Assembly: GCF_013911755.1 (NCBI RefSeq)
Contig: NZ_JACESP010000015.1
Coordinates: 1-64,000, forward strand
Direction: 5' to 3'
Length of the DNA stretch: 64,000 bases
Source: Sphingosinicella sp.
GTDB lineage: Bacteria > Pseudomonadota > Alphaproteobacteria > Sphingomonadales > Sphingomonadaceae
Shown: positions 1 through 64,000 of the stretch, piece by piece
Position numbering within the stretch: position 1 is the stretch's first letter
Layout of the letters: each line of letters starts with the position of its first letter
Position numbers and translations under genes: made by a program
Notes under the pieces: model-generated
Told to the model about the DNA's origin: nothing
The model's input: only the letters and a program-made list of their open reading frames with translations
Databases searched by the model: none

Positions 1-91
1 GCTGGTCGCAGCCGGGCTCCGCGCACAGAGGCGGTTCCGGCGCGGCGATGCGGCCGTGGAAGCGTTCACGAGGTTTGCGGGGGGCGGTGAT
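1..91 (-). CDS. J-domain (DnaJ-family) protein, N-terminal fragment cut by window edge
   Basis: Reading the minus strand from about position 91 to the edge gives ITAPRKPRERFHGRIAAPEP followed by a Cys-containing PLCAEPGCDQ stretch. This resembles the N-terminus of sphingomonad J-domain proteins that begin with a FHGR motif and a CxxPGC segment before the J domain. BolA close by is a common neighbour of that gene in sphingomonads, from general knowledge. The frame has no ATG, GTG or TTG between an upstream in-frame stop (TAG, about 119-117) and the FHGR motif. An ATC codon at 91-89, preceded by AGGA about 8 bases upstream, is the only start-like context. The J domain itself lies outside the window, so the call rests on about 30 residues. 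Confidence 0.45.
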   Translation of the reverse strand, partial: MTAPRKPRERFHGRIAAPEPPLCAEPGCDQ

Positions 92-231
92 CGGGTCGGT
101 CCTGAGTCTGGTTTTTGCCTATATAGGAAGGTGCGGCGGCAATGGCAGCCCCACTCCCGATCAGAGAAAATTCTCCTTTGAGAAAACCACGGCCCGCCAT
201 ACGTTCTCCCATCGGCTTGGGGGAGCGGCAC

Positions 232-1083
232 ATGGAACAGCGAAAACGCGTCGGCGATATTCTATTCTTCCTGGCACTGACGCTCAGTATCAGTTGTATC
301 TTTTACGTCCCGCTGGTGACCCTCCAGCCCTCCCCCGCCTTCATGCCCTATGTCACCGGCCTCATGTGGTCCCCCGCGATCGCCGCGCTCCTCACCGTCC
401 GCTTCCGCCGCCTCGATCTCTCGTCGCTCGGCTGGGGATGGGGGGAGCACCGCTGGAACCTCACCGCCTATCTCGTTCCCCTCGGCTACGCGGGCCTTGC
501 CTATGCCGCGGTGTGGATCCTCGGCCTCGGCGGCTTTGCCGACGCGGAGAACATCAAGCAGCTCCGCACCTTCCTCGGCTGGAAGGACGCGCACCCGGCG
601 CTCGTCGTCATCGGCTACGCGCTCCTGATGGCCTCAGCAGGCATGGCGATTTCGCTCGCGACCGCGCTCGGCGAGGAGATCGGCTGGCGCGGCTTCCTTG
701 CGCCCCGCATGGCCGAACTTACCGGGTTCATGCCGAGCGTGCTCATCGTCGGCCTCATCTGGGGCCTGTGGCACATGCCGCTCATCCTGCTCGGCGGCTA
801 TAACGCGAAGACCGAATTGTGGGTCACCATCCCCTGCTTCATGATGCTCGTGCTCGGCGTCTCGCTGATCGCGGCCTGGCTGCGACTGAAGTCTGGCAGC
901 CTCTGGCCCGCCGCGATCCTGCACGCCAGCCACAACCTCTTCATCCAGCGCGTGTTTACCCCCCTCACCGGCCCCCGCGGCGAGGTGACGCCTTATGTGA
1001 TCGACGAGTTCGGCATCGCGGTCCCGGTCGCGATCCTGATCTTCGCGGTCTGGTTCTGGAAACGCCGCGCCGTCGTCGCCTGA
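232..1083 (+). CDS. CPBP-family intramembrane glutamic endopeptidase (CAAX-like)
   Basis: Integral membrane protein of 283 residues, related to CAAX prenyl endopeptidases and bacteriocin-processing/immunity proteases. The hallmark EExxxR motif is present (E148, E149, R153 in GEEIGWRGF), followed by a histidine in the LWHMPL segment (H181) and the C-terminal HxxxN motif (HASHN, H231-N235). These three motifs form the active site of the family. Several hydrophobic segments are visible, starting directly after the N-terminus. The ATG at 232 was chosen because GGGGGAG precedes it by about 6 bases and the protein then starts just before the first membrane helix; an upstream ATG at 142 would add an unconserved tail. 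It stands alone between the divergent J-domain gene and bolA. The substrate is unknown. Confidence 0.85.
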   Translation: MEQRKRVGDILFFLALTLSISCIFYVPLVTLQPSPAFMPYVTGLMWSPAIAALLTVRFRRLDLSSLGWGWGEHRWNLTAYLVPLGYAGLAYAAVWILGLGGFADAENIKQLRTFLGWKDAHPALVVIGYALLMASAGMAISLATALGEEIGWRGFLAPRMAELTGFMPSVLIVGLIWGLWHMPLILLGGYNAKTELWVTIPCFMMLVLGVSLIAAWLRLKSGSLWPAAILHASHNLFIQRVFTPLTGPRGEVTPYVIDEFGIAVPVAILIFAVWFWKRRAVVA

Positions 1084-1121
1084 CCGGCTGACACGCCAGC
1101 GCATTGCTGTATAGAGGCGGC

Positions 1122-1400
1122 ATGACCACGATCAGCGCCGAAATCGAACGCCGCCTCGCGGCACTCCAGCCTACCCACCTCGAGGTCCGCAACGACAGCG
1201 ACCGCCACCGCGGCCACGCCGGTCACGACGGTACCGGCGAGAGCCACTTCACCGTCAGCATCGTCTCGGAAGCCTTCGCAGGCAAAAGCCGCGTGCAGCG
1301 CCAACGCGCCGTCTACGCCGCGCTCGGCGATCTCATGGAGCGCATCCACGCCCTCGCCATCGCCGCTGCTGCACCAGGCGAACCCCTCCCGGAACGCTGA
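1122..1400 (+). CDS. BolA family protein
   Basis: A 92-residue protein of the BolA/IbaG family, small partners of monothiol glutaredoxins in iron-sulfur cluster handling; some act as stress regulators. The conserved layout is visible: an N-terminal helix (MTTISAEIERRLAAL), a strand with LEVRNDS, the loop rich in His and Gly, then SHFTVSIVSEAFAGKSRVQRQRAVYAAL, which holds the family helix-turn-helix-like core with its conserved R/H residues. Start at the ATG at 1122 gives the usual BolA length; an upstream start at 1104 adds six residues. It lies immediately upstream of tRNA-Thr. Family assignment is secure, the precise role is not. Confidence 0.9.
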   Translation: MTTISAEIERRLAALQPTHLEVRNDSDRHRGHAGHDGTGESHFTVSIVSEAFAGKSRVQRQRAVYAALGDLMERIHALAIAAAAPGEPLPER

Positions 1401-1444
1401 AACGCTTGATTTGCAGCCGCGCGCAAAGCAATAGAGCGCGGCGC

Positions 1445-1520
1445 GCCGGGTTAGCTCAGCTGGTAGAGCAACCGCCTTGTAAGCGGTAGGTCGTCGGTTC
1501 GAGTCCGACACCCGGCACCA
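1445..1520 (+). tRNA. tRNA-Thr, anticodon TGT
   Basis: A complete 76-base cloverleaf with encoded CCA. The acceptor stem GCCGGGT (1445-1451) pairs with ACCCGGC (1510-1516), followed by discriminator A and CCA (1518-1520). The D-arm begins TAGCTCAGCTGG. The anticodon stem ACCGC/GCGGT encloses loop CTTGTAA, giving anticodon TGT (1478-1480) for threonine. The T-arm contains GGTTCGAGTCC. Its 3' end faces the catabolic gene block, which makes it a possible integration site, though no integrase lies nearby. Confidence 0.97.
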
Positions 1521-1663
1521 GAAGCCCTCCCGCGGCGGCCTACATTTTCTCGCAAGCCCCTCTAAAATAGAGTGAAATCGGACATCGGTCATCTACCGGC
1601 GTCCATGCTCCACCTATTTCCACGAAGGCCGGATGGACGTCGGCCGCCGAGAACGCCCTTTCT

Positions 1664-2845
1664 TCAAATAACGCCTTCGTCCTGCAGGCTGTTCATCTGC
1701 TGCCGGCTCATCCCCAGAATATCGCCGTAAATCTCCTCGTTGTGCTGGCCAAGCTCCGGCCCCGCCCACGCAACCTCTCCCGGCGTTTCGGAAAGCTTGG
1801 GAAAGACGTTCTGCATCCACAGGTTCTGAAAGTGCGGATGCTGCACCTTGATAATGGCTTCGCGCGCCTTGAAATGCGGATCTTCCAGCATATCGGGCGC
1901 CTTGTAGATCTTCCCCGCCGGCACGCCGTGCGTCTCCAGGTGCGCCAGAAGATCGGCGCTGGGCCATGATTTCGTCCAGGCGCTGATCATGTCGTCCAGT
2001 TCGACCTGATGCTCGCCGCGCGCATGATGCGTGGCGAAGCGCGGGTCGCTTCCAAGCTGCGGATGCCCCATCGCTTCCGCCATGCGTTTCCAGACGCTGT
2101 CCTGATTTGCGGCGATCAGAATTTCGCCATCCGACGTGGAGTAAACGTTCGAAGGTGCGACCTTGGGCAGCGTCGCGCCTGTCCGTTCCCGCGTGAAACC
2201 GGCTTCGGTATACTCGGGAATCGTCGATTCCATCATGGCCAGCACCGCTTCATAAATCGCGGAATCGACCACCTGTCCGTGCCCCGTGCGATGCCGGTGC
2301 TGCAAGGCCATCAGCGCGCCGAGGCAGGCGAATGTGGCAGCCAGCGAGTCTCCTATCGACAGACCCACGCGGCTTGGCGGCGTTGAAGGATCACCCGCGA
2401 GGTTTCGGATGCCGCCCATCGCCTCGCCGATCGAGCCATAGCCGGCGCGCCGCGCATAGGGGCCGGTCTGCCCGAAGCCGGTCACGCGGATCATGATCAG
2501 CCCCGGATTGATGGCCGACAGCTGATCGTAGCCGAGGTTCCACTTCTCCATTGTGCCGGTACGGAAATTCTCGAGCAGGAAGTCCGACTTCTCCACAAGG
2601 CGCCGCACGATATCCTGACCGCGCGGATCGCGAAGGTTGAGCGTAATGCTCTTCTTGTTGCGCGCGACGACGGGCCACCAGACCGGCTTGTTCCGTCCCC
2701 ACTCGCGCATCGGATCACCCTCGCGCGGCGCCTCGATCTTGATCACCTCGGCACCGTGATCGGCCATCAACTGTCCGCAGAAGGGCCCGGCGATAAGTTG
2801 CCCCATCTCGACAAGCCGCAGCCCCTGCAACGCCCCAGACGCCAT
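1664..2845 (-). CDS. Class III (CaiB/BaiF) CoA-transferase
   Basis: A 393-residue family III CoA-transferase, which moves CoA between carboxylic acids through an aspartyl thioester and usually works as a homodimer. The N-terminal signature (LQGLRLVEMGQLIAGPFCGQ) and the ADHGAEVIKIEAPREGDPMR segment are typical, as are NKKSITLNLRDPRGQ, the catalytic-Asp region and FGQTGPYARRAGYG. It is the last gene of the minus-strand block that starts with hyuA, 75 bases after a TonB receptor. Three start codons lie in a row (TTG 2851, ATG 2848, ATG 2845); ATG 2845 has the best spacing to AGAGGAG. It probably activates the acid that feeds the dehydrogenase, MaoC and lyase encoded upstream. The substrate cannot be read from the sequence. 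Confidence 0.9.
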   Translation of the reverse strand: MASGALQGLRLVEMGQLIAGPFCGQLMADHGAEVIKIEAPREGDPMREWGRNKPVWWPVVARNKKSITLNLRDPRGQDIVRRLVEKSDFLLENFRTGTMEKWNLGYDQLSAINPGLIMIRVTGFGQTGPYARRAGYGSIGEAMGGIRNLAGDPSTPPSRVGLSIGDSLAATFACLGALMALQHRHRTGHGQVVDSAIYEAVLAMMESTIPEYTEAGFTRERTGATLPKVAPSNVYSTSDGEILIAANQDSVWKRMAEAMGHPQLGSDPRFATHHARGEHQVELDDMISAWTKSWPSADLLAHLETHGVPAGKIYKAPDMLEDPHFKAREAIIKVQHPHFQNLWMQNVFPKLSETPGEVAWAGPELGQHNEEIYGDILGMSRQQMNSLQDEGVI

Positions 2846-2862
2846 CATCAACTCCTCTGGAG

Positions 2863-2892
2863 CTTCCGGATCAGCATCCGCCGATCCGGAAG
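2863..2892 (-). other. Intercistronic hairpin between TonB receptor and CoA-transferase
   Basis: Perfect 10-base inverted repeat, CTTCCGGATC (2863-2872) and GATCCGGAAG (2883-2892), separated by 10 bases. On the transcribed minus strand it is followed by CTCCAGAGGAG and the start codon, without a run of T, so it is not a classical terminator. It may slow decay or processing of the receptor mRNA, or partly insulate the downstream gene. Confidence 0.5.
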
Positions 2893-2920
2893 GCTTCCAA
2901 TTTTCTTACAGTCGCCAGGA

Positions 2921-5455
2921 TCAGAACTTGTAAGCTAGTTCCACGCCATAGCTGCGACGGATGCCGGCGGTCAGGAAGTCGCCGCCAAATTCCGGTGCGG
3001 GAATAACCTCCGCCACGTAATTCTTGTTGAACATGTTTTCGGCAAAGGCGCTCACCGTCCAGCTATCCGATTTCACGCCGACGCGCAGGTTGAAGATACC
3101 ATAGGGATCACGCTGCGAATTCTTGAAGTTCGCCGCGAGCCCGAAGATGGTGGGCACGGTATTGTCCTGCACGGTGTGGAACCAGGTCTTGCCGGTAATG
3201 CGGTAGTCGGCGCGCACCAGCAGCGACAGCGCGTCGCTGAGGGGAGCATCGATCTGGCTTCCGATGTTCAGCGTGTAATCCGCCGTATAGGGAGACTTGT
3301 TGCCCTCCGTGTACGGCCGCGCGTCGTTGCGCTTGATCTTGCTGTCGGTCACGTTGAACGAACCGAACAGCGACCAGCCGTCGATCAGGCGGAAGCTTGC
3401 CGAACCCTCGGCGCCGTACAGCTCCACCTTGTCGATGTTGGAGACGACACGCAGCAGTCCGAACGGCCCCACGAAGAACTCGAAGAACTGCATGTCCTTC
3501 ACGGTCGTGTGATAGCCCGCGAAATCAAACGTCAGGCGCCCATCCAGCGCCTTACCCTTGATACCGGCCTCGAACGCACTCGAGCGTTCCTTGCGGTAAT
3601 CGTCGAAGATCGACAGGCCCGAAGAGATCGCGGCGTTGAAGAAGTTGTCGATAACGGCCTGCGAACCGCCGTTGTTGAAGCCGCCCGACTTGAAGCCGAT
3701 ACCCCAGTTCGCGAACAGCGAAAGGTCGGGGCTGACCTTGTAGCTGAGCGTAACCTTGGGCTGCAGCTGCTTGTAGGTCTGGCTCCGGTCGGCAAGGATG
3801 CCGCTCGGGTTGTACGCGGGGTCAAGGCCGGGGTTCAGATAGTAGTTCGCGGGCGTCGTCGCCGTCCCGTTCGGGTTGCCCGTAAGCACGTTGCCCACCC
3901 AGCGGGTGAGCCGCCCGGTCGGCACGCTGTTGCTCGTGCTGCGATCCTCGATATCGTAGCGGAGCGCAAGGCCGACCTTGAACGCTTCGCTCACGTCATA
4001 ATCGACCGAACCGAACGCCGCGTAGACCTTGGTCTTGAAATTGTCGTCGACCAGCGCTTCGGTGGGATTCCTCGGATCGGTCGTGTAACATTCGCGAACC
4101 ACGCCCTGCCCCGTATCGAGACCAAGATTGATGCAGGTCCGCCGATCGAGCGTGAGGAAATAGCCGCCGAGCTGCCAGCGCAGCGAATCCGTTTCGCCGA
4201 CCAGACGAAGCTCCGCGCTGAAATCCTCCTGATTGCGGCGCTGGTACTGCGTGCCGTCGCACGATGCCGGCGAATAGGGCTGCGCCCCGACGAACGCGCC
4301 TCCCAGATAGGCTTCATCGAACGGCGCCTGATTGACAACCGGCACAGTGCCGGCCGAGGTCGCGGCGCAGGTGGATTCGTTCGCGAAGAAGCCGAAGGCG
4401 CCGCTCGTGCCATCGGCATAAAAGTCGTTCTTGATGTTGCTGTACGCGACATAGCCGATCAGATCGACCGCACCCAGCGACTGCGTGAGGCGCGCCGACG
4501 CCTCTATGGTCTTCTGCGTGTTCAGAGGATCGATGTTCGGCGTGAAGATGAACTTGTGATCGTTGATGTCGATGTTGAACACCTTGTCGGCGCCTTCCAG
4601 CGCCGGAATCTGGAACGCCGCGTTGAACGCGATCGCACCGCTGCGCACCTTGCCATAGCGCGCCTTCAGATCGATTTCCGTGTCGTCGCTAGGCGTGAAG
4701 ACGAGGCGGCCGTTCACATTCCAGCGCTCGTAATTGTCCATCGAGGCGGCTTTGGTGCTGTTGCCCGGATAGAGCGTCTTGTTGATATCGCTCGGCAGGA
4801 AGCTGTTGCGGAAATAGCCGTCCCCCCGCCCGTAGTCGCCGTTGATGACGAAACCCACGGTGTCGCTGAGCGGCCCCGCGATCAGCGCCGCGGCTTCCAC
4901 CGTATCGTTGTTTCCGTAGCTGACGCGTGCACTGCCTTCCAGTTCCGTGCCCGGCTTCTTGGTGGTGATGATGACGGCACCCGCCGCGGCATTGCGCCCG
5001 TAAAGCGCGCCCTGCGGGCCCTTCAGCACTTCGATCTGCTGTACCGAACCCTGATCCTGGTTCAGCGACGACGTATTCGATTTCTGGACACCATCAACGA
5101 CCAGCGCGACGTTGCTTTCCGCATCGCGCGCGCCATTGATACCGCGAATATTGATCTGCGTATCGGCCGCCTCGACATTGCCGGTGACGATGGTAACACC
5201 GGGCGTCAACTGCACGAAATCGGCTGCGACACGAGCGCCCGTGTTCTCAATGGCTTCCGCTGTCAGCACTGAAACCGCCGCAGGAACGTCCTGCAGTTTT
5301 TCGTCGAACCGGCGTGCCGTCACCACGATTTCGCCACCGACGGGTTCGGCGGTCTCGCTGGCCTGTTCCTGCGCGTAAGACGGCGCGGGAAGCGAAAGCA
5401 CGATCGCAAAAGCGGTCGTAAGACACGTTGCAAGTCTAAGTTCGGATTTCGTCAT
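2921..5455 (-). CDS. TonB-dependent outer-membrane receptor (hyuAB cluster)
   Basis: An 844-residue TonB-dependent receptor, an outer-membrane gated barrel that imports scarce or bulky substrates using the proton motive force. A signal peptide (hydrophobic run LATCLTTAFAIVLSLPAPSYA) is followed by the TonB-box-like EIVVTARR, the plug domain (LQDVPAAVSVLTAEAI; IRGINGARDAESN; VEVLKGPQGALYGRNAAAGA-type motif) and a long beta-barrel ending in the aromatic residue (SYGVELAYKF). ATG 5455 is preceded by GGGGGA; an in-frame start 150 bases upstream lacks a signal peptide at the right place. It lies inside the hyuAB block, so it probably imports the substrate of that pathway. It resembles the catabolic receptors abundant in sphingomonads rather than a clear siderophore receptor. 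Confidence 0.93.
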   Translation of the reverse strand: MTKSELRLATCLTTAFAIVLSLPAPSYAQEQASETAEPVGGEIVVTARRFDEKLQDVPAAVSVLTAEAIENTGARVAADFVQLTPGVTIVTGNVEAADTQINIRGINGARDAESNVALVVDGVQKSNTSSLNQDQGSVQQIEVLKGPQGALYGRNAAAGAVIITTKKPGTELEGSARVSYGNNDTVEAAALIAGPLSDTVGFVINGDYGRGDGYFRNSFLPSDINKTLYPGNSTKAASMDNYERWNVNGRLVFTPSDDTEIDLKARYGKVRSGAIAFNAAFQIPALEGADKVFNIDINDHKFIFTPNIDPLNTQKTIEASARLTQSLGAVDLIGYVAYSNIKNDFYADGTSGAFGFFANESTCAATSAGTVPVVNQAPFDEAYLGGAFVGAQPYSPASCDGTQYQRRNQEDFSAELRLVGETDSLRWQLGGYFLTLDRRTCINLGLDTGQGVVRECYTTDPRNPTEALVDDNFKTKVYAAFGSVDYDVSEAFKVGLALRYDIEDRSTSNSVPTGRLTRWVGNVLTGNPNGTATTPANYYLNPGLDPAYNPSGILADRSQTYKQLQPKVTLSYKVSPDLSLFANWGIGFKSGGFNNGGSQAVIDNFFNAAISSGLSIFDDYRKERSSAFEAGIKGKALDGRLTFDFAGYHTTVKDMQFFEFFVGPFGLLRVVSNIDKVELYGAEGSASFRLIDGWSLFGSFNVTDSKIKRNDARPYTEGNKSPYTADYTLNIGSQIDAPLSDALSLLVRADYRITGKTWFHTVQDNTVPTIFGLAANFKNSQRDPYGIFNLRVGVKSDSWTVSAFAENMFNKNYVAEVIPAPEFGGDFLTAGIRRSYGVELAYKF

Positions 5456-5529
5456 GGTATCCCCCTTGTCCCTTTCCAATGCTGTTGCCCTGAACGCTCG
5501 CTTGCGGATTGATCCTGTTCCTGAAATCT

Positions 5530-6702
5530 CTACGCGGAATGCCGTTTGACCCATTGTTTGGAGATGATGATCCGCTGCATTTCGTTCGTTCCCTCGCCGA
5601 TGCACATCAGCAGCGAATCCCGGTAATAACGTTCGATCTCGTATTCCTTCGAATAGCCGTAGCCCCCGAAGATCCGCATCGCCTCCTCGGAGTTCCGCAC
5701 CGCGGCTTCAGAAGCGAAATACTTCGCCATTCCCGCCTCCATGTCGCAGCGCTCGCCGCGGTCGTAGGCTTCGGCGGCGTCCTGGGTGAGCAGCCGCGCA
5801 GCTTTCGCGCGCGTCACCATCTCGCCGATCTTCAGCTGGATCGCCTGATGCTCGCAGATCGGTTTTCCCATTGTCTGGCGAACCGTCGCATAATCGGTGG
5901 CGAGCCGCAGCGCGCCTTCGGCAAGCCCGACGCCGCGCGAAGCAACATTGATGCGACCAAGCTCAAGCCCGCCCGTTGCCTGAAAGAAGCCGTTGCCCTC
6001 CACGCCGCCGATCAGGTTCGCGGCGGGAAGCCGGTAATTGTCGAAAATAAGCTCGGCGCTATCGATGGCGTTATAACCGAGCTTCTTGATCTTCTTGCCG
6101 ACCTCGAACCCGGCGATTTTCGGCGCGATGAAAAGGCTCATGCCTTTATAGCGCGGCTCCGCTTTCGGGTCGGTCTTCACGAGAAGCGCGAAGCAGCTTC
6201 CGTGGATGCCGTTCGATATCCACGTCTTCGTGCCGTTGATCACATAGTCGTCGCCGTCGCGTACCGCGGTCGTACGGATCGCCTGCAGGTCCGTCCCTGC
6301 ATTGGGCTCGGTGAGCGCGAGGCCCCCGCGTATTTCTCCGCTCGCGAACTTCGGCAGCCATTCTGCCTTCTGCTCCGCCGTCCCGAAACGCTCGACGGCG
6401 GCTGCCAGCATCAGGTGCGAATTGAAAATGCCGGTGATCGCCATCCAGTATGACGCGATCTTCGAAACGACCTTCGAGTACGTGGTCGCTGGAAGGCCGA
6501 GACCGCCGTAGTCCTGAGAGATGGTGGCACCAAACAGGCCCATTTCCGCCATCTGGGCGACCAGTTCTGCCGGCCACAGATCGTTGTGATCGTGGTGCAT
6601 CACCACGGGGCGCACCTCTTTGTCGATCCAGCGATCGATCGAATGCAGCAGAACGGCCTCTTCTTCGGGGTCGATCGTGCGGGCGGCGTTTGCGGATGTC
6701 AT
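5530..6702 (-). CDS. Acyl-CoA dehydrogenase
   Basis: A 390-residue FAD-dependent acyl-CoA dehydrogenase that introduces a trans-2,3 double bond into an acyl-CoA. Visible landmarks are the N-terminal helical domain (Met-Gly at MAEMGLFG and DYGGLGL), the signature ALTEPNAGTDLQAIRTTA, the FAD-contact WISNG region, and near the C-terminus the catalytic-base segment GEGTNEMQR. Eleven bases separate it from the MaoC gene upstream, so the two are co-transcribed. Together with the MaoC hydratase and the CoA lyase next to it, it forms an oxidise-hydrate-cleave set like the methylsuccinyl-CoA/mesaconyl-CoA/citramalyl-CoA steps. That substrate class is inference. Confidence 0.92.
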   Translation of the reverse strand: MTSANAARTIDPEEEAVLLHSIDRWIDKEVRPVVMHHDHNDLWPAELVAQMAEMGLFGATISQDYGGLGLPATTYSKVVSKIASYWMAITGIFNSHLMLAAAVERFGTAEQKAEWLPKFASGEIRGGLALTEPNAGTDLQAIRTTAVRDGDDYVINGTKTWISNGIHGSCFALLVKTDPKAEPRYKGMSLFIAPKIAGFEVGKKIKKLGYNAIDSAELIFDNYRLPAANLIGGVEGNGFFQATGGLELGRINVASRGVGLAEGALRLATDYATVRQTMGKPICEHQAIQLKIGEMVTRAKAARLLTQDAAEAYDRGERCDMEAGMAKYFASEAAVRNSEEAMRIFGGYGYSKEYEIERYYRDSLLMCIGEGTNEMQRIIISKQWVKRHSA

Positions 6703-6713
6703 GTGCTTTGCCC

Positions 6714-7223
6714 TTAATCGTCAGCCGGGCCGAAGCCCTGCTTCCACACGAGGATCGAACGTTCGAACGTGCAGACGATGTCGCCGTGCTGGTTCTTGCC
6801 CGTCGTCCTTACGGTGACGATGCCTTGCTGCGGCCGGGAGGCGGACTCGCGCTTGCTCAGCACCTCGCTTTCGCCATAGAGCGTGTCGCCACAGAACAAC
6901 GGATGTGAGAGGCGGATATCCGTCCAGCCGAGATTGGCCACGGCTTTCTGCGAAACGTCGCTGACGCTCATGCCGACAAGAAGCGCGACCGTGAGCGGCG
7001 AACACACGAGCGGCTTTTCGAATTCCGTCTTTTTCGCATATTCGTAATCGAAATGCGCCGGATGCGTGTTCATCGTCAGCAGCGTGAACCACACGTTGTC
7101 CGTATCGGTGATCGTCCGACCGGGCCGGTGCTCATAGATGTGCCCAACCTCGAACTCTTCGAAATAACGGCCGAAGGTTTCCCGGAACCGGCCCGGCGCA
7201 ACCTCGATGACACCCTTACGCAT
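6714..7223 (-). CDS. MaoC-family (hotdog-fold) acyl-CoA hydratase
   Basis: A 169-residue single-domain MaoC-like hydratase, similar in size and motifs to mesaconyl-CoA/enoyl-CoA hydratases. The opening YFEEFEVGHIYEHRPGRTIT is the typical entry to the hotdog fold; TDNVWFTLLTMNTHPAHFDYEYA carries the Asn/Asp-His hydratase site and FEKPLVCS follows. The start ATG at 7223 lies inside the end of the lyase gene (ATGCGTAA, 8-base overlap), so translation is coupled. It should hydrate the enoyl-CoA made by the adjacent dehydrogenase and hand the hydroxyacyl-CoA to the lyase. Confidence 0.88.
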   Translation of the reverse strand: MRKGVIEVAPGRFRETFGRYFEEFEVGHIYEHRPGRTITDTDNVWFTLLTMNTHPAHFDYEYAKKTEFEKPLVCSPLTVALLVGMSVSDVSQKAVANLGWTDIRLSHPLFCGDTLYGESEVLSKRESASRPQQGIVTVRTTGKNQHGDIVCTFERSILVWKQGFGPADD

Positions 7224-8031
7224 TACGGCTTTCTCCAAATGCGGCGAGACGCTCCAGTCGGCGCATGAATGGCGCCTCCAGCATCCGGCCTTTGAACATG
7301 ACAGCCTGCCCGCCGGCCTCGGCGAACGCCTGAAGCGCGGCGCGCGCTTCTTCGATGTCGGACGGCTGCGGACGCAGCACGCCCTGAATGATCTCGACTT
7401 GCGCCGGATGGATCGCGGCCTTCGCGGAAAAGCCGAGGCTCTTTGCGCGGCGGACCTCTTCGGCAAGTCCTTCCGGATCGGCGATATGGATGAACGGCAC
7501 ATCGATCGCGGGAACGCGGGCCCGCGCGCAGGCGAGGATGAACTGCCCGCGCGCCGCCGCGAGCGGTTCCCATTCCAGCGCGACGCCGAGTTCGGCGGAG
7601 AGATCGCCGCCGCCGAACATCATCGCCACCACAGCCTCCGCCGCCGCGATCTCCACTGCCGCAGCGAGTCCTTTCGCGGTTTCGATCAGCGGGATGATTG
7701 CGGGCGCGCCGACGGCTTGCAGTGGCGCAAGCTCGCCCGCGCTTTCCACCATCGGGACAAGCAGCAGGGGCAGAGGCCCGGCATCCTTCAGCGCCAGCAG
7801 ATCGCGCAGCCCCGCCTCCGTGCGCATACCGTTCACGCGCACGGCGATACGCTCGCGTGGCAGGTCGGGGAGCGCCGCGATCACGGTTGCGCGCGTCTCG
7901 TCCTTCGCGGCAGGCGGCACGGCATCTTCAAGATCAATGCAAACCAGCTCCGCACCCGTCGCCAGCGCCTTTTCAAAGCGCTCCGGCCGGTTTCCCGGAA
8001 CGAACAGAAGGCAGGAGGCGGCGCGGTCCAT
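7216..8031 (-). CDS. HpcH/HpaI aldolase / citrate lyase beta-like CoA ester lyase
   Basis: A 271-residue TIM-barrel lyase of the CitE/malyl-CoA lyase family. Typical segments are LFVPGNRPERFEKAL, the CIDLEDAVPPAAKDETR loop with Asp/Glu, RVNGMRT, IPLIETAKGL with the metal-binding Glu, and MFGGGDLSAELG with the metal-binding Asp. Family members cleave 3-hydroxyacyl-CoAs such as malyl-CoA, citramalyl-CoA or beta-methylmalyl-CoA. The end overlaps the MaoC start by 8 bases and the gene lies three bases from the hydrolase gene upstream. The combination with acyl-CoA dehydrogenase, MaoC and CoA-transferase suggests breakdown of a CoA-activated short dicarboxylic acid. Confidence 0.88.
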   Translation of the reverse strand: MDRAASCLLFVPGNRPERFEKALATGAELVCIDLEDAVPPAAKDETRATVIAALPDLPRERIAVRVNGMRTEAGLRDLLALKDAGPLPLLLVPMVESAGELAPLQAVGAPAIIPLIETAKGLAAAVEIAAAEAVVAMMFGGGDLSAELGVALEWEPLAAARGQFILACARARVPAIDVPFIHIADPEGLAEEVRRAKSLGFSAKAAIHPAQVEIIQGVLRPQPSDIEEARAALQAFAEAGGQAVMFKGRMLEAPFMRRLERLAAFGESRNA

Positions 8032-8034
8032 CGA

Positions 8035-8841
8035 TCAATGCTGCGCGAAGAATTCGAACAGGCGCTGCGAGAAGCGGCTGCGCTGGTCCTTGCCGGCAAG
8101 CACGTGCGCCGCGCCTTCCATCACGAACCCGTTTGCGTTGGGCAGCGCCTCCTCGATAGGCTTCGTCGTGCGCGGACCCGTTATGGTGTCGAGCGGCGCG
8201 TGCATGATGAGTGCGGGGGTCTGCACCTGCTTCAGATCTTCGATCACATCGTAGTCGATGCTCGCATCGATGAAGCGTGCGTGCGTGTCGATCTTGCCCT
8301 GCAATTCGCGCCACGGCCCCTGCGGCCCGATGAGGCGACCCGCATTGGCGTTGTAATAGTCCGCGCTGAACGAATAGGCGCACACGAGCCGCTGGAATGT
8401 CGCCCAGCCGGCATCGCGGTGAATGTCCAGAAACAGTCGCAACTGATCCGCCAGCAGCGGGTCCATCGTCGCCCACGCGCCGGTGTTCACCAGCGTCCGC
8501 GCAAGATCGGGCCGCATGATGGCGATCTGCTGGCAAACGCACGCACCGATGCCGACCATGCCGAGCAGGTGGACGTTTTTCAGCCCCAGCGCATCGAGCA
8601 CCGCAATCGCGTCCTCGGCATAGACGCGCATGGAGATCGGCGTGTCCAGATTGTCCGTGGACTCCGCAAGCCCGCGATAATCCATCAGGATCACGCTGTA
8701 GCGGTCAGTGAGTCCGAACGGCAGACCCGCGCCGTTGCCGTGGCAGAACGTGCCCCAGCCGCCGAGGCAGAGAACCGGATCGCCTTCACCGACGACTTCG
8801 TAATGGATCACTGCGCCGTCGGGGCGCTTCAGTTCAGGCAT
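8035..8841 (-). CDS. Alpha/beta-hydrolase fold protein lacking the usual nucleophile serine
   Basis: A 268-residue alpha/beta-hydrolase-fold protein. The oxyanion-region LCLGGWGTFCHGNG, the YSVILMDYRGLAEST strand-turn and the C-terminal acid (MHAPLDTITGP) and histidine (EGAAHVLAG) are in place. The nucleophile elbow reads HLLGMVGIGACV, so the expected Ser of GxSxG is Val96 and the second Gly is also shifted. The DNA (complement of about 8540-8575) clearly encodes this. The protein may therefore be a non-hydrolytic member, use another residue, or serve a lyase or cofactor-free oxygenase role. Start ATG 8841 overlaps the cysteine-hydrolase stop by 8 bases; a longer start has no support. Confidence 0.82.
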   Translation of the reverse strand: MPELKRPDGAVIHYEVVGEGDPVLCLGGWGTFCHGNGAGLPFGLTDRYSVILMDYRGLAESTDNLDTPISMRVYAEDAIAVLDALGLKNVHLLGMVGIGACVCQQIAIMRPDLARTLVNTGAWATMDPLLADQLRLFLDIHRDAGWATFQRLVCAYSFSADYYNANAGRLIGPQGPWRELQGKIDTHARFIDASIDYDVIEDLKQVQTPALIMHAPLDTITGPRTTKPIEEALPNANGFVMEGAAHVLAGKDQRSRFSQRLFEFFAQH

Positions 8842-9460
8842 CGTTACGCTTTCCACTGATCGCTTGGATGACCTCTTCGAGGCCCAGAACATCGGCGTAG
8901 CGTCGCCCGACGTCGGCAAGGTTCGCCTGATGCGCGCTGATCTCCTGATCGCCGCAGCAGGGTTCCGGCACCATCACCCGGTATCCATATGAGAACGCGT
9001 CGACGATCGATGCACGCACGCAGCCGCTCGTCGTGCAACCCGTCACGATCACCGTGTCCACGCCCTGCCGCGTCAGGAAGGTCTGCAGTGGCGTGCCGAA
9101 GAAGATCGACGGGGCGCCCTTGATGAAATGAAAGTCGGACGGATCGGCGATGCGCGGATCAAGTTCCATGCCGGCGTCACCGTAGAACATGTCCTTGTAG
9201 ACGGAGCTGACCTTCCAGTGCGCCATATCGCGCGGGCTGTTCCACCCGACACTGCACGTGGCGACCGGCACATTGTGCGCGCGAGCGACCTTCAGCAGGC
9301 GCGCCGTATTCTCCACGGCCTGATCGACATGGCCGGAGCGGCCCATCGGATAGGTGCTATCGGTGAACGCCCGCTGGAAATCGACGACCAGAACGGCCGG
9401 CTGTCGGCCGAACCCGATATTGCCCTGGTCGCCGTAGCCGGCTGCGGAAAAGCCGCTCAT
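8834..9460 (-). CDS. Isochorismatase-superfamily cysteine hydrolase (N-carbamoylsarcosine-amidase-like)
   Basis: A 208-residue cysteine hydrolase. The catalytic triad of the superfamily is visible: Asp in VLVVDFQRAF, Lys in HFIKGAPSIFFGT, and Cys in VTGCTTSGCVRAS. The family includes isochorismatase, nicotinamidase and N-carbamoylsarcosine amidase; the PMGRSGHVD and DAFSYGYRVMVPEPCCGD segments are closest in flavour to the carbamoylsarcosine/ureido-acid group. It lies three bases after hyuB, and hydantoinase plus N-carbamoyl amidase is a known functional pair in hydantoin and creatinine breakdown. An amide or carbamoyl substrate released by HyuAB is a reasonable guess. Confidence 0.85.
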   Translation of the reverse strand: MSGFSAAGYGDQGNIGFGRQPAVLVVDFQRAFTDSTYPMGRSGHVDQAVENTARLLKVARAHNVPVATCSVGWNSPRDMAHWKVSSVYKDMFYGDAGMELDPRIADPSDFHFIKGAPSIFFGTPLQTFLTRQGVDTVIVTGCTTSGCVRASIVDAFSYGYRVMVPEPCCGDQEISAHQANLADVGRRYADVLGLEEVIQAISGKRNDA

Positions 9461-9463
9461 GTT

Positions 9464-11389
9464 TCACTCCGCCGCAATAAGGCGTTGCGGCATCGGCACG
9501 GGCTCGCCGCGCTTGCTGAACCATGCGGTGGCGATCGGCGAGGCGACGGGATCGACCGGCGGCTGGAGGCCGGTTTCCTCGAAGCAGCTGGCGCGCAGTT
9601 CCGCGATCGAAGGACCGAACTCGAACGCATTCACCTGCGGCCGGGTCTTGCGCATCTCCGCGCGAAGTGCCTCTGTTGCTGCATCGTCAACGACGCCGTC
9701 ATCGGAAATGACCACGCCATAACGCCGCGCGCCTTCCGGGCTGACGAGTCCGGCCTCCACGTCGTAGGCGACGGCCGCGGTATCGCGTTCCAGCGGATCG
9801 CCCCAGCCGCCGCCACCCCAGGTGTCGAAGATCAGACGGTCACCGGGCTGCACGAAGATATGATCGATCTTCGACGGCAGGATTTTCTCCTCGCCGTCCG
9901 CGCGCACCAGCAACTTGCGGCTGCGCTTGCCCGGCTGTCCGCCCTTCACGCCCCACGGATAGGTGAGCCAGCGGTCGTCGTGGATGGAGATTTCGCCCTC
10001 CACGTCGAACACATATTCGGTGCGAACGCCGTTGCCGCCGCGATGCTTGCCGGCGCCGCCGGTGTCTATCAGCGATTCGAAGCGGTCGATGCGGATCGGG
10101 AAATAGGCCTCGATATATTCGTTCGGCACGTTGCGGAATTTCGGCCACAGCGAGTGCCCGTCCGGCCCGTCGCCGCCCGGCTTGCCGGGAATGCCGCCGA
10201 AGCCGATCTGAAACAGCAGGAACCAGTCATTGCTCTTGTTGAAGCCCGAATACATGAAGTGCGGGCTGTCGGAGAATCCGGCGGCGACAAGGAAATCCGG
10301 GTTCGCCGAACCAAAGAGCCCGCTGATGATATCGAAGATGCGCCCGAGCGCGTGCGTACGTCCGTTGAGCGCCGCCGGCGCAATCGGATTGAGCAGGGTG
10401 CCCTTCGGGATGCGCACGTCGATGAGATCGATGTAGCCGTCGTTGAGGACGATCTGCGGATCGTACACGTTCACCATGAACTGCCCGCAGAACATCTTGA
10501 ACATCCGCTCATTGAGCAGGAAGTTGATACAGCCCGCCGATTGCGGATCGGTGCGCGAGAAGTCGAAGATCAGCTTGTCGCCTTCGCGCCACATCTCGCA
10601 GCCGAGCTTGTAGGGACCGTGGCCGGTGGCGTCGTCGCAGATCCAGTCTTCGAACACGACCTTTTTCTCGGGCATCGTCGAGACAATGAGCGCGCGCATC
10701 GCCTCGCGGTTGCGCTTCAGAAGCTGGTCCTGCGCCGAACACAGGACATCCGGCCCGAAGCGGTCTGCCATCTCGATAAGGCGCGCCGCGCCCGTGCGGC
10801 ACGCGGAAAGGATCGCGAAGAAATCGGCCTCGTTCCAATCGGGCGTACGCGTGTTGCGCATCGCCATGCGCAGCAGGTCCTTCTGCAATTCGCCCTTGGA
10901 CACGATCTTGACCGGCGGGATGACGATGCCTTCCTGCAACAGATCGGAAGACGTCACCGGCATCGAGGCCGCCGTCATGCCGGAAATATCCGACATGTGC
11001 CCGAACATCGCGGTCCAGCCGAGCAGACGCCCCTCGTAGAACACCGGCATGCAGAACAGCCAGTCGTTCAGATGGCTGATCGCGCCCTGACAGGCGTAGG
11101 GATCGTTGGTGAGGAGGACGTCGCCCTCGGAGACCTCCCCGTCATAATTGTCGACGAATCCATCAACGGGCGATCCGAACTGCCCTGCGAGCATCATGCC
11201 TTCGCGATTGGTCAGCACCGGGAAGCCGTCGCGCTGCTCGCGAATGATCGGCGAGATCGCGGTGCGGAACAATATCGCGTCCATCTGAACGCGCGCGTTC
11301 TGAAGCGCGTTCTCGATGACATCGAGCGTGACCGGATCGACATCGGCCGTCGGCCAGGGCGTAGTGTTGGTTTCGATGATCCTTGCCAT
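9464..11389 (-). CDS. hyuB: Hydantoinase B/oxoprolinase family subunit
   Basis: A 641-residue HyuB-type subunit that works with HyuA in ATP-dependent opening of hydantoins, 5-oxoproline or related lactams; relatives occur in acetone and acetophenone carboxylases. Recognisable segments are the start DPVTLDVIENALQNARVQMD, SPIIREQRDGFPVL, GMMLAGQFGSPVDGFVDNY, VLLTNDPYACQGAISHLND (metal-site region) and the C-terminal DTWGGGGWGDPLERD. ATG 11389 starts 16 bases after the hyuA stop; longer starts run into hyuA. The usual HyuB length is about 520-660 residues, so it is full size. Confidence 0.92.
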   Translation of the reverse strand: MARIIETNTTPWPTADVDPVTLDVIENALQNARVQMDAILFRTAISPIIREQRDGFPVLTNREGMMLAGQFGSPVDGFVDNYDGEVSEGDVLLTNDPYACQGAISHLNDWLFCMPVFYEGRLLGWTAMFGHMSDISGMTAASMPVTSSDLLQEGIVIPPVKIVSKGELQKDLLRMAMRNTRTPDWNEADFFAILSACRTGAARLIEMADRFGPDVLCSAQDQLLKRNREAMRALIVSTMPEKKVVFEDWICDDATGHGPYKLGCEMWREGDKLIFDFSRTDPQSAGCINFLLNERMFKMFCGQFMVNVYDPQIVLNDGYIDLIDVRIPKGTLLNPIAPAALNGRTHALGRIFDIISGLFGSANPDFLVAAGFSDSPHFMYSGFNKSNDWFLLFQIGFGGIPGKPGGDGPDGHSLWPKFRNVPNEYIEAYFPIRIDRFESLIDTGGAGKHRGGNGVRTEYVFDVEGEISIHDDRWLTYPWGVKGGQPGKRSRKLLVRADGEEKILPSKIDHIFVQPGDRLIFDTWGGGGWGDPLERDTAAVAYDVEAGLVSPEGARRYGVVISDDGVVDDAATEALRAEMRKTRPQVNAFEFGPSIAELRASCFEETGLQPPVDPVASPIATAWFSKRGEPVPMPQRLIAAE

Positions 11390-11405
11390 CTTGTGCCTCC
11401 AGTTC

Positions 11406-13463
11406 TCAGCGGTCGTCGCGGATGAGCAGATTGCCGACGGCATCGACCGTCGCATGGCTGCCGGGCAGGATGAGCGTGGTGGAATCAAGCTCGGTGACGA
11501 TGGCCGGTCCGTTCACGCGGTCCCCGGCGAGCAGTTTGCGCCTGTCGTAGATCGTCGCCTCGTGCCAGGCGCCGCTGTCGAAGACGCGCGTGCTGTGAAC
11601 CGCGGCGCGCGCCGGGTCGCCGTCGCCTTCCGCCAGCGCGTTCTGGCCCACGTCCGCGCCCGGTCCCTGTGCGATGACGCGCAGGTTTACCAGCTCCTTC
11701 GCCTTGTCGAGGCTGAAGCTGAACATCTGCTCGTGCAGATGATCGAACCGTTCGGAGGCCTTGGCGAGGCCATGTTCCGCAAACTCGGCAGGCGGCAGCG
11801 AAACCGTGATGTCCGCCGATTGGCCCGCATAGCGCAGGTCCACCTGATACACGATCTCCTGTGCGTCCTCGGGGATACCTTCGACATCGAGCGTGGCACG
11901 CACGCGCTCCTCAAGCTCGTCGAGAAGCCCCTGCAGCTCGGCCACATCGATCCCGTCGACCGGGCGGATCATGGTGCGCGCAGCCTCGTCGCGCAGGCGT
12001 GTCGTCGCGTCGCCCACCGCGCACAGCACGCCGGGACCGCGCGGCACGATGACCGGCCACGCCTGCAACAGCCGGCCGAGCGCGTTCGCATGCAGCGGCC
12101 CTGCGCCGCCGAACGCCATCAGCGAAAAATTGCGCGGGTCATACCCCTGCTCGACCGAAACGAGCCGCAGTGCGCCGAACATGTTCTCGTTGACGATGCG
12201 GACGATCCCTTCTGCCGCCGTCTCCAGCGTGAGGCCGAGCGCATCGGCGACCTTCTGCACGGCCTGCTGCGCGAGATCGCGGCGGATCGTCATGTCGCCG
12301 CCAAGCCGCGCATCCGCCGGCAGATAGCCGAGCACGACGTTGGCATCGGTAACGGTCGGCTCCGTGCCGCCCTTGTCGTAGGCTGCCGGACCCGGGACTG
12401 CACCTGCCGACTGGGGACCGACACGGAGCGCCTTGGTAAGCTCCGGCACGGTTGCGATGGAGCCGCCCCCGGCACCCACCGTGCGCACGTCCACCGAAGA
12501 CGCGCGAACGATCACGTCATGCACCACCGTCTCGCGGCGCACCTGCGCCTCGCCGCCTTCAACAAGGCAGACGTCCGTGGACGTGCCGCCCATGTCGAAG
12601 GTGATGATGTTGGGAAAGCCCGCCTGCTTCGCCACCCAGATCGCGCCGGCAACACCGCCCGCGGGGCCGGACATCAGCAGGTTGACCGGGAAGTCGGCTG
12701 CAGATGCCGCCGTGGCGAGGCCGCCGTCCGAACGCAGGATCGACAGCTTCACTTCGCCGGTGGTACGCGCTTCGAGATTGGTCTTGAGGTTGGAAACGTA
12801 GCGCGACACCACCGGCTTCACGAATGCGTTGGCCACCGTGGTGATGGCGCGCTCATACTCCTGCATCTCCGGCAGCGTGTCGGAAGATACGGAAATCGAG
12901 ATGTCGGGAAGCTCCTCGCGGACAATCGCCTCCACGCGCTTCTCGTGCGCGGCATTCACATAGGAATTCATCAGCGAGATGGTGATGGAGCCGACGCCGC
13001 TGCCCTTGAAGCGCTGCAGATCCGCACGCAGCCGGGCCTCGTCGAGCGGGCGAACGACTTCGCCGCTGGCACTGATCCGCTCGGAGACTTCCAGCGTGTG
13101 CTTCAGGGCCGCCATAGGCTTGCCCTTCACGAAGTTGATCCACCCCGAAAGCGCACCGGGTACGAAGCCGCGCGCCAGATGCAGAACCTGCCGGTAGCCT
13201 TCGGTGACGATGAGACCGACCGCCGCACCATTGCCGGTCAGCACCGCATTCGTCGCGACCGTGGTGCCGTGCATCACATGCGTGATGTTCGCCATGTCGA
13301 GGCTGTTTTCGCGGCACGCCTTCTCGATCCCGGCAATCACCGCTTCCGAAGGATCGGACGGCGTCGACGGCACCTTGGCCGTGTAAGTCCGGCTGGCCCC
13401 TTCATCGAGCAAGAAAATATCCGTGAACGTCCCACCGACGTCCACTCCAACCCGAAGCCCCAT
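11406..13463 (-). CDS. hyuA: Hydantoinase A/oxoprolinase family subunit
   Basis: A 685-residue HyuA subunit, the ATP-binding partner of HyuB with an actin/sugar-kinase-like fold. Phosphate-binding motifs are RVGVDVGGTFTDIFLLDEG at the N-terminus and NIITFDMGGTSTDVCLVEGG in the middle; MHGTTVATNAVL is the usual hydantoinase_A entry. First gene of the nine-gene minus-strand block. ATG 13463 fits the conserved N-terminus; a longer frame of 37 residues has no homologous character. Its promoter region holds a perfect 16-base palindrome (13578-13593) shared with the CoA-transferase promoter and lying between hyuA and the divergent gntR, so GntR-type control by a pathway intermediate is likely. Confidence 0.92.
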   Translation of the reverse strand: MGLRVGVDVGGTFTDIFLLDEGASRTYTAKVPSTPSDPSEAVIAGIEKACRENSLDMANITHVMHGTTVATNAVLTGNGAAVGLIVTEGYRQVLHLARGFVPGALSGWINFVKGKPMAALKHTLEVSERISASGEVVRPLDEARLRADLQRFKGSGVGSITISLMNSYVNAAHEKRVEAIVREELPDISISVSSDTLPEMQEYERAITTVANAFVKPVVSRYVSNLKTNLEARTTGEVKLSILRSDGGLATAASAADFPVNLLMSGPAGGVAGAIWVAKQAGFPNIITFDMGGTSTDVCLVEGGEAQVRRETVVHDVIVRASSVDVRTVGAGGGSIATVPELTKALRVGPQSAGAVPGPAAYDKGGTEPTVTDANVVLGYLPADARLGGDMTIRRDLAQQAVQKVADALGLTLETAAEGIVRIVNENMFGALRLVSVEQGYDPRNFSLMAFGGAGPLHANALGRLLQAWPVIVPRGPGVLCAVGDATTRLRDEAARTMIRPVDGIDVAELQGLLDELEERVRATLDVEGIPEDAQEIVYQVDLRYAGQSADITVSLPPAEFAEHGLAKASERFDHLHEQMFSFSLDKAKELVNLRVIAQGPGADVGQNALAEGDGDPARAAVHSTRVFDSGAWHEATIYDRRKLLAGDRVNGPAIVTELDSTTLILPGSHATVDAVGNLLIRDDR

Positions 13464-13577
13464 GCCACTCCCTCCACTCGCGAAAACGGATCTCGTCGTG
13501 CCGGCACCCTCCCCAGGGTGCGGCCGCACATGTCGCGCAGCCCGTAAGCTGACAAAGGGTGGCGGGCAGGTCAACGG

Positions 13578-13593
13578 AAAAGTTCGAACTTTT
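13578..13593. promoter_or_regulatory. Probable GntR operator, palindrome AAAAGTTCGAACTTTT
   Basis: Perfect 16-base palindrome in the 225-base divergent region between hyuA (ATG 13463) and gntR (GTG 13689). A 15/16 match with the same GTTCGAAC core lies at 16757-16772. Read toward hyuA, the palindrome is followed 6 bases later by GTTGACC (TTGACC at 13574-13569), a possible -35 element placed as at the second site. Confidence 0.7.
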
Positions 13594-13688
13594 AATCCGG
13601 TTGGTTTGATTTATTGAATTCTTCTGATTTTCGAGCCAAGTACGAACTGCTGACGCGGGCCATGCCTGCGGCGACGAAGGAGAATGGT

Positions 13689-14423
13689 GTGAGCAAAGGA
13701 AGCGCCGGAAGACGCCCAAGACACGAAGGGGTCTATGCCGAGCTGCGCGAGCGCATCGATTCGGGCGAATTCGCCGTCGGCTCGCCCTTCCCCACAGAGG
13801 TGCAGTTGTGCACCGAGCTCGGCGCCAGCCGCTACGCCGTGCGCGGCGCACTCCAGCAGCTTGAAGAGGAAGGCCTGCTCAGCCGCCGCCGCGGCGCGGG
13901 CACGACCGTGCTGCGCCACACGCCGATCCAGACGTTCCGCCACGCCGTTGGTTCGCGCGCCGATCTTCTGCACTACGCGCATGCAACGCACATGCGTTGG
14001 GAAGAGCGGGAACGCCTGAACGCCGACGGACAGCTCGCCCGCCTGCTCGGCTGTGACGAGATGCGCGAATGGCACAGCATTCAGGGCGTGCGCTTCGACG
14101 ATCACAACATGCCGCTGTGCATCGTGCGTGTGTATGTCGATGTGTCGCGGGCCACGCTGCCCGAAGTCGAGTTCGGCGACGAGCCCGTCTACGAATGGCT
14201 GGAACGCGAGCACGGCATCAAGCCATTCGGCCTGTCTCAGGACATCCGCGCCAAGATGCTGACGCCTGCCGAAGCAAACAAACTCGGCGAGCCGATCGGG
14301 GTCTCCGCGCTCCAGATCATCCGGCGCTATTTCGATGCCGGCAACGGCATCTACCTGATTTCGGTCAACACCTTCCGTTCACGCGATTTTGTCTACAACA
14401 TGCGCCTGGAACTGAAGGACTGA
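13689..14423 (+). CDS. GntR-family transcriptional regulator with UTRA ligand domain
   Basis: A 244-residue HutC-subfamily GntR regulator. The winged helix is clear: GVYAELRERIDSGEFAVGSPFPTEVQLCTELGASRYAVRGALQQLEEEGLLSRRRGAGTTV-type sequence in the first 75 residues. A UTRA effector domain follows (REWHSIQGVRF, MPLCIVRVYVDVS, INTF-like strand near the end). GTG 13689 was preferred because AAGGAG lies six bases before it; ATG 13662 and TTG 13614 are alternatives that add 9 or 25 residues. It is divergent from hyuA with the GTTCGAAC palindrome between, and converges with the CoA-transferase genes four bases downstream. It most likely represses both flanking operons until a pathway acid or amide binds the UTRA domain. 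Confidence 0.9.
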   Translation: MSKGSAGRRPRHEGVYAELRERIDSGEFAVGSPFPTEVQLCTELGASRYAVRGALQQLEEEGLLSRRRGAGTTVLRHTPIQTFRHAVGSRADLLHYAHATHMRWEERERLNADGQLARLLGCDEMREWHSIQGVRFDDHNMPLCIVRVYVDVSRATLPEVEFGDEPVYEWLEREHGIKPFGLSQDIRAKMLTPAEANKLGEPIGVSALQIIRRYFDAGNGIYLISVNTFRSRDFVYNMRLELKD

Positions 14424-14426
14424 GCT

Positions 14427-15551
14427 TCAGCCCCGCGCCCAGCCCGAGGCGCGAATCGCGGCGCCATCTGCGTCCAGAGTCGGCGCGCGCAAATGCACCT
14501 CGCCAGGCTCATCCGCGAACTTGACCGGCGTGCCCACCACGCGCCCCCCGATTCCGTCATCGACGAGCATCTCCCGGGCCGCGGCATGCGGGTGATCGAA
14601 GCCTTCCGCCATGTCCAGAACCGGCGCCCAGCTGACCTCTACGGTCGGCAGGAACGCGCACCAGTCATCGAAATCGCGTGTCTTGAAGATCTGCCGAAGC
14701 TCGCCGATCAGCTGCTGTTGGACCGGGCCCGGTTCAACCTCCGCAAGCGGGATCAACTCTTCCCGGCCGAGCGCCGTGAGCAGCGACGTTGCGAACTTCA
14801 TTTCGCGGCCCGTCAGCGCGATGAAGCGGCCGTCGCGCGTCTCGTAGAGATTGTAGAAACCGGAACCGCCGATTGACCGGTGCGTCCGCGTGGTCGGCGG
14901 CAGACCGCCGCCCAGCACCGGGCCGGACAGATGCGCCGTCCACGCCATCAGGGCGTCGTACATCGAAGCATCGACGATGTCTCCGCGCCCCGTCGCGTTG
15001 CGGCGGTGGAGCGCCATCAGGATCCCGACGAGCCCCGTCAGCGCGCTCCCCATGTCGGCGGACGGCAGTCCCGGCACCACGGGGCGCCCGTCGCCATTGT
15101 CGTTGATCGCCAGAAAGCCGGTATAGGCCTGCGCGCCCATGTCGTGGCTCGCCTTGTAGGAGAGCGGACCGGACTGCCCGAACGCGGAGAGCGAACAATA
15201 GACGAGGCGCGGGTTCCGCGCGCACAGCGTCTGCGCATCGATGCCCAGCTTCGTGGCCACGCCGGGGCGAAAACCCTCAACGAAGACGTCCGCCTCGTCT
15301 GCCAGACGAAGCAGCACAGCCAAATCCTCAGGCTTCTTCAGATCCAGAACGATGCTGCGTTTGCCGCGATGCGCATTCTTGAACCAGATCGAAAGTCCTT
15401 CGGCGTCATAAGGCCCGAAGGCGCGGCTCGGCTCGCCGCCCGGCGGTTCGATGCGGATGACGTCCGCCCCATGATCGGCCATGATCTGCGTCATCACCGG
15501 CCCCGGCAGAAACATGCTGAGATCGACGACCTTGATACCTTCAAGCTTCAC
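14427..15551 (-). CDS. Class III (CaiB/BaiF) CoA-transferase, second of tandem pair
   Basis: A 374-residue family III CoA-transferase (LEGIKVVDLSMFLPGPVMTQ, ADHGADVIRIEPPGGEPSR, SIVLDLKKPEDL, FGQSGPLSYKASHD). The chosen start is GTG 15551, with AAGGGA about seven bases upstream; it overlaps the end of the preceding CoA-transferase by 11 bases, so the two are translationally coupled. Upstream ATGs in the same frame run through the coding region of the neighbour and are unlikely. Two different family III genes in tandem may form a heteromer, as in some two-subunit enzymes, or act on two acids. Confidence 0.87.
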   Translation of the reverse strand: MKLEGIKVVDLSMFLPGPVMTQIMADHGADVIRIEPPGGEPSRAFGPYDAEGLSIWFKNAHRGKRSIVLDLKKPEDLAVLLRLADEADVFVEGFRPGVATKLGIDAQTLCARNPRLVYCSLSAFGQSGPLSYKASHDMGAQAYTGFLAINDNGDGRPVVPGLPSADMGSALTGLVGILMALHRRNATGRGDIVDASMYDALMAWTAHLSGPVLGGGLPPTTRTHRSIGGSGFYNLYETRDGRFIALTGREMKFATSLLTALGREELIPLAEVEPGPVQQQLIGELRQIFKTRDFDDWCAFLPTVEVSWAPVLDMAEGFDHPHAAAREMLVDDGIGGRVVGTPVKFADEPGEVHLRAPTLDADGAAIRASGWARG

Positions 15552-16701
15552 GTTGCGTCCCTTCAAATAGCCCGCGCAGTGCAGGGCCATCCGCGTCCAG
15601 CCCGGGTGCGGCCCGCTGCGGAAGACGCGCGCCATCGAAACGCAGCGGGTTTGCAAACATCCTGAGCGTGCGGCCGGCAGGATGCGGCACGTCCTGCACC
15701 ATGCCGACCTCGGCCACGAACGGATTGTCGATAGCGCCATCCAGCGATTCGACGGGTGCTGCCGGAATCTGGCCTTGCAGGAGCTGCATCCATTCCGCGC
15801 GCGTCCGGGTCATGAACACGGCATCCAGCACATCGGTGAGCAGATCACGGTTCTCGCGGCGGCTCGCCAGATCGGCGAAGCGCGGGTCCGTGCCAAGCTC
15901 CGGCCGATCGATCAGCCTGACGAGGATTTCCCAGAACTTCTGGTTCATGCAGCAGATGTAAAGCCATCCGTCGGCCGTCTTGTAGAGCTGCACCGGAACG
16001 GTCGAAGGATGCGCCGAACGCGGCGTCTGCGGCGTGATGACGCCTTCGTTCAGATACCAAGTGCCCTGATAGGCGAGTTGGTGGAGCGCCGCGTCGAACA
16101 GTGAAACGTCCACATCCATGCCGACGCCGCTGCGCTCTGCGCCCCGGATTGCGCTGACGAGGCCGAACGCCATCATCATGCCGGTCATGTAGTCGACCAT
16201 CGAAAGCCCGACGCGCGTGGGAGGACTGCCGGGGTCGCCGGTCAGCGCCATGAAGCCCGCCTCCGCCTGCATCAGGAAATCGTAGCCCGGCCAGTCGGCG
16301 CGCGATCCGGTCCGTCCATAGGCGGAAATATGGCCGCAGACGATGCGCGGATTGACCGCCGAGAGCGCGGCGTAATCCAGCCCCAGCTTCGCGGGCAGAC
16401 TGCCGCGCAGATTGTTCACGACCGCGTGGGAGTCGGCGACCAGCCGGTGCAGCAGCGCCCGGTCAGTATCGGCTTTGAGATCGAGGATCAGGCTGCGCTT
16501 GTTGAGGTTGAAGCACTGGTAATAGAGGCTGTCGGCCTCGCCCAGCGTCAGCGGCCCGGTCTTGCGCGCATAATCGCCGTCCGCACCCTCCACCTTCACC
16601 ACGTCGGCGCCGAGATCGGCAAGGAACATCGTCGCGTAAGGCGCAGCGCCATACTGTTCGAAACTTATGATTTTCAGGCCGTCGAGTGGCAACGCGGTCA
16701 T
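15541..16701 (-). CDS. Class III (CaiB/BaiF) CoA-transferase, first of tandem pair
   Basis: A 386-residue CaiB/BaiF CoA-transferase (LDGLKIISFEQYGAAPYATM, LADLGADVVKVEGADGDYAR, SLILDLKADTDRALLH, YGRTGSRADWPGYD). ATG 16701 follows GGGGAGG closely. A GTTCGAAC palindrome lies 56 bases upstream of the start, followed by a TTGATT box, so these two transferases probably have their own regulated promoter as well as read-through from the amidase gene. The sequence differs from the neighbour's and from the gene at 1664, so this is not a recent duplication. Confidence 0.9.
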   Translation of the reverse strand: MTALPLDGLKIISFEQYGAAPYATMFLADLGADVVKVEGADGDYARKTGPLTLGEADSLYYQCFNLNKRSLILDLKADTDRALLHRLVADSHAVVNNLRGSLPAKLGLDYAALSAVNPRIVCGHISAYGRTGSRADWPGYDFLMQAEAGFMALTGDPGSPPTRVGLSMVDYMTGMMMAFGLVSAIRGAERSGVGMDVDVSLFDAALHQLAYQGTWYLNEGVITPQTPRSAHPSTVPVQLYKTADGWLYICCMNQKFWEILVRLIDRPELGTDPRFADLASRRENRDLLTDVLDAVFMTRTRAEWMQLLQGQIPAAPVESLDGAIDNPFVAEVGMVQDVPHPAGRTLRMFANPLRFDGARLPQRAAPGLDADGPALRGLFEGTQREA

Positions 16702-16756
16702 GAGCCCTCCCCTTAAGCTGGCGGAGACTGCCGAAAAGGCTGCGCACAATCAACAC

Positions 16757-16772
16757 AAATGTTCGAACTTTT
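16757..16772. promoter_or_regulatory. Second probable GntR operator, AAATGTTCGAACTTTT
   Basis: Differs from the hyuA/gntR palindrome at one of 16 positions. It lies 56 bases upstream of the CoA-transferase pair and overlaps the amidase stop codon. Toward the CoA-transferases it is followed 6 bases later by GTTGATT (TTGATT at 16753-16748), the same geometry as at hyuA. Confidence 0.65.
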
Positions 16773-18096
16773 AAATGCGATTGATCGGACTTCGCGCGCG
16801 GTGATGCTCCGTGGCCGTCTCGAAGGCGTGCGCCACGCGGAACAGCAATGCCTCCGCGCGCCATGGCGCCGTGAGCTGCATCCCAATCGGCAGATTCCGC
16901 CGATCGAAACCGCACGGCACGCTCAGCGACGGCACCCCGGCTGCGCCAAGGTCATAGGTGTTGCGCGCCACGAGCCGCGTCGTCGCCACCATGTCCGAAG
17001 CCTCGGACCAAAGCGGCGCGGTGACGGGCGTCGTCGGCGTGAGCAGCACATCGACCCCGGCGGCAAACGTGTCACGAAGCGTCCGCTGAAACTGCTGCAG
17101 AAGCCGGATGCAGTGCGCGTAATCGGCGCCGCTCACCTGATGCCCAAGCTCTATGCGCCGCCGGACCTCCGCGCCGATCCGGTCCGCGTGCTCGGGGTAC
17201 ACATCGCGGCGCGCGTCGGCAACATCGGCGAGCACGAACCGGAATGCGCCGCCGGTGCGCAGCGTCTCGGCCTCGCCCAGCGGCACATCGACGAGCGTGC
17301 AGCCAAGCCGTTCCAGCACCGCCGCGGCGTCATCCACGGCCTGCCCCACGCAATCCTGCAAGTCCTCGAAGAAAAACGCGCGCGGCAGCCCGACGCGCAG
17401 GCCTTTCACGCCCCCGTCCATTCCTTCCAGCAGCGGCGCCGCGTCCGCGAAGGACAAGGGATCGCGCGCATCATAGCCCGCAATGGCCGCATACAGCCTT
17501 GCCGCATCCGCCACGGTGGCCCCAAACGGCCCGACCACATCGCAGATCGTGCTGACATCGAGCACGTCATGGTTCGAAACGCGCCCCAATGTCGGGCGCA
17601 GCCCCACGACACCGCACAGTGCGGCAGGCACACGCACGGAGCCGCCAGTATCCGTGCCGATCGCCGCGGGGACGATCCCGGCGCCCACGGCGGCGGCCGA
17701 TCCGCTGCTCGATCCGCCCGTGATGCGCGCGGTGTCCCACGGATTGCGGCAGTTGCCAAAGGTTGCGTTTTCCCCGGTCGCGCCGAAGCAGAATTCACTG
17801 AGGTGCGATTTCCCGATGAGCGTCGCGCCCGTATCCCGCAGGCGGCGCACGACCTCAGCATCCCCGGCCGCCGGCGCCGCATCCCGATAGACCGCGGAGC
17901 CATGCGTCGTCAGCTGTCCCCGCCAGTCGATGCAGTCCTTCACCAGAACCGGCACGCCGCCGAGCGGACCCACGCCGGCCTTGGCCTCGCGGTCGAGCCA
18001 CAGCACGGCATTGATCGAGGCATTGACTCGGTCGGCTGCGTCCAGCGCCCGCGCGATGGCCGCCTCAGCGTGATGTGCCTCGCCCTGCATCTTCAT
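16771..18096 (-). CDS. Amidase-signature family amidohydrolase
   Basis: A 441-residue amidase-signature enzyme hydrolysing carboxamides (possible ranges include half-amides, allophanate-like or aryl amides). The Ser-cisSer-Lys triad is complete: Lys53 in PVLVKDCID, Ser129 in ITGGSSSGSAAAV and nucleophile Ser153 in GTDTGGSVRVPAAL. The start ATG 18096 overlaps the transporter stop (ATGA). In this context a half-amide produced by ring opening could be its substrate, the product acid being activated by the CoA-transferases downstream; this is inference. Soluble, with no signal peptide. Confidence 0.9.
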   Translation of the reverse strand: MKMQGEAHHAEAAIARALDAADRVNASINAVLWLDREAKAGVGPLGGVPVLVKDCIDWRGQLTTHGSAVYRDAAPAAGDAEVVRRLRDTGATLIGKSHLSEFCFGATGENATFGNCRNPWDTARITGGSSSGSAAAVGAGIVPAAIGTDTGGSVRVPAALCGVVGLRPTLGRVSNHDVLDVSTICDVVGPFGATVADAARLYAAIAGYDARDPLSFADAAPLLEGMDGGVKGLRVGLPRAFFFEDLQDCVGQAVDDAAAVLERLGCTLVDVPLGEAETLRTGGAFRFVLADVADARRDVYPEHADRIGAEVRRRIELGHQVSGADYAHCIRLLQQFQRTLRDTFAAGVDVLLTPTTPVTAPLWSEASDMVATTRLVARNTYDLGAAGVPSLSVPCGFDRRNLPIGMQLTAPWRAEALLFRVAHAFETATEHHRARSPINRI

Positions 18097-19316
18097 CTTC
18101 CACCCTTCAGCTTTGGCCGAACCAACAACGCGAAGCTTCCGCCGATCAGCAACACGACACTCGCAAATGCGAAGGTCCCGCCGTAGCTGCCCACGATTTC
18201 ATAGAGCAGGGCAAAGCTCGCCGGCCCGACCATGACACCCGCGAAGACATAGACGAGAGAACTGCCCATCACGCTCCCGACATCGGCCGGCGCGGCGTGG
18301 CGGAGCACCTCCGCCATCGCGACGCCGTTCCAGCCGTTCAAGCAAAATCCCAGGAAGCTCAGCAACCCGATCTGCACGAACGCCGGAAACGCGGCCATCC
18401 AGGGCATGGCCAGCAGTACCGTGCCGCTGCCGAGGCCCACGATCGCCAGCACGCCGAATCCGGAGCCAAGCCGGTCCGCCACCACGCCCCAGCACACCCG
18501 GCCCAGCACGCCAAAGGCCTGCACGCCCGCCGCGGCCGATGCGGCCGGGATCAGCTTCCACCCGCAATCCGCCGTCAACATCAACACGGCGAAGGTGGAG
18601 AGCGTCAACTGAACCGAGGAGTAGAGAAAACCGATGATGGTCAGCACGCGCAGGTCGCCGCGCCTCCATATCAGTCGCTGCTCTTTCAGCAGGCCGCGCA
18701 GCAGCGGCACCGCGTTTTGCGGCGGCGTGTGCGGCACCTCATGGCCCGCCAGAATGACGAGCAGGGCGCTCGGCAATAGCGCCAACAGGACGAACGCCGT
18801 CCGCCAGCCAATCACCGAATCCAGCAAGGGTAGCGAAATGCTGACCAGCACCACCCCAAGCGGTGCCGCCGCCTGCTTGATCGAGAACACCACGTTCCGC
18901 CGAGCAGGGGGCGTAACGACGCTCAGGATCTGAGACGAGGCCGGATTCTGGAACCCATAGGCAAAGCCGATGAGCAGAGAGGCGATCACGCCGACGGAGA
19001 TATTGGCCGTTGCCAGCCCGAGCAGACCAAGCGCGAACATACCCAATCCGAATTGTTCAGTGCGCACGGCACCCCAACTGCGGATCAGCGCGCCCGACAG
19101 CACGGACCCAAACGCGCCGGCCGTGAAAAGCAAGCTCACCTGATAGCCTACAACGTAGGCCTCAACGCCAAAATCCGCAGCAACGCGCGGTGCGATGGGA
19201 GGCAGCACCAGCGCCGTGCTGGTTGCCAACAACTGCACGAGCACCGTGAGAATCAGCGCCTTGCCCAAGCTGTCGGCAACCGAACGCGAATTTTGTTCGA
19301 ACAACTTTTGGCCCAT
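18093..19316 (-). CDS. MFS transporter (YbfB/CynX-like type)
   Basis: A 407-residue major facilitator with about 12 hydrophobic segments, beginning ALILTVLVQLLATSTALVLPPIAP. The RSWGAVRTEQFGLGMFALGLLG and LGRVCWGVVADRLGSG segments carry the conserved charged loops. Overlap of four bases with the amidase gene indicates an operon, suggesting import of the amidase substrate. A GTTCGAAC palindrome core falls in codons 5-8 (19295-19302), which may be coincidental or a third operator. ATG 19316 is the only good start. Confidence 0.85.
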   Translation of the reverse strand: MGQKLFEQNSRSVADSLGKALILTVLVQLLATSTALVLPPIAPRVAADFGVEAYVVGYQVSLLFTAGAFGSVLSGALIRSWGAVRTEQFGLGMFALGLLGLATANISVGVIASLLIGFAYGFQNPASSQILSVVTPPARRNVVFSIKQAAAPLGVVLVSISLPLLDSVIGWRTAFVLLALLPSALLVILAGHEVPHTPPQNAVPLLRGLLKEQRLIWRRGDLRVLTIIGFLYSSVQLTLSTFAVLMLTADCGWKLIPAASAAAGVQAFGVLGRVCWGVVADRLGSGFGVLAIVGLGSGTVLLAMPWMAAFPAFVQIGLLSFLGFCLNGWNGVAMAEVLRHAAPADVGSVMGSSLVYVFAGVMVGPASFALLYEIVGSYGGTFAFASVVLLIGGSFALLVRPKLKGGR

Positions 19317-19406
19317 GCCCCCGCATAAGGCGAGTTTGCCGTAAAGGCCAAGAAGATTTGCCGACCAAGATTCGGAGAAGGCTTCTGGCCCTGAGATACG
19401 CTCGGT

Positions 19407-19997
19407 TCAGAATGTCGGCGGCGTGCACGCGCTGACGACACGCGCGGGTTCGGCGCTCACGCAGCGAAAGCGATGCGGTATCCGGCTCTCGAAGCTGTAG
19501 GCGTCGCCCGGGCCGAGGACACGCCGCGCGGTTCCGACCGTCACTTCGATCTGGCCCGAAATGACGATGCCGGCTTCCTCGCCGTCATGGCTCAGCGGGA
19601 TGCGGCCCGTGTCCGAGCCCGGCTTGTAGCATTCGTCGAGCATCTGCAGCTTGCGCCCCGTCATCGATCGCCCGACCTGGCGGTACGAAACATTCCCCTT
19701 GCCGATTTCAATAAGGTCGTCCGCCGCATGGAACGTCGCGTCGTCCCGTTCCCGCTCCAGCGCGAAAAATTCCGACAGGCCGACCGGGATCGCATCGAGA
19801 ATGCGCTTCAGGGCGCCGAGCGACGGATTGGCGCGGTCCGCCTCGATGAGCGAGATCGTGGAGTTCGTGATCCCCGCGCGCTTCGCGAGGACACGCTGCG
19901 AGAGGCCCGCCGCATGGCGCACATGACGCAGTCGCCATCCCACCCCGATATCTTCAGCCACCGCGCGCCTCCATGCGTTCATGTTGTTGAACCACAC
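19407..19997 (-). CDS. XRE-family regulator with C-terminal cupin domain (PuuR-like)
   Basis: A 196-residue regulator with a helix-turn-helix (RLRHVRHAAGLSQRVLAKRAGITNSTISLIEADRANPSLGALKRIL) at residues about 22-70 and a cupin ligand domain at the C-terminus (SHDGEEAGIVISGQIEVTVG; LGPGDAYSFESRIPHRF). PuuR-type proteins control polyamine, amino-acid and omega-amino-acid transaminase genes. It is divergent from an omega-aminotransferase, which supports that role. GTG 19997 has AAGGTG five bases upstream; ATG 19982 is the alternative start and would drop five residues. Confidence 0.88.
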   Translation of the reverse strand: MWFNNMNAWRRAVAEDIGVGWRLRHVRHAAGLSQRVLAKRAGITNSTISLIEADRANPSLGALKRILDAIPVGLSEFFALERERDDATFHAADDLIEIGKGNVSYRQVGRSMTGRKLQMLDECYKPGSDTGRIPLSHDGEEAGIVISGQIEVTVGTARRVLGPGDAYSFESRIPHRFRCVSAEPARVVSACTPPTF

Positions 19998-20003
19998 TCA
20001 ACA
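19985..20003. promoter_or_regulatory. Inverted repeat at XRE-cupin start (possible autoregulatory site)
   Basis: TGTTGA (19985-19990) and TCAACA (19998-20003) flank 7 bases, overlapping the regulator's start codon in the region divergent from the aminotransferase. A position suited to autoregulation, but the repeat is short. Confidence 0.3.
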
Positions 20004-20104
20004 CCTTGCCTTCAATGCCCCGAAACGCGTGCCGGGCAAAGCATAAAGAAAACGGCTTGTTTTAACGTGCTCCGAGTGTTCGAGTGCTTGAGAAAGGACA
20101 ACAC

Positions 20105-21418
20105 ATGCCGACCAACACCCCTGCCCTCGATAATTTCTGGATGCCGTTCACCGCGAACCGGCAGTTCAAGGCCGCGCCGCGCCTGCTCGCGGAAGCGGAG
20201 GGCATGTATTATCGCAGCGATGATGGCAGGCGTGTTCTGGACGGCACGGCCGGCCTCTGGTGCGTCAATGCCGGTCACGGCCGGCGCGAAATCGCCGAGG
20301 CCGTCGGCGAACAGCTGCGCACGCTCGATTATGCGCCGACGTTCCAGATGGGGCACCCCATCGCGTTCCGCTTTGCCGAGCGTCTCGGCGAGATCGCGCC
20401 TGCGGGGCTCGATCGCATCTTCTTCACCAATTCCGGTTCCGAAGCGGTCGATACGGCGCTGAAAATCGCCGTCGCCTACCAGCGCGCGATCGGGCAGGGC
20501 ACGCGCACGCGCTTCATCGGTCGTGAGCGCGGTTACCACGGGGTCGGCTTCGGCGGCATTTCGGTGGGCGGTCTCGTCAACAACCGGCGCGTGTTCCCCA
20601 CCCTCCCCGGCGCCGATCACCTGCGCCACACGCACGATCCGGCGCGCAACGCCTTTTCGCAGGATTTGCCGGAGCATGGCGCCGAGCTTGCCGACGATCT
20701 CGAGCGGCTCGTCGGTCTGCACGGCGCGGAAACGATCGCGGCGGTGATCGTCGAACCGATGGCCGGCTCCACCGGCGTCTTGCTGCCGCCGAAGGGCTAT
20801 CTGGAGCGGCTTCGCGAGATCGCGACGCGGCACGGCATCCTGCTGATCTTCGACGAGGTGATAACGGGCTTCGGTCGCCTCGGCACACCCTTCGCAACGG
20901 AGAGGTTCGGCGTGCGGCCCGACATCGTGACGACCGCCAAAGCCATCACCAATGGCGCCGTGCCGATGGGCGCGGTCTTCTGCGCGCGGGACGTGCACGA
21001 TGCGCTGATGCAGGGGCCGGAATCCGCTATCGAGCTTTTCCACGGCTACACTTACTCGGGCCATCCGGTCGCCTGCGCGGCGGGCATGGCGACGCTCGAC
21101 ATCTATGCGCGGGAGGGGCTCCTCACCCGCGCGGCAGAGCTCGAAACATACTGGAAAGACGCCGTTTTCAGCCTGCGCGATCTGCCGGCGATCACCGATA
21201 TTCGTGCCATCGGCCTCGTCGCGGGGATCGAGCTCGCATCGCGCGATGGTGCGCCGGGCAGCCGCGCCTACGACGTTTTCACGGATTGCTTCCAGCGCGG
21301 GCTCCTGATCCGTGTGACAGGCGACATCATTGCCTTGTCCCCGCCCCTCATCGTCGAGAAGGGTGAAATCGACACGATGGTCGAGATGCTTCGGGAAACG
21401 ATCGCGGCAGCCGCGTAA
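20105..21418 (+). CDS. Class III omega-aminotransferase (beta-alanine:pyruvate type)
   Basis: A 437-residue PLP-dependent class III aminotransferase. It opens with NFWMPFTANRQFKAAPRLL, typical of omega-amino acid:pyruvate transaminases; FTNSGSEAVDTALKIA, GYHGVGFGGISVGG, the IFDEVITGFGRLG Asp region and PLP-lysine K279 in TTAKAITNGAVPMG follow. Such enzymes transaminate beta-alanine, other omega-amino acids or amines with pyruvate. ATG 20105 is preceded by AAAGGA. Divergent PuuR-like regulator 107 bases away. In an organism with BapA, a beta-amino acid transaminase would be a natural partner, although the gene lies 27 kb from bapA. Confidence 0.9.
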   Translation: MPTNTPALDNFWMPFTANRQFKAAPRLLAEAEGMYYRSDDGRRVLDGTAGLWCVNAGHGRREIAEAVGEQLRTLDYAPTFQMGHPIAFRFAERLGEIAPAGLDRIFFTNSGSEAVDTALKIAVAYQRAIGQGTRTRFIGRERGYHGVGFGGISVGGLVNNRRVFPTLPGADHLRHTHDPARNAFSQDLPEHGAELADDLERLVGLHGAETIAAVIVEPMAGSTGVLLPPKGYLERLREIATRHGILLIFDEVITGFGRLGTPFATERFGVRPDIVTTAKAITNGAVPMGAVFCARDVHDALMQGPESAIELFHGYTYSGHPVACAAGMATLDIYAREGLLTRAAELETYWKDAVFSLRDLPAITDIRAIGLVAGIELASRDGAPGSRAYDVFTDCFQRGLLIRVTGDIIALSPPLIVEKGEIDTMVEMLRETIAAAA

Positions 21419-21555
21419 ACCGCTCCGCACTCGCGTGAAGTGCGGTGGTTCGAACAGCGCGCGTCTAAATTCTGAACACGGTGGGTTAACCCCGCATTAG
21501 CCAGATTTGTTTATCGAGGCGGCACAACCCCTGTTTGGGGCGAGGGCCGCAAAAC

Positions 21556-22740
21556 ATGAATATCAACGTCCAGAATTTTGTCCGCGCGCGCAGCACACGC
21601 CTCGTGCTTGCCGCGTCGCTTATCGCTCTCGGCGCGATCGGCTTCGCGCCCTATGTTTTCAACGACGTCTCGACGCAGGCGGCGATCAACGCGCCGCTCA
21701 TTCGCCTGTCGGCGCCGGTTGATGGCACGGTTGCGGACCTGCCTGCCGACGGCCGCTATTTTGCGAAGCCCGCCTCGATCCGGCTGCTCGATCTGTCGCA
21801 GGATACCGGAGAGGTGGCGGACCTCGCTGCGGCGGCCGATCTGGCGCAGGCGCAGATCGACCTTGCCGAGCGGCAGCTCGCGGAGCTTCGCAGGGAAGAG
21901 CAGCGGCTGGAAAAGCGCGCGGAGGCATTCAATTCCGCCACGAGCGCGCGCCTCGGCGAGGACCGCGGCGCAGCGCTTGCCGATCTCAAGGGATGCCAGG
22001 CCGAACGCGTGCAGCAGGCGGCCACGCTCGCGCGCGTGCGCAAGCTCGCGGGCGAAGGCTTCATGTCCCCCGCCGCCGTCGAGAAGGCCGAAGCTGCGGC
22101 AACGCGCACAAGCAGCGAATGCAACAGCGCGGCCGCGAAGCTGCGTTCGATCGAGGTGACAGAACAGGCAGCGCGTGCCGGCGTCTTCATCGGCGACAGC
22201 TACAACGACGCGCCGTATGCCACGCAGCAGGCGGATCGGCTGATGCTGCAGCGCCAGATCATCGAAAAGACGCTGGGCGATGCCACGGCGCAGCTCACGC
22301 AGGCGAAGTTGCGCCTGAAAGACGCGCTTGGGCGCGCAAGCTACCGCGCGCCGGCCGGAACGCTCATCTGGGCGGCAACCGCAAGCTCCGGCGCTGCCGT
22401 GCGCGCCGGTGAGCCCATCCTCGATCTCGTCGATTGCCGGCGCCGTTTCGTGCAGGTCGCGCTGCCGGAACGCAAGGCCGAGGCCATCGTGCCCGGCGGC
22501 CCCGCCGACGTGCGCCTGATCGGCTCCGACCGTTGGATGAAGGGCCGCATCTCCAGCATCTCCGGCGCTGCGAGCCGCCGCGAGGAGCGGCTGCTGGCCG
22601 CGTCCACCTATACGAAACCCGGCGCCCGCGAGATCCTTGTGGATGTCGCGCTCGCCGCCACCGCCCCGGATACGGTCGATCCCAGCCGCAGGTGCGATGT
22701 CGGGCGGCTGGCCGAAGTGCGGTTCAGCCGAACCATCTGA
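21556..22740 (+). CDS. HlyD-like periplasmic adaptor/membrane-fusion protein
   Basis: A 394-residue protein with one N-terminal membrane anchor (LVLAASLIALGAIGFAPYVF), a lipoyl-like half motif (INAPLIRLSAPVDGTVADL), a long charged coiled coil (about residues 85-260, ALA/Glu/Arg rich with several Cys) and the second lipoyl half (SYRAPAGTLIWAATASSGAAV), then a barrel domain. This is the membrane-fusion layout. It is immediately followed by a PilZ glycosyltransferase, the arrangement seen in Alg44-like and other polysaccharide export systems. ATG 21556 starts just before the anchor. It probably carries the polymer across the periplasm or couples synthesis to export. Confidence 0.82.
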   Translation: MNINVQNFVRARSTRLVLAASLIALGAIGFAPYVFNDVSTQAAINAPLIRLSAPVDGTVADLPADGRYFAKPASIRLLDLSQDTGEVADLAAAADLAQAQIDLAERQLAELRREEQRLEKRAEAFNSATSARLGEDRGAALADLKGCQAERVQQAATLARVRKLAGEGFMSPAAVEKAEAAATRTSSECNSAAAKLRSIEVTEQAARAGVFIGDSYNDAPYATQQADRLMLQRQIIEKTLGDATAQLTQAKLRLKDALGRASYRAPAGTLIWAATASSGAAVRAGEPILDLVDCRRRFVQVALPERKAEAIVPGGPADVRLIGSDRWMKGRISSISGAASRREERLLAASTYTKPGAREILVDVALAATAPDTVDPSRRCDVGRLAEVRFSRTI

Positions 22741-22745
22741 CCGTC

Positions 22746-24944
22746 TTGAACACGCTGCCGCTGATCGAAACGCTGGCGCCCCTCGCCGTTGTGCTTGGGG
22801 CGCTGATCCTGTTCGGCGGTGTCCGCTACAGCCGGGCCGGCATCATCGCGACTGTCGGCACCACGATCCTCTACTATCTCCATTGGCGGATCACGCGGAC
22901 GATTCCGTGGTCGGGCGGTCCGGGCGACCTGTGGTGGCCGCTCCTTTGCCTCACCGTGGAGCTCGCGGCCCTGTTTGACGCCGCGATCCTGCTGGCGATT
23001 CTCTCCCGCCCTACCGACCGATCCGCCGAAGCCGACGCAGGCGAAGCCCTGCTCCGCGCACGATGGACCGAGAGTCCCACGAAACTGCCCGCCGTCGACG
23101 TGTTCATCGCGACCTACGACGAGCCTCGTGACGTTCTGGAAAAAACCATCCTCGGGTGCCTCGCGCTCAACTGGCCCGACGCGCGGATCTGGGTGCTCGA
23201 TGATGGGCGCAGGCAGTGGGTCCATGACCTCTGCGTCGCCAAGGGCGCCGGGTACATCAACCGTCCCGACAACAAGGGCGCCAAGGCCGGAAACATCAAC
23301 CACGCCCTCACGCTCACGACCGCGCCTTATGTGGCTGTGTTCGATGCCGATTTCGTGCCGAGGCGCGATTTCCTGCTGCGCACGATGGGCTTTTTCGAAG
23401 ACGAGAAGATCGGGATCGTCCAGATTCCGCACAGCTTCTACAACCACGATCCGATGCAGACGAACCTCGGCCTGCAGCAGGCCATGCCGGACGATCAGCG
23501 CTTCTTCTTCGAAGCGATCATGCCCGGCCGCGACGGCTGGGATGCCTCGTTCTGCTGCGGCTCGAATTCGGTCACGCGGCGCAAATTGTTCGAGGATATC
23601 GGCGGCGGCCTCCCTGAAGGTTCGATCACCGAAGACATGCTGCTGACGCTGGCGAGCCTGCGCCAGGGCTATGTGACGCGCTATCTCAACGAGCCGCTGG
23701 CGTACGGCCTCGCGGCGGAAAGCACGGCGGCGTTCTTCGTGCAGCGGCAGCGCTGGGCGCAGGGCGCGATCCAGATTCTCTATCTGAAGGAAGGCCCGCT
23801 CGGCCCCGGCCTCAAACTGCGGCACCGTTTCATGTTCCTGCCTTCGGCGTGGGTCACGCAGGGCCTGCAGTCAGCCTTCGCGATCCTGATGCCGATCATG
23901 TTCATGCTCTTCAACCTGTCGCCGATGATCGACGTCGACCTGCCCAGTCTCACGCGTTATCTGCTGCCGCTGGTGCTGGCGCTGCTTGTCGGCATTACGC
24001 TGCTCGCGCCGGGCCGGTATTACCCGCTCGCGGCGCAGGTTCTCGCGGTGTTCCAGATGTTCCGCATTCTTCCCGTCGTCCTGAAGACCCTGATCAAGCC
24101 GCGCGGCCACGTCTTCAAGGTCACGCCCAAGGGGTCTGCGGCGGGCGGCGGCAACTGGGAAACACGGGTCCTTTTTTCCTGTCTCTTCCTGATCGCCGCG
24201 AGCGTGGCGGGCATGGTCGCGAACATGGGCGCGGATTATCGCATCGTCGTACAGGACGAACTGCTGCCGATGGTGAGCTTCTGGCTACTGCTCAACATGC
24301 TCGTGATGATTCTCGTCGCGATGATGTGCCTCGAAAAGCCGCGCATTCGCGGAGAGGAACGCTTCGAGATTCAGCAGCCGCTATCGCTGCTCAGCGATGC
24401 CGGACACATGATCACCTCCGGCAAGGGCGATATCTCCCTGTCCGGCCTCGGCATGGAGGTCGACGAACCGGCTGATCTTGCGATCGGTGAGCGCGTGCAG
24501 GTGGTTCTCCCCGAAGTCGGCATCGTTCGCGGTTTCGTCCGCCGCACCGGCCGTCGCATCGGCGTCGCGTTCGATTTCCATTCCGAAGAGGCGCGAGACC
24601 GCCTGATCGTCTGGCTGTTCACGAACCGGATCCAGGTCAACACGCAGCGGCCGTCCGCGCTTGCGGTCGCGGGTGCGGTGATCCGTCGGCTGTGGGCTGC
24701 CGATCTCACGGTGCAGGCCCTGCCCGCAACCGCGCCCGAACCCGAAGCGCCGCAGATCAAGCTCTCCGCGGCGACGCGTCTCGTTCAGCCCGCCGCCGTC
24801 CGCAAGCTCGCGGCGGCAAACTTCGATACCGGCATCGCGATCGCCTCCGGTTCAGCCGAAAACGAACCGCAGGAGGAAACCGGCGCACTGCATCCCGCGC
24901 CCCTGCCCTTGCCCGCGCCGAGACACGCCGGCCTTGCCGGGTAA
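22746..24944 (+). CDS. Cellulose-synthase-like GT2 glycosyltransferase with C-terminal PilZ domain
   Basis: A 732-residue processive polysaccharide synthase. Two N-terminal helices precede the GT2 domain (VFIATYDEPRDVLEK; VLDDGRR; AVFDADFVPRRDF DxD; SITEDMLL TED; QRQRWAQGA QxxRW), followed by further helices and a PilZ domain with RxxxR (RGEER) and DISLSGLG, the c-di-GMP binding motifs. BcsA-like, so polymer synthesis is probably switched on by c-di-GMP. No ATG occurs near the N-terminus; TTG 22746 lies five bases after the adaptor stop without a clear ribosome site, suggesting translational coupling. A low-complexity Pro/Ala tail ends the protein. No BcsB or BcsZ gene follows, so the polymer may not be cellulose. 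Confidence 0.88.
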   Translation: MNTLPLIETLAPLAVVLGALILFGGVRYSRAGIIATVGTTILYYLHWRITRTIPWSGGPGDLWWPLLCLTVELAALFDAAILLAILSRPTDRSAEADAGEALLRARWTESPTKLPAVDVFIATYDEPRDVLEKTILGCLALNWPDARIWVLDDGRRQWVHDLCVAKGAGYINRPDNKGAKAGNINHALTLTTAPYVAVFDADFVPRRDFLLRTMGFFEDEKIGIVQIPHSFYNHDPMQTNLGLQQAMPDDQRFFFEAIMPGRDGWDASFCCGSNSVTRRKLFEDIGGGLPEGSITEDMLLTLASLRQGYVTRYLNEPLAYGLAAESTAAFFVQRQRWAQGAIQILYLKEGPLGPGLKLRHRFMFLPSAWVTQGLQSAFAILMPIMFMLFNLSPMIDVDLPSLTRYLLPLVLALLVGITLLAPGRYYPLAAQVLAVFQMFRILPVVLKTLIKPRGHVFKVTPKGSAAGGGNWETRVLFSCLFLIAASVAGMVANMGADYRIVVQDELLPMVSFWLLLNMLVMILVAMMCLEKPRIRGEERFEIQQPLSLLSDAGHMITSGKGDISLSGLGMEVDEPADLAIGERVQVVLPEVGIVRGFVRRTGRRIGVAFDFHSEEARDRLIVWLFTNRIQVNTQRPSALAVAGAVIRRLWAADLTVQALPATAPEPEAPQIKLSAATRLVQPAAVRKLAAANFDTGIAIASGSAENEPQEETGALHPAPLPLPAPRHAGLAG

Positions 24945-25050
24945 ACATCCGGGCGTTGCCGATTACGGAGGCTCACCGGCGCGCATATTGTGAAATGCAC
25001 GGCCCCTGACATAAAACGCCTGCGCTAACGCCGCCGGATCGGGAGTCGCC

Positions 25051-26040
25051 ATGCTGGTCAAGTTGCGCCCGGACGGGTTCACGCTCGCGCTTTTCGCCGT
25101 CGTCGCCGTTGCAAGCGTGCTGCCGTGCCGGGGCGATGCCGCAGACGCCTTCGCGATCGCCACGCGGCTCGCCATCATGCTGCTGTTCTTCATGCACGGC
25201 GCCAAGCTCTCGCGCGAAGCGATCGTGCGCGGTGCGGGTGCGGTGAAGCTGCACCTGTCGGCGCTCGGCGTCACCTACATCGTGTTCCCGCTGATCGCGC
25301 TCGGGATCGCGCTGGCGCCGGACCGCTTTGTGTCCGCCGACATCAAGGCCGGACTCATGTTCCTCGCCGTGCTGCCCTCCACCGTCCAGTCGTCGATCGC
25401 CTTCACGTCGATCGGGCACGGCAATGTCGCCGCGGCCGTTTGCAGCGCATCGCTTTCCAACATCATCGGCGTGTTCCTCACGCCCCTGCTCGCCGGCCTC
25501 CTGATCCATGCGCAGGGCGCCGGCGGCGAGATCGACACGATCGCGGCGATCCGCTCGGTGGTTCTGACACTGCTGATACCCTTCATCGTCGGGCACCTGT
25601 CGCGGCCCCTCACCGGCCGCTTCGTCGATCGCCACAAGGCCTTCCTCGGCAAGCTCGACCGCGGCTCGATCCTGCTCGTCGTCTATACGGCGTTCAGCGC
25701 GGCGGTTGTCGATGGCCTGTGGTCACGCGTTTCGGGTGTCGACCTCGCGACCATCGCCGGGCTTTCCGTGCTGCTGCTCGCCGCCGTACTGCTGGTTTCC
25801 CTAACGCTGTCGCGCGTCTTCGGCATGTCGCGCGCGGATGAGGTGGCGCTGGTGTTCTGCGGCTCCACGAAGAGCCTGGCGAGCGGCGTGCCGATCGCGG
25901 CGGCGCTGTTCGCGGCGCCGCTCGTCGGGATGCTGATCCTGCCGCTGATGATCTATCACCAGATCCAGCTTATCGTCTGCGCCGTCATCGCGCGCGTCTA
26001 CGCCGATCACCCCGAGCCGGCCGCCAGCGCGGCGGAATGA
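25051..26040 (+). CDS. Bile-acid:sodium-symporter-like (SBF-like) membrane protein
   Basis: A 329-residue transporter with about ten hydrophobic segments of the SBF-like family (YfeH type). Characteristic stretches are MLLFFMHGAKLSREAI, LPSTVQSSIAFTSIGHGNVAAAVCSASLSNIIGV and FCGSTKSLASGVPIA, which correspond to the two crossover regions of the fold. ATG 25051 follows GGGAG. Likely carries an organic anion with sodium; the substrate is unknown. Separate from the glycan synthase by about 100 bases. Confidence 0.88.
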   Translation: MLVKLRPDGFTLALFAVVAVASVLPCRGDAADAFAIATRLAIMLLFFMHGAKLSREAIVRGAGAVKLHLSALGVTYIVFPLIALGIALAPDRFVSADIKAGLMFLAVLPSTVQSSIAFTSIGHGNVAAAVCSASLSNIIGVFLTPLLAGLLIHAQGAGGEIDTIAAIRSVVLTLLIPFIVGHLSRPLTGRFVDRHKAFLGKLDRGSILLVVYTAFSAAVVDGLWSRVSGVDLATIAGLSVLLLAAVLLVSLTLSRVFGMSRADEVALVFCGSTKSLASGVPIAAALFAAPLVGMLILPLMIYHQIQLIVCAVIARVYADHPEPAASAAE

Positions 26041-26043
26041 CCC

Positions 26044-26080
26044 CCTCGTTCACCGCAAGGGACGCTGCGGCGAATCGAGG
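26044..26080 (+). other. Putative nested stem-loop after SBF-like gene
   Basis: CCTCG (26044-26048) pairs with CGAGG (26076-26080) and CCGCA (26053-26057) with TGCGG (26066-26070). No T-run follows, so it is a weak terminator candidate at best. Confidence 0.25.
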
Positions 26081-26187
26081 AACGCGTGGCGCCATCCGTG
26101 CGTTGAACCGGACAACCACGCAATCATCAGCAAGCCGCGCTCCCCCGACGGACGCGATATCGTTTTTGCGGGCAAGGAGATACGGAA

Positions 26188-26694
26188 ATGCCAGAACATA
26201 CCGATGCGATCGCCCTCCTGAAGGCGGACCACCGCAAGGTCGAAGCGTTGTTCGAAGCCTTCGAAAAAGCAGGCGACAGCAAGCGCAAGCGCGATATCGT
26301 CCAGGAGATCTGCACCGAGCTCAAGGTGCACACGATGATCGAGGAGGAGATCTTCTATCCCGCACTGCGCGGCAAGATCGAGGACGACATGCTCGATGAG
26401 GCTTATGTGGAGCATGACGGCGCCAAGGTGCTGGTGAACGAACTCCAGAACGCGTTCCCCGATGAGCAGTATTACGATGCGAAGGTGACCGTGCTCGCGG
26501 AGGAGATCAAACACCACGTCGCCGAGGAAGAGCGCCCGTCCGAGGGAATGTTCGCGCAGGCCCGCAAGACGGATGTCGATCTCGTCGCGCTGCGCGATGA
26601 AATGCTGGCGCGCAAGCAGGACCTCATGGCCAAGGCGGGCGAAAAACCCCTCCCCGCGGCAAAGCCGAGCACGCTCAAACTGATTGCAGCGTGA
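26188..26694 (+). CDS. Hemerythrin HHE domain protein
   Basis: A 168-residue protein with a four-helix hemerythrin-like fold that binds a di-iron centre through His and Glu residues. Candidate ligands are in LLKADHRKVEALFEAF, ELKVHTMIEEEIFYPAL, AYVEHDGAKVLVNEL and EEIKHHVAEEERPSEGMF. Such proteins sense or buffer oxygen, nitric oxide or iron. AAGGAGA precedes ATG 26188 by eight bases. The stop overlaps the next start (TGATG), so it is translated together with the glycosyltransferase, an unexpected pairing. The tail after residue 150 is low in complexity (Lys/Pro/Ala). Confidence 0.92.
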   Translation: MPEHTDAIALLKADHRKVEALFEAFEKAGDSKRKRDIVQEICTELKVHTMIEEEIFYPALRGKIEDDMLDEAYVEHDGAKVLVNELQNAFPDEQYYDAKVTVLAEEIKHHVAEEERPSEGMFAQARKTDVDLVALRDEMLARKQDLMAKAGEKPLPAAKPSTLKLIAA

Positions 26695-28973
26695 TGACTG
26701 GGCGCGCTGCTCCGCCCTTTCCGTCTTCGCTCGGGCATATCGCGCTCATCGGCAACAGCGAGCCGCGCCGCTGCGGTATCGCCACGTTCACCACCGATTG
26801 CCGGAATGCGCTGAAGGCGGCCTTCCCCGATCTGCGCGTCGATCTCTACGCCATGAAGGGCACCGAAGCGGACGAAGCCTATGCCGGCGACGTCCACCTT
26901 CTGGATGATCAGGATCTTCCCGCCTATTCGGAGGCCGCGCGCGCCATTGAGGAAAGCGGTGCCCAGGCGATTTGGCTCCAGCACGAATTCGGTATTTTCG
27001 GGGGGAGCAACGGGGACTATGTCCTGCACCTGCTTGCCCGCACGACGCTGCCTCTCATCACGACGCTCCATACCGTGCTCGAACATCCCGATGCGGACCA
27101 GCGCCGCGTGATGAACGCGCTGCTGGCCCGCAGCAGCCGCATCATGGTGATGGCGGAGCGCGGACGCAGCATCCTTTCCGAATGCTATGGCGTGGCGCCC
27201 GGGCGGATCAGCGTCATCCCGCACGGCGTTCCCGACCGCGCCTGCGTCGATCCCGATACGATGAAGCCGCGCTTCGGCTGGGAAAAGCGCAAGATCATCC
27301 TCACCTTCGGGCTTCTCGCGCCGGACAAGGGCATCGACACGATGATCCGCGCGATGCCGGCGATCGCGGCGCGGCATCCCGATGCGCTCTATGTCGTGCT
27401 CGGCGCGACGCATCCGAACCTGCTCCGGGCCGAGGGCGAGAGCTACCGCGAGCGGCTCACCGCGCTGGCGCGGGAGCTGGGAGTCGATCGGCAGATCGCC
27501 TTCATCGACCGGTTCGTCGCCCGCGACGAGCTGCTCGATCACCTTCAGGCAGCCGACATCTACGTGACGCCCTATGTGAATCCCGCGCAGATCACATCGG
27601 GCACGCTCAGCTATGCCGTCGGCCTCGGCAAGCCCGTAGTGTCCACACCCTATCTGCACGCCACGGAAATCCTCGATGCCGACCACGGCATCCTCGTCCC
27701 GTTCCGCGACAGCGAGGCAATGGCGGAGTCCGTGTCGAGCTTGCTGTCGCACACGCGCACCCGCCTCGCCTACAGCGCGCGTGCCTATGCGCGCGGCCGT
27801 TCCATGCTGTGGTCGGAGCTGGCGCGCAGCGCACATGCGCTCCTGGTCGCGGCGGAAGAGGAAAAGCCCGCGCGCCTGTTGCCGCGGCCCGCCGAAATCA
27901 TCCTGCCGCCCGACGCGAGCGCCGTGCTGCGGATGAGCGATGCCACCGGTATGCTTCAGCACGGCGTCTTCGCCGTCCCGGATCGCTCCCACGGCTATTG
28001 CACGGACGACAACGCCCGCGCGCTTATCCTCATGCACCGCCTGCCGGCGCTGGACGATGCCGTGCGCGATCACTGGACCTCGGTCTACGCAGCCTTCCTT
28101 CAGCACGCATGGAATCCCGCGCGCGGCCGTTTCCGCAACTTCATGACCTACGACCGCAGGTGGTGCGAGGAAGAAGGCTCCGAAGACAGCTGCGGCCGCG
28201 CGCTTTGGGCGCTCGGCGTCACGGCGCGCGAAGCGCCGCTCGGCAAACACCGGGATTGGGGCCTACGCCTTTTCGAGACAGCGGCGTGCGACATGGCGCT
28301 CGAATCGCCGCGCGCCATGGCCTTCGCAATGCTGGGCGCCGTAGCCGTGCTCGATGCGGTGCCGCATCATGCCATGGCACGCGATCTGATTGAGCGATCG
28401 GGGGCCAGGTTGCTGGCCATCCTCGACGCGGTGCGCCGTCCCGACTGGGCGTGGTTCGAGGTTATGCTGGCCTACGACAACGCACGGCTTCCCGAAGCGC
28501 TTCTGACCGCCGGACGGCGTCTGCAGAATCCCGCATTCATCGATACCGGTCTTGCCACCCTCCGCTGGATCGTGGATCAGCAGACGTCCCCCTCCGGTCA
28601 TTTCCGCGCGATCGGAAGCGAGAGTTTCGGGCGTCGCTACAAGCGCCCGCTGCCGTTCGATCAACAGCCGCTCGAAGCGCACGCCACGCTCGAGGCTTGC
28701 CTCGCCGCCTTCGAGGTGGCGCCGGACAGGCACTGGGTTGAGGTGGGGCGAAGCTGCTACCAATGGTTCCTCGGTCATAACGATCACGGAACCCCGCTGG
28801 CCACGCGCAGCGACGGCGGGTGTTTCGACGGCCTGACCCCGGTCGGCGTCAACCGCAATCAGGGCGCGGAATCGCTGCTTGCGCTGCAATTGTCCTCCTG
28901 TGCGATGATCAGGCTTTCGAAACTCGCCCAATCGATGGCACAAGAGCCCCCGGCGGAAAAACTCTCCGCCTGA
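26694..28973 (+). CDS. Fused GT4 glycosyltransferase with C-terminal alpha/alpha-barrel domain
   Basis: A 759-residue protein. Residues to about 385 form a GT-B glycosyltransferase family 4 unit (HIALIGNSEPRRCGIATFTTD; LQHEFGIFGG; VIPHGVPDR; ILTFGLLAPDKGIDTMIRAM; ADIYVTPYVNPAQITSGTLSYAVGLGKPVV with the nucleotide-sugar Glu region TEILD). The remaining half (GMLQHGVFAVPDRSHGYCTDDNARALI onward) is all-helical and resembles glycosidase-like alpha/alpha barrels. It is followed 21 bases later by a GH130 enzyme, a pairing seen for mannan-type glycan synthesis and phosphorolysis. ATG 26694 is chosen because it overlaps the hemerythrin stop (TGATG); a GTG three bases earlier is possible. Confidence 0.87.
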   Translation: MTGRAAPPFPSSLGHIALIGNSEPRRCGIATFTTDCRNALKAAFPDLRVDLYAMKGTEADEAYAGDVHLLDDQDLPAYSEAARAIEESGAQAIWLQHEFGIFGGSNGDYVLHLLARTTLPLITTLHTVLEHPDADQRRVMNALLARSSRIMVMAERGRSILSECYGVAPGRISVIPHGVPDRACVDPDTMKPRFGWEKRKIILTFGLLAPDKGIDTMIRAMPAIAARHPDALYVVLGATHPNLLRAEGESYRERLTALARELGVDRQIAFIDRFVARDELLDHLQAADIYVTPYVNPAQITSGTLSYAVGLGKPVVSTPYLHATEILDADHGILVPFRDSEAMAESVSSLLSHTRTRLAYSARAYARGRSMLWSELARSAHALLVAAEEEKPARLLPRPAEIILPPDASAVLRMSDATGMLQHGVFAVPDRSHGYCTDDNARALILMHRLPALDDAVRDHWTSVYAAFLQHAWNPARGRFRNFMTYDRRWCEEEGSEDSCGRALWALGVTAREAPLGKHRDWGLRLFETAACDMALESPRAMAFAMLGAVAVLDAVPHHAMARDLIERSGARLLAILDAVRRPDWAWFEVMLAYDNARLPEALLTAGRRLQNPAFIDTGLATLRWIVDQQTSPSGHFRAIGSESFGRRYKRPLPFDQQPLEAHATLEACLAAFEVAPDRHWVEVGRSCYQWFLGHNDHGTPLATRSDGGCFDGLTPVGVNRNQGAESLLALQLSSCAMIRLSKLAQSMAQEPPAEKLSA

Positions 28974-28994
28974 GCCGGAGAGACGGGGCCCATT

Positions 28995-30278
28995 TTGCAC
29001 GCAATCCATACGTTGCCGCTCCGCCTGACTGCGGACCCCTCGCGGGTTGTGGTGCGCCCCTTCCACCTCGGCTGGCAGGCGACGGGCGCCGCACCGAGCC
29101 GAAGCCGGCGTATCGTCGATGCGGTACTCGCGCTCGACGAGCAGATGGTCGCGGACGAGCTTGCGCTCGTGATGCGCGATTTCGAGGCGCGGCATTGGCA
29201 GACGCAGAAGGTCTTCCTCACCCGCTGCGACGAGGTGGCCACGATGCTGGCCCTGGATACGGGCCCGCTCAGCACGGCGCGGCGGCAGCTGATCGGCGCC
29301 TATTTCTGCCATGAATACAGCTACGCCGCCGCCGCGCTCATGAACCCGAGCGTCGTGCCGCATGTCGATCAAAGCGGTCTTGGCAAGGAAAGCGTGCGCA
29401 TCGTGCTGTCGCTGCGCGCCGTCGGCGAGGGGCATATTTCCTCCGTCGCCTTTCGGGAGGGCATTCTTGGGCCCGAAGGCACGCTTCAGCTTGCCCCGCA
29501 GCCGCCTTTCGCAACCGCAGCAGACGCGCATAGCCCCGAGGAAACGCTACAGGAAGGGCCAGTCTGCGTGTATCGCCATGCCGACAGCACGCTTTCGGGC
29601 ACGGTTTTGTTTCCGATCACCCCCGCGCAGACCAACGGCCTTGAAGACCTGCGTCTCCTGCGTTTCGAACACGACGACGGAAGCCATGAATGGCTTGGCA
29701 CCTACACCGCCTATAACGGCCGCGAGATCCGCTCCGAGATGCTCTCGACGCGGGATTTCCGCAGCTTCCACCTCACTCCGCTTACCGGCCGGGCAGCGCG
29801 CAACAAGGGCATGGGCCTGTTTCCGCGCAAGATCGACGGCCGCTACCTGATGATCGGCCGGCAGGATGGTGAAAACCTCTACCTGATCGCGTCCGACACG
29901 CTCACCCATTGGGATGAGGGCGAGCTGCTGCTCACGCCCAAATACTCCTGGGAGCTTCTGCAAATCGGGAACTGCGGCGCGCCCATCGAACTCGACGAAG
30001 GCTGGCTCGTGCTCACCCACGGCGTCGGCGCGATGCGCAAATATTCGATCGGTGCCGTGCTGCTCGACAAGACCGACCCTTCCCGCGTGCTCGGGCGCAC
30101 GTCTGCGCCGCTGCTCGCCGCCTCCGAAGAGGACCGCGAGGGTTATGTGCCGAACGTCGTCTACACCTGCGGCGCGCTGCGCCACGGGGATTGTATTTTC
30201 ATGCCCTACGGCATCGCCGACAGCACCGTGGCGTTCGGTTTCATGCGCATCCCCGACCTGCTCGCGACACTATCCTAG
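28995..30278 (+). CDS. Glycoside hydrolase family 130 protein
   Basis: A 427-residue five-bladed propeller of family 130, which contains beta-mannoside phosphorylases and beta-1,2-mannosidases. Landmarks: the N-terminal strand VVVRPFHLGWQ, MNPSVVPHVDQ, the acid region NGLEDLRLLRF (general acid Asp), KGMGLFPRKIDGRYLMIGRQD, NCGAPIELDEGWLVLTHGVG and YSIGAVLLDKTDPSRVLGR. No ATG lies near the N-terminus; TTG 28995 gives a compact start, with GGAGAGACGGGG upstream. Together with the GT4 fusion it probably builds or trims a mannose-containing oligosaccharide. Phosphorylase or hydrolase is not decided by what can be seen. Confidence 0.87.
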   Translation: MHAIHTLPLRLTADPSRVVVRPFHLGWQATGAAPSRSRRIVDAVLALDEQMVADELALVMRDFEARHWQTQKVFLTRCDEVATMLALDTGPLSTARRQLIGAYFCHEYSYAAAALMNPSVVPHVDQSGLGKESVRIVLSLRAVGEGHISSVAFREGILGPEGTLQLAPQPPFATAADAHSPEETLQEGPVCVYRHADSTLSGTVLFPITPAQTNGLEDLRLLRFEHDDGSHEWLGTYTAYNGREIRSEMLSTRDFRSFHLTPLTGRAARNKGMGLFPRKIDGRYLMIGRQDGENLYLIASDTLTHWDEGELLLTPKYSWELLQIGNCGAPIELDEGWLVLTHGVGAMRKYSIGAVLLDKTDPSRVLGRTSAPLLAASEEDREGYVPNVVYTCGALRHGDCIFMPYGIADSTVAFGFMRIPDLLATLS

Positions 30279-30285
30279 GGCGCGT

Positions 30286-31044
30286 TCAGGGCAGTGCGGC
30301 GAACGGCGCCATTGCCTCCGCCGCCTCCCGCGCAGCGTCCTGCAATCGGGCGAGCACCGGCACGCGGCTACGTCGCGCCGGCCAGTTTCCGCGGCCTGAC
30401 AGCGACACCGCGAAGGTCACCGCGCCGCGCGCGGCAGGCACCGGCACGGCAAGGCAGGTGAGGCCGGAAACCACCTCCTCGTCATCGACGGCATATCCCT
30501 CCGCGCGGATACGATCGAACGCCTGCCGCAGGGCGTCCGGGTCCGTGATCGTGCGCGGCGTCAGCGCGATGAACGGCGCGCTGGCGAGATACTCGGCTTG
30601 CTCCTCCCCCGGAAGGTGCGCGAGCAGAACCTTGCCGATGCCCGAACAATACGCCTCGAGCTGGATGCCTTCGCGCGTAAACAGGCCCGCCTCGTCGCCT
30701 TCCTTGATCAGGTAGGTCACCATGTTGCTTTCAAGCCGGCCGAGATGCGCCGTCAGACCCGTGCGCTGCGCCAGCTTCGCAAGCACCGGCCGCGCCGCCT
30801 CCGCGGCCGCGGCATGCGCCGAAATCGCGCCGCTCACCGCGAGCAGCGCTGGACCCGCCACGAAACGCCCGCGCCGCACACGGTGCAGATAGCCGCCCTT
30901 CGCTAGGGTCGCGGCAAGGCGGTGCGTGGTGGCGATCGGCAGGCCGAGTTCCTGCCCGATGTCGATCGCGGATCGCTGCGCCCCATCGCGTGCGACAGCC
31001 GCGAGGAGCGCAAGGCCCCGCTCCAGCGCGGCCACAGATGGCAT
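30286..31044 (-). CDS. IclR-family transcriptional regulator of the mhpDFE operon
   Basis: A 252-residue IclR regulator with an N-terminal winged helix (SVAALERGLALLAAVARDG; GLPIATTHRLAATLAKGGYLHRVRRGRF) and a GAF-like effector domain (TREGIQLEAYCSGIGKVLLAHLPGEEQAEYL; GYAVDDEEVVSGLTCLAVPV). It is divergent from mhpD by 96 bases, the same layout as other IclR activators of hydroxyphenylpropionate or protocatechuate genes. ATG 31044 is the compact start; GTG 31056 is an alternative. Likely activates the meta-cleavage genes when an aromatic or pentadienoate ligand is present. Confidence 0.88.
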   Translation of the reverse strand: MPSVAALERGLALLAAVARDGAQRSAIDIGQELGLPIATTHRLAATLAKGGYLHRVRRGRFVAGPALLAVSGAISAHAAAAEAARPVLAKLAQRTGLTAHLGRLESNMVTYLIKEGDEAGLFTREGIQLEAYCSGIGKVLLAHLPGEEQAEYLASAPFIALTPRTITDPDALRQAFDRIRAEGYAVDDEEVVSGLTCLAVPVPAARGAVTFAVSLSGRGNWPARRSRVPVLARLQDAAREAAEAMAPFAALP

Positions 31045-31069
31045 TCCCTTTTTCACCTGATGAGAACTA

Positions 31070-31106
31070 GAGGCTTTGCCTCGCTGTGCGCAACAGCCGC
31101 TTGCGC
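31070..31106. promoter_or_regulatory. Candidate IclR operator region (two inverted repeats)
   Basis: The 96-base region between iclR-like gene and mhpD holds GAGGC-TTT-GCCTC (31070-31082) and GCGCAA-N7-TTGCGC (31088-31106). Either is well placed for a regulator between divergent genes. No other copy was noticed in the window. Confidence 0.35.
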
Positions 31107-31140
31107 TTATGGTCGGCGACGAAAAGCAGGAGAAGCGATC

Positions 31141-31929
31141 TTGGGCCGGGATTTGGAAACCACCGCCGCGCGTCTGCGCGATGCCTACGCGGGATCGGTG
31201 ATCCCGCCGCTCCGCGATGCGCTGGAGCCTAACGATGTGGACGGCGCCTATGCCGTTCAGGCGATCAATACACGCTTCTGGGAAGCCGCGGGACGCCGCA
31301 TCGTGGGCCGCAAGGTGGGATTGACCGCAAAGGCAGTGCAACAGCAGCTCGGCGTCGATCAGCCCGACTTCGGCGTCCTGTTCGACGACATGGAGGTCGC
31401 CGACGGCGGCGTCATCCCGGCCGGACGCCTCATTCAGCCCAAGGCGGAGGCGGAAGTCGCGCTCATCCTCGGCAGCGACCTTGCCGGGCCTGAGATAACG
31501 CGCGCCGATGTCGAAGCGGCGGTCGCCGAAGTCGCAGCCGCCATCGAGATCGTCGACAGCCGCATCGCCGACTGGAAGATCACCTTCGCCGACACGGTCG
31601 CCGACAACGGCTCCTCGGCCATGTTCGCGCTCTCGGAAACACGTCGTCCGCTCGCCGGGCTGGACCTCTGGACGTGCGGCATGGCCCTCGAAGTGAACGG
31701 CGCGGTCGTCTCGCTCGGCGCGGGCTGCGCCTGTCTCGGCCATCCGCTGAACGCCGCCGCGTGGCTCGCGCAGACCCTCGCGGCACGCGGCGAGCCGCTG
31801 CGCGCGGGCGACATCATCCTCACCGGCGCGCTCGGCCCGATGGTCCCGATCCAGCCCGGCGACAGCGTGCGCGCCACCATCGGCGGGCTCGGCACCGTCT
31901 CGTTCGCTTATGGAAAGGAAAGCGCATGA
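31141..31929 (+). CDS. mhpD: 2-keto-4-pentenoate hydratase (MhpD type)
   Basis: A 262-residue hydratase of the fumarylacetoacetate-hydrolase fold, adding water to 2-hydroxypenta-2,4-dienoate to give 4-hydroxy-2-oxovalerate, the step after aromatic ring fission. Conserved segments are [43 protein letters not shown] with metal-ligand Glu residues, and [25 protein letters not shown]. Start TTG 31141 is supported by AGGAG eight bases upstream; no in-frame ATG exists near it and upstream frames overlap iclR. Length agrees with E. coli MhpD (about 270). ATGA overlap with mhpF. Confidence 0.92.
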
Positions 31930-32858
31930 GCGCGAAGGTGAAGGTCGCGATCATCGGTTCGGGCAACATCGGCACCGATCTGATGATCAAGGTCATGCGC
32001 CTGTCGGATACTCTGGAAATGGGCGCGTTCGTCGGCATCGACCCGGACTCGGATGGGCTGAAGCGCGCCGCGCGCATGGGCGTGCCGATCACTGCGGGCG
32101 GCATCGACGGCCTCGTCGCCATGTCCGAATTCGCCGACATTGCGATCGTCTTCGATGCCACATCAGCGGGCGCGCACGCGAAGCACAACGAAGTCCTGCA
32201 AGCCCACGGCAAGCGCGTGATCGATCTCACCCCTGCCGCGATCGGTCCGTTCACGATCCCGCCGGTGAACGGCGACGCCAACCTCGATGAGCGCAACGTC
32301 AACATGGTGACGTGCGGCGGCCAGGCGACGATCCCGATCGTAAACGCCGTGAACCGCGTCGCGAAGGTGCATTACGGTGAGATCGTCGCGTCGATCGCCT
32401 CCAAGTCCGCAGGTCCCGGCACGCGCGCCAACATCGACGAGTTCACCGAAACCACGAGCCGCGCCATCGTCGAGGTCGGCGGTGCGACACGCGGCAAGGC
32501 GATCATCATCCTCAATCCCGCCGAACCTCCGCTCATCATGCGCGACACCGTCTATTGTCTTGCCGAGGATGGCGACACCGCCGCGATCGAGGCGTCCGTC
32601 GAAGCGATGGTCGCCGAGGTGCAGAAATACGTGCCCGGCTACCGCATGAAGCAGAAGGTGCAGTTCGAGCATATCGGCTCCAACCGTCCGCTGCGTATCC
32701 CCGAGATGGACGGCGAGTTCACCGGCCTCAAGGTCAGCGTGTTCCTCGAAGTCGAAGGTGCGGCGCACTATCTCCCCGCCTACGCGGGCAATCTCGACAT
32801 CATGACCTCCGCGGCATTGAAGACTGCCGAGAAGATCGCGGAAAGGATGGCGGCATGA
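31926..32858 (+). CDS. mhpF: Acetaldehyde dehydrogenase (acetylating)
   Basis: A 310-residue acetylating acetaldehyde dehydrogenase (MhpF/DmpF/BphJ), turning acetaldehyde, CoA and NAD+ into acetyl-CoA. The N-terminal Rossmann motif ([17 protein letters not shown]) and catalytic Cys130 in [16 protein letters not shown] are present, as is [15 protein letters not shown]. It normally channels acetaldehyde from the aldolase encoded next. Start ATG overlaps the mhpD stop by four bases, and the end overlaps mhpE by four. Confidence 0.95.
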
Positions 32859-33886
32859 GCTTCGACCCCACCAAGACCAAGCTCTACATTCAGGACGTCA
32901 CGCTGCGCGACGGGATGCACGCCATCCGTCACCAATATGGTCTCGATCATGTGAAGACGATCGCGAAGGTACTCGACCGCGCCAAGGTCGATGCCATCGA
33001 AGTCGCGCACGGCGACGGGCTTTCTGGCAGTTCCTTCAACTACGGCTTCGGCGCGCACACCGATTGGGACTGGATCGGCGCCGTCGCCGAGGTGCTGGAA
33101 CACAGCGTGCTGACGACGCTGCTGCTGCCGGGCATCGGAACGATCCACGATCTCAAGCACGCCTACGATCTCGGCGTGCGCTCGGTGCGCGTCGCGACGC
33201 ATTGCACCGAGGCGGACGTTTCCAAGCAGCACATCGAATACGCGCGCGGTCTCGGAATGGACGTCTCGGGTTTCCTGATGATGAGCCACATGTCCGAGCC
33301 CGAATCTCTCGCGAAACAGGCCAAGCTGATGGAGGATTACGGCGCGCACTGCGTCTACGTCACCGACAGCGGCGGCGCCATGACGATGGATCAGTATGCC
33401 GCGCGCCTGCAGGCTTACGACCGCGTGCTGAAGCCCGAAACGCAGCGCGGCGTCCACGCGCACCACAACCTCTCGCTCGGCGTCGCGAACTCCATCGTCG
33501 CCGTGCAGAACGGTGCGGTGCGTGTCGATGCAAGCCTTGCGGGCATGGGCGCAGGCGCGGGCAACGCCCCGCTCGAAGTGTTCATCGCCGCCGCCGATGT
33601 TCACGGCTGGAACCACGGCTGCGATCTCTACGCGCTGATGGACGCCGCCGAAGATCTCGTCCGCCCGCTGCAGGACCGCCCCGTCCGCGTCGATCGCGAG
33701 ACGCTCACGCTCGGCTACGCGGGCGTGTATTCAAGCTTCCTGCGCCACGCCGAAAAGGCCGCTGCCGAATACGGCCTCGATACGCGCGCGATCCTCGTCG
33801 AACTCGGCCGCCGCAAGATGGTCGGCGGTCAGGAAGACATGATCGTCGACGTCGCGCTCGACATGCTCAAGGAAAGCGCCGCCTAA
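32855..33886 (+). CDS. mhpE: 4-hydroxy-2-oxovalerate aldolase
   Basis: A 343-residue class II aldolase (MhpE/DmpG/BphI) splitting 4-hydroxy-2-oxovalerate into pyruvate and acetaldehyde. R18, D19 and H22 lie in [27 protein letters not shown] and the metal-binding [10 protein letters not shown] follow. Its TIM barrel pairs with MhpF to pass acetaldehyde through a tunnel. Last gene of the mhpD-mhpF-mhpE set; its end overlaps the convergent oxidoreductase gene by four bases. No ring-cleavage dioxygenase is nearby, so the pentadienoate must come from elsewhere. Confidence 0.95.
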
Positions 33887-34860
33887 AGCGCCACGACGAT
33901 GCGCCCCCGCACCTTGCCCTGAAGAATGTCCCCCGCCGAGGGAATCACATCTTCGAGCGCGATCTCGCGGATCATGCTTTCAAGCTTCGCGGGATCAAGG
34001 TCACGGGCCAGGCGGCTCCACGCCTCCTCTCGATCCCCGCGCGGCGCCATTACGCTATCGACACCCGACAGCGTCACGTTGCGCAGGATGAACGGATAGA
34101 GCGTCGCCGGCAGGTCGATGCCCTGCGCGAGGCCCGTCGCCGCGACGATGCCCCCGTAGCGCATCTGCGCGCAGACGTTGACCAGCGTATGGCTCCCAAC
34201 CGTGTCGATCGCGCCCGCCCAGCGTTCGGCCTGCATCGGTGCACCCGGCTCGGCGAGCGTATTGCGGTCGATGATCTCCGCCGCGCCAAGCGCTTTCAGA
34301 TAATCCGCGCCCTCGGGCCTGCCCGTGGAGGCGGCGACGCGGTAGCCGAGTTTCGAAAGCACAGCGATGGCGACACTCCCGACCCCGCCGCTCGCGCCCG
34401 TCACGATAACCTCGCCGTCGCCGGGCTTCACACCCAGCTTCTCCAGCCGCAGCACGCACAGCATCGCGGCATATCCCGCCGTGCCGATCGCCATCGCCTG
34501 CCGCGTCGTGAACGCATCCGGCAGCCGCACCAGCCAGTCCCCATCCACGCGCGCCTTGCCCGCCAGCCCGCCCCAGTGCCGCTCGCCAACGCCCCAGCCG
34601 TTCAGCACCACCCGGTCGCCCGCTTTCCATTTGGCATGGTCGCTCGCCTCGACGACCCCGGCGAAGTCGATGCCCGGCACCATCGGAAAGCTCTGGATCA
34701 GCGGAATGGCGCCAGTGATCGCGAGCCCGTCCTTGAAGTTCACCGTGGAATATTCGACGCGAACGGTCACGTTCCCCGCGGGCAGATCGCTGTCGTCCAG
34801 CGTGTCGATCCGCGCCGCCTGTCCGGCGTCGGTCTTGTCGATGATGATGGCCTTGAACAT
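33883..34860 (-). CDS. Acrylyl-CoA reductase-like MDR oxidoreductase (AcuI/YhdH)
   Basis: A 325-residue zinc-free MDR-superfamily NADPH reductase, resembling AcuI/YhdH acrylyl-CoA reductases ([76 protein letters not shown]; nucleotide site [21 protein letters not shown]). AcuI reduces the double bond of acryloyl-CoA to propanoyl-CoA. It ends the nine-gene operon that begins with an acyl-CoA dehydrogenase at 44956, so it may reduce an enoyl-CoA intermediate of that route. ATG 34860 gives the normal length. Confidence 0.88.
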
Positions 34861-34872
34861 GCGGCGATACTC

Positions 34873-35646
34873 CTATGATTTCCGAAAGCGGTCGGCGATC
34901 GCGCGGCCGTTCAGCAGGCCCCACGGGATCAGCAGCCCCGTCTTCGCCTTGTAGTCCGCCCAGCCCGGATGGCGCGAGATCGCGTGGTCCTTCTGGTACA
35001 TGCGGGGCAGGAAGGTGGAGACGGTCGCGTAGATCACGATGGCCCACGCGATCCAGTGCTGCGCGAGCAGCGCATAGGCCGAATAGATCATGATCTCGCC
35101 GAGATAATTGGGATTGCGCGTGTACGCATAAAGCCCGCCGGTGAAGAGCCCGGAGCGGTACTTCAGCGTGAAGTGCCGCTGGCCGTCCGCCGCGATCATC
35201 GTGACGACGCCAAGCGTATGGAGCGCGATCGCGGCGGCAAGCAGCGGCCCGGAAGGATCGATGTGCCGCGACAGGAACAACCACGGGATCAGCCAGTACC
35301 ACGCCACCAGCATCACATACATGTTCACCGCGCCCCACCACGCCGTCGTGCGGTCGAGCTGATGGTCGCGAAAGCCGAGATCCTTGATCAGCCAGCAATA
35401 GCCGTAGCAGCCGTGCAGCGCGAGATAGACCCACGCCGCATCGCTGAAATTGCCCGTCACGCGCATCATCGCGAAGATGATGAACACCGTGAAGATCTTG
35501 TGCAGGTTCACCGCGGTGGCGACCTTGATGCGCGGGCTGCCCTTCGCCTCGAAGATCAGGTGTGCATGAATCCACAGCATGAAGCGCGCCCACGCCGGAA
35601 CCGGTTCGCGCTCCGTTTCCGCTCCGCCGATTGCCGTCGTCGCCAT
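34873..35646 (-). CDS. DUF1295/isoprenylcysteine-methyltransferase-like membrane protein
   Basis: A 257-residue polytopic membrane protein. The C-terminal motif LFTGGLYAYTRNPNYLGEIMIY is the hallmark of the ICMT/DUF1295 superfamily, which includes steroid 5-alpha-reductase-like enzymes and membrane methyltransferases binding NADPH or SAM. About six hydrophobic segments are present (for example VNMYVMLVAWYWLIPWLFL and LLAAAIALHTLGVVTMIAA). Its place in a lipid/acyl-CoA-like operon hints at reduction or methylation of a hydrophobic substrate. Function unresolved. Confidence 0.8.
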   Translation of the reverse strand: MATTAIGGAETEREPVPAWARFMLWIHAHLIFEAKGSPRIKVATAVNLHKIFTVFIIFAMMRVTGNFSDAAWVYLALHGCYGYCWLIKDLGFRDHQLDRTTAWWGAVNMYVMLVAWYWLIPWLFLSRHIDPSGPLLAAAIALHTLGVVTMIAADGQRHFTLKYRSGLFTGGLYAYTRNPNYLGEIMIYSAYALLAQHWIAWAIVIYATVSTFLPRMYQKDHAISRHPGWADYKAKTGLLIPWGLLNGRAIADRFRKS

Positions 35647-35658
35647 CTCGCCCTCCCC

Positions 35659-36126
35659 TCAGAGTATCTCGTAGGTGCGGTATTGAACGCCGCCGTTCCC
35701 CGTGCTGCCGATCCCGACCGCGCAGATGCCGTTCAGCCACGCATAGGCCGGACTGCCGGTTTCGAAGAGAATGAGCGTGCGGAAATAATAGCGCGAAGGA
35801 TCGACAGGCGCCGCGCTCGCCACATCCAGCACGGCGGGCAGCAATGCAGGATCGGCAACGATGCGCCCCGTATAGGTGAGATAGACGAAAGCGCCGTCAT
35901 CGGTTTCCACCGTCGCGCGCACATCGAGCGCGATCGATCCGTCCGAGCGCACCAGCGCCCAGTCGCCCCCCGGCGGCACGAAGCGGCCATTGATGCGCTC
36001 ACCTTTGAGCGTGCCGCCGCCCACCGGAAAGATCGCGCGCTGCCCATTCGGCGTCGCGCCGATCGTGATGGGCGCGGTGAGCGCGATGTCCGCGTCGTAA
36101 ATGTGCCGGTATCGAAGCTCGGTCAT
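35659..36126 (-). CDS. DUF3237 domain protein
   Basis: A 155-residue protein of the DUF3237 family (lipocalin-like beta barrel), with YDADIALTAPITIGATPNGQRAIFPVGGGTLKGERINGR, LVRSDGSIALDVRATVETDDGAFVYLTYTG and RYYFRTLILFETGSPAYAWLNG as characteristic stretches. Biochemical function is unknown to me; members often lie in aromatic, steroid or acyl-CoA catabolic operons. Start ATG overlaps the SDR stop (ATGA). No signal peptide. Confidence 0.85.
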   Translation of the reverse strand: MTELRYRHIYDADIALTAPITIGATPNGQRAIFPVGGGTLKGERINGRFVPPGGDWALVRSDGSIALDVRATVETDDGAFVYLTYTGRIVADPALLPAVLDVASAAPVDPSRYYFRTLILFETGSPAYAWLNGICAVGIGSTGNGGVQYRTYEIL

Positions 36127-36896
36127 GCCGCCGTGTACCCTCCGTCCACGATGAGTTCGCTTCCCGTCATGTACCGCGCATCGTCGCTGGCGAGAAACAG
36201 GATCGGCCCCGCGATTTCGTCAGGTACGGCAAAGCGCCCGATCGGGATGCGCGCCAGCGTTTCGGCGGCGAACGCCGCGCCTTCGTCGGCGGGCATCGAT
36301 CCGATGGCGTCCGAAACCAGTAGCGTCTCGGTATAGCCCGGATGCATCGAGTTGACGCGGATCGGATAGGCCTTCCGCGCGCAGTGCAGCGCCGCGTTGC
36401 GCGTCAGCAGCTTCACCGCGCCCTTCGAAGCGTTATACGCCGCCAGCAGCGGCTCCCCGACATTGCCCGCGATCGAGGCAACGTTGATGATCGCCCCGCC
36501 CTTCTCCTTCATCGCGCCGATCGCCGCCTTGGTGCCGAGGAACACGCCCTCCACGTTCACCGCCATCGTCAATCGCCAGTCCGCGAGCGTGGTATCCTCC
36601 ACCGACGCGATACGCGCGATCCCCGCATTGTTCACCAGCACGTCGAGGCGGCCGTGCCGATGGATCACGTCCGCGACGAGCCGGTCCCAGTCCGCCTCGC
36701 GCGTCACATCCTGCACCGCCGCCTCAACGGCCAGGCCCTCGCCTGAAAGCCGCTCTGCCTGCGCCTCGACCTCGCCCGCGAGCACGTCGGTGATGACAAC
36801 CACCGCGCCCTCGCGCGCGAACCGCTCGGCGGAGGCGAGGCCGATGCCCCGCGCTCCGCCCGTGATGACGACGACCTTGCCTTCGAAACGCCGCAT
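36123..36896 (-). CDS. Short-chain dehydrogenase/reductase
   Basis: A 257-residue classical SDR. The cofactor motif TGGARGIG (residues 12-19), NNAG (89-92), the N114 helix and the catalytic triad S141, Y154, K158 (SxxxxxxxxxxxxYxxxK) are all intact; Asp37 after the second strand suggests NAD(H). It follows the TonB receptor by 14 bases and overlaps DUF3237, so it oxidises or reduces a hydroxyl/keto group of the operon's substrate. ATG 36896 begins the Rossmann fold; longer starts read into the receptor gene. Confidence 0.92.
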   Translation of the reverse strand: MRRFEGKVVVITGGARGIGLASAERFAREGAVVVITDVLAGEVEAQAERLSGEGLAVEAAVQDVTREADWDRLVADVIHRHGRLDVLVNNAGIARIASVEDTTLADWRLTMAVNVEGVFLGTKAAIGAMKEKGGAIINVASIAGNVGEPLLAAYNASKGAVKLLTRNAALHCARKAYPIRVNSMHPGYTETLLVSDAIGSMPADEGAAFAAETLARIPIGRFAVPDEIAGPILFLASDDARYMTGSELIVDGGYTAA

Positions 36897-36910
36897 GATC
36901 GCCTCCGCTC

Positions 36911-39490
<2,580 letters not shown>

Positions 39491-39537
39491 ATGATCCTCC
39501 CCTTGATCGTTTGTGCGGACAAAACCCATCTGTTCCC

Positions 39538-39592
39538 GCCGAAGCATTCGGCAGGCCCTAACCTCTGTGATGATCTTTGGGGCTTCAGCCCC
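39538..39592 (-). other. Two hairpins between DUF5938-like gene and TonB receptor
   Basis: GCCGAA-GCA-TTCGGC (39538-39552) and GGGGC-TTCA-GCCCC (39579-39592) occupy the only sizeable gap (123 bases) in this operon. After the first, the minus strand reads GATGGGTTTTG, a short T-run. Partial termination or mRNA processing ahead of the receptor gene is possible. Confidence 0.4.
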
Positions 39593-39613
39593 GCGCGCTA
39601 TCGCGCCTTGCGA

Positions 39614-40723
39614 TCACGTCGCCTGCGCCTCCCACGTGTGATACCCATGCTCCGCCCATACGTTCAGGATGGTGCGGGCGCCGAAAGCCTTGGCCGGAGA
39701 CTGGAAACCGGCGGCGAGAAGTTGTCCGCGCAGGATGCGGCGACAGGCTTCCGCCGCGAGCAGACCCGTCTGGATGTAAGGTGAATTGCCGCGCAGGATC
39801 ACCGATACGCCGGACGTGTTGCCGCGCCCGATGCACGAGATCACCGATCGGTTGACGTCGGGGTTCTCGCGGTCGGGCTCGACCTGCGTCAATTGCCCGC
39901 CGAGTTCGTTGCAGATGCGCTCCTGCTCGGCGTCGGGCAGGTGGCTGTATTCCTTCTCGAACTTTTCCAGCGTGGCGATCACCGCGTCGAACATCACCTG
40001 GCTGCGGAAGCCGACGAGCGTCGAACAGTTGCTGACGCGCGCGTCGCCCTCGTACCACACCGGCTCGCCGCCGCCCGACCACGGCAGACCCCGGAACAGC
40101 CGGTGCGAATCCGGCGCCTTCACGAGGTAGGACGTCGCCATCGGCCACACCGCGAGCTTGCGGTGCTCGATGTAATATTGCGGCCGCGTGCACATGCGCA
40201 GGAACGACTTCGTCGAAGCGACGCTGGTCGCTGAATCCGCGAGGTAGAGTATATCGAGCGAGTCGATGCCGGGGGTTTCGAGCGCGATCTCCGCAGCGAT
40301 ATTCCCCGCCGCCCACATGTAGGACGTGGCGGGCGCAAGCAGCAGACCTTTCGCGGCGAACTTCGCGCCATAGGTCTCGCGGACGTGGCGCATCCAGTCC
40401 GCCTCGCCCGTGGTATCGAGATAATGACACCCGGCTTCAAGACACGCCTGCACCACGGGGTCGCCAAGCTGCATGAACGGCCCTGTGACGTTGTAGACGA
40501 CCTTCGCGCCCGCGAAGAGCTTGGCGAGCGACGCCGCGTCGTGCGAAACCGCGCGGCATTCGAAGTTCGCGCCCTTCAGCTCGGGCACGCGCGCCATCTG
40601 CTCTTCAAGCCGCTTCTGGTCGCGCCCGGCGGCGATGAACGGGATGCCCGCTTCCGCCAGATGCCAAGAGATCAGTTTGCCGGTGTAGCCACTGGCGCCG
40701 TAGACGATAACAGGTGCGCTCAT
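39614..40723 (-). CDS. Saccharopine-dehydrogenase-like NAD(P)-binding protein (DUF5938 type)
   Basis: A 369-residue protein with an N-terminal Rossmann motif (PVIVYGASGYTGKLISWHL) followed by the saccharopine-dehydrogenase-type core (VVYNVTGPFMQLGDPVVQACLEAGCHYLDTTGEADWMR). The C-terminal half resembles the DUF5938 segment. Known relatives reduce or isomerise small acids or enoyl compounds; the role here is unknown. Start ATG overlaps the acyl-CoA ligase stop by four bases, so it is part of the operon. Confidence 0.82.
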   Translation of the reverse strand: MSAPVIVYGASGYTGKLISWHLAEAGIPFIAAGRDQKRLEEQMARVPELKGANFECRAVSHDAASLAKLFAGAKVVYNVTGPFMQLGDPVVQACLEAGCHYLDTTGEADWMRHVRETYGAKFAAKGLLLAPATSYMWAAGNIAAEIALETPGIDSLDILYLADSATSVASTKSFLRMCTRPQYYIEHRKLAVWPMATSYLVKAPDSHRLFRGLPWSGGGEPVWYEGDARVSNCSTLVGFRSQVMFDAVIATLEKFEKEYSHLPDAEQERICNELGGQLTQVEPDRENPDVNRSVISCIGRGNTSGVSVILRGNSPYIQTGLLAAEACRRILRGQLLAAGFQSPAKAFGARTILNVWAEHGYHTWEAQAT

Positions 40724-42348
40724 TGCGTCGCTCTCCCCAGGGTGATTGTGGTTGGCCCCGATGGGCCGAAGACTACCGCATCGGGCGCGCCCAGCATCGT
40801 GATGAGATGCCGGGCCTGCGGTTTTTCAGAGGCGGTTTTCGGAATTTCGCCGACGATCTGCACCAGCGAGGGCATCGACGCCGAACCGATCCGCTCCCGG
40901 CAGTGCGTGAAGACGGAGAGCGGGTCGAAATCCCCGGCAGGCACGATCGCCGCGACGACCTCTTTCTCGCCCGGCGCATTCTGCGCCGTGGCTGCGCCGT
41001 AGACGTGGACGTCCCCCACACCGTCCATCGCGGCGATCTCCGCCTCGATCTGCACGGCGTTTACAAAATCCCCGTTTCGCCGGATCGCGTCGCCCGCCCG
41101 GTGCGAGAAGAACACCCAGCCGTCCGCGTCCTTGTAGCCGATGTCGCCGGTGCGAAACCACCCGCCCCGCGTCTTCGCCGCCGACGCTTCGGGGTTGCGG
41201 AAATACTCGACCGCAGGCGTCTCGCCCCCCTCTGGCCGAAAGCACATCTCCCCCAGAACCCCGGGCGCGCAGTCTTTGTCGTCTTCGTCAAGGATCGCGC
41301 AGATAGTCCCGGCAGGCGGCTTCCCGATCGAACCAATAGGCCCGACGCCCGGAAGGTTGATGGTAAGCCCCCCTTCCGCCGCCCCGAAGAACTCCAGAAC
41401 CTGGACCCCGAACCGCGCCTCGAAATCCCGCCACATCGCAGGCGGCATCCCCGCGCTCAGCACCATGCGCACTTTGTGCGCCCGGTCGCGCGGCGAAGGC
41501 GGCTCCGCGTAGATCGCCACCGCCATGCCGCCGAGCAGGTTGAACACCGTGCAGCCGTAATGCCCCAGGATTTCCCAAAGCCGCGACTTCGAAAAGCGCC
41601 GGCTGACCACCAGCGGAAGCTGCATCGCAAGCGCGTTGCCGAGCGTGATGAGCTGCGCGTTCGCGTGCGTGAAGGAGAGCCCCGTATAAAGCTTGTCGTC
41701 GCCGCGCACCTGGAGCAGCGGCCCGAACGTGGAAACCGCGGCATAGCGCGCATAAGGCGCCAGGATCGCCTTGGGGTCTCCCGTCGTGCCGGACGTGTAG
41801 AGCATCTGCATCGGCCGCGCGAGGTCGGTGCCCGGATCGGCGGGCGCCGCCCCTGCCCCGGCAAGCACCTGCGCCAGCGTCGCGACCCGGACGCCGGGCA
41901 AAGGCTGCGATGTATCTCCCAGCACCCACACCCAGCCGAGATCGGGCACGTCGGCAATCACCTCCGCGAGCGCGGGCAGGGCTTCGGGCGCCACGATCGC
42001 GCCCCGGCATCCGGCGAAGCGCAGCATGAACGCCAACCGCGCGCCGCGCGTTCTCGGGTCGATCGGCACGAAGATCGTCGCGGCAAGTTCGGAGCCGATC
42101 ATCGCATCCACGAACTCGGGGTGGTTCGGCATCACAAGCGCGAAGCTGTCGCCCGACTTCATGCCCTCCCCCGCGAGCGCACCCGCGATGCGCGCGCCGT
42201 TCGCCAGGAGCTCACCGTAGCTCCGCGTCTCCTCGGCAAAGCGCCCGTCCGGCCCGATATCGACGAACGTCAGCATTGCCCCGTCGCGTACCCCCGCGCC
42301 GGCACGGAGCATCTGCACGGGCGTGCGCAAGGCGTGTACTTCACTCAC
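40720..42348 (-). CDS. AMP-forming acyl-CoA synthetase
   Basis: A 542-residue ANL-family ligase. The phosphate-loop signature LYTSGTTGDPKAI, the later EFFGAAEGG (A5-like) and GWFRTGDIGYKDADGWVFFSHR region, with a C-terminal GEIPKTASEKPQARHL holding the adenylation Lys, are present. It activates a carboxylic acid with ATP and CoA. Overlaps both neighbours by four bases. It probably makes the CoA thioester on which the thiolase and dehydrogenase upstream act. Confidence 0.9.
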   Translation of the reverse strand: MSEVHALRTPVQMLRAGAGVRDGAMLTFVDIGPDGRFAEETRSYGELLANGARIAGALAGEGMKSGDSFALVMPNHPEFVDAMIGSELAATIFVPIDPRTRGARLAFMLRFAGCRGAIVAPEALPALAEVIADVPDLGWVWVLGDTSQPLPGVRVATLAQVLAGAGAAPADPGTDLARPMQMLYTSGTTGDPKAILAPYARYAAVSTFGPLLQVRGDDKLYTGLSFTHANAQLITLGNALAMQLPLVVSRRFSKSRLWEILGHYGCTVFNLLGGMAVAIYAEPPSPRDRAHKVRMVLSAGMPPAMWRDFEARFGVQVLEFFGAAEGGLTINLPGVGPIGSIGKPPAGTICAILDEDDKDCAPGVLGEMCFRPEGGETPAVEYFRNPEASAAKTRGGWFRTGDIGYKDADGWVFFSHRAGDAIRRNGDFVNAVQIEAEIAAMDGVGDVHVYGAATAQNAPGEKEVVAAIVPAGDFDPLSVFTHCRERIGSASMPSLVQIVGEIPKTASEKPQARHLITMLGAPDAVVFGPSGPTTITLGRATQ

Positions 42349-43559
42349 CGCGACAGCACCGTCATCACCAGCGCCGCCGCATCCCGCCCAAGGAAGCCGC
42401 CGCCGTTCTCCGCAACCGCAAGCCGCGCCCCCTCCACCTGCCGCGCACCGGCACGACCGCGAAGCTGCTCGGTTAGTTCATATACTTGCGCAAGACCCGT
42501 CGCGCCGATCGGATGCCCCTTGCGGACAAGCCCCCCCGACGTGTTCACCGGCACCCGCCCGCCAAGCGCCGTCGCGCCGCTTTCGAGCAGCGCCACCCCC
42601 TCGTTGCGCGGACACAGCCCAAGGTATTCGTAGTACATCAGCTCGGCAGGCGACGTCGCGTCGTGAAGCTCGACACAGTCGATATCCTCGGCCGCGATCC
42701 CCGCCATCGCATAAGCCTCACTCGCCGCCCATTCGGTGATCCCCGGCGCGCCCGGCGCAGGCTCGAAGGCACTGGCGATCAGCGAGCTGCGCACATGCAC
42801 CGGATCGGCGATCCCACGTCCGCGCGCGAACTTCGGCGACACAATCACCGCCGCCGCCGCGCCGTCGCCCAGCGGCGAACACATCGGCAGCGTCAGCGGC
42901 GCTGAGATAAGCGGCGCCGCCAGCACCGCGTCGGCATCGAGCACGTCACGAAACTGCGCGCGCGGGTTGAGGCTGCCGTGCAGCGAATTCTTCGCCGAAA
43001 CTTCAGCGAAATGCCGCGCCGTCGCGCCGCTCCGCGCGCTGTAGTCGCGCGCCATGCGAGCATAGATATCCATGAACAGCGAACGCTGCCGGCCCGACTC
43101 ATCGTTCGCAGAACGATCACCGTCGACATAAGCGTAAAGCTCTTCCGGCTTCTCGACGTCGACGGCGCCAAGGAACACGGCAAAGCTCTTCGCTTTGTCT
43201 TCGTGGAAGAGTTTCTCGACACCGAACGCCAGCACCACGTCATAAACGCCAAGCGTCACCATCGTGCACGCCTGCTGGAACGCCGTGGATGCGGTGGCGC
43301 AGGCGTTTTCCACGTTCACCACTGGAATACGCCCGACGCCCATGCCGCGCAGGATCGCCTGCCCCGCGATGCACGCCTGCCCGGTCACGAGCGGCGCGGC
43401 GGCATTCCCCGCCCATGCCGCCTCGATCTCGCGCGCCCCGACGTTCGCATCCTTGAGCGCCTCACCGATCGCCTCGTGCGCGAGGCTGGACAGGCTTCGG
43501 TCCAGATGCTTGCCGAAGCGGGTCATTCCGACACCGGCAATGATCGCGTTCTGCTTCAT
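42345..43559 (-). CDS. SCP2-type thiolase-family protein
   Basis: A 404-residue thiolase superfamily protein of the SCP2/SCPx group. The nucleophile Cys87 is in VENACATAS, His residues occur in HDATSPAEL and KGHPIGATG, and the C-terminus has NGGGFLGRDAAALV in place of the usual second-Cys CxG loop. Such proteins act as degradative or retro-aldol thiolases, often with a small OB-fold (DUF35) partner; none is nearby. ATG 43559 matches the family N-terminus (AIIAGVGMTRFGKH). It precedes the ligase gene with a four-base overlap. Confidence 0.87.
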   Translation of the reverse strand: MKQNAIIAGVGMTRFGKHLDRSLSSLAHEAIGEALKDANVGAREIEAAWAGNAAAPLVTGQACIAGQAILRGMGVGRIPVVNVENACATASTAFQQACTMVTLGVYDVVLAFGVEKLFHEDKAKSFAVFLGAVDVEKPEELYAYVDGDRSANDESGRQRSLFMDIYARMARDYSARSGATARHFAEVSAKNSLHGSLNPRAQFRDVLDADAVLAAPLISAPLTLPMCSPLGDGAAAAVIVSPKFARGRGIADPVHVRSSLIASAFEPAPGAPGITEWAASEAYAMAGIAAEDIDCVELHDATSPAELMYYEYLGLCPRNEGVALLESGATALGGRVPVNTSGGLVRKGHPIGATGLAQVYELTEQLRGRAGARQVEGARLAVAENGGGFLGRDAAALVMTVLSR

Positions 43560-43636
43560 TCCATCCCCTCGGACAAACCTTCCCCGTCGGCCGAAAACCC
43601 GTTCGGCCGCACCTTTTTTACTCTGTGTTTCCGCCG

Positions 43637-44956
43637 TCAGCCGGGCAGCAGATCCGGATCGGTCAGCAGCATTCCCCCCTTGATCGCGATGACCTCGTTG
43701 CACCCGTCTTCGATGAGCGAGGCGCGGGCATCGCGGAACAGTTTTTCCATCGGATATTCGCGCGTCAGCCCGTTGCCGCCGAACATCTGCAACGCGTCGC
43801 TCGTCACCTCGAGCGCGTGCTGCGTCGACGTCACCTTGGAGAACATTGCCGCCTGAAGCGCGGGCATGGGGTTATTCATGTTGAACGCCGTCACCCGCCG
43901 CGCCAGCGCGCGCGAGATTTCCACCTTGCGCGCCATATGAAACAGCCGCCGCGCCACGTCCTGATGCCGAATGAGCGGCACGCCGCCCTGTCGCCGCTCA
44001 TGCGCATAGCTGTGAGCGAGTTCATAGGCGGCGCGCGCACAGCCCGTGAACGTCGCGCCCATCAGGGCGTTCGCCTCGCTGTGGATCGCATAGACACCCT
44101 TCAGATAATCTTCGGGCGCCACCAGCAGATGGTCGATATCGAGCGTCACGTCGTTGAAGAAGATTTCGCCCTGCGGCAACGCGCGCTGGCCCATCTTCTC
44201 CAGCGGCTTGCCCTTCGATACGCCCGGCGCATCGAGCGGCACGATGACCACCGCGCCGCGTGCCGGATCGTAGCCCGATCCCGTCTCGGCCGCGCAGTAA
44301 AGGATGCAGAGGTCAGCGACCGGGCCGTTCGAAACCCACGCCGATTTCTGGCCGTTGATGACGATCTTGCCGTCAGATATCCGCGCAACGCAGTTCGGCC
44401 GGTTCGGCTTTCCCGCAGCGTGAGCCGCGTGCCCGCCGGGGTCGATCGAATCGCTCCCCCGGTCGGGCTCCGTGATGCCCCAGCTCCCGATCAGCGACTC
44501 AGGGTAGGTGCGGGCCACGAAACCATTGCCGAATTTCGCCGCCATGTAATGCGGCAGCAGGCCGGCGCCTGCGGAAATGGCGAGACCGGAATCGCCCCAG
44601 CCAAGCTCTTCGAAGAGGATCGCGAACACGTGCGGCATCTCTTCGGCAGAGAAGGAGGCCAGCGTCTCCATGTTGATGCCAAGCTCGGCGTAGGCACGGC
44701 GGAATTCCCAGTAGCGCGAAGCCCTGTCGACGACCGCGTCCGCGCTAAGACGATCGAGTTCGGTACCGATCGGACGCATGACCTTCTCCGCGAAGCTGTG
44801 CAGCGACTTTTGGAGTTCGGCCGCAATCTCCGGAAGCGGCGGCTCCGCACCAAGCTGACCCAGCTTCACATGCGGGTTCGTATCCCACTGCGTGAAGGGG
44901 AGCGGTCCACCGCCAAGGGCGATGTCGTGATCGACGACGGCAAGCTGATGGTTCAC
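43637..44956 (-). CDS. Acyl-CoA dehydrogenase, first gene of the nine-gene operon
   Basis: A 439-residue acyl-CoA dehydrogenase, longer than average at the N-terminus. GSWGITEPDRGSDSID matches the signature 1 region, WVSNGPVADL the FAD-contact stretch, and LQMFGGNGLTREYPMEKLFRDARASLIEDGCNE the C-terminal signature with the catalytic-Glu segment. GTG 44956 is well supported by GGAGGAAG about 4-6 bases upstream. It is divergent from the AraC-type regulator, with 153 bases between. Acts in the same route as the thiolase, ligase and SDR that follow; substrate unknown. Confidence 0.9.
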   Translation of the reverse strand: MNHQLAVVDHDIALGGGPLPFTQWDTNPHVKLGQLGAEPPLPEIAAELQKSLHSFAEKVMRPIGTELDRLSADAVVDRASRYWEFRRAYAELGINMETLASFSAEEMPHVFAILFEELGWGDSGLAISAGAGLLPHYMAAKFGNGFVARTYPESLIGSWGITEPDRGSDSIDPGGHAAHAAGKPNRPNCVARISDGKIVINGQKSAWVSNGPVADLCILYCAAETGSGYDPARGAVVIVPLDAPGVSKGKPLEKMGQRALPQGEIFFNDVTLDIDHLLVAPEDYLKGVYAIHSEANALMGATFTGCARAAYELAHSYAHERRQGGVPLIRHQDVARRLFHMARKVEISRALARRVTAFNMNNPMPALQAAMFSKVTSTQHALEVTSDALQMFGGNGLTREYPMEKLFRDARASLIEDGCNEVIAIKGGMLLTDPDLLPG

Positions 44957-45109
44957 GATCTTCCTCCAAGGTCGGGCCGGATCGATCTTGTGTCATCCAT
45001 TCCCGATGCTGCGATCAAAACATGAAGCCGGGCATCATTGAATGTCGTCTCGCGCCAAGCTTTTGACTTTAACTGCCACGCCGCGCATGATGCGCAGCGG
45101 GAGGCAGTC

Positions 45110-46132
45110 ATGAAAATCGAACTGCTCGGCTCGATGCGGATGCCGAACCAGAGCGTCCGCATCATGCGCGCGGCGTTGGACGAGGCCGGGATCAATCCGC
45201 TGCCTTTGCTCGCAGACGCCGGCATCGCGGCGGCCGAGGCCGACGACCCGCAGGGCGAGGTGTCGGGTCTTCAGGAATTGCGCTTTCAGGAGATCTTTGC
45301 CACCGCGACACGCGACGTTCCCGGCCTGTGGTTCCACACCGGAATGCGCTACCGGTTGATGACCTACGGCCCGCTCGGGCTTGCCGTGCTCTCCGCCGGA
45401 ACCGTACACGACGGGCTGAAGGTGTTGGTGGCATTCCAGGCGCTCACCTATTCGCTCCTGCAATATCGGCTTTACGACGAAAGCGGCACGCTTGCGGGCA
45501 TGGAGGCGGACGACAGCAACGTCGCGCCCGATCTTCGCGAATTCTGTCTCGTCCGCTCGCTCGGCTCGGCGACGACCTTCCTCAAGGACATGCGGCAGCC
45601 GTTTCCGCTGGCGCGCATCGAATCGTCCGTTCCGCCGCGCAGCGACGGCATCGACTATGCGGCAGAGCTTGGCGTGCCCGTCGTGTTCGGCGCGCCGGTA
45701 ACGCGTTGGGTGTTCCAGCCCGGCGCCGCCGATCTGGCGCTGCCGATGGCGAGTCCTCTCCTCGAACAGACCTATCAGCAGCTCTGCGCGCGGCTGATCG
45801 ACGAGGCGCAGGTCAGCGACGACATGGTCGGGCGGCTCTACTCGCTGCTTGTCCGGTCGAGCCGAGGTTTCCCCTCGGCAGCAAAGGCCGCGGCGGAACT
45901 CGCGGTTTCGGAACGCACGCTGCACCGCCGCCTTGCCAAGCAGAAGCTCGGTTTCGGTGATGTGCTCGATCAGGTCCGCGAGCAGCGCGCCTGCTACCTT
46001 CTCGATCGCTCGCACCTCTCGGTCGAAGCGATCGGCGAAATGCTCGGCTTTGCCGAAACCGCGAGCTTCTCCCGCGCCTTCAAGCGATGGACGGGCGTCT
46101 CACCCATCAAGTTCCGGCAGCGCCCGCGCTAA
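45110..46132 (+). CDS. AraC-family transcriptional regulator (OruR/ArgR-like)
   Basis: A 340-residue regulator with an N-terminal ligand-binding domain (arabinose-binding-like, SVRIMRAALDEAGINPLPLL; MTYGPLGLAVLSAGTVHDGLKVL) and a C-terminal AraC DNA-binding domain at about 245-341 (PSAAKAAAELAVSERTLHRRLAKQKLGFGDVLDQVREQRACYLLDRSHLSVEAIGEMLGFAETASFSRAFKRWTGVSP-type). ATG 45110 follows GGGAGG. It is divergent from the acyl-CoA operon at 44956 and probably activates it. Convergent with the dehydratase gene 8 bases away. Confidence 0.9.
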   Translation: MKIELLGSMRMPNQSVRIMRAALDEAGINPLPLLADAGIAAAEADDPQGEVSGLQELRFQEIFATATRDVPGLWFHTGMRYRLMTYGPLGLAVLSAGTVHDGLKVLVAFQALTYSLLQYRLYDESGTLAGMEADDSNVAPDLREFCLVRSLGSATTFLKDMRQPFPLARIESSVPPRSDGIDYAAELGVPVVFGAPVTRWVFQPGAADLALPMASPLLEQTYQQLCARLIDEAQVSDDMVGRLYSLLVRSSRGFPSAAKAAAELAVSERTLHRRLAKQKLGFGDVLDQVREQRACYLLDRSHLSVEAIGEMLGFAETASFSRAFKRWTGVSPIKFRQRPR

Positions 46133-46140
46133 GCTTCGAT

Positions 46141-47082
46141 TTAAGGCACGCCGCCGGCAAGGATGATCGCAAGATGCGCCGCATCGAGATGCCCTCCCGA
46201 AACGATGCACACGACCGGTCCCGGATGCTCGCCCGCAAGTGCAGCGGCGACCGGAGCGGCGCCAGCGCCTTCCGCGATCACGTGATGACGCTCGGCGAGC
46301 ATCCGCACAGCGGCGGCTGTTTCCGCTAGCGAGACGAACGCGCTCCCTTTCAGAAGGTTGCGTACCAGCGGCCACATGGCCGGGATTACGGTCGGGCCGC
46401 CCATGCCCGTGATGAAGGATGGCGCAAACGGTACCGTGACCGGCTCTCCGGCAGCAAACGCCGCGCGCACCGGCGCGCCTGCCTCGCTCTCGCTCGCGAC
46501 AACCGCGGCCGCAGATCCATAGGCCTTGAGCGCTGCGGCAATACCGCAAGCGAGCCCGCCGCCGCCGTAGGGCGCGAGCACCGTCGCCACATCGGGCAGA
46601 TCCTCGACGATCTCGGCGCCGATCGTTGCGTTTCCGGCGAGCACCTCGCTCTCCATGACAGGATGGATGAACGCCGGATCGGCGGGGGGCTCGGCAAGCA
46701 TCGCCCACCAGCGATCATAGGCAAGCGGCACCACGCGTGCGCCGAACCTCTGCAGCGCCTCCACCTTGCTGCGCGCCGCCGTATCCGGAACGTAGGACGT
46801 CACCGAAATGCCCCGCGCGCGTCCGGCATAGGCAAGGCCCTGCGCAAAATTCCCGGCGCTCGCCGTGAACACGCCACTGCGGCAGGAATCGCCGCGGCTG
46901 AGGAGCGCATTCGCCGCGCAGCGTATCTTGAAGGAGCCGACTGGCTGCAGCATTTCGAGCTTCAGATAGATATCATTCCGCGCGCCGCCCTGCAGCCGGA
47001 TAAGCGGCGTGCGCACGGCAAGATCGCGGATACGTTCGCGCGCCACGTCGATTGCCGCGCGATCCGGTATCACGGTGCTCAT
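46141..47082 (-). CDS. Threonine/serine dehydratase-like PLP enzyme
   Basis: A 313-residue fold-type II PLP enzyme. Lys52 in GSFKIRCA is the PLP lysine, SAGNFAQGLAYA the substrate loop and APYGGGGLACGIA the phosphate loop. Members are threonine or serine dehydratases, serine racemases and hydroxyaspartate dehydratases; the sequence shows no C-terminal regulatory ACT domain. It is a distant paralogue of the neighbour at 47196, 113 bases away. Substrate not determined. Confidence 0.85.
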   Translation of the reverse strand: MSTVIPDRAAIDVARERIRDLAVRTPLIRLQGGARNDIYLKLEMLQPVGSFKIRCAANALLSRGDSCRSGVFTASAGNFAQGLAYAGRARGISVTSYVPDTAARSKVEALQRFGARVVPLAYDRWWAMLAEPPADPAFIHPVMESEVLAGNATIGAEIVEDLPDVATVLAPYGGGGLACGIAAALKAYGSAAAVVASESEAGAPVRAAFAAGEPVTVPFAPSFITGMGGPTVIPAMWPLVRNLLKGSAFVSLAETAAAVRMLAERHHVIAEGAGAAPVAAALAGEHPGPVVCIVSGGHLDAAHLAIILAGGVP

Positions 47083-47195
47083 CGCGTCTTCGCCGGCGTC
47101 GAGGCGCAGCCCGAAATCATGGCCGATGCGCAGTGCATACTTGCCTCCTCCCTACGCTGATCAGTCTGTCCCCGCCGGAGCGCCGCCATGCTGTG

Positions 47196-48197
47196 CTATT
47201 GCAAGCCCGTGATGCGCTTTCCGGCCTCGACCTGTGCCGCGAACCCGGCGATGTCGATGTTCGCGCCGCAAACGATCACGCCCACCCGCTTGCCGCGCAC
47301 GCGCTCTGCGAGCGGGCCCATCAGCGCGGCGGTCGCTGCCGCTGCCGCCGGCTCGACCGCAAGGCGCGCCTCTCGGAACAGCAGGTCCATGCCCGCGCGC
47401 AGCGCATCGTCGGAAACCAGCACGATCTCCTCCACGGCCTCGCGGCACAGCCTAAAACTGTACGGCAACGAATAGGGCGGTCCCAGGCTGTCCGCGATCG
47501 TCGCGATTTTCGCGTTGGTGGCGGGCGCGCCTTGCGCGAAGCTGCGGTACATATTGTCCGCGCCTTCCGGCTCCACGCCGAACACCCGGCAATCGGGCAT
47601 CAGCAGCCGGATTGCGGTCGCGAGCCCGCCGCAGAGTCCGCCCCCGCCGATCGGGCAGATCAGCACGTCGAGCGGTTCGGTCTGGCTTGCCCATTCAAGG
47701 CCGATGGTGGCGGTGCCGAGCGCCGTCAGCGGGCCTTCGAAAGGGTGCACGAAAACGCGACCTTCTTCGGCCTCGATCTGCTTCGCGCGCTCGAATGCCG
47801 CTGCACCGTCCGCCGCGATCTCCACCTCCGCGCCGAGACGGCGGCAACGTTCGATGCGCGCCGGATTGGCTGTGGGCATCATGACCACCCGCGCCGAAAT
47901 CCCCAGCGTCCGGGCGGCATAGGCGGTGGCGATCGCGTGATTGCCGGCGCTGACAGCCGTAACGCCGCGCGCACGCTGGGCCTCCGAAAGCGCCATCATC
48001 ACGGTGAGCGCGCCACGGGGCTTGAACGTCCCCGTCCGCTGGAAGAGTTCAAGCTTCAGATTGACGCGCGTGTCAGGGCCCAGGCGGTCCCGAAGTTCGT
48101 CCGCCTCCCAGTCGAGCGTCGGGGTGGTGACGATGCGGGTGCCGAGGGCGGCGCGTGCATCGCGAATCGCATCAATCGTTATTGCAGGATCAGTCAT
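47196..48197 (-). CDS. Second threonine/serine dehydratase-like PLP enzyme
   Basis: A 333-residue fold-type II PLP enzyme with PLP Lys59 in QRTGTFKPRGALTV, the loop SAGNHAIATAYAA and phosphate loop CPIGGGGLCGGLA; GANIDIAGFAAQ near the end resembles serine/threonine dehydratases. No ACT domain. It lies 58 bases downstream of bapA in the same direction, with the other PLP enzyme next, so both may belong to the BapA transcript and degrade or racemise hydroxy-amino acids set free from peptides. That link is inference from position. Confidence 0.86.
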   Translation of the reverse strand: MTDPAITIDAIRDARAALGTRIVTTPTLDWEADELRDRLGPDTRVNLKLELFQRTGTFKPRGALTVMMALSEAQRARGVTAVSAGNHAIATAYAARTLGISARVVMMPTANPARIERCRRLGAEVEIAADGAAAFERAKQIEAEEGRVFVHPFEGPLTALGTATIGLEWASQTEPLDVLICPIGGGGLCGGLATAIRLLMPDCRVFGVEPEGADNMYRSFAQGAPATNAKIATIADSLGPPYSLPYSFRLCREAVEEIVLVSDDALRAGMDLLFREARLAVEPAAAAATAALMGPLAERVRGKRVGVIVCGANIDIAGFAAQVEAGKRITGLQ

Positions 48198-48255
48198 CCA
48201 GCGAGTTTTTGCATGTTTTCAACCACAAGGAAGGCTGATTCTTCGCGAAACCGAC

Positions 48256-49464
48256 TTAGCGGCGAGGAAAGCGTGCCTTCATAATGCGTGTCAGCTGATC
48301 GTGCGGAATGCCGTAAACCTTCACGTTGTTCGCGCCCGTCATGGTTTCGGACGCCACGAGCTGGTTCACAAGCGCTTCTTCCGTGGCGTGTACGACACCC
48401 GAAAACAGCGCGTTCATTGTCTCGCTGTCGGTATCGTTGATCATCGCCGGCAGGCGCGGAGGCCCGCCGAGCGGGATGATGTGACTCGTCGAGAAGGCGA
48501 GCGCGAATTCGCCGGAGAGCGCCCCGGCCGTGCTTCCGTTGCGGCCGACGCCGAGCGCGGCGCGGCGGGCAAGCCGCTCCAGCTGGTGCGGCATCAGCGG
48601 TGCGTCGGTTGCGATCACGATCAGCAGCGAGTTCTTGTCCTGCGGCTTTCCCGCATCGGGGCCGAGAACCGCCACGCCGTTCACCTCAGGCCATGCGCCC
48701 TTGATCTCCTTGCCGATCGGCACACCCGCGATGCGCAGATCGTCGCGGCTTCCGTGGTTCGCCTGCACCAGCACACCGACGGTATAACGTTTGTCGCCTG
48801 CCGAAACGACGCGCGACGATGTGCCGATGCCGCCCTTGAAGGTGTAGGCGATCATGCCCGTGCCGCCGCCGACATTGCCCTCGGCGACCGGGCCGCCTTT
48901 GGCGCCGTCGAGCGCTGCGAACACGTGGTCGCGCGTAAGGCCGTGCCCGAAGACGTCGTTGAGCCGGCTGTCGAGCGTTTCGCCGACGACCGGGAGCACC
49001 CGAGAGAACAGCGCCTCTTCCGGCACCTTGCTGATCGACCAGTCCATCAGGCTCTGATGCACGAGGCCGACGTTGCCGGAACCGGTGAGCGCGATCGGCC
49101 CCAGGAACTGCCCGATCTCGTCGACGAGATGCATTCCGGTCCATTCGCCGGTGCCGTTGATCACGGCCCTGCCCGCGGCCACACCGTCGATGCTGCCCTT
49201 GCCGAGCGGGTGAATGATCGTCACGCCGGTGCGGTAAGGCCCCTTGCCGATCACCATCGGCCCATCGCCTGAAATCACGGTGGTGTGGCCGACTTCGACT
49301 CCCGCGACGTCCGTTATGGCATTCAGCGGCCCCGGCGTACCTTCGAACGGAACCCCCAGATCGCGGGCACGCGGCCCCGCGATCGACGCCGTCGCGGCGA
49401 TCGAAACGATCAGCGCCGCCAGCAGCGGCAACGCACCGGACCACAGTCTTTGCATCGAAGTCAT
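48256..49464 (-). CDS. bapA: Beta-peptidyl aminopeptidase BapA (P1 family, DmpA type)
   Basis: A 402-residue precursor of the P1 (DmpA) Ntn-hydrolase family, which removes N-terminal beta-amino acids from beta- and mixed peptides. A signal peptide (residues about 1-29, ending SIAG) indicates periplasmic export. The precursor self-cleaves to free the nucleophile: here the site is Asn278-Ser279 in QDKNSLLIVIATDAPLMPHQ. Both total length and cleavage numbering agree with what I recall of Sphingosinicella BapA. Conserved ITDVAGVEVGH, HPLGKG, NGTGEWTG, GLVHQSLMDW and GNVGGGTGM segments are present. It overlaps the GPH transporter stop by four bases (ATGA) and lies in the operon MaoC, ligase, transporter, bapA, controlled from the promoter facing tetR. 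Expression by this arrangement would be inducible. Confidence 0.93.
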   Translation of the reverse strand: MTSMQRLWSGALPLLAALIVSIAATASIAGPRARDLGVPFEGTPGPLNAITDVAGVEVGHTTVISGDGPMVIGKGPYRTGVTIIHPLGKGSIDGVAAGRAVINGTGEWTGMHLVDEIGQFLGPIALTGSGNVGLVHQSLMDWSISKVPEEALFSRVLPVVGETLDSRLNDVFGHGLTRDHVFAALDGAKGGPVAEGNVGGGTGMIAYTFKGGIGTSSRVVSAGDKRYTVGVLVQANHGSRDDLRIAGVPIGKEIKGAWPEVNGVAVLGPDAGKPQDKNSLLIVIATDAPLMPHQLERLARRAALGVGRNGSTAGALSGEFALAFSTSHIIPLGGPPRLPAMINDTDSETMNALFSGVVHATEEALVNQLVASETMTGANNVKVYGIPHDQLTRIMKARFPRR

Positions 49465-50837
49465 GGCGTGATCTTTCCTGTCAAAAGGGTTTCATAGACG
49501 CGGCGGAACCGCAGGAGCAGCAGCAGGCTCGCCGCCACAAGCAGCGAGGGCAGAATTGCAAACGCAACACGAATACCTGTGAGCGCCGACTCCGGCTGCG
49601 TCACCACCGTTCCGCTCGATGCGACGAAGCTTGTCCACGAGAGTACGGCGCCCGTCGCCAATCCGCCGAGCGCAAGGCCGAGTTTTTCGCCTGCCGTCCA
49701 CAGCCCCGTGAACATGCCCTGCCGGTGGATACCCGTGGCGCGCGCGTCGGCATCGAGAACGTCGGGCAGCAGCGCGAAGGGAAACAGCTGCTGCCCAGCG
49801 AAGGCGAGACCCATCAGGCAGACCTGCGCATAGAGAAGCGCATCGGGCGTTTCGCTGTCGCAGAACCAGAGTCCCGCAGTCGCAAGCACGAGCAGCACGC
49901 TCGATCCGATATAGGCGCGCACCTTGCCCACGCTTCGGGAAATGCGCACCCAGAGCGGCATGGCAACGATCGCCGAGACGTTGAGCGCAACGAACAGCAG
50001 CGTCACGGTCATCCCCGAACCCTCGCGGATATGCACGGCATAATAAGGCAAAGCGCCCGAGAAACAGCCGAGCCCCGCCAGTTGCAGCAGATAGGTGACG
50101 AGGAGCAGCAGAAACGGCTTGCAGGCCGCCGCCTGCCGAAGCCCCTGCCAGAACTGGAAATCCGCCGAAACCGATGCCGCCGCCCCCAGCCTGCGCGTCG
50201 CCGCCACGGGTACGAGCATTGCTATGCCGCACACGATTCCAATCGTCAGCGCCATCGCGGCGTAACCGGCACGCCCGCCGCCCGCGAGATCGACAAGGAA
50301 CGGCGCGCCTGCGCCGCCGAGCAGGATGCCGGCCATCGCAAATCCCATGCGGAACGACATCAATGTCGTGCGTTCCTCCGGGCTGCGAGATATCTCGGCG
50401 GGCATCGCGATATAAGGCACCGAGAACACCGCGTAAGCCGTGGCGCAGGCCATGTACGCGGCGGTCACGTAGACGAAGCTCTCGAGCGGCGTTTCGAACG
50501 CGGGGACCGAAAACAGCATCACGAAGAAAAGGCTCATCGTGATGCCGCCAACCAGCATATAGGGCCTCCGCCGACCCCAGCGGCTCTGCGTGCGGTCCGA
50601 AAACATCCCGATCATGGGGTCGATCAGCACGTCCCAGAACTTCGGGATGAACACGGTAATGGCGGCGAGCGCCGGCGAAATGCCGAGAACGCTTGTCATG
50701 AAATAGAGCAGCAGCACGCTCGGCACGGTGGAGAACACGCCGGTTCCAAGCGAGCCGACGCCAAACGCCGCCATGGTGCCGATGGAGAGGCCGCGAGCGT
50801 CCACCGATGCCACCGCGCCGCCCATGGCCTTGTTCAC
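49461..50837 (-). CDS. GPH-type (MelB-like) MFS transporter
   Basis: A 458-residue sodium- or proton-coupled transporter of the GPH/MelB branch, with about 12 membrane segments. KFWDVLIDPMIGMFSDRTQSRWGRRRPYML carries the family's N-terminal Asp/Arg motif. It overlaps the ligase gene upstream and bapA downstream (GTGA/ATGA), so it is translated with them. GTG 50837 is used; ATG 50825 is an alternative. Because BapA acts in the periplasm, a plausible cargo is the released amino acid or short peptide; sugars are the commoner cargo of this family. Confidence 0.88.
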   Translation of the reverse strand: MNKAMGGAVASVDARGLSIGTMAAFGVGSLGTGVFSTVPSVLLLYFMTSVLGISPALAAITVFIPKFWDVLIDPMIGMFSDRTQSRWGRRRPYMLVGGITMSLFFVMLFSVPAFETPLESFVYVTAAYMACATAYAVFSVPYIAMPAEISRSPEERTTLMSFRMGFAMAGILLGGAGAPFLVDLAGGGRAGYAAMALTIGIVCGIAMLVPVAATRRLGAAASVSADFQFWQGLRQAAACKPFLLLLVTYLLQLAGLGCFSGALPYYAVHIREGSGMTVTLLFVALNVSAIVAMPLWVRISRSVGKVRAYIGSSVLLVLATAGLWFCDSETPDALLYAQVCLMGLAFAGQQLFPFALLPDVLDADARATGIHRQGMFTGLWTAGEKLGLALGGLATGAVLSWTSFVASSGTVVTQPESALTGIRVAFAILPSLLVAASLLLLLRFRRVYETLLTGKITP

Positions 50838-52450
50838 CGCGCGCCGCTCAACTGCCGCACTTCTTCGCGAAGCGCGTGCTTGTCCACCTTGCCGATCGGC
50901 AGCAGCGGCAGCGCCTCGCGGACCAGGAAGGTCTTGGGCACCTTGTAGTTCGCAAGCCGCTCCGCAGCGAATGCGCGGAGCGTAGCCTCGTCGATCACCG
51001 CGCCCGGCGCGGGAATCACGAATGCCCAGCCGACCTCGTCATAACGCGGATCGGCCACCGGGATCACGGCCGCCGCCGCGACGCCCGGATGCTCTTCGAG
51101 CGCGAGTTCGACCTCGCGCGGATAAACGTTGTAACCGCCCGACTTGAACATCTCTACGCTGCGCCCGACGAAGCGCCAGTTGCCAGCCGGCAGCAACTCC
51201 ACCTGATCGCCGGTGCGGAACCAGCCGTCCGCCGTGAAGGCCGCGGCAGTCGCCTCGGGATTGTTGAAATAGCCGAGCATCACGCCCGGCCCCTTGATCT
51301 GCACTTCGCCGATACCGTGCTCGGGAACGGGCTCGCCCCCCTCATCGACGACACGATAAGCGTTGTGGTGATCGTGGTGCCCGATCGTTTCCGTCAAAAG
51401 CGCGAAATCCGCGTCTGGCGGATTGACGCTGTTGATCGACCCGCCTTCGGTGAGCCCATAGTGCAGCGAGAAGAAATAGCCCTTCCCCTCCAGCCGGCGG
51501 AGCAGCGGCGCAGGCATCGGCGCGCCGCCCCATGCGATCACCGATACGCTGGAGAGGTCGCGCCGCGCGGCATCGGGATGATCGAACACCGCCTGATGCA
51601 TCAGCGGCAGCCCGCCGAGGATCGTGATCTTCTCGCGCTCCGTCGTCTCCAGAATTCCGGCTGGATCGAAGCTTTCCATGAACACGATCGTGCCGCCGTC
51701 GATCAGGCAGTTTCCACACACGTCGGACTGGCAGCCGACATGGTTGGTCGGCAGGTTGCAGATCACGCGGTGCCCGGCGCGCAGACGTTCGCGGCCCACG
51801 AACGATTCCGAAAGCGCCCGGTACGAATGAAAAAAGCTGTCGTGCGAGAGCACGGCCCCCTTGGGCTTTCCGGTCGACCCCGAGGTGTAGACGATACTCA
51901 CGGGATCGCGGCGCGAGGTGCGATTCAATCGGCGCGCGACATCATCAAGGGCATCGCCGTCCGCGAGAAACGCATCGAGCGATCGGCCCATCCCATTCAG
52001 AACACCGCCGATGGTGACGAGGCTGACGCCCGCGACGACATCGCCCGCAAGATCTCGGAGGTCATCGTCATAGCGGCGTCCCGCCGGATCTTCGAGAATC
52101 GAAACCAGCAGTTTCGGCTGACAGTCCCCGAGCACATGGCGCATTTCCTCGCGCCTGTATTTCGGGTTCACGCCCACCCACACGGCACCCGCACGCATCG
52201 CGCCAAGCAGCATCAGCATGAACTCGGGGCGCGGCGTCACGATCATGGCGACACGGTCGCCAACCGCCACGCCCGCAGCGATCAGCGCGCGCGCATAGCG
52301 ATCGATCTCGCGGTCGAAATCCGCATAAGACAAGCGCTGATCGCCGAAGATGATCGCCTCGCGATCAGGAACCGTCCGCGCATAGGCGGCAACTGCGTCC
52401 GGCAGCCTCTCGATACTGGCGACAAGCGCCGGACCGTGCGGCGCCTGCAT
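50834..52450 (-). CDS. AMP-forming acyl-CoA ligase of the bapA operon
   Basis: A 538-residue ANL-superfamily ligase (PVSIVYTSGSTGKPKGAVLSH phosphate loop; YGLTEGG; GWFRTGDQVEL; GRSVEMFKSGGYNVYPREVE; ending PIGKVDKHALREE with the adenylation Lys). It activates a carboxylic acid to its CoA ester. ATG 52450 overlaps the MaoC stop by one base (TGATG), so translation is coupled. A fatty or beta-amino acid side-chain acid is a possible substrate given the BapA context; this is not shown by the sequence. Confidence 0.9.
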   Translation of the reverse strand: MQAPHGPALVASIERLPDAVAAYARTVPDREAIIFGDQRLSYADFDREIDRYARALIAAGVAVGDRVAMIVTPRPEFMLMLLGAMRAGAVWVGVNPKYRREEMRHVLGDCQPKLLVSILEDPAGRRYDDDLRDLAGDVVAGVSLVTIGGVLNGMGRSLDAFLADGDALDDVARRLNRTSRRDPVSIVYTSGSTGKPKGAVLSHDSFFHSYRALSESFVGRERLRAGHRVICNLPTNHVGCQSDVCGNCLIDGGTIVFMESFDPAGILETTEREKITILGGLPLMHQAVFDHPDAARRDLSSVSVIAWGGAPMPAPLLRRLEGKGYFFSLHYGLTEGGSINSVNPPDADFALLTETIGHHDHHNAYRVVDEGGEPVPEHGIGEVQIKGPGVMLGYFNNPEATAAAFTADGWFRTGDQVELLPAGNWRFVGRSVEMFKSGGYNVYPREVELALEEHPGVAAAAVIPVADPRYDEVGWAFVIPAPGAVIDEATLRAFAAERLANYKVPKTFLVREALPLLPIGKVDKHALREEVRQLSGAR

Positions 52451-52920
52451 CAGGCCGCCTCTCTCGAAATCAGGCCGATCCATTCGGCTACGAGAGCCGG
52501 ACGCTCCTGCCCCTCGATCTCGATCGTGTTCTCGGAGGTGACAAGATAGGCGCCATCCTCGCGCTGCTCCACGCTCTTGATCACCATGCGGTTGCGGAAA
52601 CGCGCGTTCACCGGAACCGGCGAAATGAAACGCACCCGGTTGAGCCCATAATTCAGATCATAGCCGGCGACGCCCCCGCCGTGGCGATAACGGATCGGCG
52701 AGCAGAGATGGCTGAGCATCGACAGCGTCTGAAACCCGAACAATATGGTCTGGCCGAACGGGCTGTGTTCGCGCGCATAGTCGGGATCCATGTGCATGGG
52801 ATCGATGTCGCGCGTCACCCTGCCGAAGGCGTCGATCTCGTCCTGCGAGAGCGATATCCAGTCGCTGACAAGTATCTCCTGCCCGACGAGCGACGACAGG
52901 GTTTCGACATCATATTCCAT
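52450..52920 (-). CDS. MaoC-like hotdog hydratase, first gene of the bapA operon
   Basis: A 156-residue single-domain MaoC protein (VGQEILVSDWISLSQDEIDAFGRVTRDIDPMHMDPDYAREHSPFGQTILFGFQTLSML). The DIDPMHMDP/A-E-HSPFG stretch is the hydratase site of the family. ATG 52920 gives the normal start; the in-frame extension to 52989 has no homologous sequence. A near-perfect palindrome lies 114 bases upstream, shared with divergent tetR. It probably hydrates an enoyl-CoA derived from the acid the ligase activates. Confidence 0.87.
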   Translation of the reverse strand: MEYDVETLSSLVGQEILVSDWISLSQDEIDAFGRVTRDIDPMHMDPDYAREHSPFGQTILFGFQTLSMLSHLCSPIRYRHGGGVAGYDLNYGLNRVRFISPVPVNARFRNRMVIKSVEQREDGAYLVTSENTIEIEGQERPALVAEWIGLISREAA

Positions 52921-53033
52921 CGGTGTTACGCAGCCCTTCCGGTTTCGGAACGGGACGTCGGCACTTCGCATCGCAGAACGCCCGCGCACGAACGACGCAC
53001 CCTTCCGTCTTGATACAGGCGGCTTAACACGAT

Positions 53034-53049
53034 TGAATTTAAATTCAAG
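53034..53049. promoter_or_regulatory. Probable TetR operator A, TTGAATTTAAATTCAA
   Basis: Perfect 16-base palindrome in the 221-base divergent region between the MaoC/bapA operon (ATG 52920) and tetR (ATG 53142). Nearly the same sequence, one position shifted or replaced at most five times in 21, recurs at 56086, 56262 and 62440. Extended 21-base matches to this site are 17, 16 (reverse strand) and 18. Confidence 0.75.
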
Positions 53050-53141
53050 TTTATAAATTGCCGTACGAGGCTATGATTAGAAATTGGTTTTAAGGCCGGT
53101 ATCCGGTATCACGGGCGCAATCGAGGTTGATCAAGAGCGCA

Positions 53142-53897
53142 ATGGCAACAAAGAAAAAAGCCGTGGGCGAAAGGCCTGCCGTCGCACCGCTGGGCCGCAA
53201 GGAACGTCGCAACGCCGTCAGCAAGAAACCTGCCGCACCACAGACGCAGCGCGGCAATCAGACGCGCGAGAAGCTGAAGGAAGCGACCGTGCGCGTGCTG
53301 GAGCGGATCGGCTACCGCGCCATGCGCCTTTCCGACATCGCATCCGAAGCCGGCGTCAACGTCAGCCTCCTCTACCACTATTTTTCGGGCAAGGCGGACC
53401 TCACCCACGAGATCCTTGTTGAACTGCTCGATAGGCAGCGTTTCGACGACCTCTCCGGCATGCCGCCGACCAGTGACCCGTTCGATTCGATCGTGCGCGC
53501 CAACAAGGTCATGGTTTCCACCTATTCGCGCACGCCAGGCCTGATGCGGTGCCTGCTCCACTTCGACGAGGAGGAGGCCGAGTTCTCCGAACTCTATCGC
53601 AAGGTGAGCGCGGACTGGAGCCTCAAGATCGCGAAGGACATCGCAAAGCGATGCCCCGGCGTGGCACTGGGCGAGGAGCAGCGGTTGATGATCGCCTATG
53701 CCCTCGGCGGCATGGTCGACAACTTCCTGTTCGAGCTTTACGTCGATCGGAATCCGACGCTGGTGAAGGCCTTCTCGTCGCCGGAGGATGTGGCGCATTT
53801 CCTCGCGATTCTCTGGTACAGGGCGATTTACCTCGCAAATCCGCCCGCCGAGCAGTTGAAGGGCTATGAGGGCTTCACAAGCCTCAAGATGGCCTGA
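53142..53897 (+). CDS. TetR-family regulator, presumed master of the bapA regulon
   Basis: A 251-residue TetR regulator with a basic, low-complexity N-tail (ATKKKAVGERPAV to KKPAAPQTQRGNQ) before the helix-turn-helix at about residues 46-92 (REKLKEATVRVLERIGYRAMRLSDIASEAGVNVSLLYHYFSGKADL). The ligand domain follows to the end. ATG 53142 is preceded by AAGAG; TTG 53127 is an alternative. Divergent from the MaoC-ligase-transporter-bapA operon, with four candidate palindromic operators nearby. It probably represses these genes until a CoA ester or peptide-derived ligand binds. Confidence 0.9.
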   Translation: MATKKKAVGERPAVAPLGRKERRNAVSKKPAAPQTQRGNQTREKLKEATVRVLERIGYRAMRLSDIASEAGVNVSLLYHYFSGKADLTHEILVELLDRQRFDDLSGMPPTSDPFDSIVRANKVMVSTYSRTPGLMRCLLHFDEEEAEFSELYRKVSADWSLKIAKDIAKRCPGVALGEEQRLMIAYALGGMVDNFLFELYVDRNPTLVKAFSSPEDVAHFLAILWYRAIYLANPPAEQLKGYEGFTSLKMA

Positions 53898-53906
53898 ACC
53901 AGGTCG

Positions 53907-55250
53907 TCAGTTTGCGGCTGCCGCGCGTGGGCGCGCGGCGCGCAGCAGGTCGATCGCCCAAATAGCGGGATTATGCCCCACCTGATTGAGCGTTCCGCCG
54001 AGGCTGATCCCCGTGCCCGGTTCATAGAGCATGATCGCGCCCCAGAATCCGGTGTGTCCGAAATACGAGATGCCGTCGGGCGTCGTCAGTCGTGACACGC
54101 CAAGCCCACGTTCCACCGCGATATCGCCGCGCATCTGGCGCCACTGAGGCGACGTCATCAGCGCCAGCGTTTCCTTTTTCTTGAACAGCCGCCCCTCGCC
54201 GAGCGCGCGGATGAAGCGGTTAAGTTCGTCGGCCGTTGAGACGACACCGCCGCCCGCCCAATCGAAGGAAATGTTGAAGCGCCCGGTGCGGCCGGCGAAA
54301 TCCCCGATATAGAAATCCGCAGCGTTGCCCTCATAGGGCGTGGTCGCTGGCTTGGTCGCATATTCGAGATAGGTGTGCTTCAGCCCGAGCGGATCGAACA
54401 ATCGCTTACGGTAGGCCTCATGCAGCGTGGCGCCGGTGAGCTTTTCGATCACCAGGCCGAGAATGATGTAGCCGGTATCGCTGTAGTGATACCCCTGCCC
54501 CGGCGCGAACAGTCCGTTCGTCGCGCCGCCGTTATAGCTGAGGTAGAAATTGAGGATGCCGGCCTGCGGATCATCCGGCCGTGACGGGTCCCACGGCGCC
54601 CATGTCTTTCCGGTTGCCAGCGTCGCGATATCGCATCCCGGCGTCTCGAGGCACTTGCGATGCGTGCCGAGCACGCCGAGCAGCACGCCGCCGAAGGACT
54701 CCGGCGCCGCCTGCCCCTGGCTTTGTTCCGACGTGAGCTTTGCGTCGTCCATGAAGACGTCGCGCATACCCGACTGGTGCGCCAGCAATTGCCGGATTGT
54801 CAGCCCGGCGCCATAGCTGCGCCCTTCAAACGTCATCAGGCGGTCGAGGACCGCGGGCGCGAGCACGCCGAGCGAACCGAGCGTCGTTTCGATCCCCTCC
54901 GGGCCAAGCTTCCCCTCTTCGGCGAGTTGCAGAATCACCGTCGCCGTCATCGTTTTGGTCACGCTCGCGATCGGGAACTGGTCGTGTGCCGTAATCGCGG
55001 CCGTACCGCCTTCGCGCGCGGGGCCGACGCCCTTTGCATAATAGAGCTTTTGCGCGGGATCCTCCACGACCACCGCCGCATTGTGCATGGCATCAGCGGG
55101 TGCGGGCGAAGACGATGCCAGCGGCAAGGCCTGCATCACGGCATCGAGGCGTGCCGCCTCGGGCGCCGCCGGTGCCGTGCCATGCGCGCACCCGGCCGCC
55201 ATCAGCATTAAAGCGCCAGCGATCGCGCAACCGGCTTTCCGTACCATCAT
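53907..55250 (-). CDS. Serine hydrolase, class C beta-lactamase/S12 family (possible lipoprotein)
   Basis: A 447-residue S12-type serine hydrolase. Nucleophile motif S96-V-T-K99 (IASVTKTM), tyrosine motif YHYSDTGY and the third motif FGHTGFWG are intact, so it should be active. The signal peptide ends in AGC (Cys21), consistent with a lipoprotein although the -3 residue is Ala rather than Leu. Family members include D-aminopeptidases, DD-carboxypeptidases and esterases, so a role on D-amino-acid peptides is possible. It lies at the end of the enoyl-CoA hydratase operon (ATGA overlap). Confidence 0.88.
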   Translation of the reverse strand: MMVRKAGCAIAGALMLMAAGCAHGTAPAAPEAARLDAVMQALPLASSSPAPADAMHNAAVVVEDPAQKLYYAKGVGPAREGGTAAITAHDQFPIASVTKTMTATVILQLAEEGKLGPEGIETTLGSLGVLAPAVLDRLMTFEGRSYGAGLTIRQLLAHQSGMRDVFMDDAKLTSEQSQGQAAPESFGGVLLGVLGTHRKCLETPGCDIATLATGKTWAPWDPSRPDDPQAGILNFYLSYNGGATNGLFAPGQGYHYSDTGYIILGLVIEKLTGATLHEAYRKRLFDPLGLKHTYLEYATKPATTPYEGNAADFYIGDFAGRTGRFNISFDWAGGGVVSTADELNRFIRALGEGRLFKKKETLALMTSPQWRQMRGDIAVERGLGVSRLTTPDGISYFGHTGFWGAIMLYEPGTGISLGGTLNQVGHNPAIWAIDLLRAARPRAAAAN

Positions 55251-56068
55251 AGAGCCTCCGAACCTCGCACCTTGAATCCCGCCACACGGGCCGTCACTTC
55301 AGCATCGAGCAGGCTCGCGGCGAGGTTGATTGTTTCCTCCGCCATCGCCGCCTCGATACGGTCACGCTCAAGCAGGTTGATCGCCCGTTTCAGGTTGCGT
55401 ACCGCCTTCGCCGGGCGCGACGCAATGCGCTGAGCGAGTGCGAATGCCGCTTCGAGATGCTGTCCGGTCGGCGCGATCTCGGTCACGAGCCCCGCCTCAT
55501 TCAGCGCCTTCCCGTCCAGATGTTCGCCACCCATGATCCATCTGAACGCCCGCTGCGGGCCGATCAGACGCGGCAGCAGCGCGGTCACGCCGCCGCTCAC
55601 GAACATGCCCCATTCGATCTCGGGGAAAAACGCGCGCGCTTCCTCGGACCAGATCACCGCGTCGCAGTTGATCGCCCATTCGAAGCCGCCGCCCACGGCC
55701 CAACCGTGCACGGCCGCGATCACCGGCTTTACGCCGAACATGATCTCCCGGCTCACCTGCTGCATCACGTCCACACGTGCGCGCATCGTCATTTCGTCCA
55801 CGTCCTCCGGCGCCTCGTGCGCGGTCAGGTCGTCGCCTGCGCAGAAGGCCTTGCCGCTCCCGTGAAGCACAATCGCCGCCGTCGCCTCGTCGGCATTGGC
55901 TTCGCGCAGCGCAGCGATGAACGCGCGGACCATCGGTTCGTTGATCGCATTGAGGCACGCGGGCCGATTGAGCGTGATGACGCTGGCCCGGCCCTGACGG
56001 GACAGAAGGACTTCCGGCGATTCAGTCAATTCTCGAACCCTCAAACACGACGCGTGCGGCGCCCTCAT
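55247..56068 (-). CDS. Enoyl-CoA hydratase/isomerase family protein
   Basis: A 273-residue crotonase-fold protein. Oxyanion-hole segments GSGKAFCAGDDLTAHE and AAVHGWAVGGGFEWAINCD, and the acid region FFPEIEWGMF, are present, so both catalytic acidic positions look occupied. ATG 56068 was preferred because longer starts run through the AT-rich operator region. A palindrome-related site (56086-56101) lies 18 bases upstream, so the gene appears controlled by TetR. Co-transcribed with a serine hydrolase; together they may process an acyl-CoA from peptide breakdown. Confidence 0.87.
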   Translation of the reverse strand: MRAPHASCLRVRELTESPEVLLSRQGRASVITLNRPACLNAINEPMVRAFIAALREANADEATAAIVLHGSGKAFCAGDDLTAHEAPEDVDEMTMRARVDVMQQVSREIMFGVKPVIAAVHGWAVGGGFEWAINCDAVIWSEEARAFFPEIEWGMFVSGGVTALLPRLIGPQRAFRWIMGGEHLDGKALNEAGLVTEIAPTGQHLEAAFALAQRIASRPAKAVRNLKRAINLLERDRIEAAMAEETINLAASLLDAEVTARVAGFKVRGSEAL

Positions 56069-56085
56069 TCTTTCGCTATTTGATT

Positions 56086-56101
56086 TTAAATTTAATTTCA
56101 A
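56086..56101. promoter_or_regulatory. Probable TetR operator B, TTAAATTTAATTTCAA
   Basis: Extended 21-base match to operator A is 17 of 21 (ends TTCAAGTAAA against TTCAAGTTTA). It lies 18 bases upstream of the enoyl-CoA hydratase start, close enough to block ribosome access or transcription. Confidence 0.6.
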
Positions 56102-56261
56102 GTAAAGCTGCGGATAGTGATGGCGTCGTTTGGAGGGCGAGCCGGTTGGGAGGCGGCCCTGCACGCGGCCCATGCACCGCTATTGGGAGGGGCAGGTGTT
56201 TTGCTGAACTGGAATCAGGGGAAGGCTCCGGGCCTCCCGGTCACGAAGACCAACGCAAAAC

Positions 56262-56277
56262 TTGAATATGAATTTAT
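56262..56277. promoter_or_regulatory. Probable TetR operator C, TTGAATATGAATTTAT
   Basis: Matches operator A on the opposite strand at 16 of 21 extended positions (AAACTTGAAT kept). It lies 34 bases upstream of the TonB receptor at 56311. Confidence 0.6.
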
Positions 56278-56310
56278 GTTCTATCAATCGATCTGAAAAA
56301 GGGGGAAGGA

Positions 56311-58527
56311 ATGTCGAAATCGGTTAACCCTGCACGTAACCTGTCCGTGCGCCAGCTGATGCGATCGGCCGCGGTGCTCGCGCTGCTCTCGCCCGTACCC
56401 GCGCTGGCGCAGGAAGACGCCTATGGCATCGAGATCATCACCGTCACCGCCCAGAAGCGCACGGAAAGCGTGCAGGACGTGCCGATCGCCATCACCGCAT
56501 ACTCCGAAGCTGGCCTCACCGCGCGCGGCATCGACGGGCTAGGCGATCTCGCACAGAATACCCCGAGCCTCGGCTTCGGCAACTTTTCCGATCTCAAGCT
56601 CTCCCCCATCGCGCTGCGCGGCATTTCCGCAAGCTCGGGCTCGGCCGGGCAAGACCCCGCCGTCGGCGTCTATGTCGACGAGGTGTTCATGGGCGGCGGC
56701 GTCGGCGCCAATATCGACATGGTCGATGTGGAGCGCGTCGAGGTTCTGCGCGGTCCGCAGGGCACGCTCTTCGGCCGCAATACCGTCGGCGGCGTGATCA
56801 GTATCACCACGAAGAAGCCGACCGACGAATTCGAAGGCTATGTCTCGGCTGGCTACGGCGACTACGACGCGGTCAACCTGCGCGGCGCCGTCAGCGGACC
56901 GATCATTGCCGACAAGCTGCTCGCCCGCATCTCGGGGCAATACGAGGACCGCAAAGGCTTCACGCGCAACGAGATCGACGGAACGCGCGGCGACGATTCC
57001 CACACATGGAGCCTGCGCGGCCAGCTGCTGATGCGGCCTACCGAGAATGCCGAGTTCGTGCTTACCGGCGAATATCGGAAGGTTGACCAGCGATCCAAGT
57101 ATTTCGAAACCCTGGCCTACAACCCCGACCAGTTGCTCCCGCAGCTGCTCGAACTGTTCGAACTTCCGCTCAACACCGACCCCTTCGACCGCCGCGTCTA
57201 TTCGGACCTCGCGACGAAGGAAACGCTGAAGGCGTGGGCCGTCTCGTTCAACGCGAATATCGATTTCGGCGGCGTCGATTTCACCAGCATCACGTCCTAC
57301 CGCGAGCATGAATACGACAACATCGGCGACACCGACATGTCGCCGCTGCGCTGGCTCTACGACGGCGACCCCGAAGACGTCTGGCGCTTCAGCCAGGAGC
57401 TGCGCCTCGCCTCGAAGGGCGACACGGCGCTCAGCTGGATCGCGGGCCTCTATTATTTCCACCAGACGAGCCGCAACCTCAGCTTCGTTCGCCTCGGACA
57501 GGATCTCGCCGATCTGCTCGAGGTGCCCGCGATGGACATCGGGTCCGACGCGGACATGAAACTCGATAGCTACGCGGCTTACGCGAACATCTCCTACAAG
57601 ATCACCGATCAGCTCGAAGCGACGCTCGGCGGCCGCTACACCTACGAAAAGAAGTCGATCCTCTATTCGCAGTTCGATCCGCTCGCGCTCCTCGGCGGTC
57701 AGGTGGACGGTCTGCAGGGCAAGGATACGTGGAAGGCGTTCACGCCCAGCTTCAACATCCGCTACCACTTCAACCCGTCGGCAATGGCCTATGCGACCGT
57801 CAGCCGCGGCTTCAAGAGTGGCGGCTTCAACGACGCGCTCGGCGACGCGAACGGCATCAGCTACGATCCCGAATATATCTGGAACTACGAGATCGGCGCG
57901 AAGATGAGCCTCCTCGAAAACCGCCTTCTCGTGAACGTCGCGGCGTTCGCGATGGAATGGACCGACATCCAGATTTCGGCGGACGATCCGAATACGCTCC
58001 CCTTCGATCCGCGCACCAGCAACGCCGGCAAGGCGCACTCGCGCGGTGTCGAGCTCGAAGTCACAGCCGTGCCGATCCCGGCGCTCGAACTCGGCTTCAA
58101 TCTCGCGCTCACCGATGCGGAATATGACGAAGGCACGGTACCCACAGCGCCCGGCAGCCCGGAAATCCCGCTCGCCGACCTCCCGCGCGCGCCGGAAACC
58201 CGCTTTGGCGTAAACGCGCAGTACACCGTGCCGCTGGGCGAAATGTCGCTCACCCTGCGCGGCGACTATCTCTACGAGCGCGGCACCGACCTGCTGCCCA
58301 TCAAGGATCCAGCAGCCCGCGTCGGCACCGTCGGGCTTCTTAACGGCCGCATCACGCTCGCCGGCGAGGAAGACCGCTGGTCGATCGCGCTCTGGGGCAA
58401 GAACCTTACCGACAAGACCTACAAGACCCGTCTGTTCGACCTCTCGAACCAGGCGCTTGTGGGGCAGCAGCTCATCGTGCTCGGCGCACCGCGCACGTTC
58501 GGCGTGGAGGCGCGATTCAACTTCTAG
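56311..58527 (+). CDS. TonB-dependent receptor of the tetR/bapA region
   Basis: A 738-residue TonB-dependent receptor. A signal peptide (AAVLALLSPVPALAQ), the plug start IEIITVTAQKRTESVQDVPIAITAYS, EVLRGPQGTLFGRNTVGGVI and a barrel ending TFGVEARFNF are visible. GGGGGAAGGA precedes ATG 56311. Shorter than the receptors at 2921 and 36911 by about 110 residues. It carries operator C upstream and is followed by a serine hydrolase, so it probably imports peptide-like substrates into the periplasm where BapA and the hydrolases act. Confidence 0.94.
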   Translation: MSKSVNPARNLSVRQLMRSAAVLALLSPVPALAQEDAYGIEIITVTAQKRTESVQDVPIAITAYSEAGLTARGIDGLGDLAQNTPSLGFGNFSDLKLSPIALRGISASSGSAGQDPAVGVYVDEVFMGGGVGANIDMVDVERVEVLRGPQGTLFGRNTVGGVISITTKKPTDEFEGYVSAGYGDYDAVNLRGAVSGPIIADKLLARISGQYEDRKGFTRNEIDGTRGDDSHTWSLRGQLLMRPTENAEFVLTGEYRKVDQRSKYFETLAYNPDQLLPQLLELFELPLNTDPFDRRVYSDLATKETLKAWAVSFNANIDFGGVDFTSITSYREHEYDNIGDTDMSPLRWLYDGDPEDVWRFSQELRLASKGDTALSWIAGLYYFHQTSRNLSFVRLGQDLADLLEVPAMDIGSDADMKLDSYAAYANISYKITDQLEATLGGRYTYEKKSILYSQFDPLALLGGQVDGLQGKDTWKAFTPSFNIRYHFNPSAMAYATVSRGFKSGGFNDALGDANGISYDPEYIWNYEIGAKMSLLENRLLVNVAAFAMEWTDIQISADDPNTLPFDPRTSNAGKAHSRGVELEVTAVPIPALELGFNLALTDAEYDEGTVPTAPGSPEIPLADLPRAPETRFGVNAQYTVPLGEMSLTLRGDYLYERGTDLLPIKDPAARVGTVGLLNGRITLAGEEDRWSIALWGKNLTDKTYKTRLFDLSNQALVGQQLIVLGAPRTFGVEARFNF

Positions 58528-58544
58528 GATCACGCCCGCAAATC

Positions 58545-58601
58545 GTGCCATCATCGGGGAGACGCCGCGACGGGACCGCGGCGGCTCGGCGATGGTGGCA
58601 C
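58545..58601 (+). other. Long intercistronic stem-loop after TonB receptor
   Basis: GTGCCATCATCG (58545-58556) pairs with CGATGGTGGCAC (58590-58601), with one G-U pair, and encloses a second stem CGCCGCG/CGCGGCG (58563-58569 with 58577-58583). No T-run follows, so it is not a standard terminator. A processing or attenuation element between the receptor and the serine hydrolase is possible. Confidence 0.55.
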
Positions 58602-58637
58602 CACTATGAAAGGACCATCTGAGTGAAGGAAGGTGTC

Positions 58638-60107
58638 ATGCACGAACTCATCTGTTCATCGAAGGCTCCGCGCGGCGAAGGCTGGCGCAGGGGCGTGCTC
58701 CCGCTTCTGGTCAGCGTCGCGCTGCTCGGCACCGATGCATTGCATTCGGAGGTGAAGGCCGAAGCGCTCGCGCCCGAAACCGCGTCCCGTATTGATGCAA
58801 TCATCGCAAACCGCATGGAAGCGGCCCCCTTCCCCGGGCTCGCAATCGCGATCGAACGCAAGGGCGAACTCGTTTATGCGAAGGGGTTCGGCATGGCCGA
58901 TCTGGAGCAGGACGTGCCGGTCACGGTGGATACCGTCTTCCCGATCGGATCGATCACGAAATCCTTCACCGGCCTTGCGCTCGCGCAGCTTGCTGTGGAC
59001 GGCAAGGTTTCGCTGGACGAGACCGCGGGCCATTATCTGCCCGATCTGCCGGAGCCCGCGCGCAGCGTGAAGGTCCGCAATCTTCTCGATCACACCGGCG
59101 GCCTTGTGAACTACACCGACCTGCCGGAGTTTCCCTACAACTCCCGGAAGGAATTCACGCGCGAGGAGATGGTCGGCTACTTCGCGAGCAAGCCGCTGAT
59201 GTTCAAGCCGGGAACGGCGTGGAGCTATTCGAACTCCGGCACTTATCTGATCGGCCTCATCATCGAGAAGGTTTCGGGCGTGACGTACGACGAATACGTC
59301 CGCACGCACATTCTCGAACCGTTCGGCATGTCGAAGTCGCTCTATACGGACTGGACCCGTCTCGTGCCGCACCGCGCGCAAGGCTACAAAAAGGGCAAGA
59401 ACGGCTGGCAGAATGCACTGCAATATGATCCCATCGTTCCATTCTCAGCCGGCGCGATCATGTCGACCGTCGGCGATCTTCTGAAATACCGCCGCGGTGT
59501 GTTCGCGTCGGACAAGACCAGCCAGGCCGTGCGCGATCTCATTCTGAAGCGCGACAAGCTCGAGGACGGAACCGAGCTTCTTTACACGCTCGGCTGCCTC
59601 GTCACGACGAACTTCGAAGGCCACCGCAAGATATCCCACGCGGGCGATATCTACGGCTTCTCGGCATACTACGCTTATTATCCCGATGACGACGTGGTCA
59701 TCACCATCACCACCAACAATCAGGGCGGTGCTTTTCCGCCGCTCAGCGTCGAACAGAAGATCGCGCGCGAGATACTTGGCGTGCCGCAGCCGGTCGTCAA
59801 AGCATTGCCGGTTCCCGCCGATCTCGGCACCCGCGTCTCGGGCGATTACTATTTCGCGCCCTACCGCTTCGGGCCGGAGGTGCACGGCTTCTCCTTCAAG
59901 GACGGCCAGCTCTACCTGAATTTCGGTGGAACCAAATCGGGCGGCCCTGTGCTGCCGCTGCTCTACCAGGGCGCAAACCGCTTCGTGTCGGCCGTCGACG
60001 ACGAGCACAACGTCGTCTTCAAACCCGGGAAACGCGGCAAACCGGCAACGCTGACGATGGAGTATTACGGCGGCAGGTTCAGCGCACAGCAGACCCCCGC
60101 GAAGTAA
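58638..60107 (+). CDS. Serine hydrolase, S12 (class C beta-lactamase-like) family
   Basis: A 489-residue S12 serine hydrolase. S105-I-T-K108 (IGSITKSF), Y197-S-N199 (WSYSNSG) and HAGDIYG form the active-site motifs. The start shows a possible N-terminal membrane or export segment (LPLLVSVALLGTDAL). The C-terminal third, from about residue 385, is a beta domain of the kind found in D-aminopeptidases and related enzymes. ATG 58638 follows GGAAGG closely; GTG 58623 is an alternative. It is about 110 bases after the TonB receptor. Likely a periplasmic peptidase or esterase on D-configured substrates. Confidence 0.88.
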   Translation: MHELICSSKAPRGEGWRRGVLPLLVSVALLGTDALHSEVKAEALAPETASRIDAIIANRMEAAPFPGLAIAIERKGELVYAKGFGMADLEQDVPVTVDTVFPIGSITKSFTGLALAQLAVDGKVSLDETAGHYLPDLPEPARSVKVRNLLDHTGGLVNYTDLPEFPYNSRKEFTREEMVGYFASKPLMFKPGTAWSYSNSGTYLIGLIIEKVSGVTYDEYVRTHILEPFGMSKSLYTDWTRLVPHRAQGYKKGKNGWQNALQYDPIVPFSAGAIMSTVGDLLKYRRGVFASDKTSQAVRDLILKRDKLEDGTELLYTLGCLVTTNFEGHRKISHAGDIYGFSAYYAYYPDDDVVITITTNNQGGAFPPLSVEQKIAREILGVPQPVVKALPVPADLGTRVSGDYYFAPYRFGPEVHGFSFKDGQLYLNFGGTKSGGPVLPLLYQGANRFVSAVDDEHNVVFKPGKRGKPATLTMEYYGGRFSAQQTPAK

Positions 60108-60129
60108 TCAGGCCAAGTACAAAAAAGAA

Positions 60130-60163
60130 GAGGCCGGGGAAACAATTCCCCGGCCTCCTTTTT
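60130..60163. terminator. Bidirectional rho-independent terminator
   Basis: A perfect 12-base stem GAGGCCGGGGAA/TTCCCCGGCCTC (60130-60157) with loop ACAA, followed by CTTTTT on the plus strand and preceded by ACAAAAAAGAAG, which gives a U-run on the minus strand. It sits between convergent genes ending at 60107 and 60182, so it can serve both. Confidence 0.93.
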
Positions 60164-60181
60164 GGTCTGACGGTTCAGCCC

Positions 60182-62329
60182 CTAGAACTTGAAGCGTGCC
60201 TCAACGCCATACGTGCGCGGCGCGGAGAGAGACTGCACGGCCTGCCCGCCGATAATCACGCCATCGTCGCGGTAGAGCGCGTAGTCCTTGTTCGTCAGGT
60301 TGCGGCCCCACAGGAACAGCGACCAGCCCTGTTCGCTGCCGATACCGATACGCCCGTTGAGCAGCGTCACATCGCCTTGCGAATAGTCGTTGTCCGGCCC
60401 GAAGAAGATCCGGCTGCGATGCGTCAGATCACCGCGCAGCGTCAGCGAGAGCGTGTCGGTAAGTGGCGCCTCGTATTGCGCGCCCACGCTGATGTTGTGC
60501 TTCGGCGCCTTCACCATCGTGTTGCCGGTGAAGTCGTCGCCACCCGGCGTGGCGCCTGCATAATCGAGGAACTTCGCATCGAGATAACTGTAGTTCACCG
60601 TAACGTCGAAGCCGTTAACGGGCCGTGCCGTGAGTTCGAGTTCGACACCCTTGCTGCGCGCGCGCGCAGCGTTCGAGGTCTGGAATTGCGGCAGACCGCC
60701 CACCAGCTCGAGCTGGTTCACCTGCAGGTCCTTGTAACGCAGATAATATGCCGAGGCGTTGAAACGCAGACGGTTGTCGAGCAGATCGGATTTCAGGCCA
60801 ATCTCATAGCTTGTCACGAATTCCGGTTCATACTCGGCATCGTCCGTGGGCGTCACAGAAAACACGTTGTAACCGCCCGATTTGAAGCCCCGGCTGACGG
60901 TCGCGTAGGTCAGAACCTTGTCGTTCCACTTGTAATTGAGGCTGAGCGACGGAGAGAAATCATCCTCCGATCGGCCGAACCGACGTTCCGGCATCGTTGC
61001 AAGCAGCAATCCGAACGGATCGCCGTTCTGGCTGTGAATGACGTCCTTCTTTTCCCACGTATAGCGCAGTCCGGCAGTAATGCTGAACTGGTCCGTCACG
61101 CGATAGACGGCTTGACCGAATCCGGCGATGCTTTCGGATTTAATGGTCGCGAAAATGTTTCCGGTCACGGCCTCGGGATAGATGCCGAGGTCCGCGCCGA
61201 TCACCGCAGCCGAATTTGTCTCAAGCCGCTGGTGGAAATAATAGACACCGAACACATACGTCAGCGGGCCGCTGTCAGGCGAGGCAAAACGCAGTTCCTG
61301 GCTGAACTGGTTCTGGTCCTCGCTGATACCCGAAGCGAGCAGGTCGAGCGCCGTGTAGTCATTGTCCGCGAGGTTATACCACTGGAACTCACGGTAAGCC
61401 GTGATGCTCGTCAGCTTCCCGCCGCCGAGCGACCAGTTGATCTCGCCAGAGGCGCCGAACGTGTCGCGGTTCTGAACCGTGTCCCTGTTCTGCACAACCT
61501 GACGGTCCCAACCGCTCGCGTCCGCAAGCGGTGTTCCGGTAAGATCGCCGTTGTCGGTGATGTCGATGGACCCGGAATTGGTCCGATCACGCGACGCATC
61601 GACACGCGCAACGAGTTCGAAATCCTCGTTCTCGCTGTAAACCGCCGTCAGACGGCCCGAAAGCGAATCGACGTCGTCGAGGTCGGTTCCGGTCAGCAGG
61701 TTTTTCACCAGCCCGTCGCGGCGGTCGATGCCGCCCGAAACGCCGACATAGAACTTGCCCGGAACCACCGGCCCGCTGATCGAGGCGCTTGCCCGGATGG
61801 CTTCATAATTGCCGTAGCTCGCGCTGATGTCGCCGCGAAGTTCGTCGCCAGGCTTCCTCGTGATGAAGTTGATCGCGCCAGCGATCGTATTCTTGCCGTA
61901 AAGCGTGCCCTGCGGCCCGCGCAGCACCTCGATGCGTTCAAGGTCATAGAGGCTGTTGTTGATCGTCGTCGGGCGGCCCATGTAGACGCCGTCGACGTAA
62001 ACGCCGACACCCTGATCGACGCCGGGGTTGTTCGTTTCCGAAACGATACCGCGAATCGAGATCGACGTGCCGCGCAGCTCGCGCATGTCGATGTAGACGC
62101 TGGGTAGCGAGGTCGCGAAATCCTCGATACGGCCGATGCCCTGATCCCGGATCGCTTCCGCCGACAGCGCGGAAACCGAAATCGGCACATCCTGGATCGA
62201 TTCCGCCCGCTTCTGCGCGGTGACGATGATCTCTTCCAGCTCGGCGGACTGTGCCAGAGCGGGCGCGGCCACGCCGGCACCGCCCACGCAAACCGCCGAA
62301 CACAAAAGCGCGCGCTTCAAAACATGCAT
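60182..62329 (-). CDS. TonB-dependent receptor of the tetR/bapA region, divergent from DUF1611 gene
   Basis: A 715-residue TonB-dependent receptor with signal peptide (ALLCSAVCVGGAGVAAPALAQ), LEEIIVTAQKRAESIQDVPISVSALS, GVGVYVDGVYMGRPTTINNSL, EVLRGPQGTLYGKNTIAGAI and a C-terminal YGVEARFKF. Start ATG 62329 is preceded by GGGGAAA. Operator D (62440) lies about 111 bases upstream. It differs enough from the receptor at 56311 not to be a duplicate. It probably has a different but related ligand. Confidence 0.94.
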   Translation of the reverse strand: MHVLKRALLCSAVCVGGAGVAAPALAQSAELEEIIVTAQKRAESIQDVPISVSALSAEAIRDQGIGRIEDFATSLPSVYIDMRELRGTSISIRGIVSETNNPGVDQGVGVYVDGVYMGRPTTINNSLYDLERIEVLRGPQGTLYGKNTIAGAINFITRKPGDELRGDISASYGNYEAIRASASISGPVVPGKFYVGVSGGIDRRDGLVKNLLTGTDLDDVDSLSGRLTAVYSENEDFELVARVDASRDRTNSGSIDITDNGDLTGTPLADASGWDRQVVQNRDTVQNRDTFGASGEINWSLGGGKLTSITAYREFQWYNLADNDYTALDLLASGISEDQNQFSQELRFASPDSGPLTYVFGVYYFHQRLETNSAAVIGADLGIYPEAVTGNIFATIKSESIAGFGQAVYRVTDQFSITAGLRYTWEKKDVIHSQNGDPFGLLLATMPERRFGRSEDDFSPSLSLNYKWNDKVLTYATVSRGFKSGGYNVFSVTPTDDAEYEPEFVTSYEIGLKSDLLDNRLRFNASAYYLRYKDLQVNQLELVGGLPQFQTSNAARARSKGVELELTARPVNGFDVTVNYSYLDAKFLDYAGATPGGDDFTGNTMVKAPKHNISVGAQYEAPLTDTLSLTLRGDLTHRSRIFFGPDNDYSQGDVTLLNGRIGIGSEQGWSLFLWGRNLTNKDYALYRDDGVIIGGQAVQSLSAPRTYGVEARFKF

Positions 62330-62439
62330 TTCGTTTCCCCTTTTTCTCGCGCGCCGATTCCGGCCCACGCATTCCCGTCACCAAGCTCCGCCGTATGCCT
62401 GTGCTGGCACCGTCGGTACGATCAGGATCATTCTTCATT

Positions 62440-62455
62440 TTGAAATTGAATTCAA
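62440..62455. promoter_or_regulatory. Probable TetR operator D, TTGAAATTGAATTCAA
   Basis: Extended 21-base match to operator A is 18 of 21 (both end TTCAAGTT). It lies between divergent starts 62329 and 62531, 111 and 75 bases away, so it can control both genes. Confidence 0.7.
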
Positions 62456-62530
62456 GTTGATTATTGTCGAATAAGGAACATCGTTTCCAAAAGATCAACA
62501 AACGCACCGCTGAAGGACACTGGACAGCCC

Positions 62531-63544
62531 ATGGTAGACCTGCCGTCACCCTATCTCCTCTTTCTGGGTGACACCCGGAGCGAGACCTATGCCAAGACCG
62601 CATTCGGCCTGCGCGACTGGGCGCCTGACGCGGTGATCGGCGAGTATGCCATGCCGGAAGCGACGGTGACCCTGGGACTCGAAAGGCTCACGCCCACTGC
62701 CGCGGCGTCGCGCGGCGCGCGTGCGCTGCTTCTCGGCATTGCGCCGGTCGGCGGCGCCATCCCGGCCCACTGGCTGCCCGAGCTCATCGCCGCGCTGGAA
62801 GCCGGGCTCGACATCGTCGCCGGGCTCCACCAGCGGCTTGCAGACATCCCGGAGCTGGCAGCGACCGCGCGACGCCTTGGCCGCACGTTGTTCGACGTCC
62901 GTCACCCAACCGTCAGCTTCAGCGCGGGCACCGGTCTCCCCCGCTCGGGCAAGCGACTGCTTACCGTGGGCACGGACTGCGCACTCGGCAAGAAATACAC
63001 GGCGCTTGCCATTGCGAAGCGGTGGCAGGCACTCGGCGGCAATGCGGATTTCCGGGCAACGGGGCAGACCGGCATCATGATCGCCGGTCACGGCGTCGCC
63101 ATCGATGCCGTCGTCGCCGACTTCATCGCAGGCGCAGCCGAATGGCTGAGCCCGGCGAACGCGCCCGATCATTGGGACATCATCGAGGGCCAGGGCTCGC
63201 TTTATCACCCCGCCTTCGCGGGCGTGACGCTCGGCCTCCTGCACGGCGCGCAGCCCGACCTGTTCGTGCTCTGCCACGATCCGACGCGCGCCGCGATCTA
63301 CGGCTACCCACACATTCCCATGCCCGACCTTGCCGAAGCGATCGCGCTTTACACGCAGCTCGGACGGCTGACGAACCCGGCCATCGCCTGCGCGGGGATC
63401 AGCATCAACAGTTCGAAGATGGGCGAGGCTGATCGCGCCGACTGGATCGCGCGGACAGCAGACCGGCTCGGCCTGCCCGTCGCCGATCCGCTGCGCGACG
63501 GCGTCGACGGGTTCATCCAGAAGATGCAAGCCGTCAGGGCATGA
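62531..63544 (+). CDS. DUF1611 protein (DgcN-like)
   Basis: A 337-residue DUF1611 protein. The central P-loop-like stretch RLLTVGTDCALGKKYTALAIAKRW, followed by RATGQTGIMIAG, ending NSSKM and LPVADPLRDG, are family hallmarks. DgcN of D-glutamate catabolism (D-glutamate N-acetyltransferase) belongs here, normally beside an enolase-family partner, DgcA. No such partner is within the window. Its shared operator and peptide-uptake neighbours make D-amino-acid processing plausible. Start ATG 62531 is the only sensible one. Confidence 0.88.
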   Translation: MVDLPSPYLLFLGDTRSETYAKTAFGLRDWAPDAVIGEYAMPEATVTLGLERLTPTAAASRGARALLLGIAPVGGAIPAHWLPELIAALEAGLDIVAGLHQRLADIPELAATARRLGRTLFDVRHPTVSFSAGTGLPRSGKRLLTVGTDCALGKKYTALAIAKRWQALGGNADFRATGQTGIMIAGHGVAIDAVVADFIAGAAEWLSPANAPDHWDIIEGQGSLYHPAFAGVTLGLLHGAQPDLFVLCHDPTRAAIYGYPHIPMPDLAEAIALYTQLGRLTNPAIACAGISINSSKMGEADRADWIARTADRLGLPVADPLRDGVDGFIQKMQAVRA

Positions 63545-64000
63545 CCCCGTGCCGCATCGCGGGCTGCGCGGACGCCGTCCGCCGCGTCAGCGTCTGATCG
63601 AGCACCCGGATCAGGCGCGGGCGTGTCTCGCGCGGGTCAATGACGTCGTCGATGTTCAGCTTCGACGCCGCGTGGAATGGCCCGGCGCAGCGCGCGTAGT
63701 TCGCCGTCAGGTCGCGGATCAGCGCCTGCGGGTCTTCCGCGGACTCGATCTCCTTCGAATGCGCCGCCAGCACCGATCCGCCGGGCGGCAGCGAACCGAA
63801 ATCCGCCGTCGGCCAGGCAAGAATCATCGCCTGCTGTGCCTCCGCGCCGCCCATCGCCACCGCACCGAAGCCGAATGCCTTGCGAATGACGACGGTAATG
63901 CGCGGCACCGCCGACCATGAGATCGCATAGCTGAGCGCAAGCCCTGCGCGCAGCGTCCCCTCCTGCTCCGCCTTCGGCCCCGGCATCACGCCCGGCACGT
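63534..64000 (-). CDS. Acyl-CoA carboxylase carboxyltransferase subunit, C-terminal part cut by window edge
   Basis: At least 154 residues of the C-terminus of a biotin-dependent carboxyltransferase (propionyl-CoA/methylcrotonyl-CoA carboxylase beta type). Typical segments are ALSYAISWSAVPRITVVIRKAFGFGAVAMGG, ILAWPTADFGSLPPGGSV and the end IDDVIDPRETRPRLIRVLDQTL. The beginning lies beyond 64000. It is convergent with the DUF1611 gene, overlapping 11 bases. It may carboxylate an acyl-CoA of the nearby catabolic genes. Confidence 0.88.
   Translation of the reverse strand, partial: VPGVMPGPKAEQEGTLRAGLALSYAISWSAVPRITVVIRKAFGFGAVAMGGAEAQQAMILAWPTADFGSLPPGGSVLAAHSKEIESAEDPQALIRDLTANYARCAGPFHAASKLNIDDVIDPRETRPRLIRVLDQTLTRRTASAQPAMRHGVMP

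Follow-up and report, generated by a model that had tools for sequence, protein, structure and literature searches.

Do the genes gathered around bapA in this Sphingosinicella genome answer to the tetR gene that stands among them, and if so, to what end? A first-pass annotation of the window (the whole 64,000-nucleotide stretch analysed here) had proposed that four AT-rich palindromes are operators of one TetR, in an inducible programme for taking up and breaking down unusual peptides. The comparisons reported here argue for an autoregulated regulon in which this one TetR would act through the predicted operators of Table 1 (probability roughly 0.8), and incline us, less firmly, towards a peptide route as its purpose.

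Predicted operators in the window

Direct reading and 21-mer comparison bear out the four palindromes (S1–S4): pairwise, their best 21-mers share 15–18 of 21 bases, and each has a best partner at 16–18/21, as had been claimed. Leave-one-out matrices, in a comparison that left out positions within 30 bp of S1–S4, found no rival position in the window scoring as high for any site (4/4), in agreement with the earlier statement that no comparable site had been noticed elsewhere in it. Only S1, S2 and S4 fall within one mismatch of TTGAANTYRANTTCAA; outside S1–S4, position 58085 has two mismatches and positions 4035, 45063, 53078 and 60630 have three. S3 also has three, as found elsewhere in the window, so that its support comes from its conservation and from the complete TGA-N8-TCA form of its counterpart in another genus (L112:12111 in G061, below). 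The third palindrome thus stands as a conserved but weak site, which probably reads 6 bp further on (56268), and its link to TonB receptor 1 is the weakest of the site–gene links.

All four had been placed upstream of genes. This holds for S1, S3 and S4, which are intergenic; S2 lies upstream of the enoyl-CoA hydratase-family (ECH) gene only if translation of that gene begins at ATG 56068 or at a more internal codon (TTG 56044, TTG 56029), as it does with the start chosen by the gene finder (55933), and longer in-frame starts (56101, 56164, 56173) would place the site within the reading frame.

Table 1. Genes and predicted operators of the bapA–tetR cluster, in window coordinates unless a contig is named.
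Feature	Position	Strand	Remarks
PLP-dependent Ser/Thr-dehydratase-like gene	47196..48197	-	Pfam PALP 4.7e-71; 58 bp after bapA
bapA, beta-peptidyl aminopeptidase (S58/P1), probably secreted	48256..49464	-	PF03576 5.8e-99
GPH/MFS_2 symporter	49461..50837	-	PF13347 9.8e-88
AMP-forming acyl-CoA ligase	50834..52483	-	PF00501 9.7e-78
MaoC-like hot-dog hydratase/lyase, first bapA-operon gene	52450..52920	-	PF01575 1.3e-16; solved relative 2c2i 1.1e-25
S1, predicted operator TTGAATTTAAATTCAA	53033..53048		perfect palindrome; between divergent MaoC operon and tetR
tetR, TetR-family regulator	53142..53897	+	ATG 53142, in-frame TTG 53127; Pfam TetR_N (PF00440) 1.2e-12
BLa, PF00144 (beta-lactamase-fold) serine hydrolase	53907..55250	-	Pfam 2.4e-41
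ECH, enoyl-CoA hydratase/isomerase family, start uncertain	55247..56068	-	PF00378 1e-42
S2, predicted operator TTGATTTTAAATTTAATTTCAA	56080..56101		two overlapping registers, 56080 and 56086; upstream of ECH-hydrolase operon
S3, weak predicted operator TTGAATATGAATTTAT (56262), overlapped by ATGAATTTATGTTCTA (56268)	56262..56283		before TonB receptor 1
TonB-dependent receptor 1	56311..58527	+	PF00593/PF07715
BLb, PF00144 serine hydrolase	58638..60107	+	Pfam 3.5e-69; after TonB receptor 1
TonB-dependent receptor 2	60182..62329	-	Pfam
S4, predicted operator TTGAAATTGAATTCAA	62440..62455		between divergent TonB receptor 2 and DUF1611
DUF1611 protein, DgcN-like	62531..63544	+	PF07755 2.6e-71
Carboxyltransferase (propionyl-CoA carboxylase beta-like), 3' part	63534..64000	-	gene runs to 65090
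S5, fifth predicted operator	contig C7:65131-65146		past window edge; ~40 bp before carboxyltransferase gene

Distribution across the genome

Scanning the 3.63-Mb genome did not reveal equally good sites at many unrelated genes, an outcome that had been named beforehand as one that would refute the proposal. Counted with IUPAC patterns allowing few mismatches, rather than with a matrix, matches at ≤1 mismatch occurred in seven places, four of them (S5 included) inside a 12-kb cluster; the other three lie before a TetR paralogue, before a D-aminoacylase-like gene and within a gene. The own-genome binomial values for this clustering involve some circularity, since S1–S4 supplied the pattern; S5 and the genome of another genus (G061) are free of it. 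At two mismatches there were 27 forward matches in all, against 12 for a reversed control, and these look for the most part like background; four that fall outside contigs C7 and C5 lie on C45, C33, C44 and C2. Two intragenic matches, C23:222103 (one mismatch) and 58085 (two mismatches), were dropped as chance occurrences.

For the D-aminoacylase gene, outside the cluster, the evidence is mixed. Its site (C15:17151) matches exactly and has a counterpart with one mismatch in G001, but is absent from G003, G004 and G005, the first two of which nevertheless carry tetR. In a third genus (G166) the gene adjoins bapA, and its 5' end carries the operator of that genus, which overlaps the gene-finder start. 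On such sequence patterns it may be a member of the regulon.

Conservation and co-inheritance with tetR

Among three Sphingosinicella genomes, 84/86 columns within the sites are invariant, compared with 364/664 in the flanks. S3 is invariant throughout (16/16 columns), and S2 and S4 each fall inside a 31-bp invariant run, that of S4 also containing a promoter-like match (62440–62467). S1 is intact in four aligned genomes and in G061; S5 was aligned as well. The sites travel with the regulator: S1 stands before tetR in all five genomes found to carry it, and TetR and BapA orthologues at ≥82% identity are found in one and the same set of five genomes out of 298 (TetR orthologues, 82–93%). Exact matches to a one-sided pattern lie in the cluster in 4/4 cases in G001 and 4/4 in G004, and number zero in G005, where this tetR is absent. 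G001 has, in addition, a one-mismatch match within its TonB receptor 1 gene.

Could the sites be no more than palindrome-like words arising by chance in AT-rich promoter DNA? They are AT-rich in a window of 64.5% GC, and two tetR-less genomes (G016 and G254) hold one exact match each; yet conservation far exceeds that of the flanks, the sites cluster in the held-out G061, and one precedes a bapA gene that has moved there. Conservation, the genome-wide counts and the leave-one-out scan led us to reject a chance origin, which we consider extremely improbable. The sites, their conservation, their co-inheritance with tetR and the family-level identities of the neighbouring genes are direct observations.

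Ownership of the sites

The regulator has a TetR N-terminal helix-turn-helix (PF00440, 47.8 bits against a cut-off of 24) and falls far below the cut-off of all 17 listed NCBIfam models (BetI, KstR, ScbR, FadR and others; best 37.6 against 150 bits). A structure model built from three sequences contained helices only and was too poor for use (mean pLDDT 39.5, pTM 0.24). The same genome encodes two paralogues, on C5 and C15, at 34–38% identity, to either of which, or to a shared set of regulators, the sites might wholly or partly belong, giving co-regulation by a network. The C5 protein has the YHYF recognition-helix core in common with this TetR and its own set of TGA-N8-TCA sites, so cross-binding is possible, and on visual inspection S3 looks similar to the C5 sites. 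On the other side, G005 possesses the C5 TetR and lacks both this tetR and any exact one-sided match, its sole 16-bp match at ≤1 mismatch being a C5-type site, and S1 precedes this particular tetR in every carrier genome. We therefore think ownership by a paralogue improbable and prefer the single-TetR regulon.

Other genera and families

G061, another genus with a TetR at 82% identity, served as a held-out test: 4/5 matches lay within the orthologous cluster. The fifth is at C1:3634. There bapA is outside the operon and has a site of its own, a further site stands before the gene of an M81 (MlrC-family) peptidase, and counterparts of S2 and S3 are present. In the third genus, a large part of this gene set occurs with a different TetR and a different TGA-N8-TCA operator, and bapA again stands apart with an operator of its own: a case of the gene set being kept while regulator and operator differ. 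Distant TetRs of another family (44–45% identity) have different neighbour genes, so that the regulon does not extend to that family. Two genomes of one genus in that family (G306 and G312) have TTGAA-N6-TTCAA about 50–60 bp before tetR, with two mismatches to the pattern, which favours a link between TetR and this kind of operator. G300 has one match with one mismatch, 3.5 kb from tetR.

Genes of the cluster and a proposed programme

The targets named at first pass stand for tetR itself and for the MaoC–bapA and ECH–hydrolase units; TonB receptor 1 is joined through S3, the weakest link, and DUF1611 is dispensable to the programme, because its gene is missing beside the site in G004. The DUF1611 protein also falls short of the NCBIfam DgcN cut-off (453.9 against 480 bits). 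BapA matches solved BapA 3n2w over the whole 373-residue chain (E 1.6e-229), and its relatives in this genome (E up to 1e-90) are confined to C7 and C45. The dehydratase-like gene that follows bapA, possibly part of its operon, adjoins bapA also in G004 and G003; in G001 there is only a 30% match at that place. ECH is a possible beta-aminoacyl-CoA ammonia lyase: by the criteria used for BvaB-type enzymes, read in two alignments, it keeps both catalytic glutamates and lacks the loop proline. These features are not specific; ordinary hydratases may lack that proline too.

We infer from these patterns a programme in which TetR would bind near-palindromic operators (T-TGAA-N6-TTCA-A) near transcription-unit starts and repress tetR and at least four other units, until a substrate intermediate, perhaps an acyl- or beta-aminoacyl-CoA, probably released it. 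The two TonB receptors would take up a peptide, either bulky or hydrophobic, which secreted BapA and the PF00144 hydrolases would cleave at beta- and D-linked residues, and the GPH symporter would import the fragments. The acid so freed (beta-amino or carboxylic) would then be activated by the CoA ligase, an enzyme with the MaoC or the enoyl-CoA hydratase fold would remove ammonia or add water, and the propionyl-CoA-carboxylase-like subunit and dehydratases would carry out the final steps.

The regulon might instead be real and its substrate ordinary (N-acyl compounds, esters or fatty acids), with bapA a passenger; this overlaps with the preferred explanation, since it accepts the regulon and disputes only the purpose. 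The CoA ligase, MaoC, ECH, carboxylase and PF00144 hydrolases are general enzymes, and two paralogous TetR modules hold similar ones. However, displaced bapA has its own predicted operator in both G061 and G166, and the G061 cluster also holds D-aminopeptidase (M55), M81 and D-serine-dehydratase-like genes, which strengthens the earlier suggestion of unusual peptides. We regard an ordinary substrate as rather unlikely, and the peptide route as the somewhat better-favoured purpose.

Relation to known systems and significance

The kind of system is ordinary. KstR and KstR2 govern autoregulated catabolic regulons of the TetR type, and the present locus would work along the same lines: its repressor gene is divergent and has a predicted operator to itself, the sites are palindromic, the targets include genes for acyl-CoA enzymes, and the regulon is local. 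Similarity of this TetR to KstR/KstR2 is weak, with no NCBIfam TetR cut-off reached, and its operator is presumably unlike that of KstR.

The mlr microcystin cluster of S. microcystinivorans B-9 (mlrCADBEF; PMC6256522) likewise includes a PF00144 hydrolase, a transporter and a D-aminoacylase-like gene. An mlr-like locus in G001 (L147, assigned by gene order and family) also has a TonB receptor, and G061 has its M81 gene behind the present operator. The two systems are nonetheless not the same, neither mlrA nor an M81 mlrC having been found in this genome (zero matches to the M81 model, and zero to the G001 MlrA-like protein at E up to 1e-10); the G001 locus lies elsewhere and has no operator match at ≤1 mismatch.

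In Pseudomonas sp. SBV1 a beta-amino acid, beta-valine, is degraded by a proven pathway that pairs a CoA ligase (BvaA) with an ECH-like ammonia lyase (BvaB; PMC4619459). The present cluster likewise combines a CoA ligase with an enoyl-CoA-hydratase-like protein, their action on a beta-amino acid being putative. BvaA resembles phenylacetate-CoA ligases; the ligase of this cluster comes closest to models of the long-chain and FadD3 families, without reaching their cut-offs.

BapA is known as an enzyme acting on beta-peptides and carnosine. The present protein is the same enzyme as that of Sphingosinicella xenopeptidilytica (3n2w), the species given for BapA/3N5I in PMC9570944. Among the open-access papers listed, titles and abstract openings mention no regulation or operon of BapA, the open-access literature examined states no natural role for it, and the open literature searched contained no report of this regulon. 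A bolder reading, rather less likely than not, is that dedicated scavenging of non-ribosomal peptides containing beta- and D-amino acids, cyanobacterial or similar, is that role: beta-amino acids freed by BapA would be imported, converted to CoA thioesters and stripped of ammonia by a lyase with a MaoC or crotonase fold, and in the third genus much of the gene set would have passed to a different TetR, whose new operator keeps the TGA-N8-TCA geometry. The regulon would give BapA a likely natural job and likely partners (receptors, symporter, ligase and lyase candidates), together with a testable class of inducer and operators by which further members may be found.

A putative operator in the bapA cluster

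Sites S1–S4 were read directly from the sequence; S1 is a perfect 16-bp palindrome. Searched with the pattern TTGAANTYRANTTCAA, the window matched it at S4 with no mismatches, at S2 with one mismatch in the 56086 register and two in the overlapping 56080 register, and at S3 with three; pairs among S1–S4 shared 15–18 identities in their best 21-mers. The first-pass annotation had noticed no comparable site elsewhere in the window, which held for matrices built from three sites at a time: for 4/4 left-out sites there was no rival of equal or higher score (positions within 30 bp of S1–S4 ignored). The counterpart of S3 in G061, a genome of another genus, is ATGAATTTATGTTCAA, a complete TGA-N8-TCA, so the true register of S3 is probably 56268. 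Promoter-like hexamers adjoin S1 (53050–53077) and overlap S4 (62440–62467); these are weak evidence, since the scan gave 4 matches against 2.2 expected by chance.

In the whole genome (3,633,286 bases) the 16-bp pattern occurred in seven places at ≤1 mismatch. These include a new intergenic site, S5, ~40 bp upstream of a carboxyltransferase gene; the match on contig C5 lies immediately upstream of a paralogous tetR, that on C15 upstream of a D-aminoacylase-like gene (its best match among solved structures is D-aminoacylase 1m7j, 8.8e-75), and that on C23 is intragenic. Nine family genomes lacking an orthologous tetR held 12 such places, two of them exact, in about 39 Mb (the sum of rounded genome sizes). 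Among the window's genome, G001 (Sphingosinicella microcystinivorans DSM 19791, of the same genus group) and G004, 84/86 columns of S1–S5 were invariant, compared with 364/664 in the remainder of the intergenic regions that contain them (Fisher p = 5e-18). G003 likewise has an intact S1, on a contig that stops inside tetR.

Positions of sites, genes and loci (window coordinates unless a contig or locus is named; +, match to the 16-bp pattern at ≤1 mismatch in the window's genome)
Feature	Position	Strand	Match
S1	53033		+
S2	56080–56101		+
S3	56262		
S4	62440		+
S5	C7:65131		+
Match on C15	C15:17151		+
Match on C5	C5:49771		+
Match on C23	C23:222103		+
Propionyl-CoA-carboxylase-beta-like gene, downstream of S5	63534..65090	minus	
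AraC-type regulator gene	45110–46132		
Tandem PLP Ser/Thr-dehydratase-like genes	46141–47082, 47196–48197		
Terminator-like hairpin	60128–60159	both	
C5 module: TonB, PF00144, MaoC	L050 = G000:C5:46919-52326		
C15 module: TonB, amidase, class III aminotransferase, PF00144, CoA ligase, thiolase	L049 = G000:C15:53219-63907		
Repeats upstream of C15 tetR	L049 8179–8212		
Second S58 peptidase gene	G000:C45:125757-126887 (in L143)		
M81/S58 pair	L148 8369–12800 (G001:C1)		
Place of missing DUF1611 gene	L059 7716–11733 (G004)		
Third-genus bapA loci	L139–L142 (G214:C39, G166:C23)		
Sites of distant tetR relatives	L158:9650, L159:9963, L157:13759		

The sites travel with tetR and bapA

Orthologues (≥82%) of TetR and BapA had identical distributions, both occurring in the same 5/298 family genomes (G000, G001, G003, G004 and G061); G002 and G005 have neither, their nearest BapA relatives reaching 47–48%. 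Exact matches to the one-sided pattern ACTTGAAWTNRANTT numbered five in the window's genome (4 in the cluster), four in G001 (4), four in G004 (4), one in G003 (1) and two in G061 (2); G002 had one, outside the cluster, and G005 none.

In G061, a metagenome-assembled genome held out as another genus, TetR is 82% identical to that of the window, and 4/5 places at ≤1 mismatch fall inside the orthologous cluster on contig C74: before tetR/MaoC, ECH, an M81 metallopeptidase gene and bapA. There bapA is separated from MaoC-ligase-GPH by genes for an M55 D-aminopeptidase and a P450, and the displaced bapA has its own site, ~60 bp before the gene-finder start and ~115 bp before the codon aligned to the start of the window BapA.

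Genes and proposed mechanism

Successive overlaps of 4–34 bp join the MaoC, ligase, GPH and bapA genes, which by this arrangement read as a single unit; those of ECH and BLa, a serine hydrolase, overlap by 4. The solved BapA chain begins at residue 30 of the bapA frame (query without the first codon), and this fits removal of a signal peptide. The DUF1611 protein is DgcN-like, scoring under the DgcN cut-off; a racemisation route for acidic D-amino acids has been described in which dgcN is key (PMC12363236, in excerpt). In G004 the DUF1611 gene is absent from its place and both adjoining operators are kept. Downstream of bapA, tandem PLP dehydratase-like genes converge with an AraC-type regulator gene, and a terminator-like hairpin lies between the convergent BLb and TonB receptor 2 genes.

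Since sites lie near the starts of the divergent units and of tetR itself, TetR would be an autoregulated repressor of those units and its own gene. Beta- and D-peptides would be cut in the periplasm, as the enzyme set fits, and the products imported and CoA-activated, after which ammonia or water would be removed. In Pseudomonas, beta-valine has a proven pathway of CoA ligase and ECH-like ammonia lyase (PMC4619459, in excerpt). In the window ECH both glutamates are aligned, and a residue other than proline occupies the proline position (read by eye in two alignments); as a lead, this enzyme is a candidate ammonia lyase. BapA has been treated for its catalysis (PMC9570944, in excerpt); among the open-access papers listed, none was seen to deal with bapA regulation.

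A probable change of switch in a third genus

In G166 and G214, BapA (71–72%) is encoded beside TonB receptor, CoA ligase, MaoC, TetR, PF00144, penicillin-acylase-like and D-aminoacylase-like genes; of the two, only G214 matched the GPH and HTH-cupin genes. The Sphingosinicella operator had no matches in either. Instead words of the form TGAYRYYNRYRTCA recur in both, upstream of tetR/MaoC and of a PF00144 gene and at the D-aminoacylase gene's 5′ end; such words also precede bapA in G166 and a TonB receptor in G214, with poorer copies before TonB2 relatives. Exact matches to AANCTGAYRYYNRYRTCA all fell within the bapA cluster (G166, 4 rows at 3 places; G214, 4), the D-aminoacylase site of G166 matching at one mismatch; the pattern derives from these sites themselves, so that as a test only its absence elsewhere counts, and six other genomes had no exact match. 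The bapA-side regulator is 29–33% identical to the window TetR clade, differs in its recognition helix and sits on a separate branch (11 rows, with a long-branch warning). On the simplest reading of these sequences, the gene set was kept and the switch changed.

Possible wider use of the operator, and related modules

Among 396 genomes of the order, the nearest TetRs outside the family reached 46–49% over the matched part; their gene neighbours differ, the sole match to the BapA set being a weak GPH relative (26%, G300). Three tetR relatives in another family (44–45%, other gene neighbours) have TTGAA-N6-TTCAA nearby: in G306 and G312, of one genus, TTGAACGCTATTTCAA with two mismatches ~50–60 bp before tetR, and in G300 a one-mismatch intergenic match 3.5 kb from tetR. 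These matches suggest that, in the TetR clade, recognition of TTGAA-N6-TTCAA has a broader distribution than the peptide genes have.

A second S58 peptidase gene in the window's genome (46% to BapA) had no operator at ≤2 mismatches in the surrounding 16 kb. In S. microcystinivorans an M81 peptidase gene lies near an S58 gene (43% to BapA), away from the mlr-like locus.

Two further TetR modules occur in the window's genome. Sites of the C5 module are also TGA-N8-TCA (six genomes aligned); the C15 module has repeated ACTTGA/TCAAGT halves, and these repeats are likely the operator of its TetR. Upstream of C15 tetR the repeats are kept between two species (compared with L029). The window system is therefore a member of a small TetR-TonB-hydrolase-CoA module family, of an ordinary kind.
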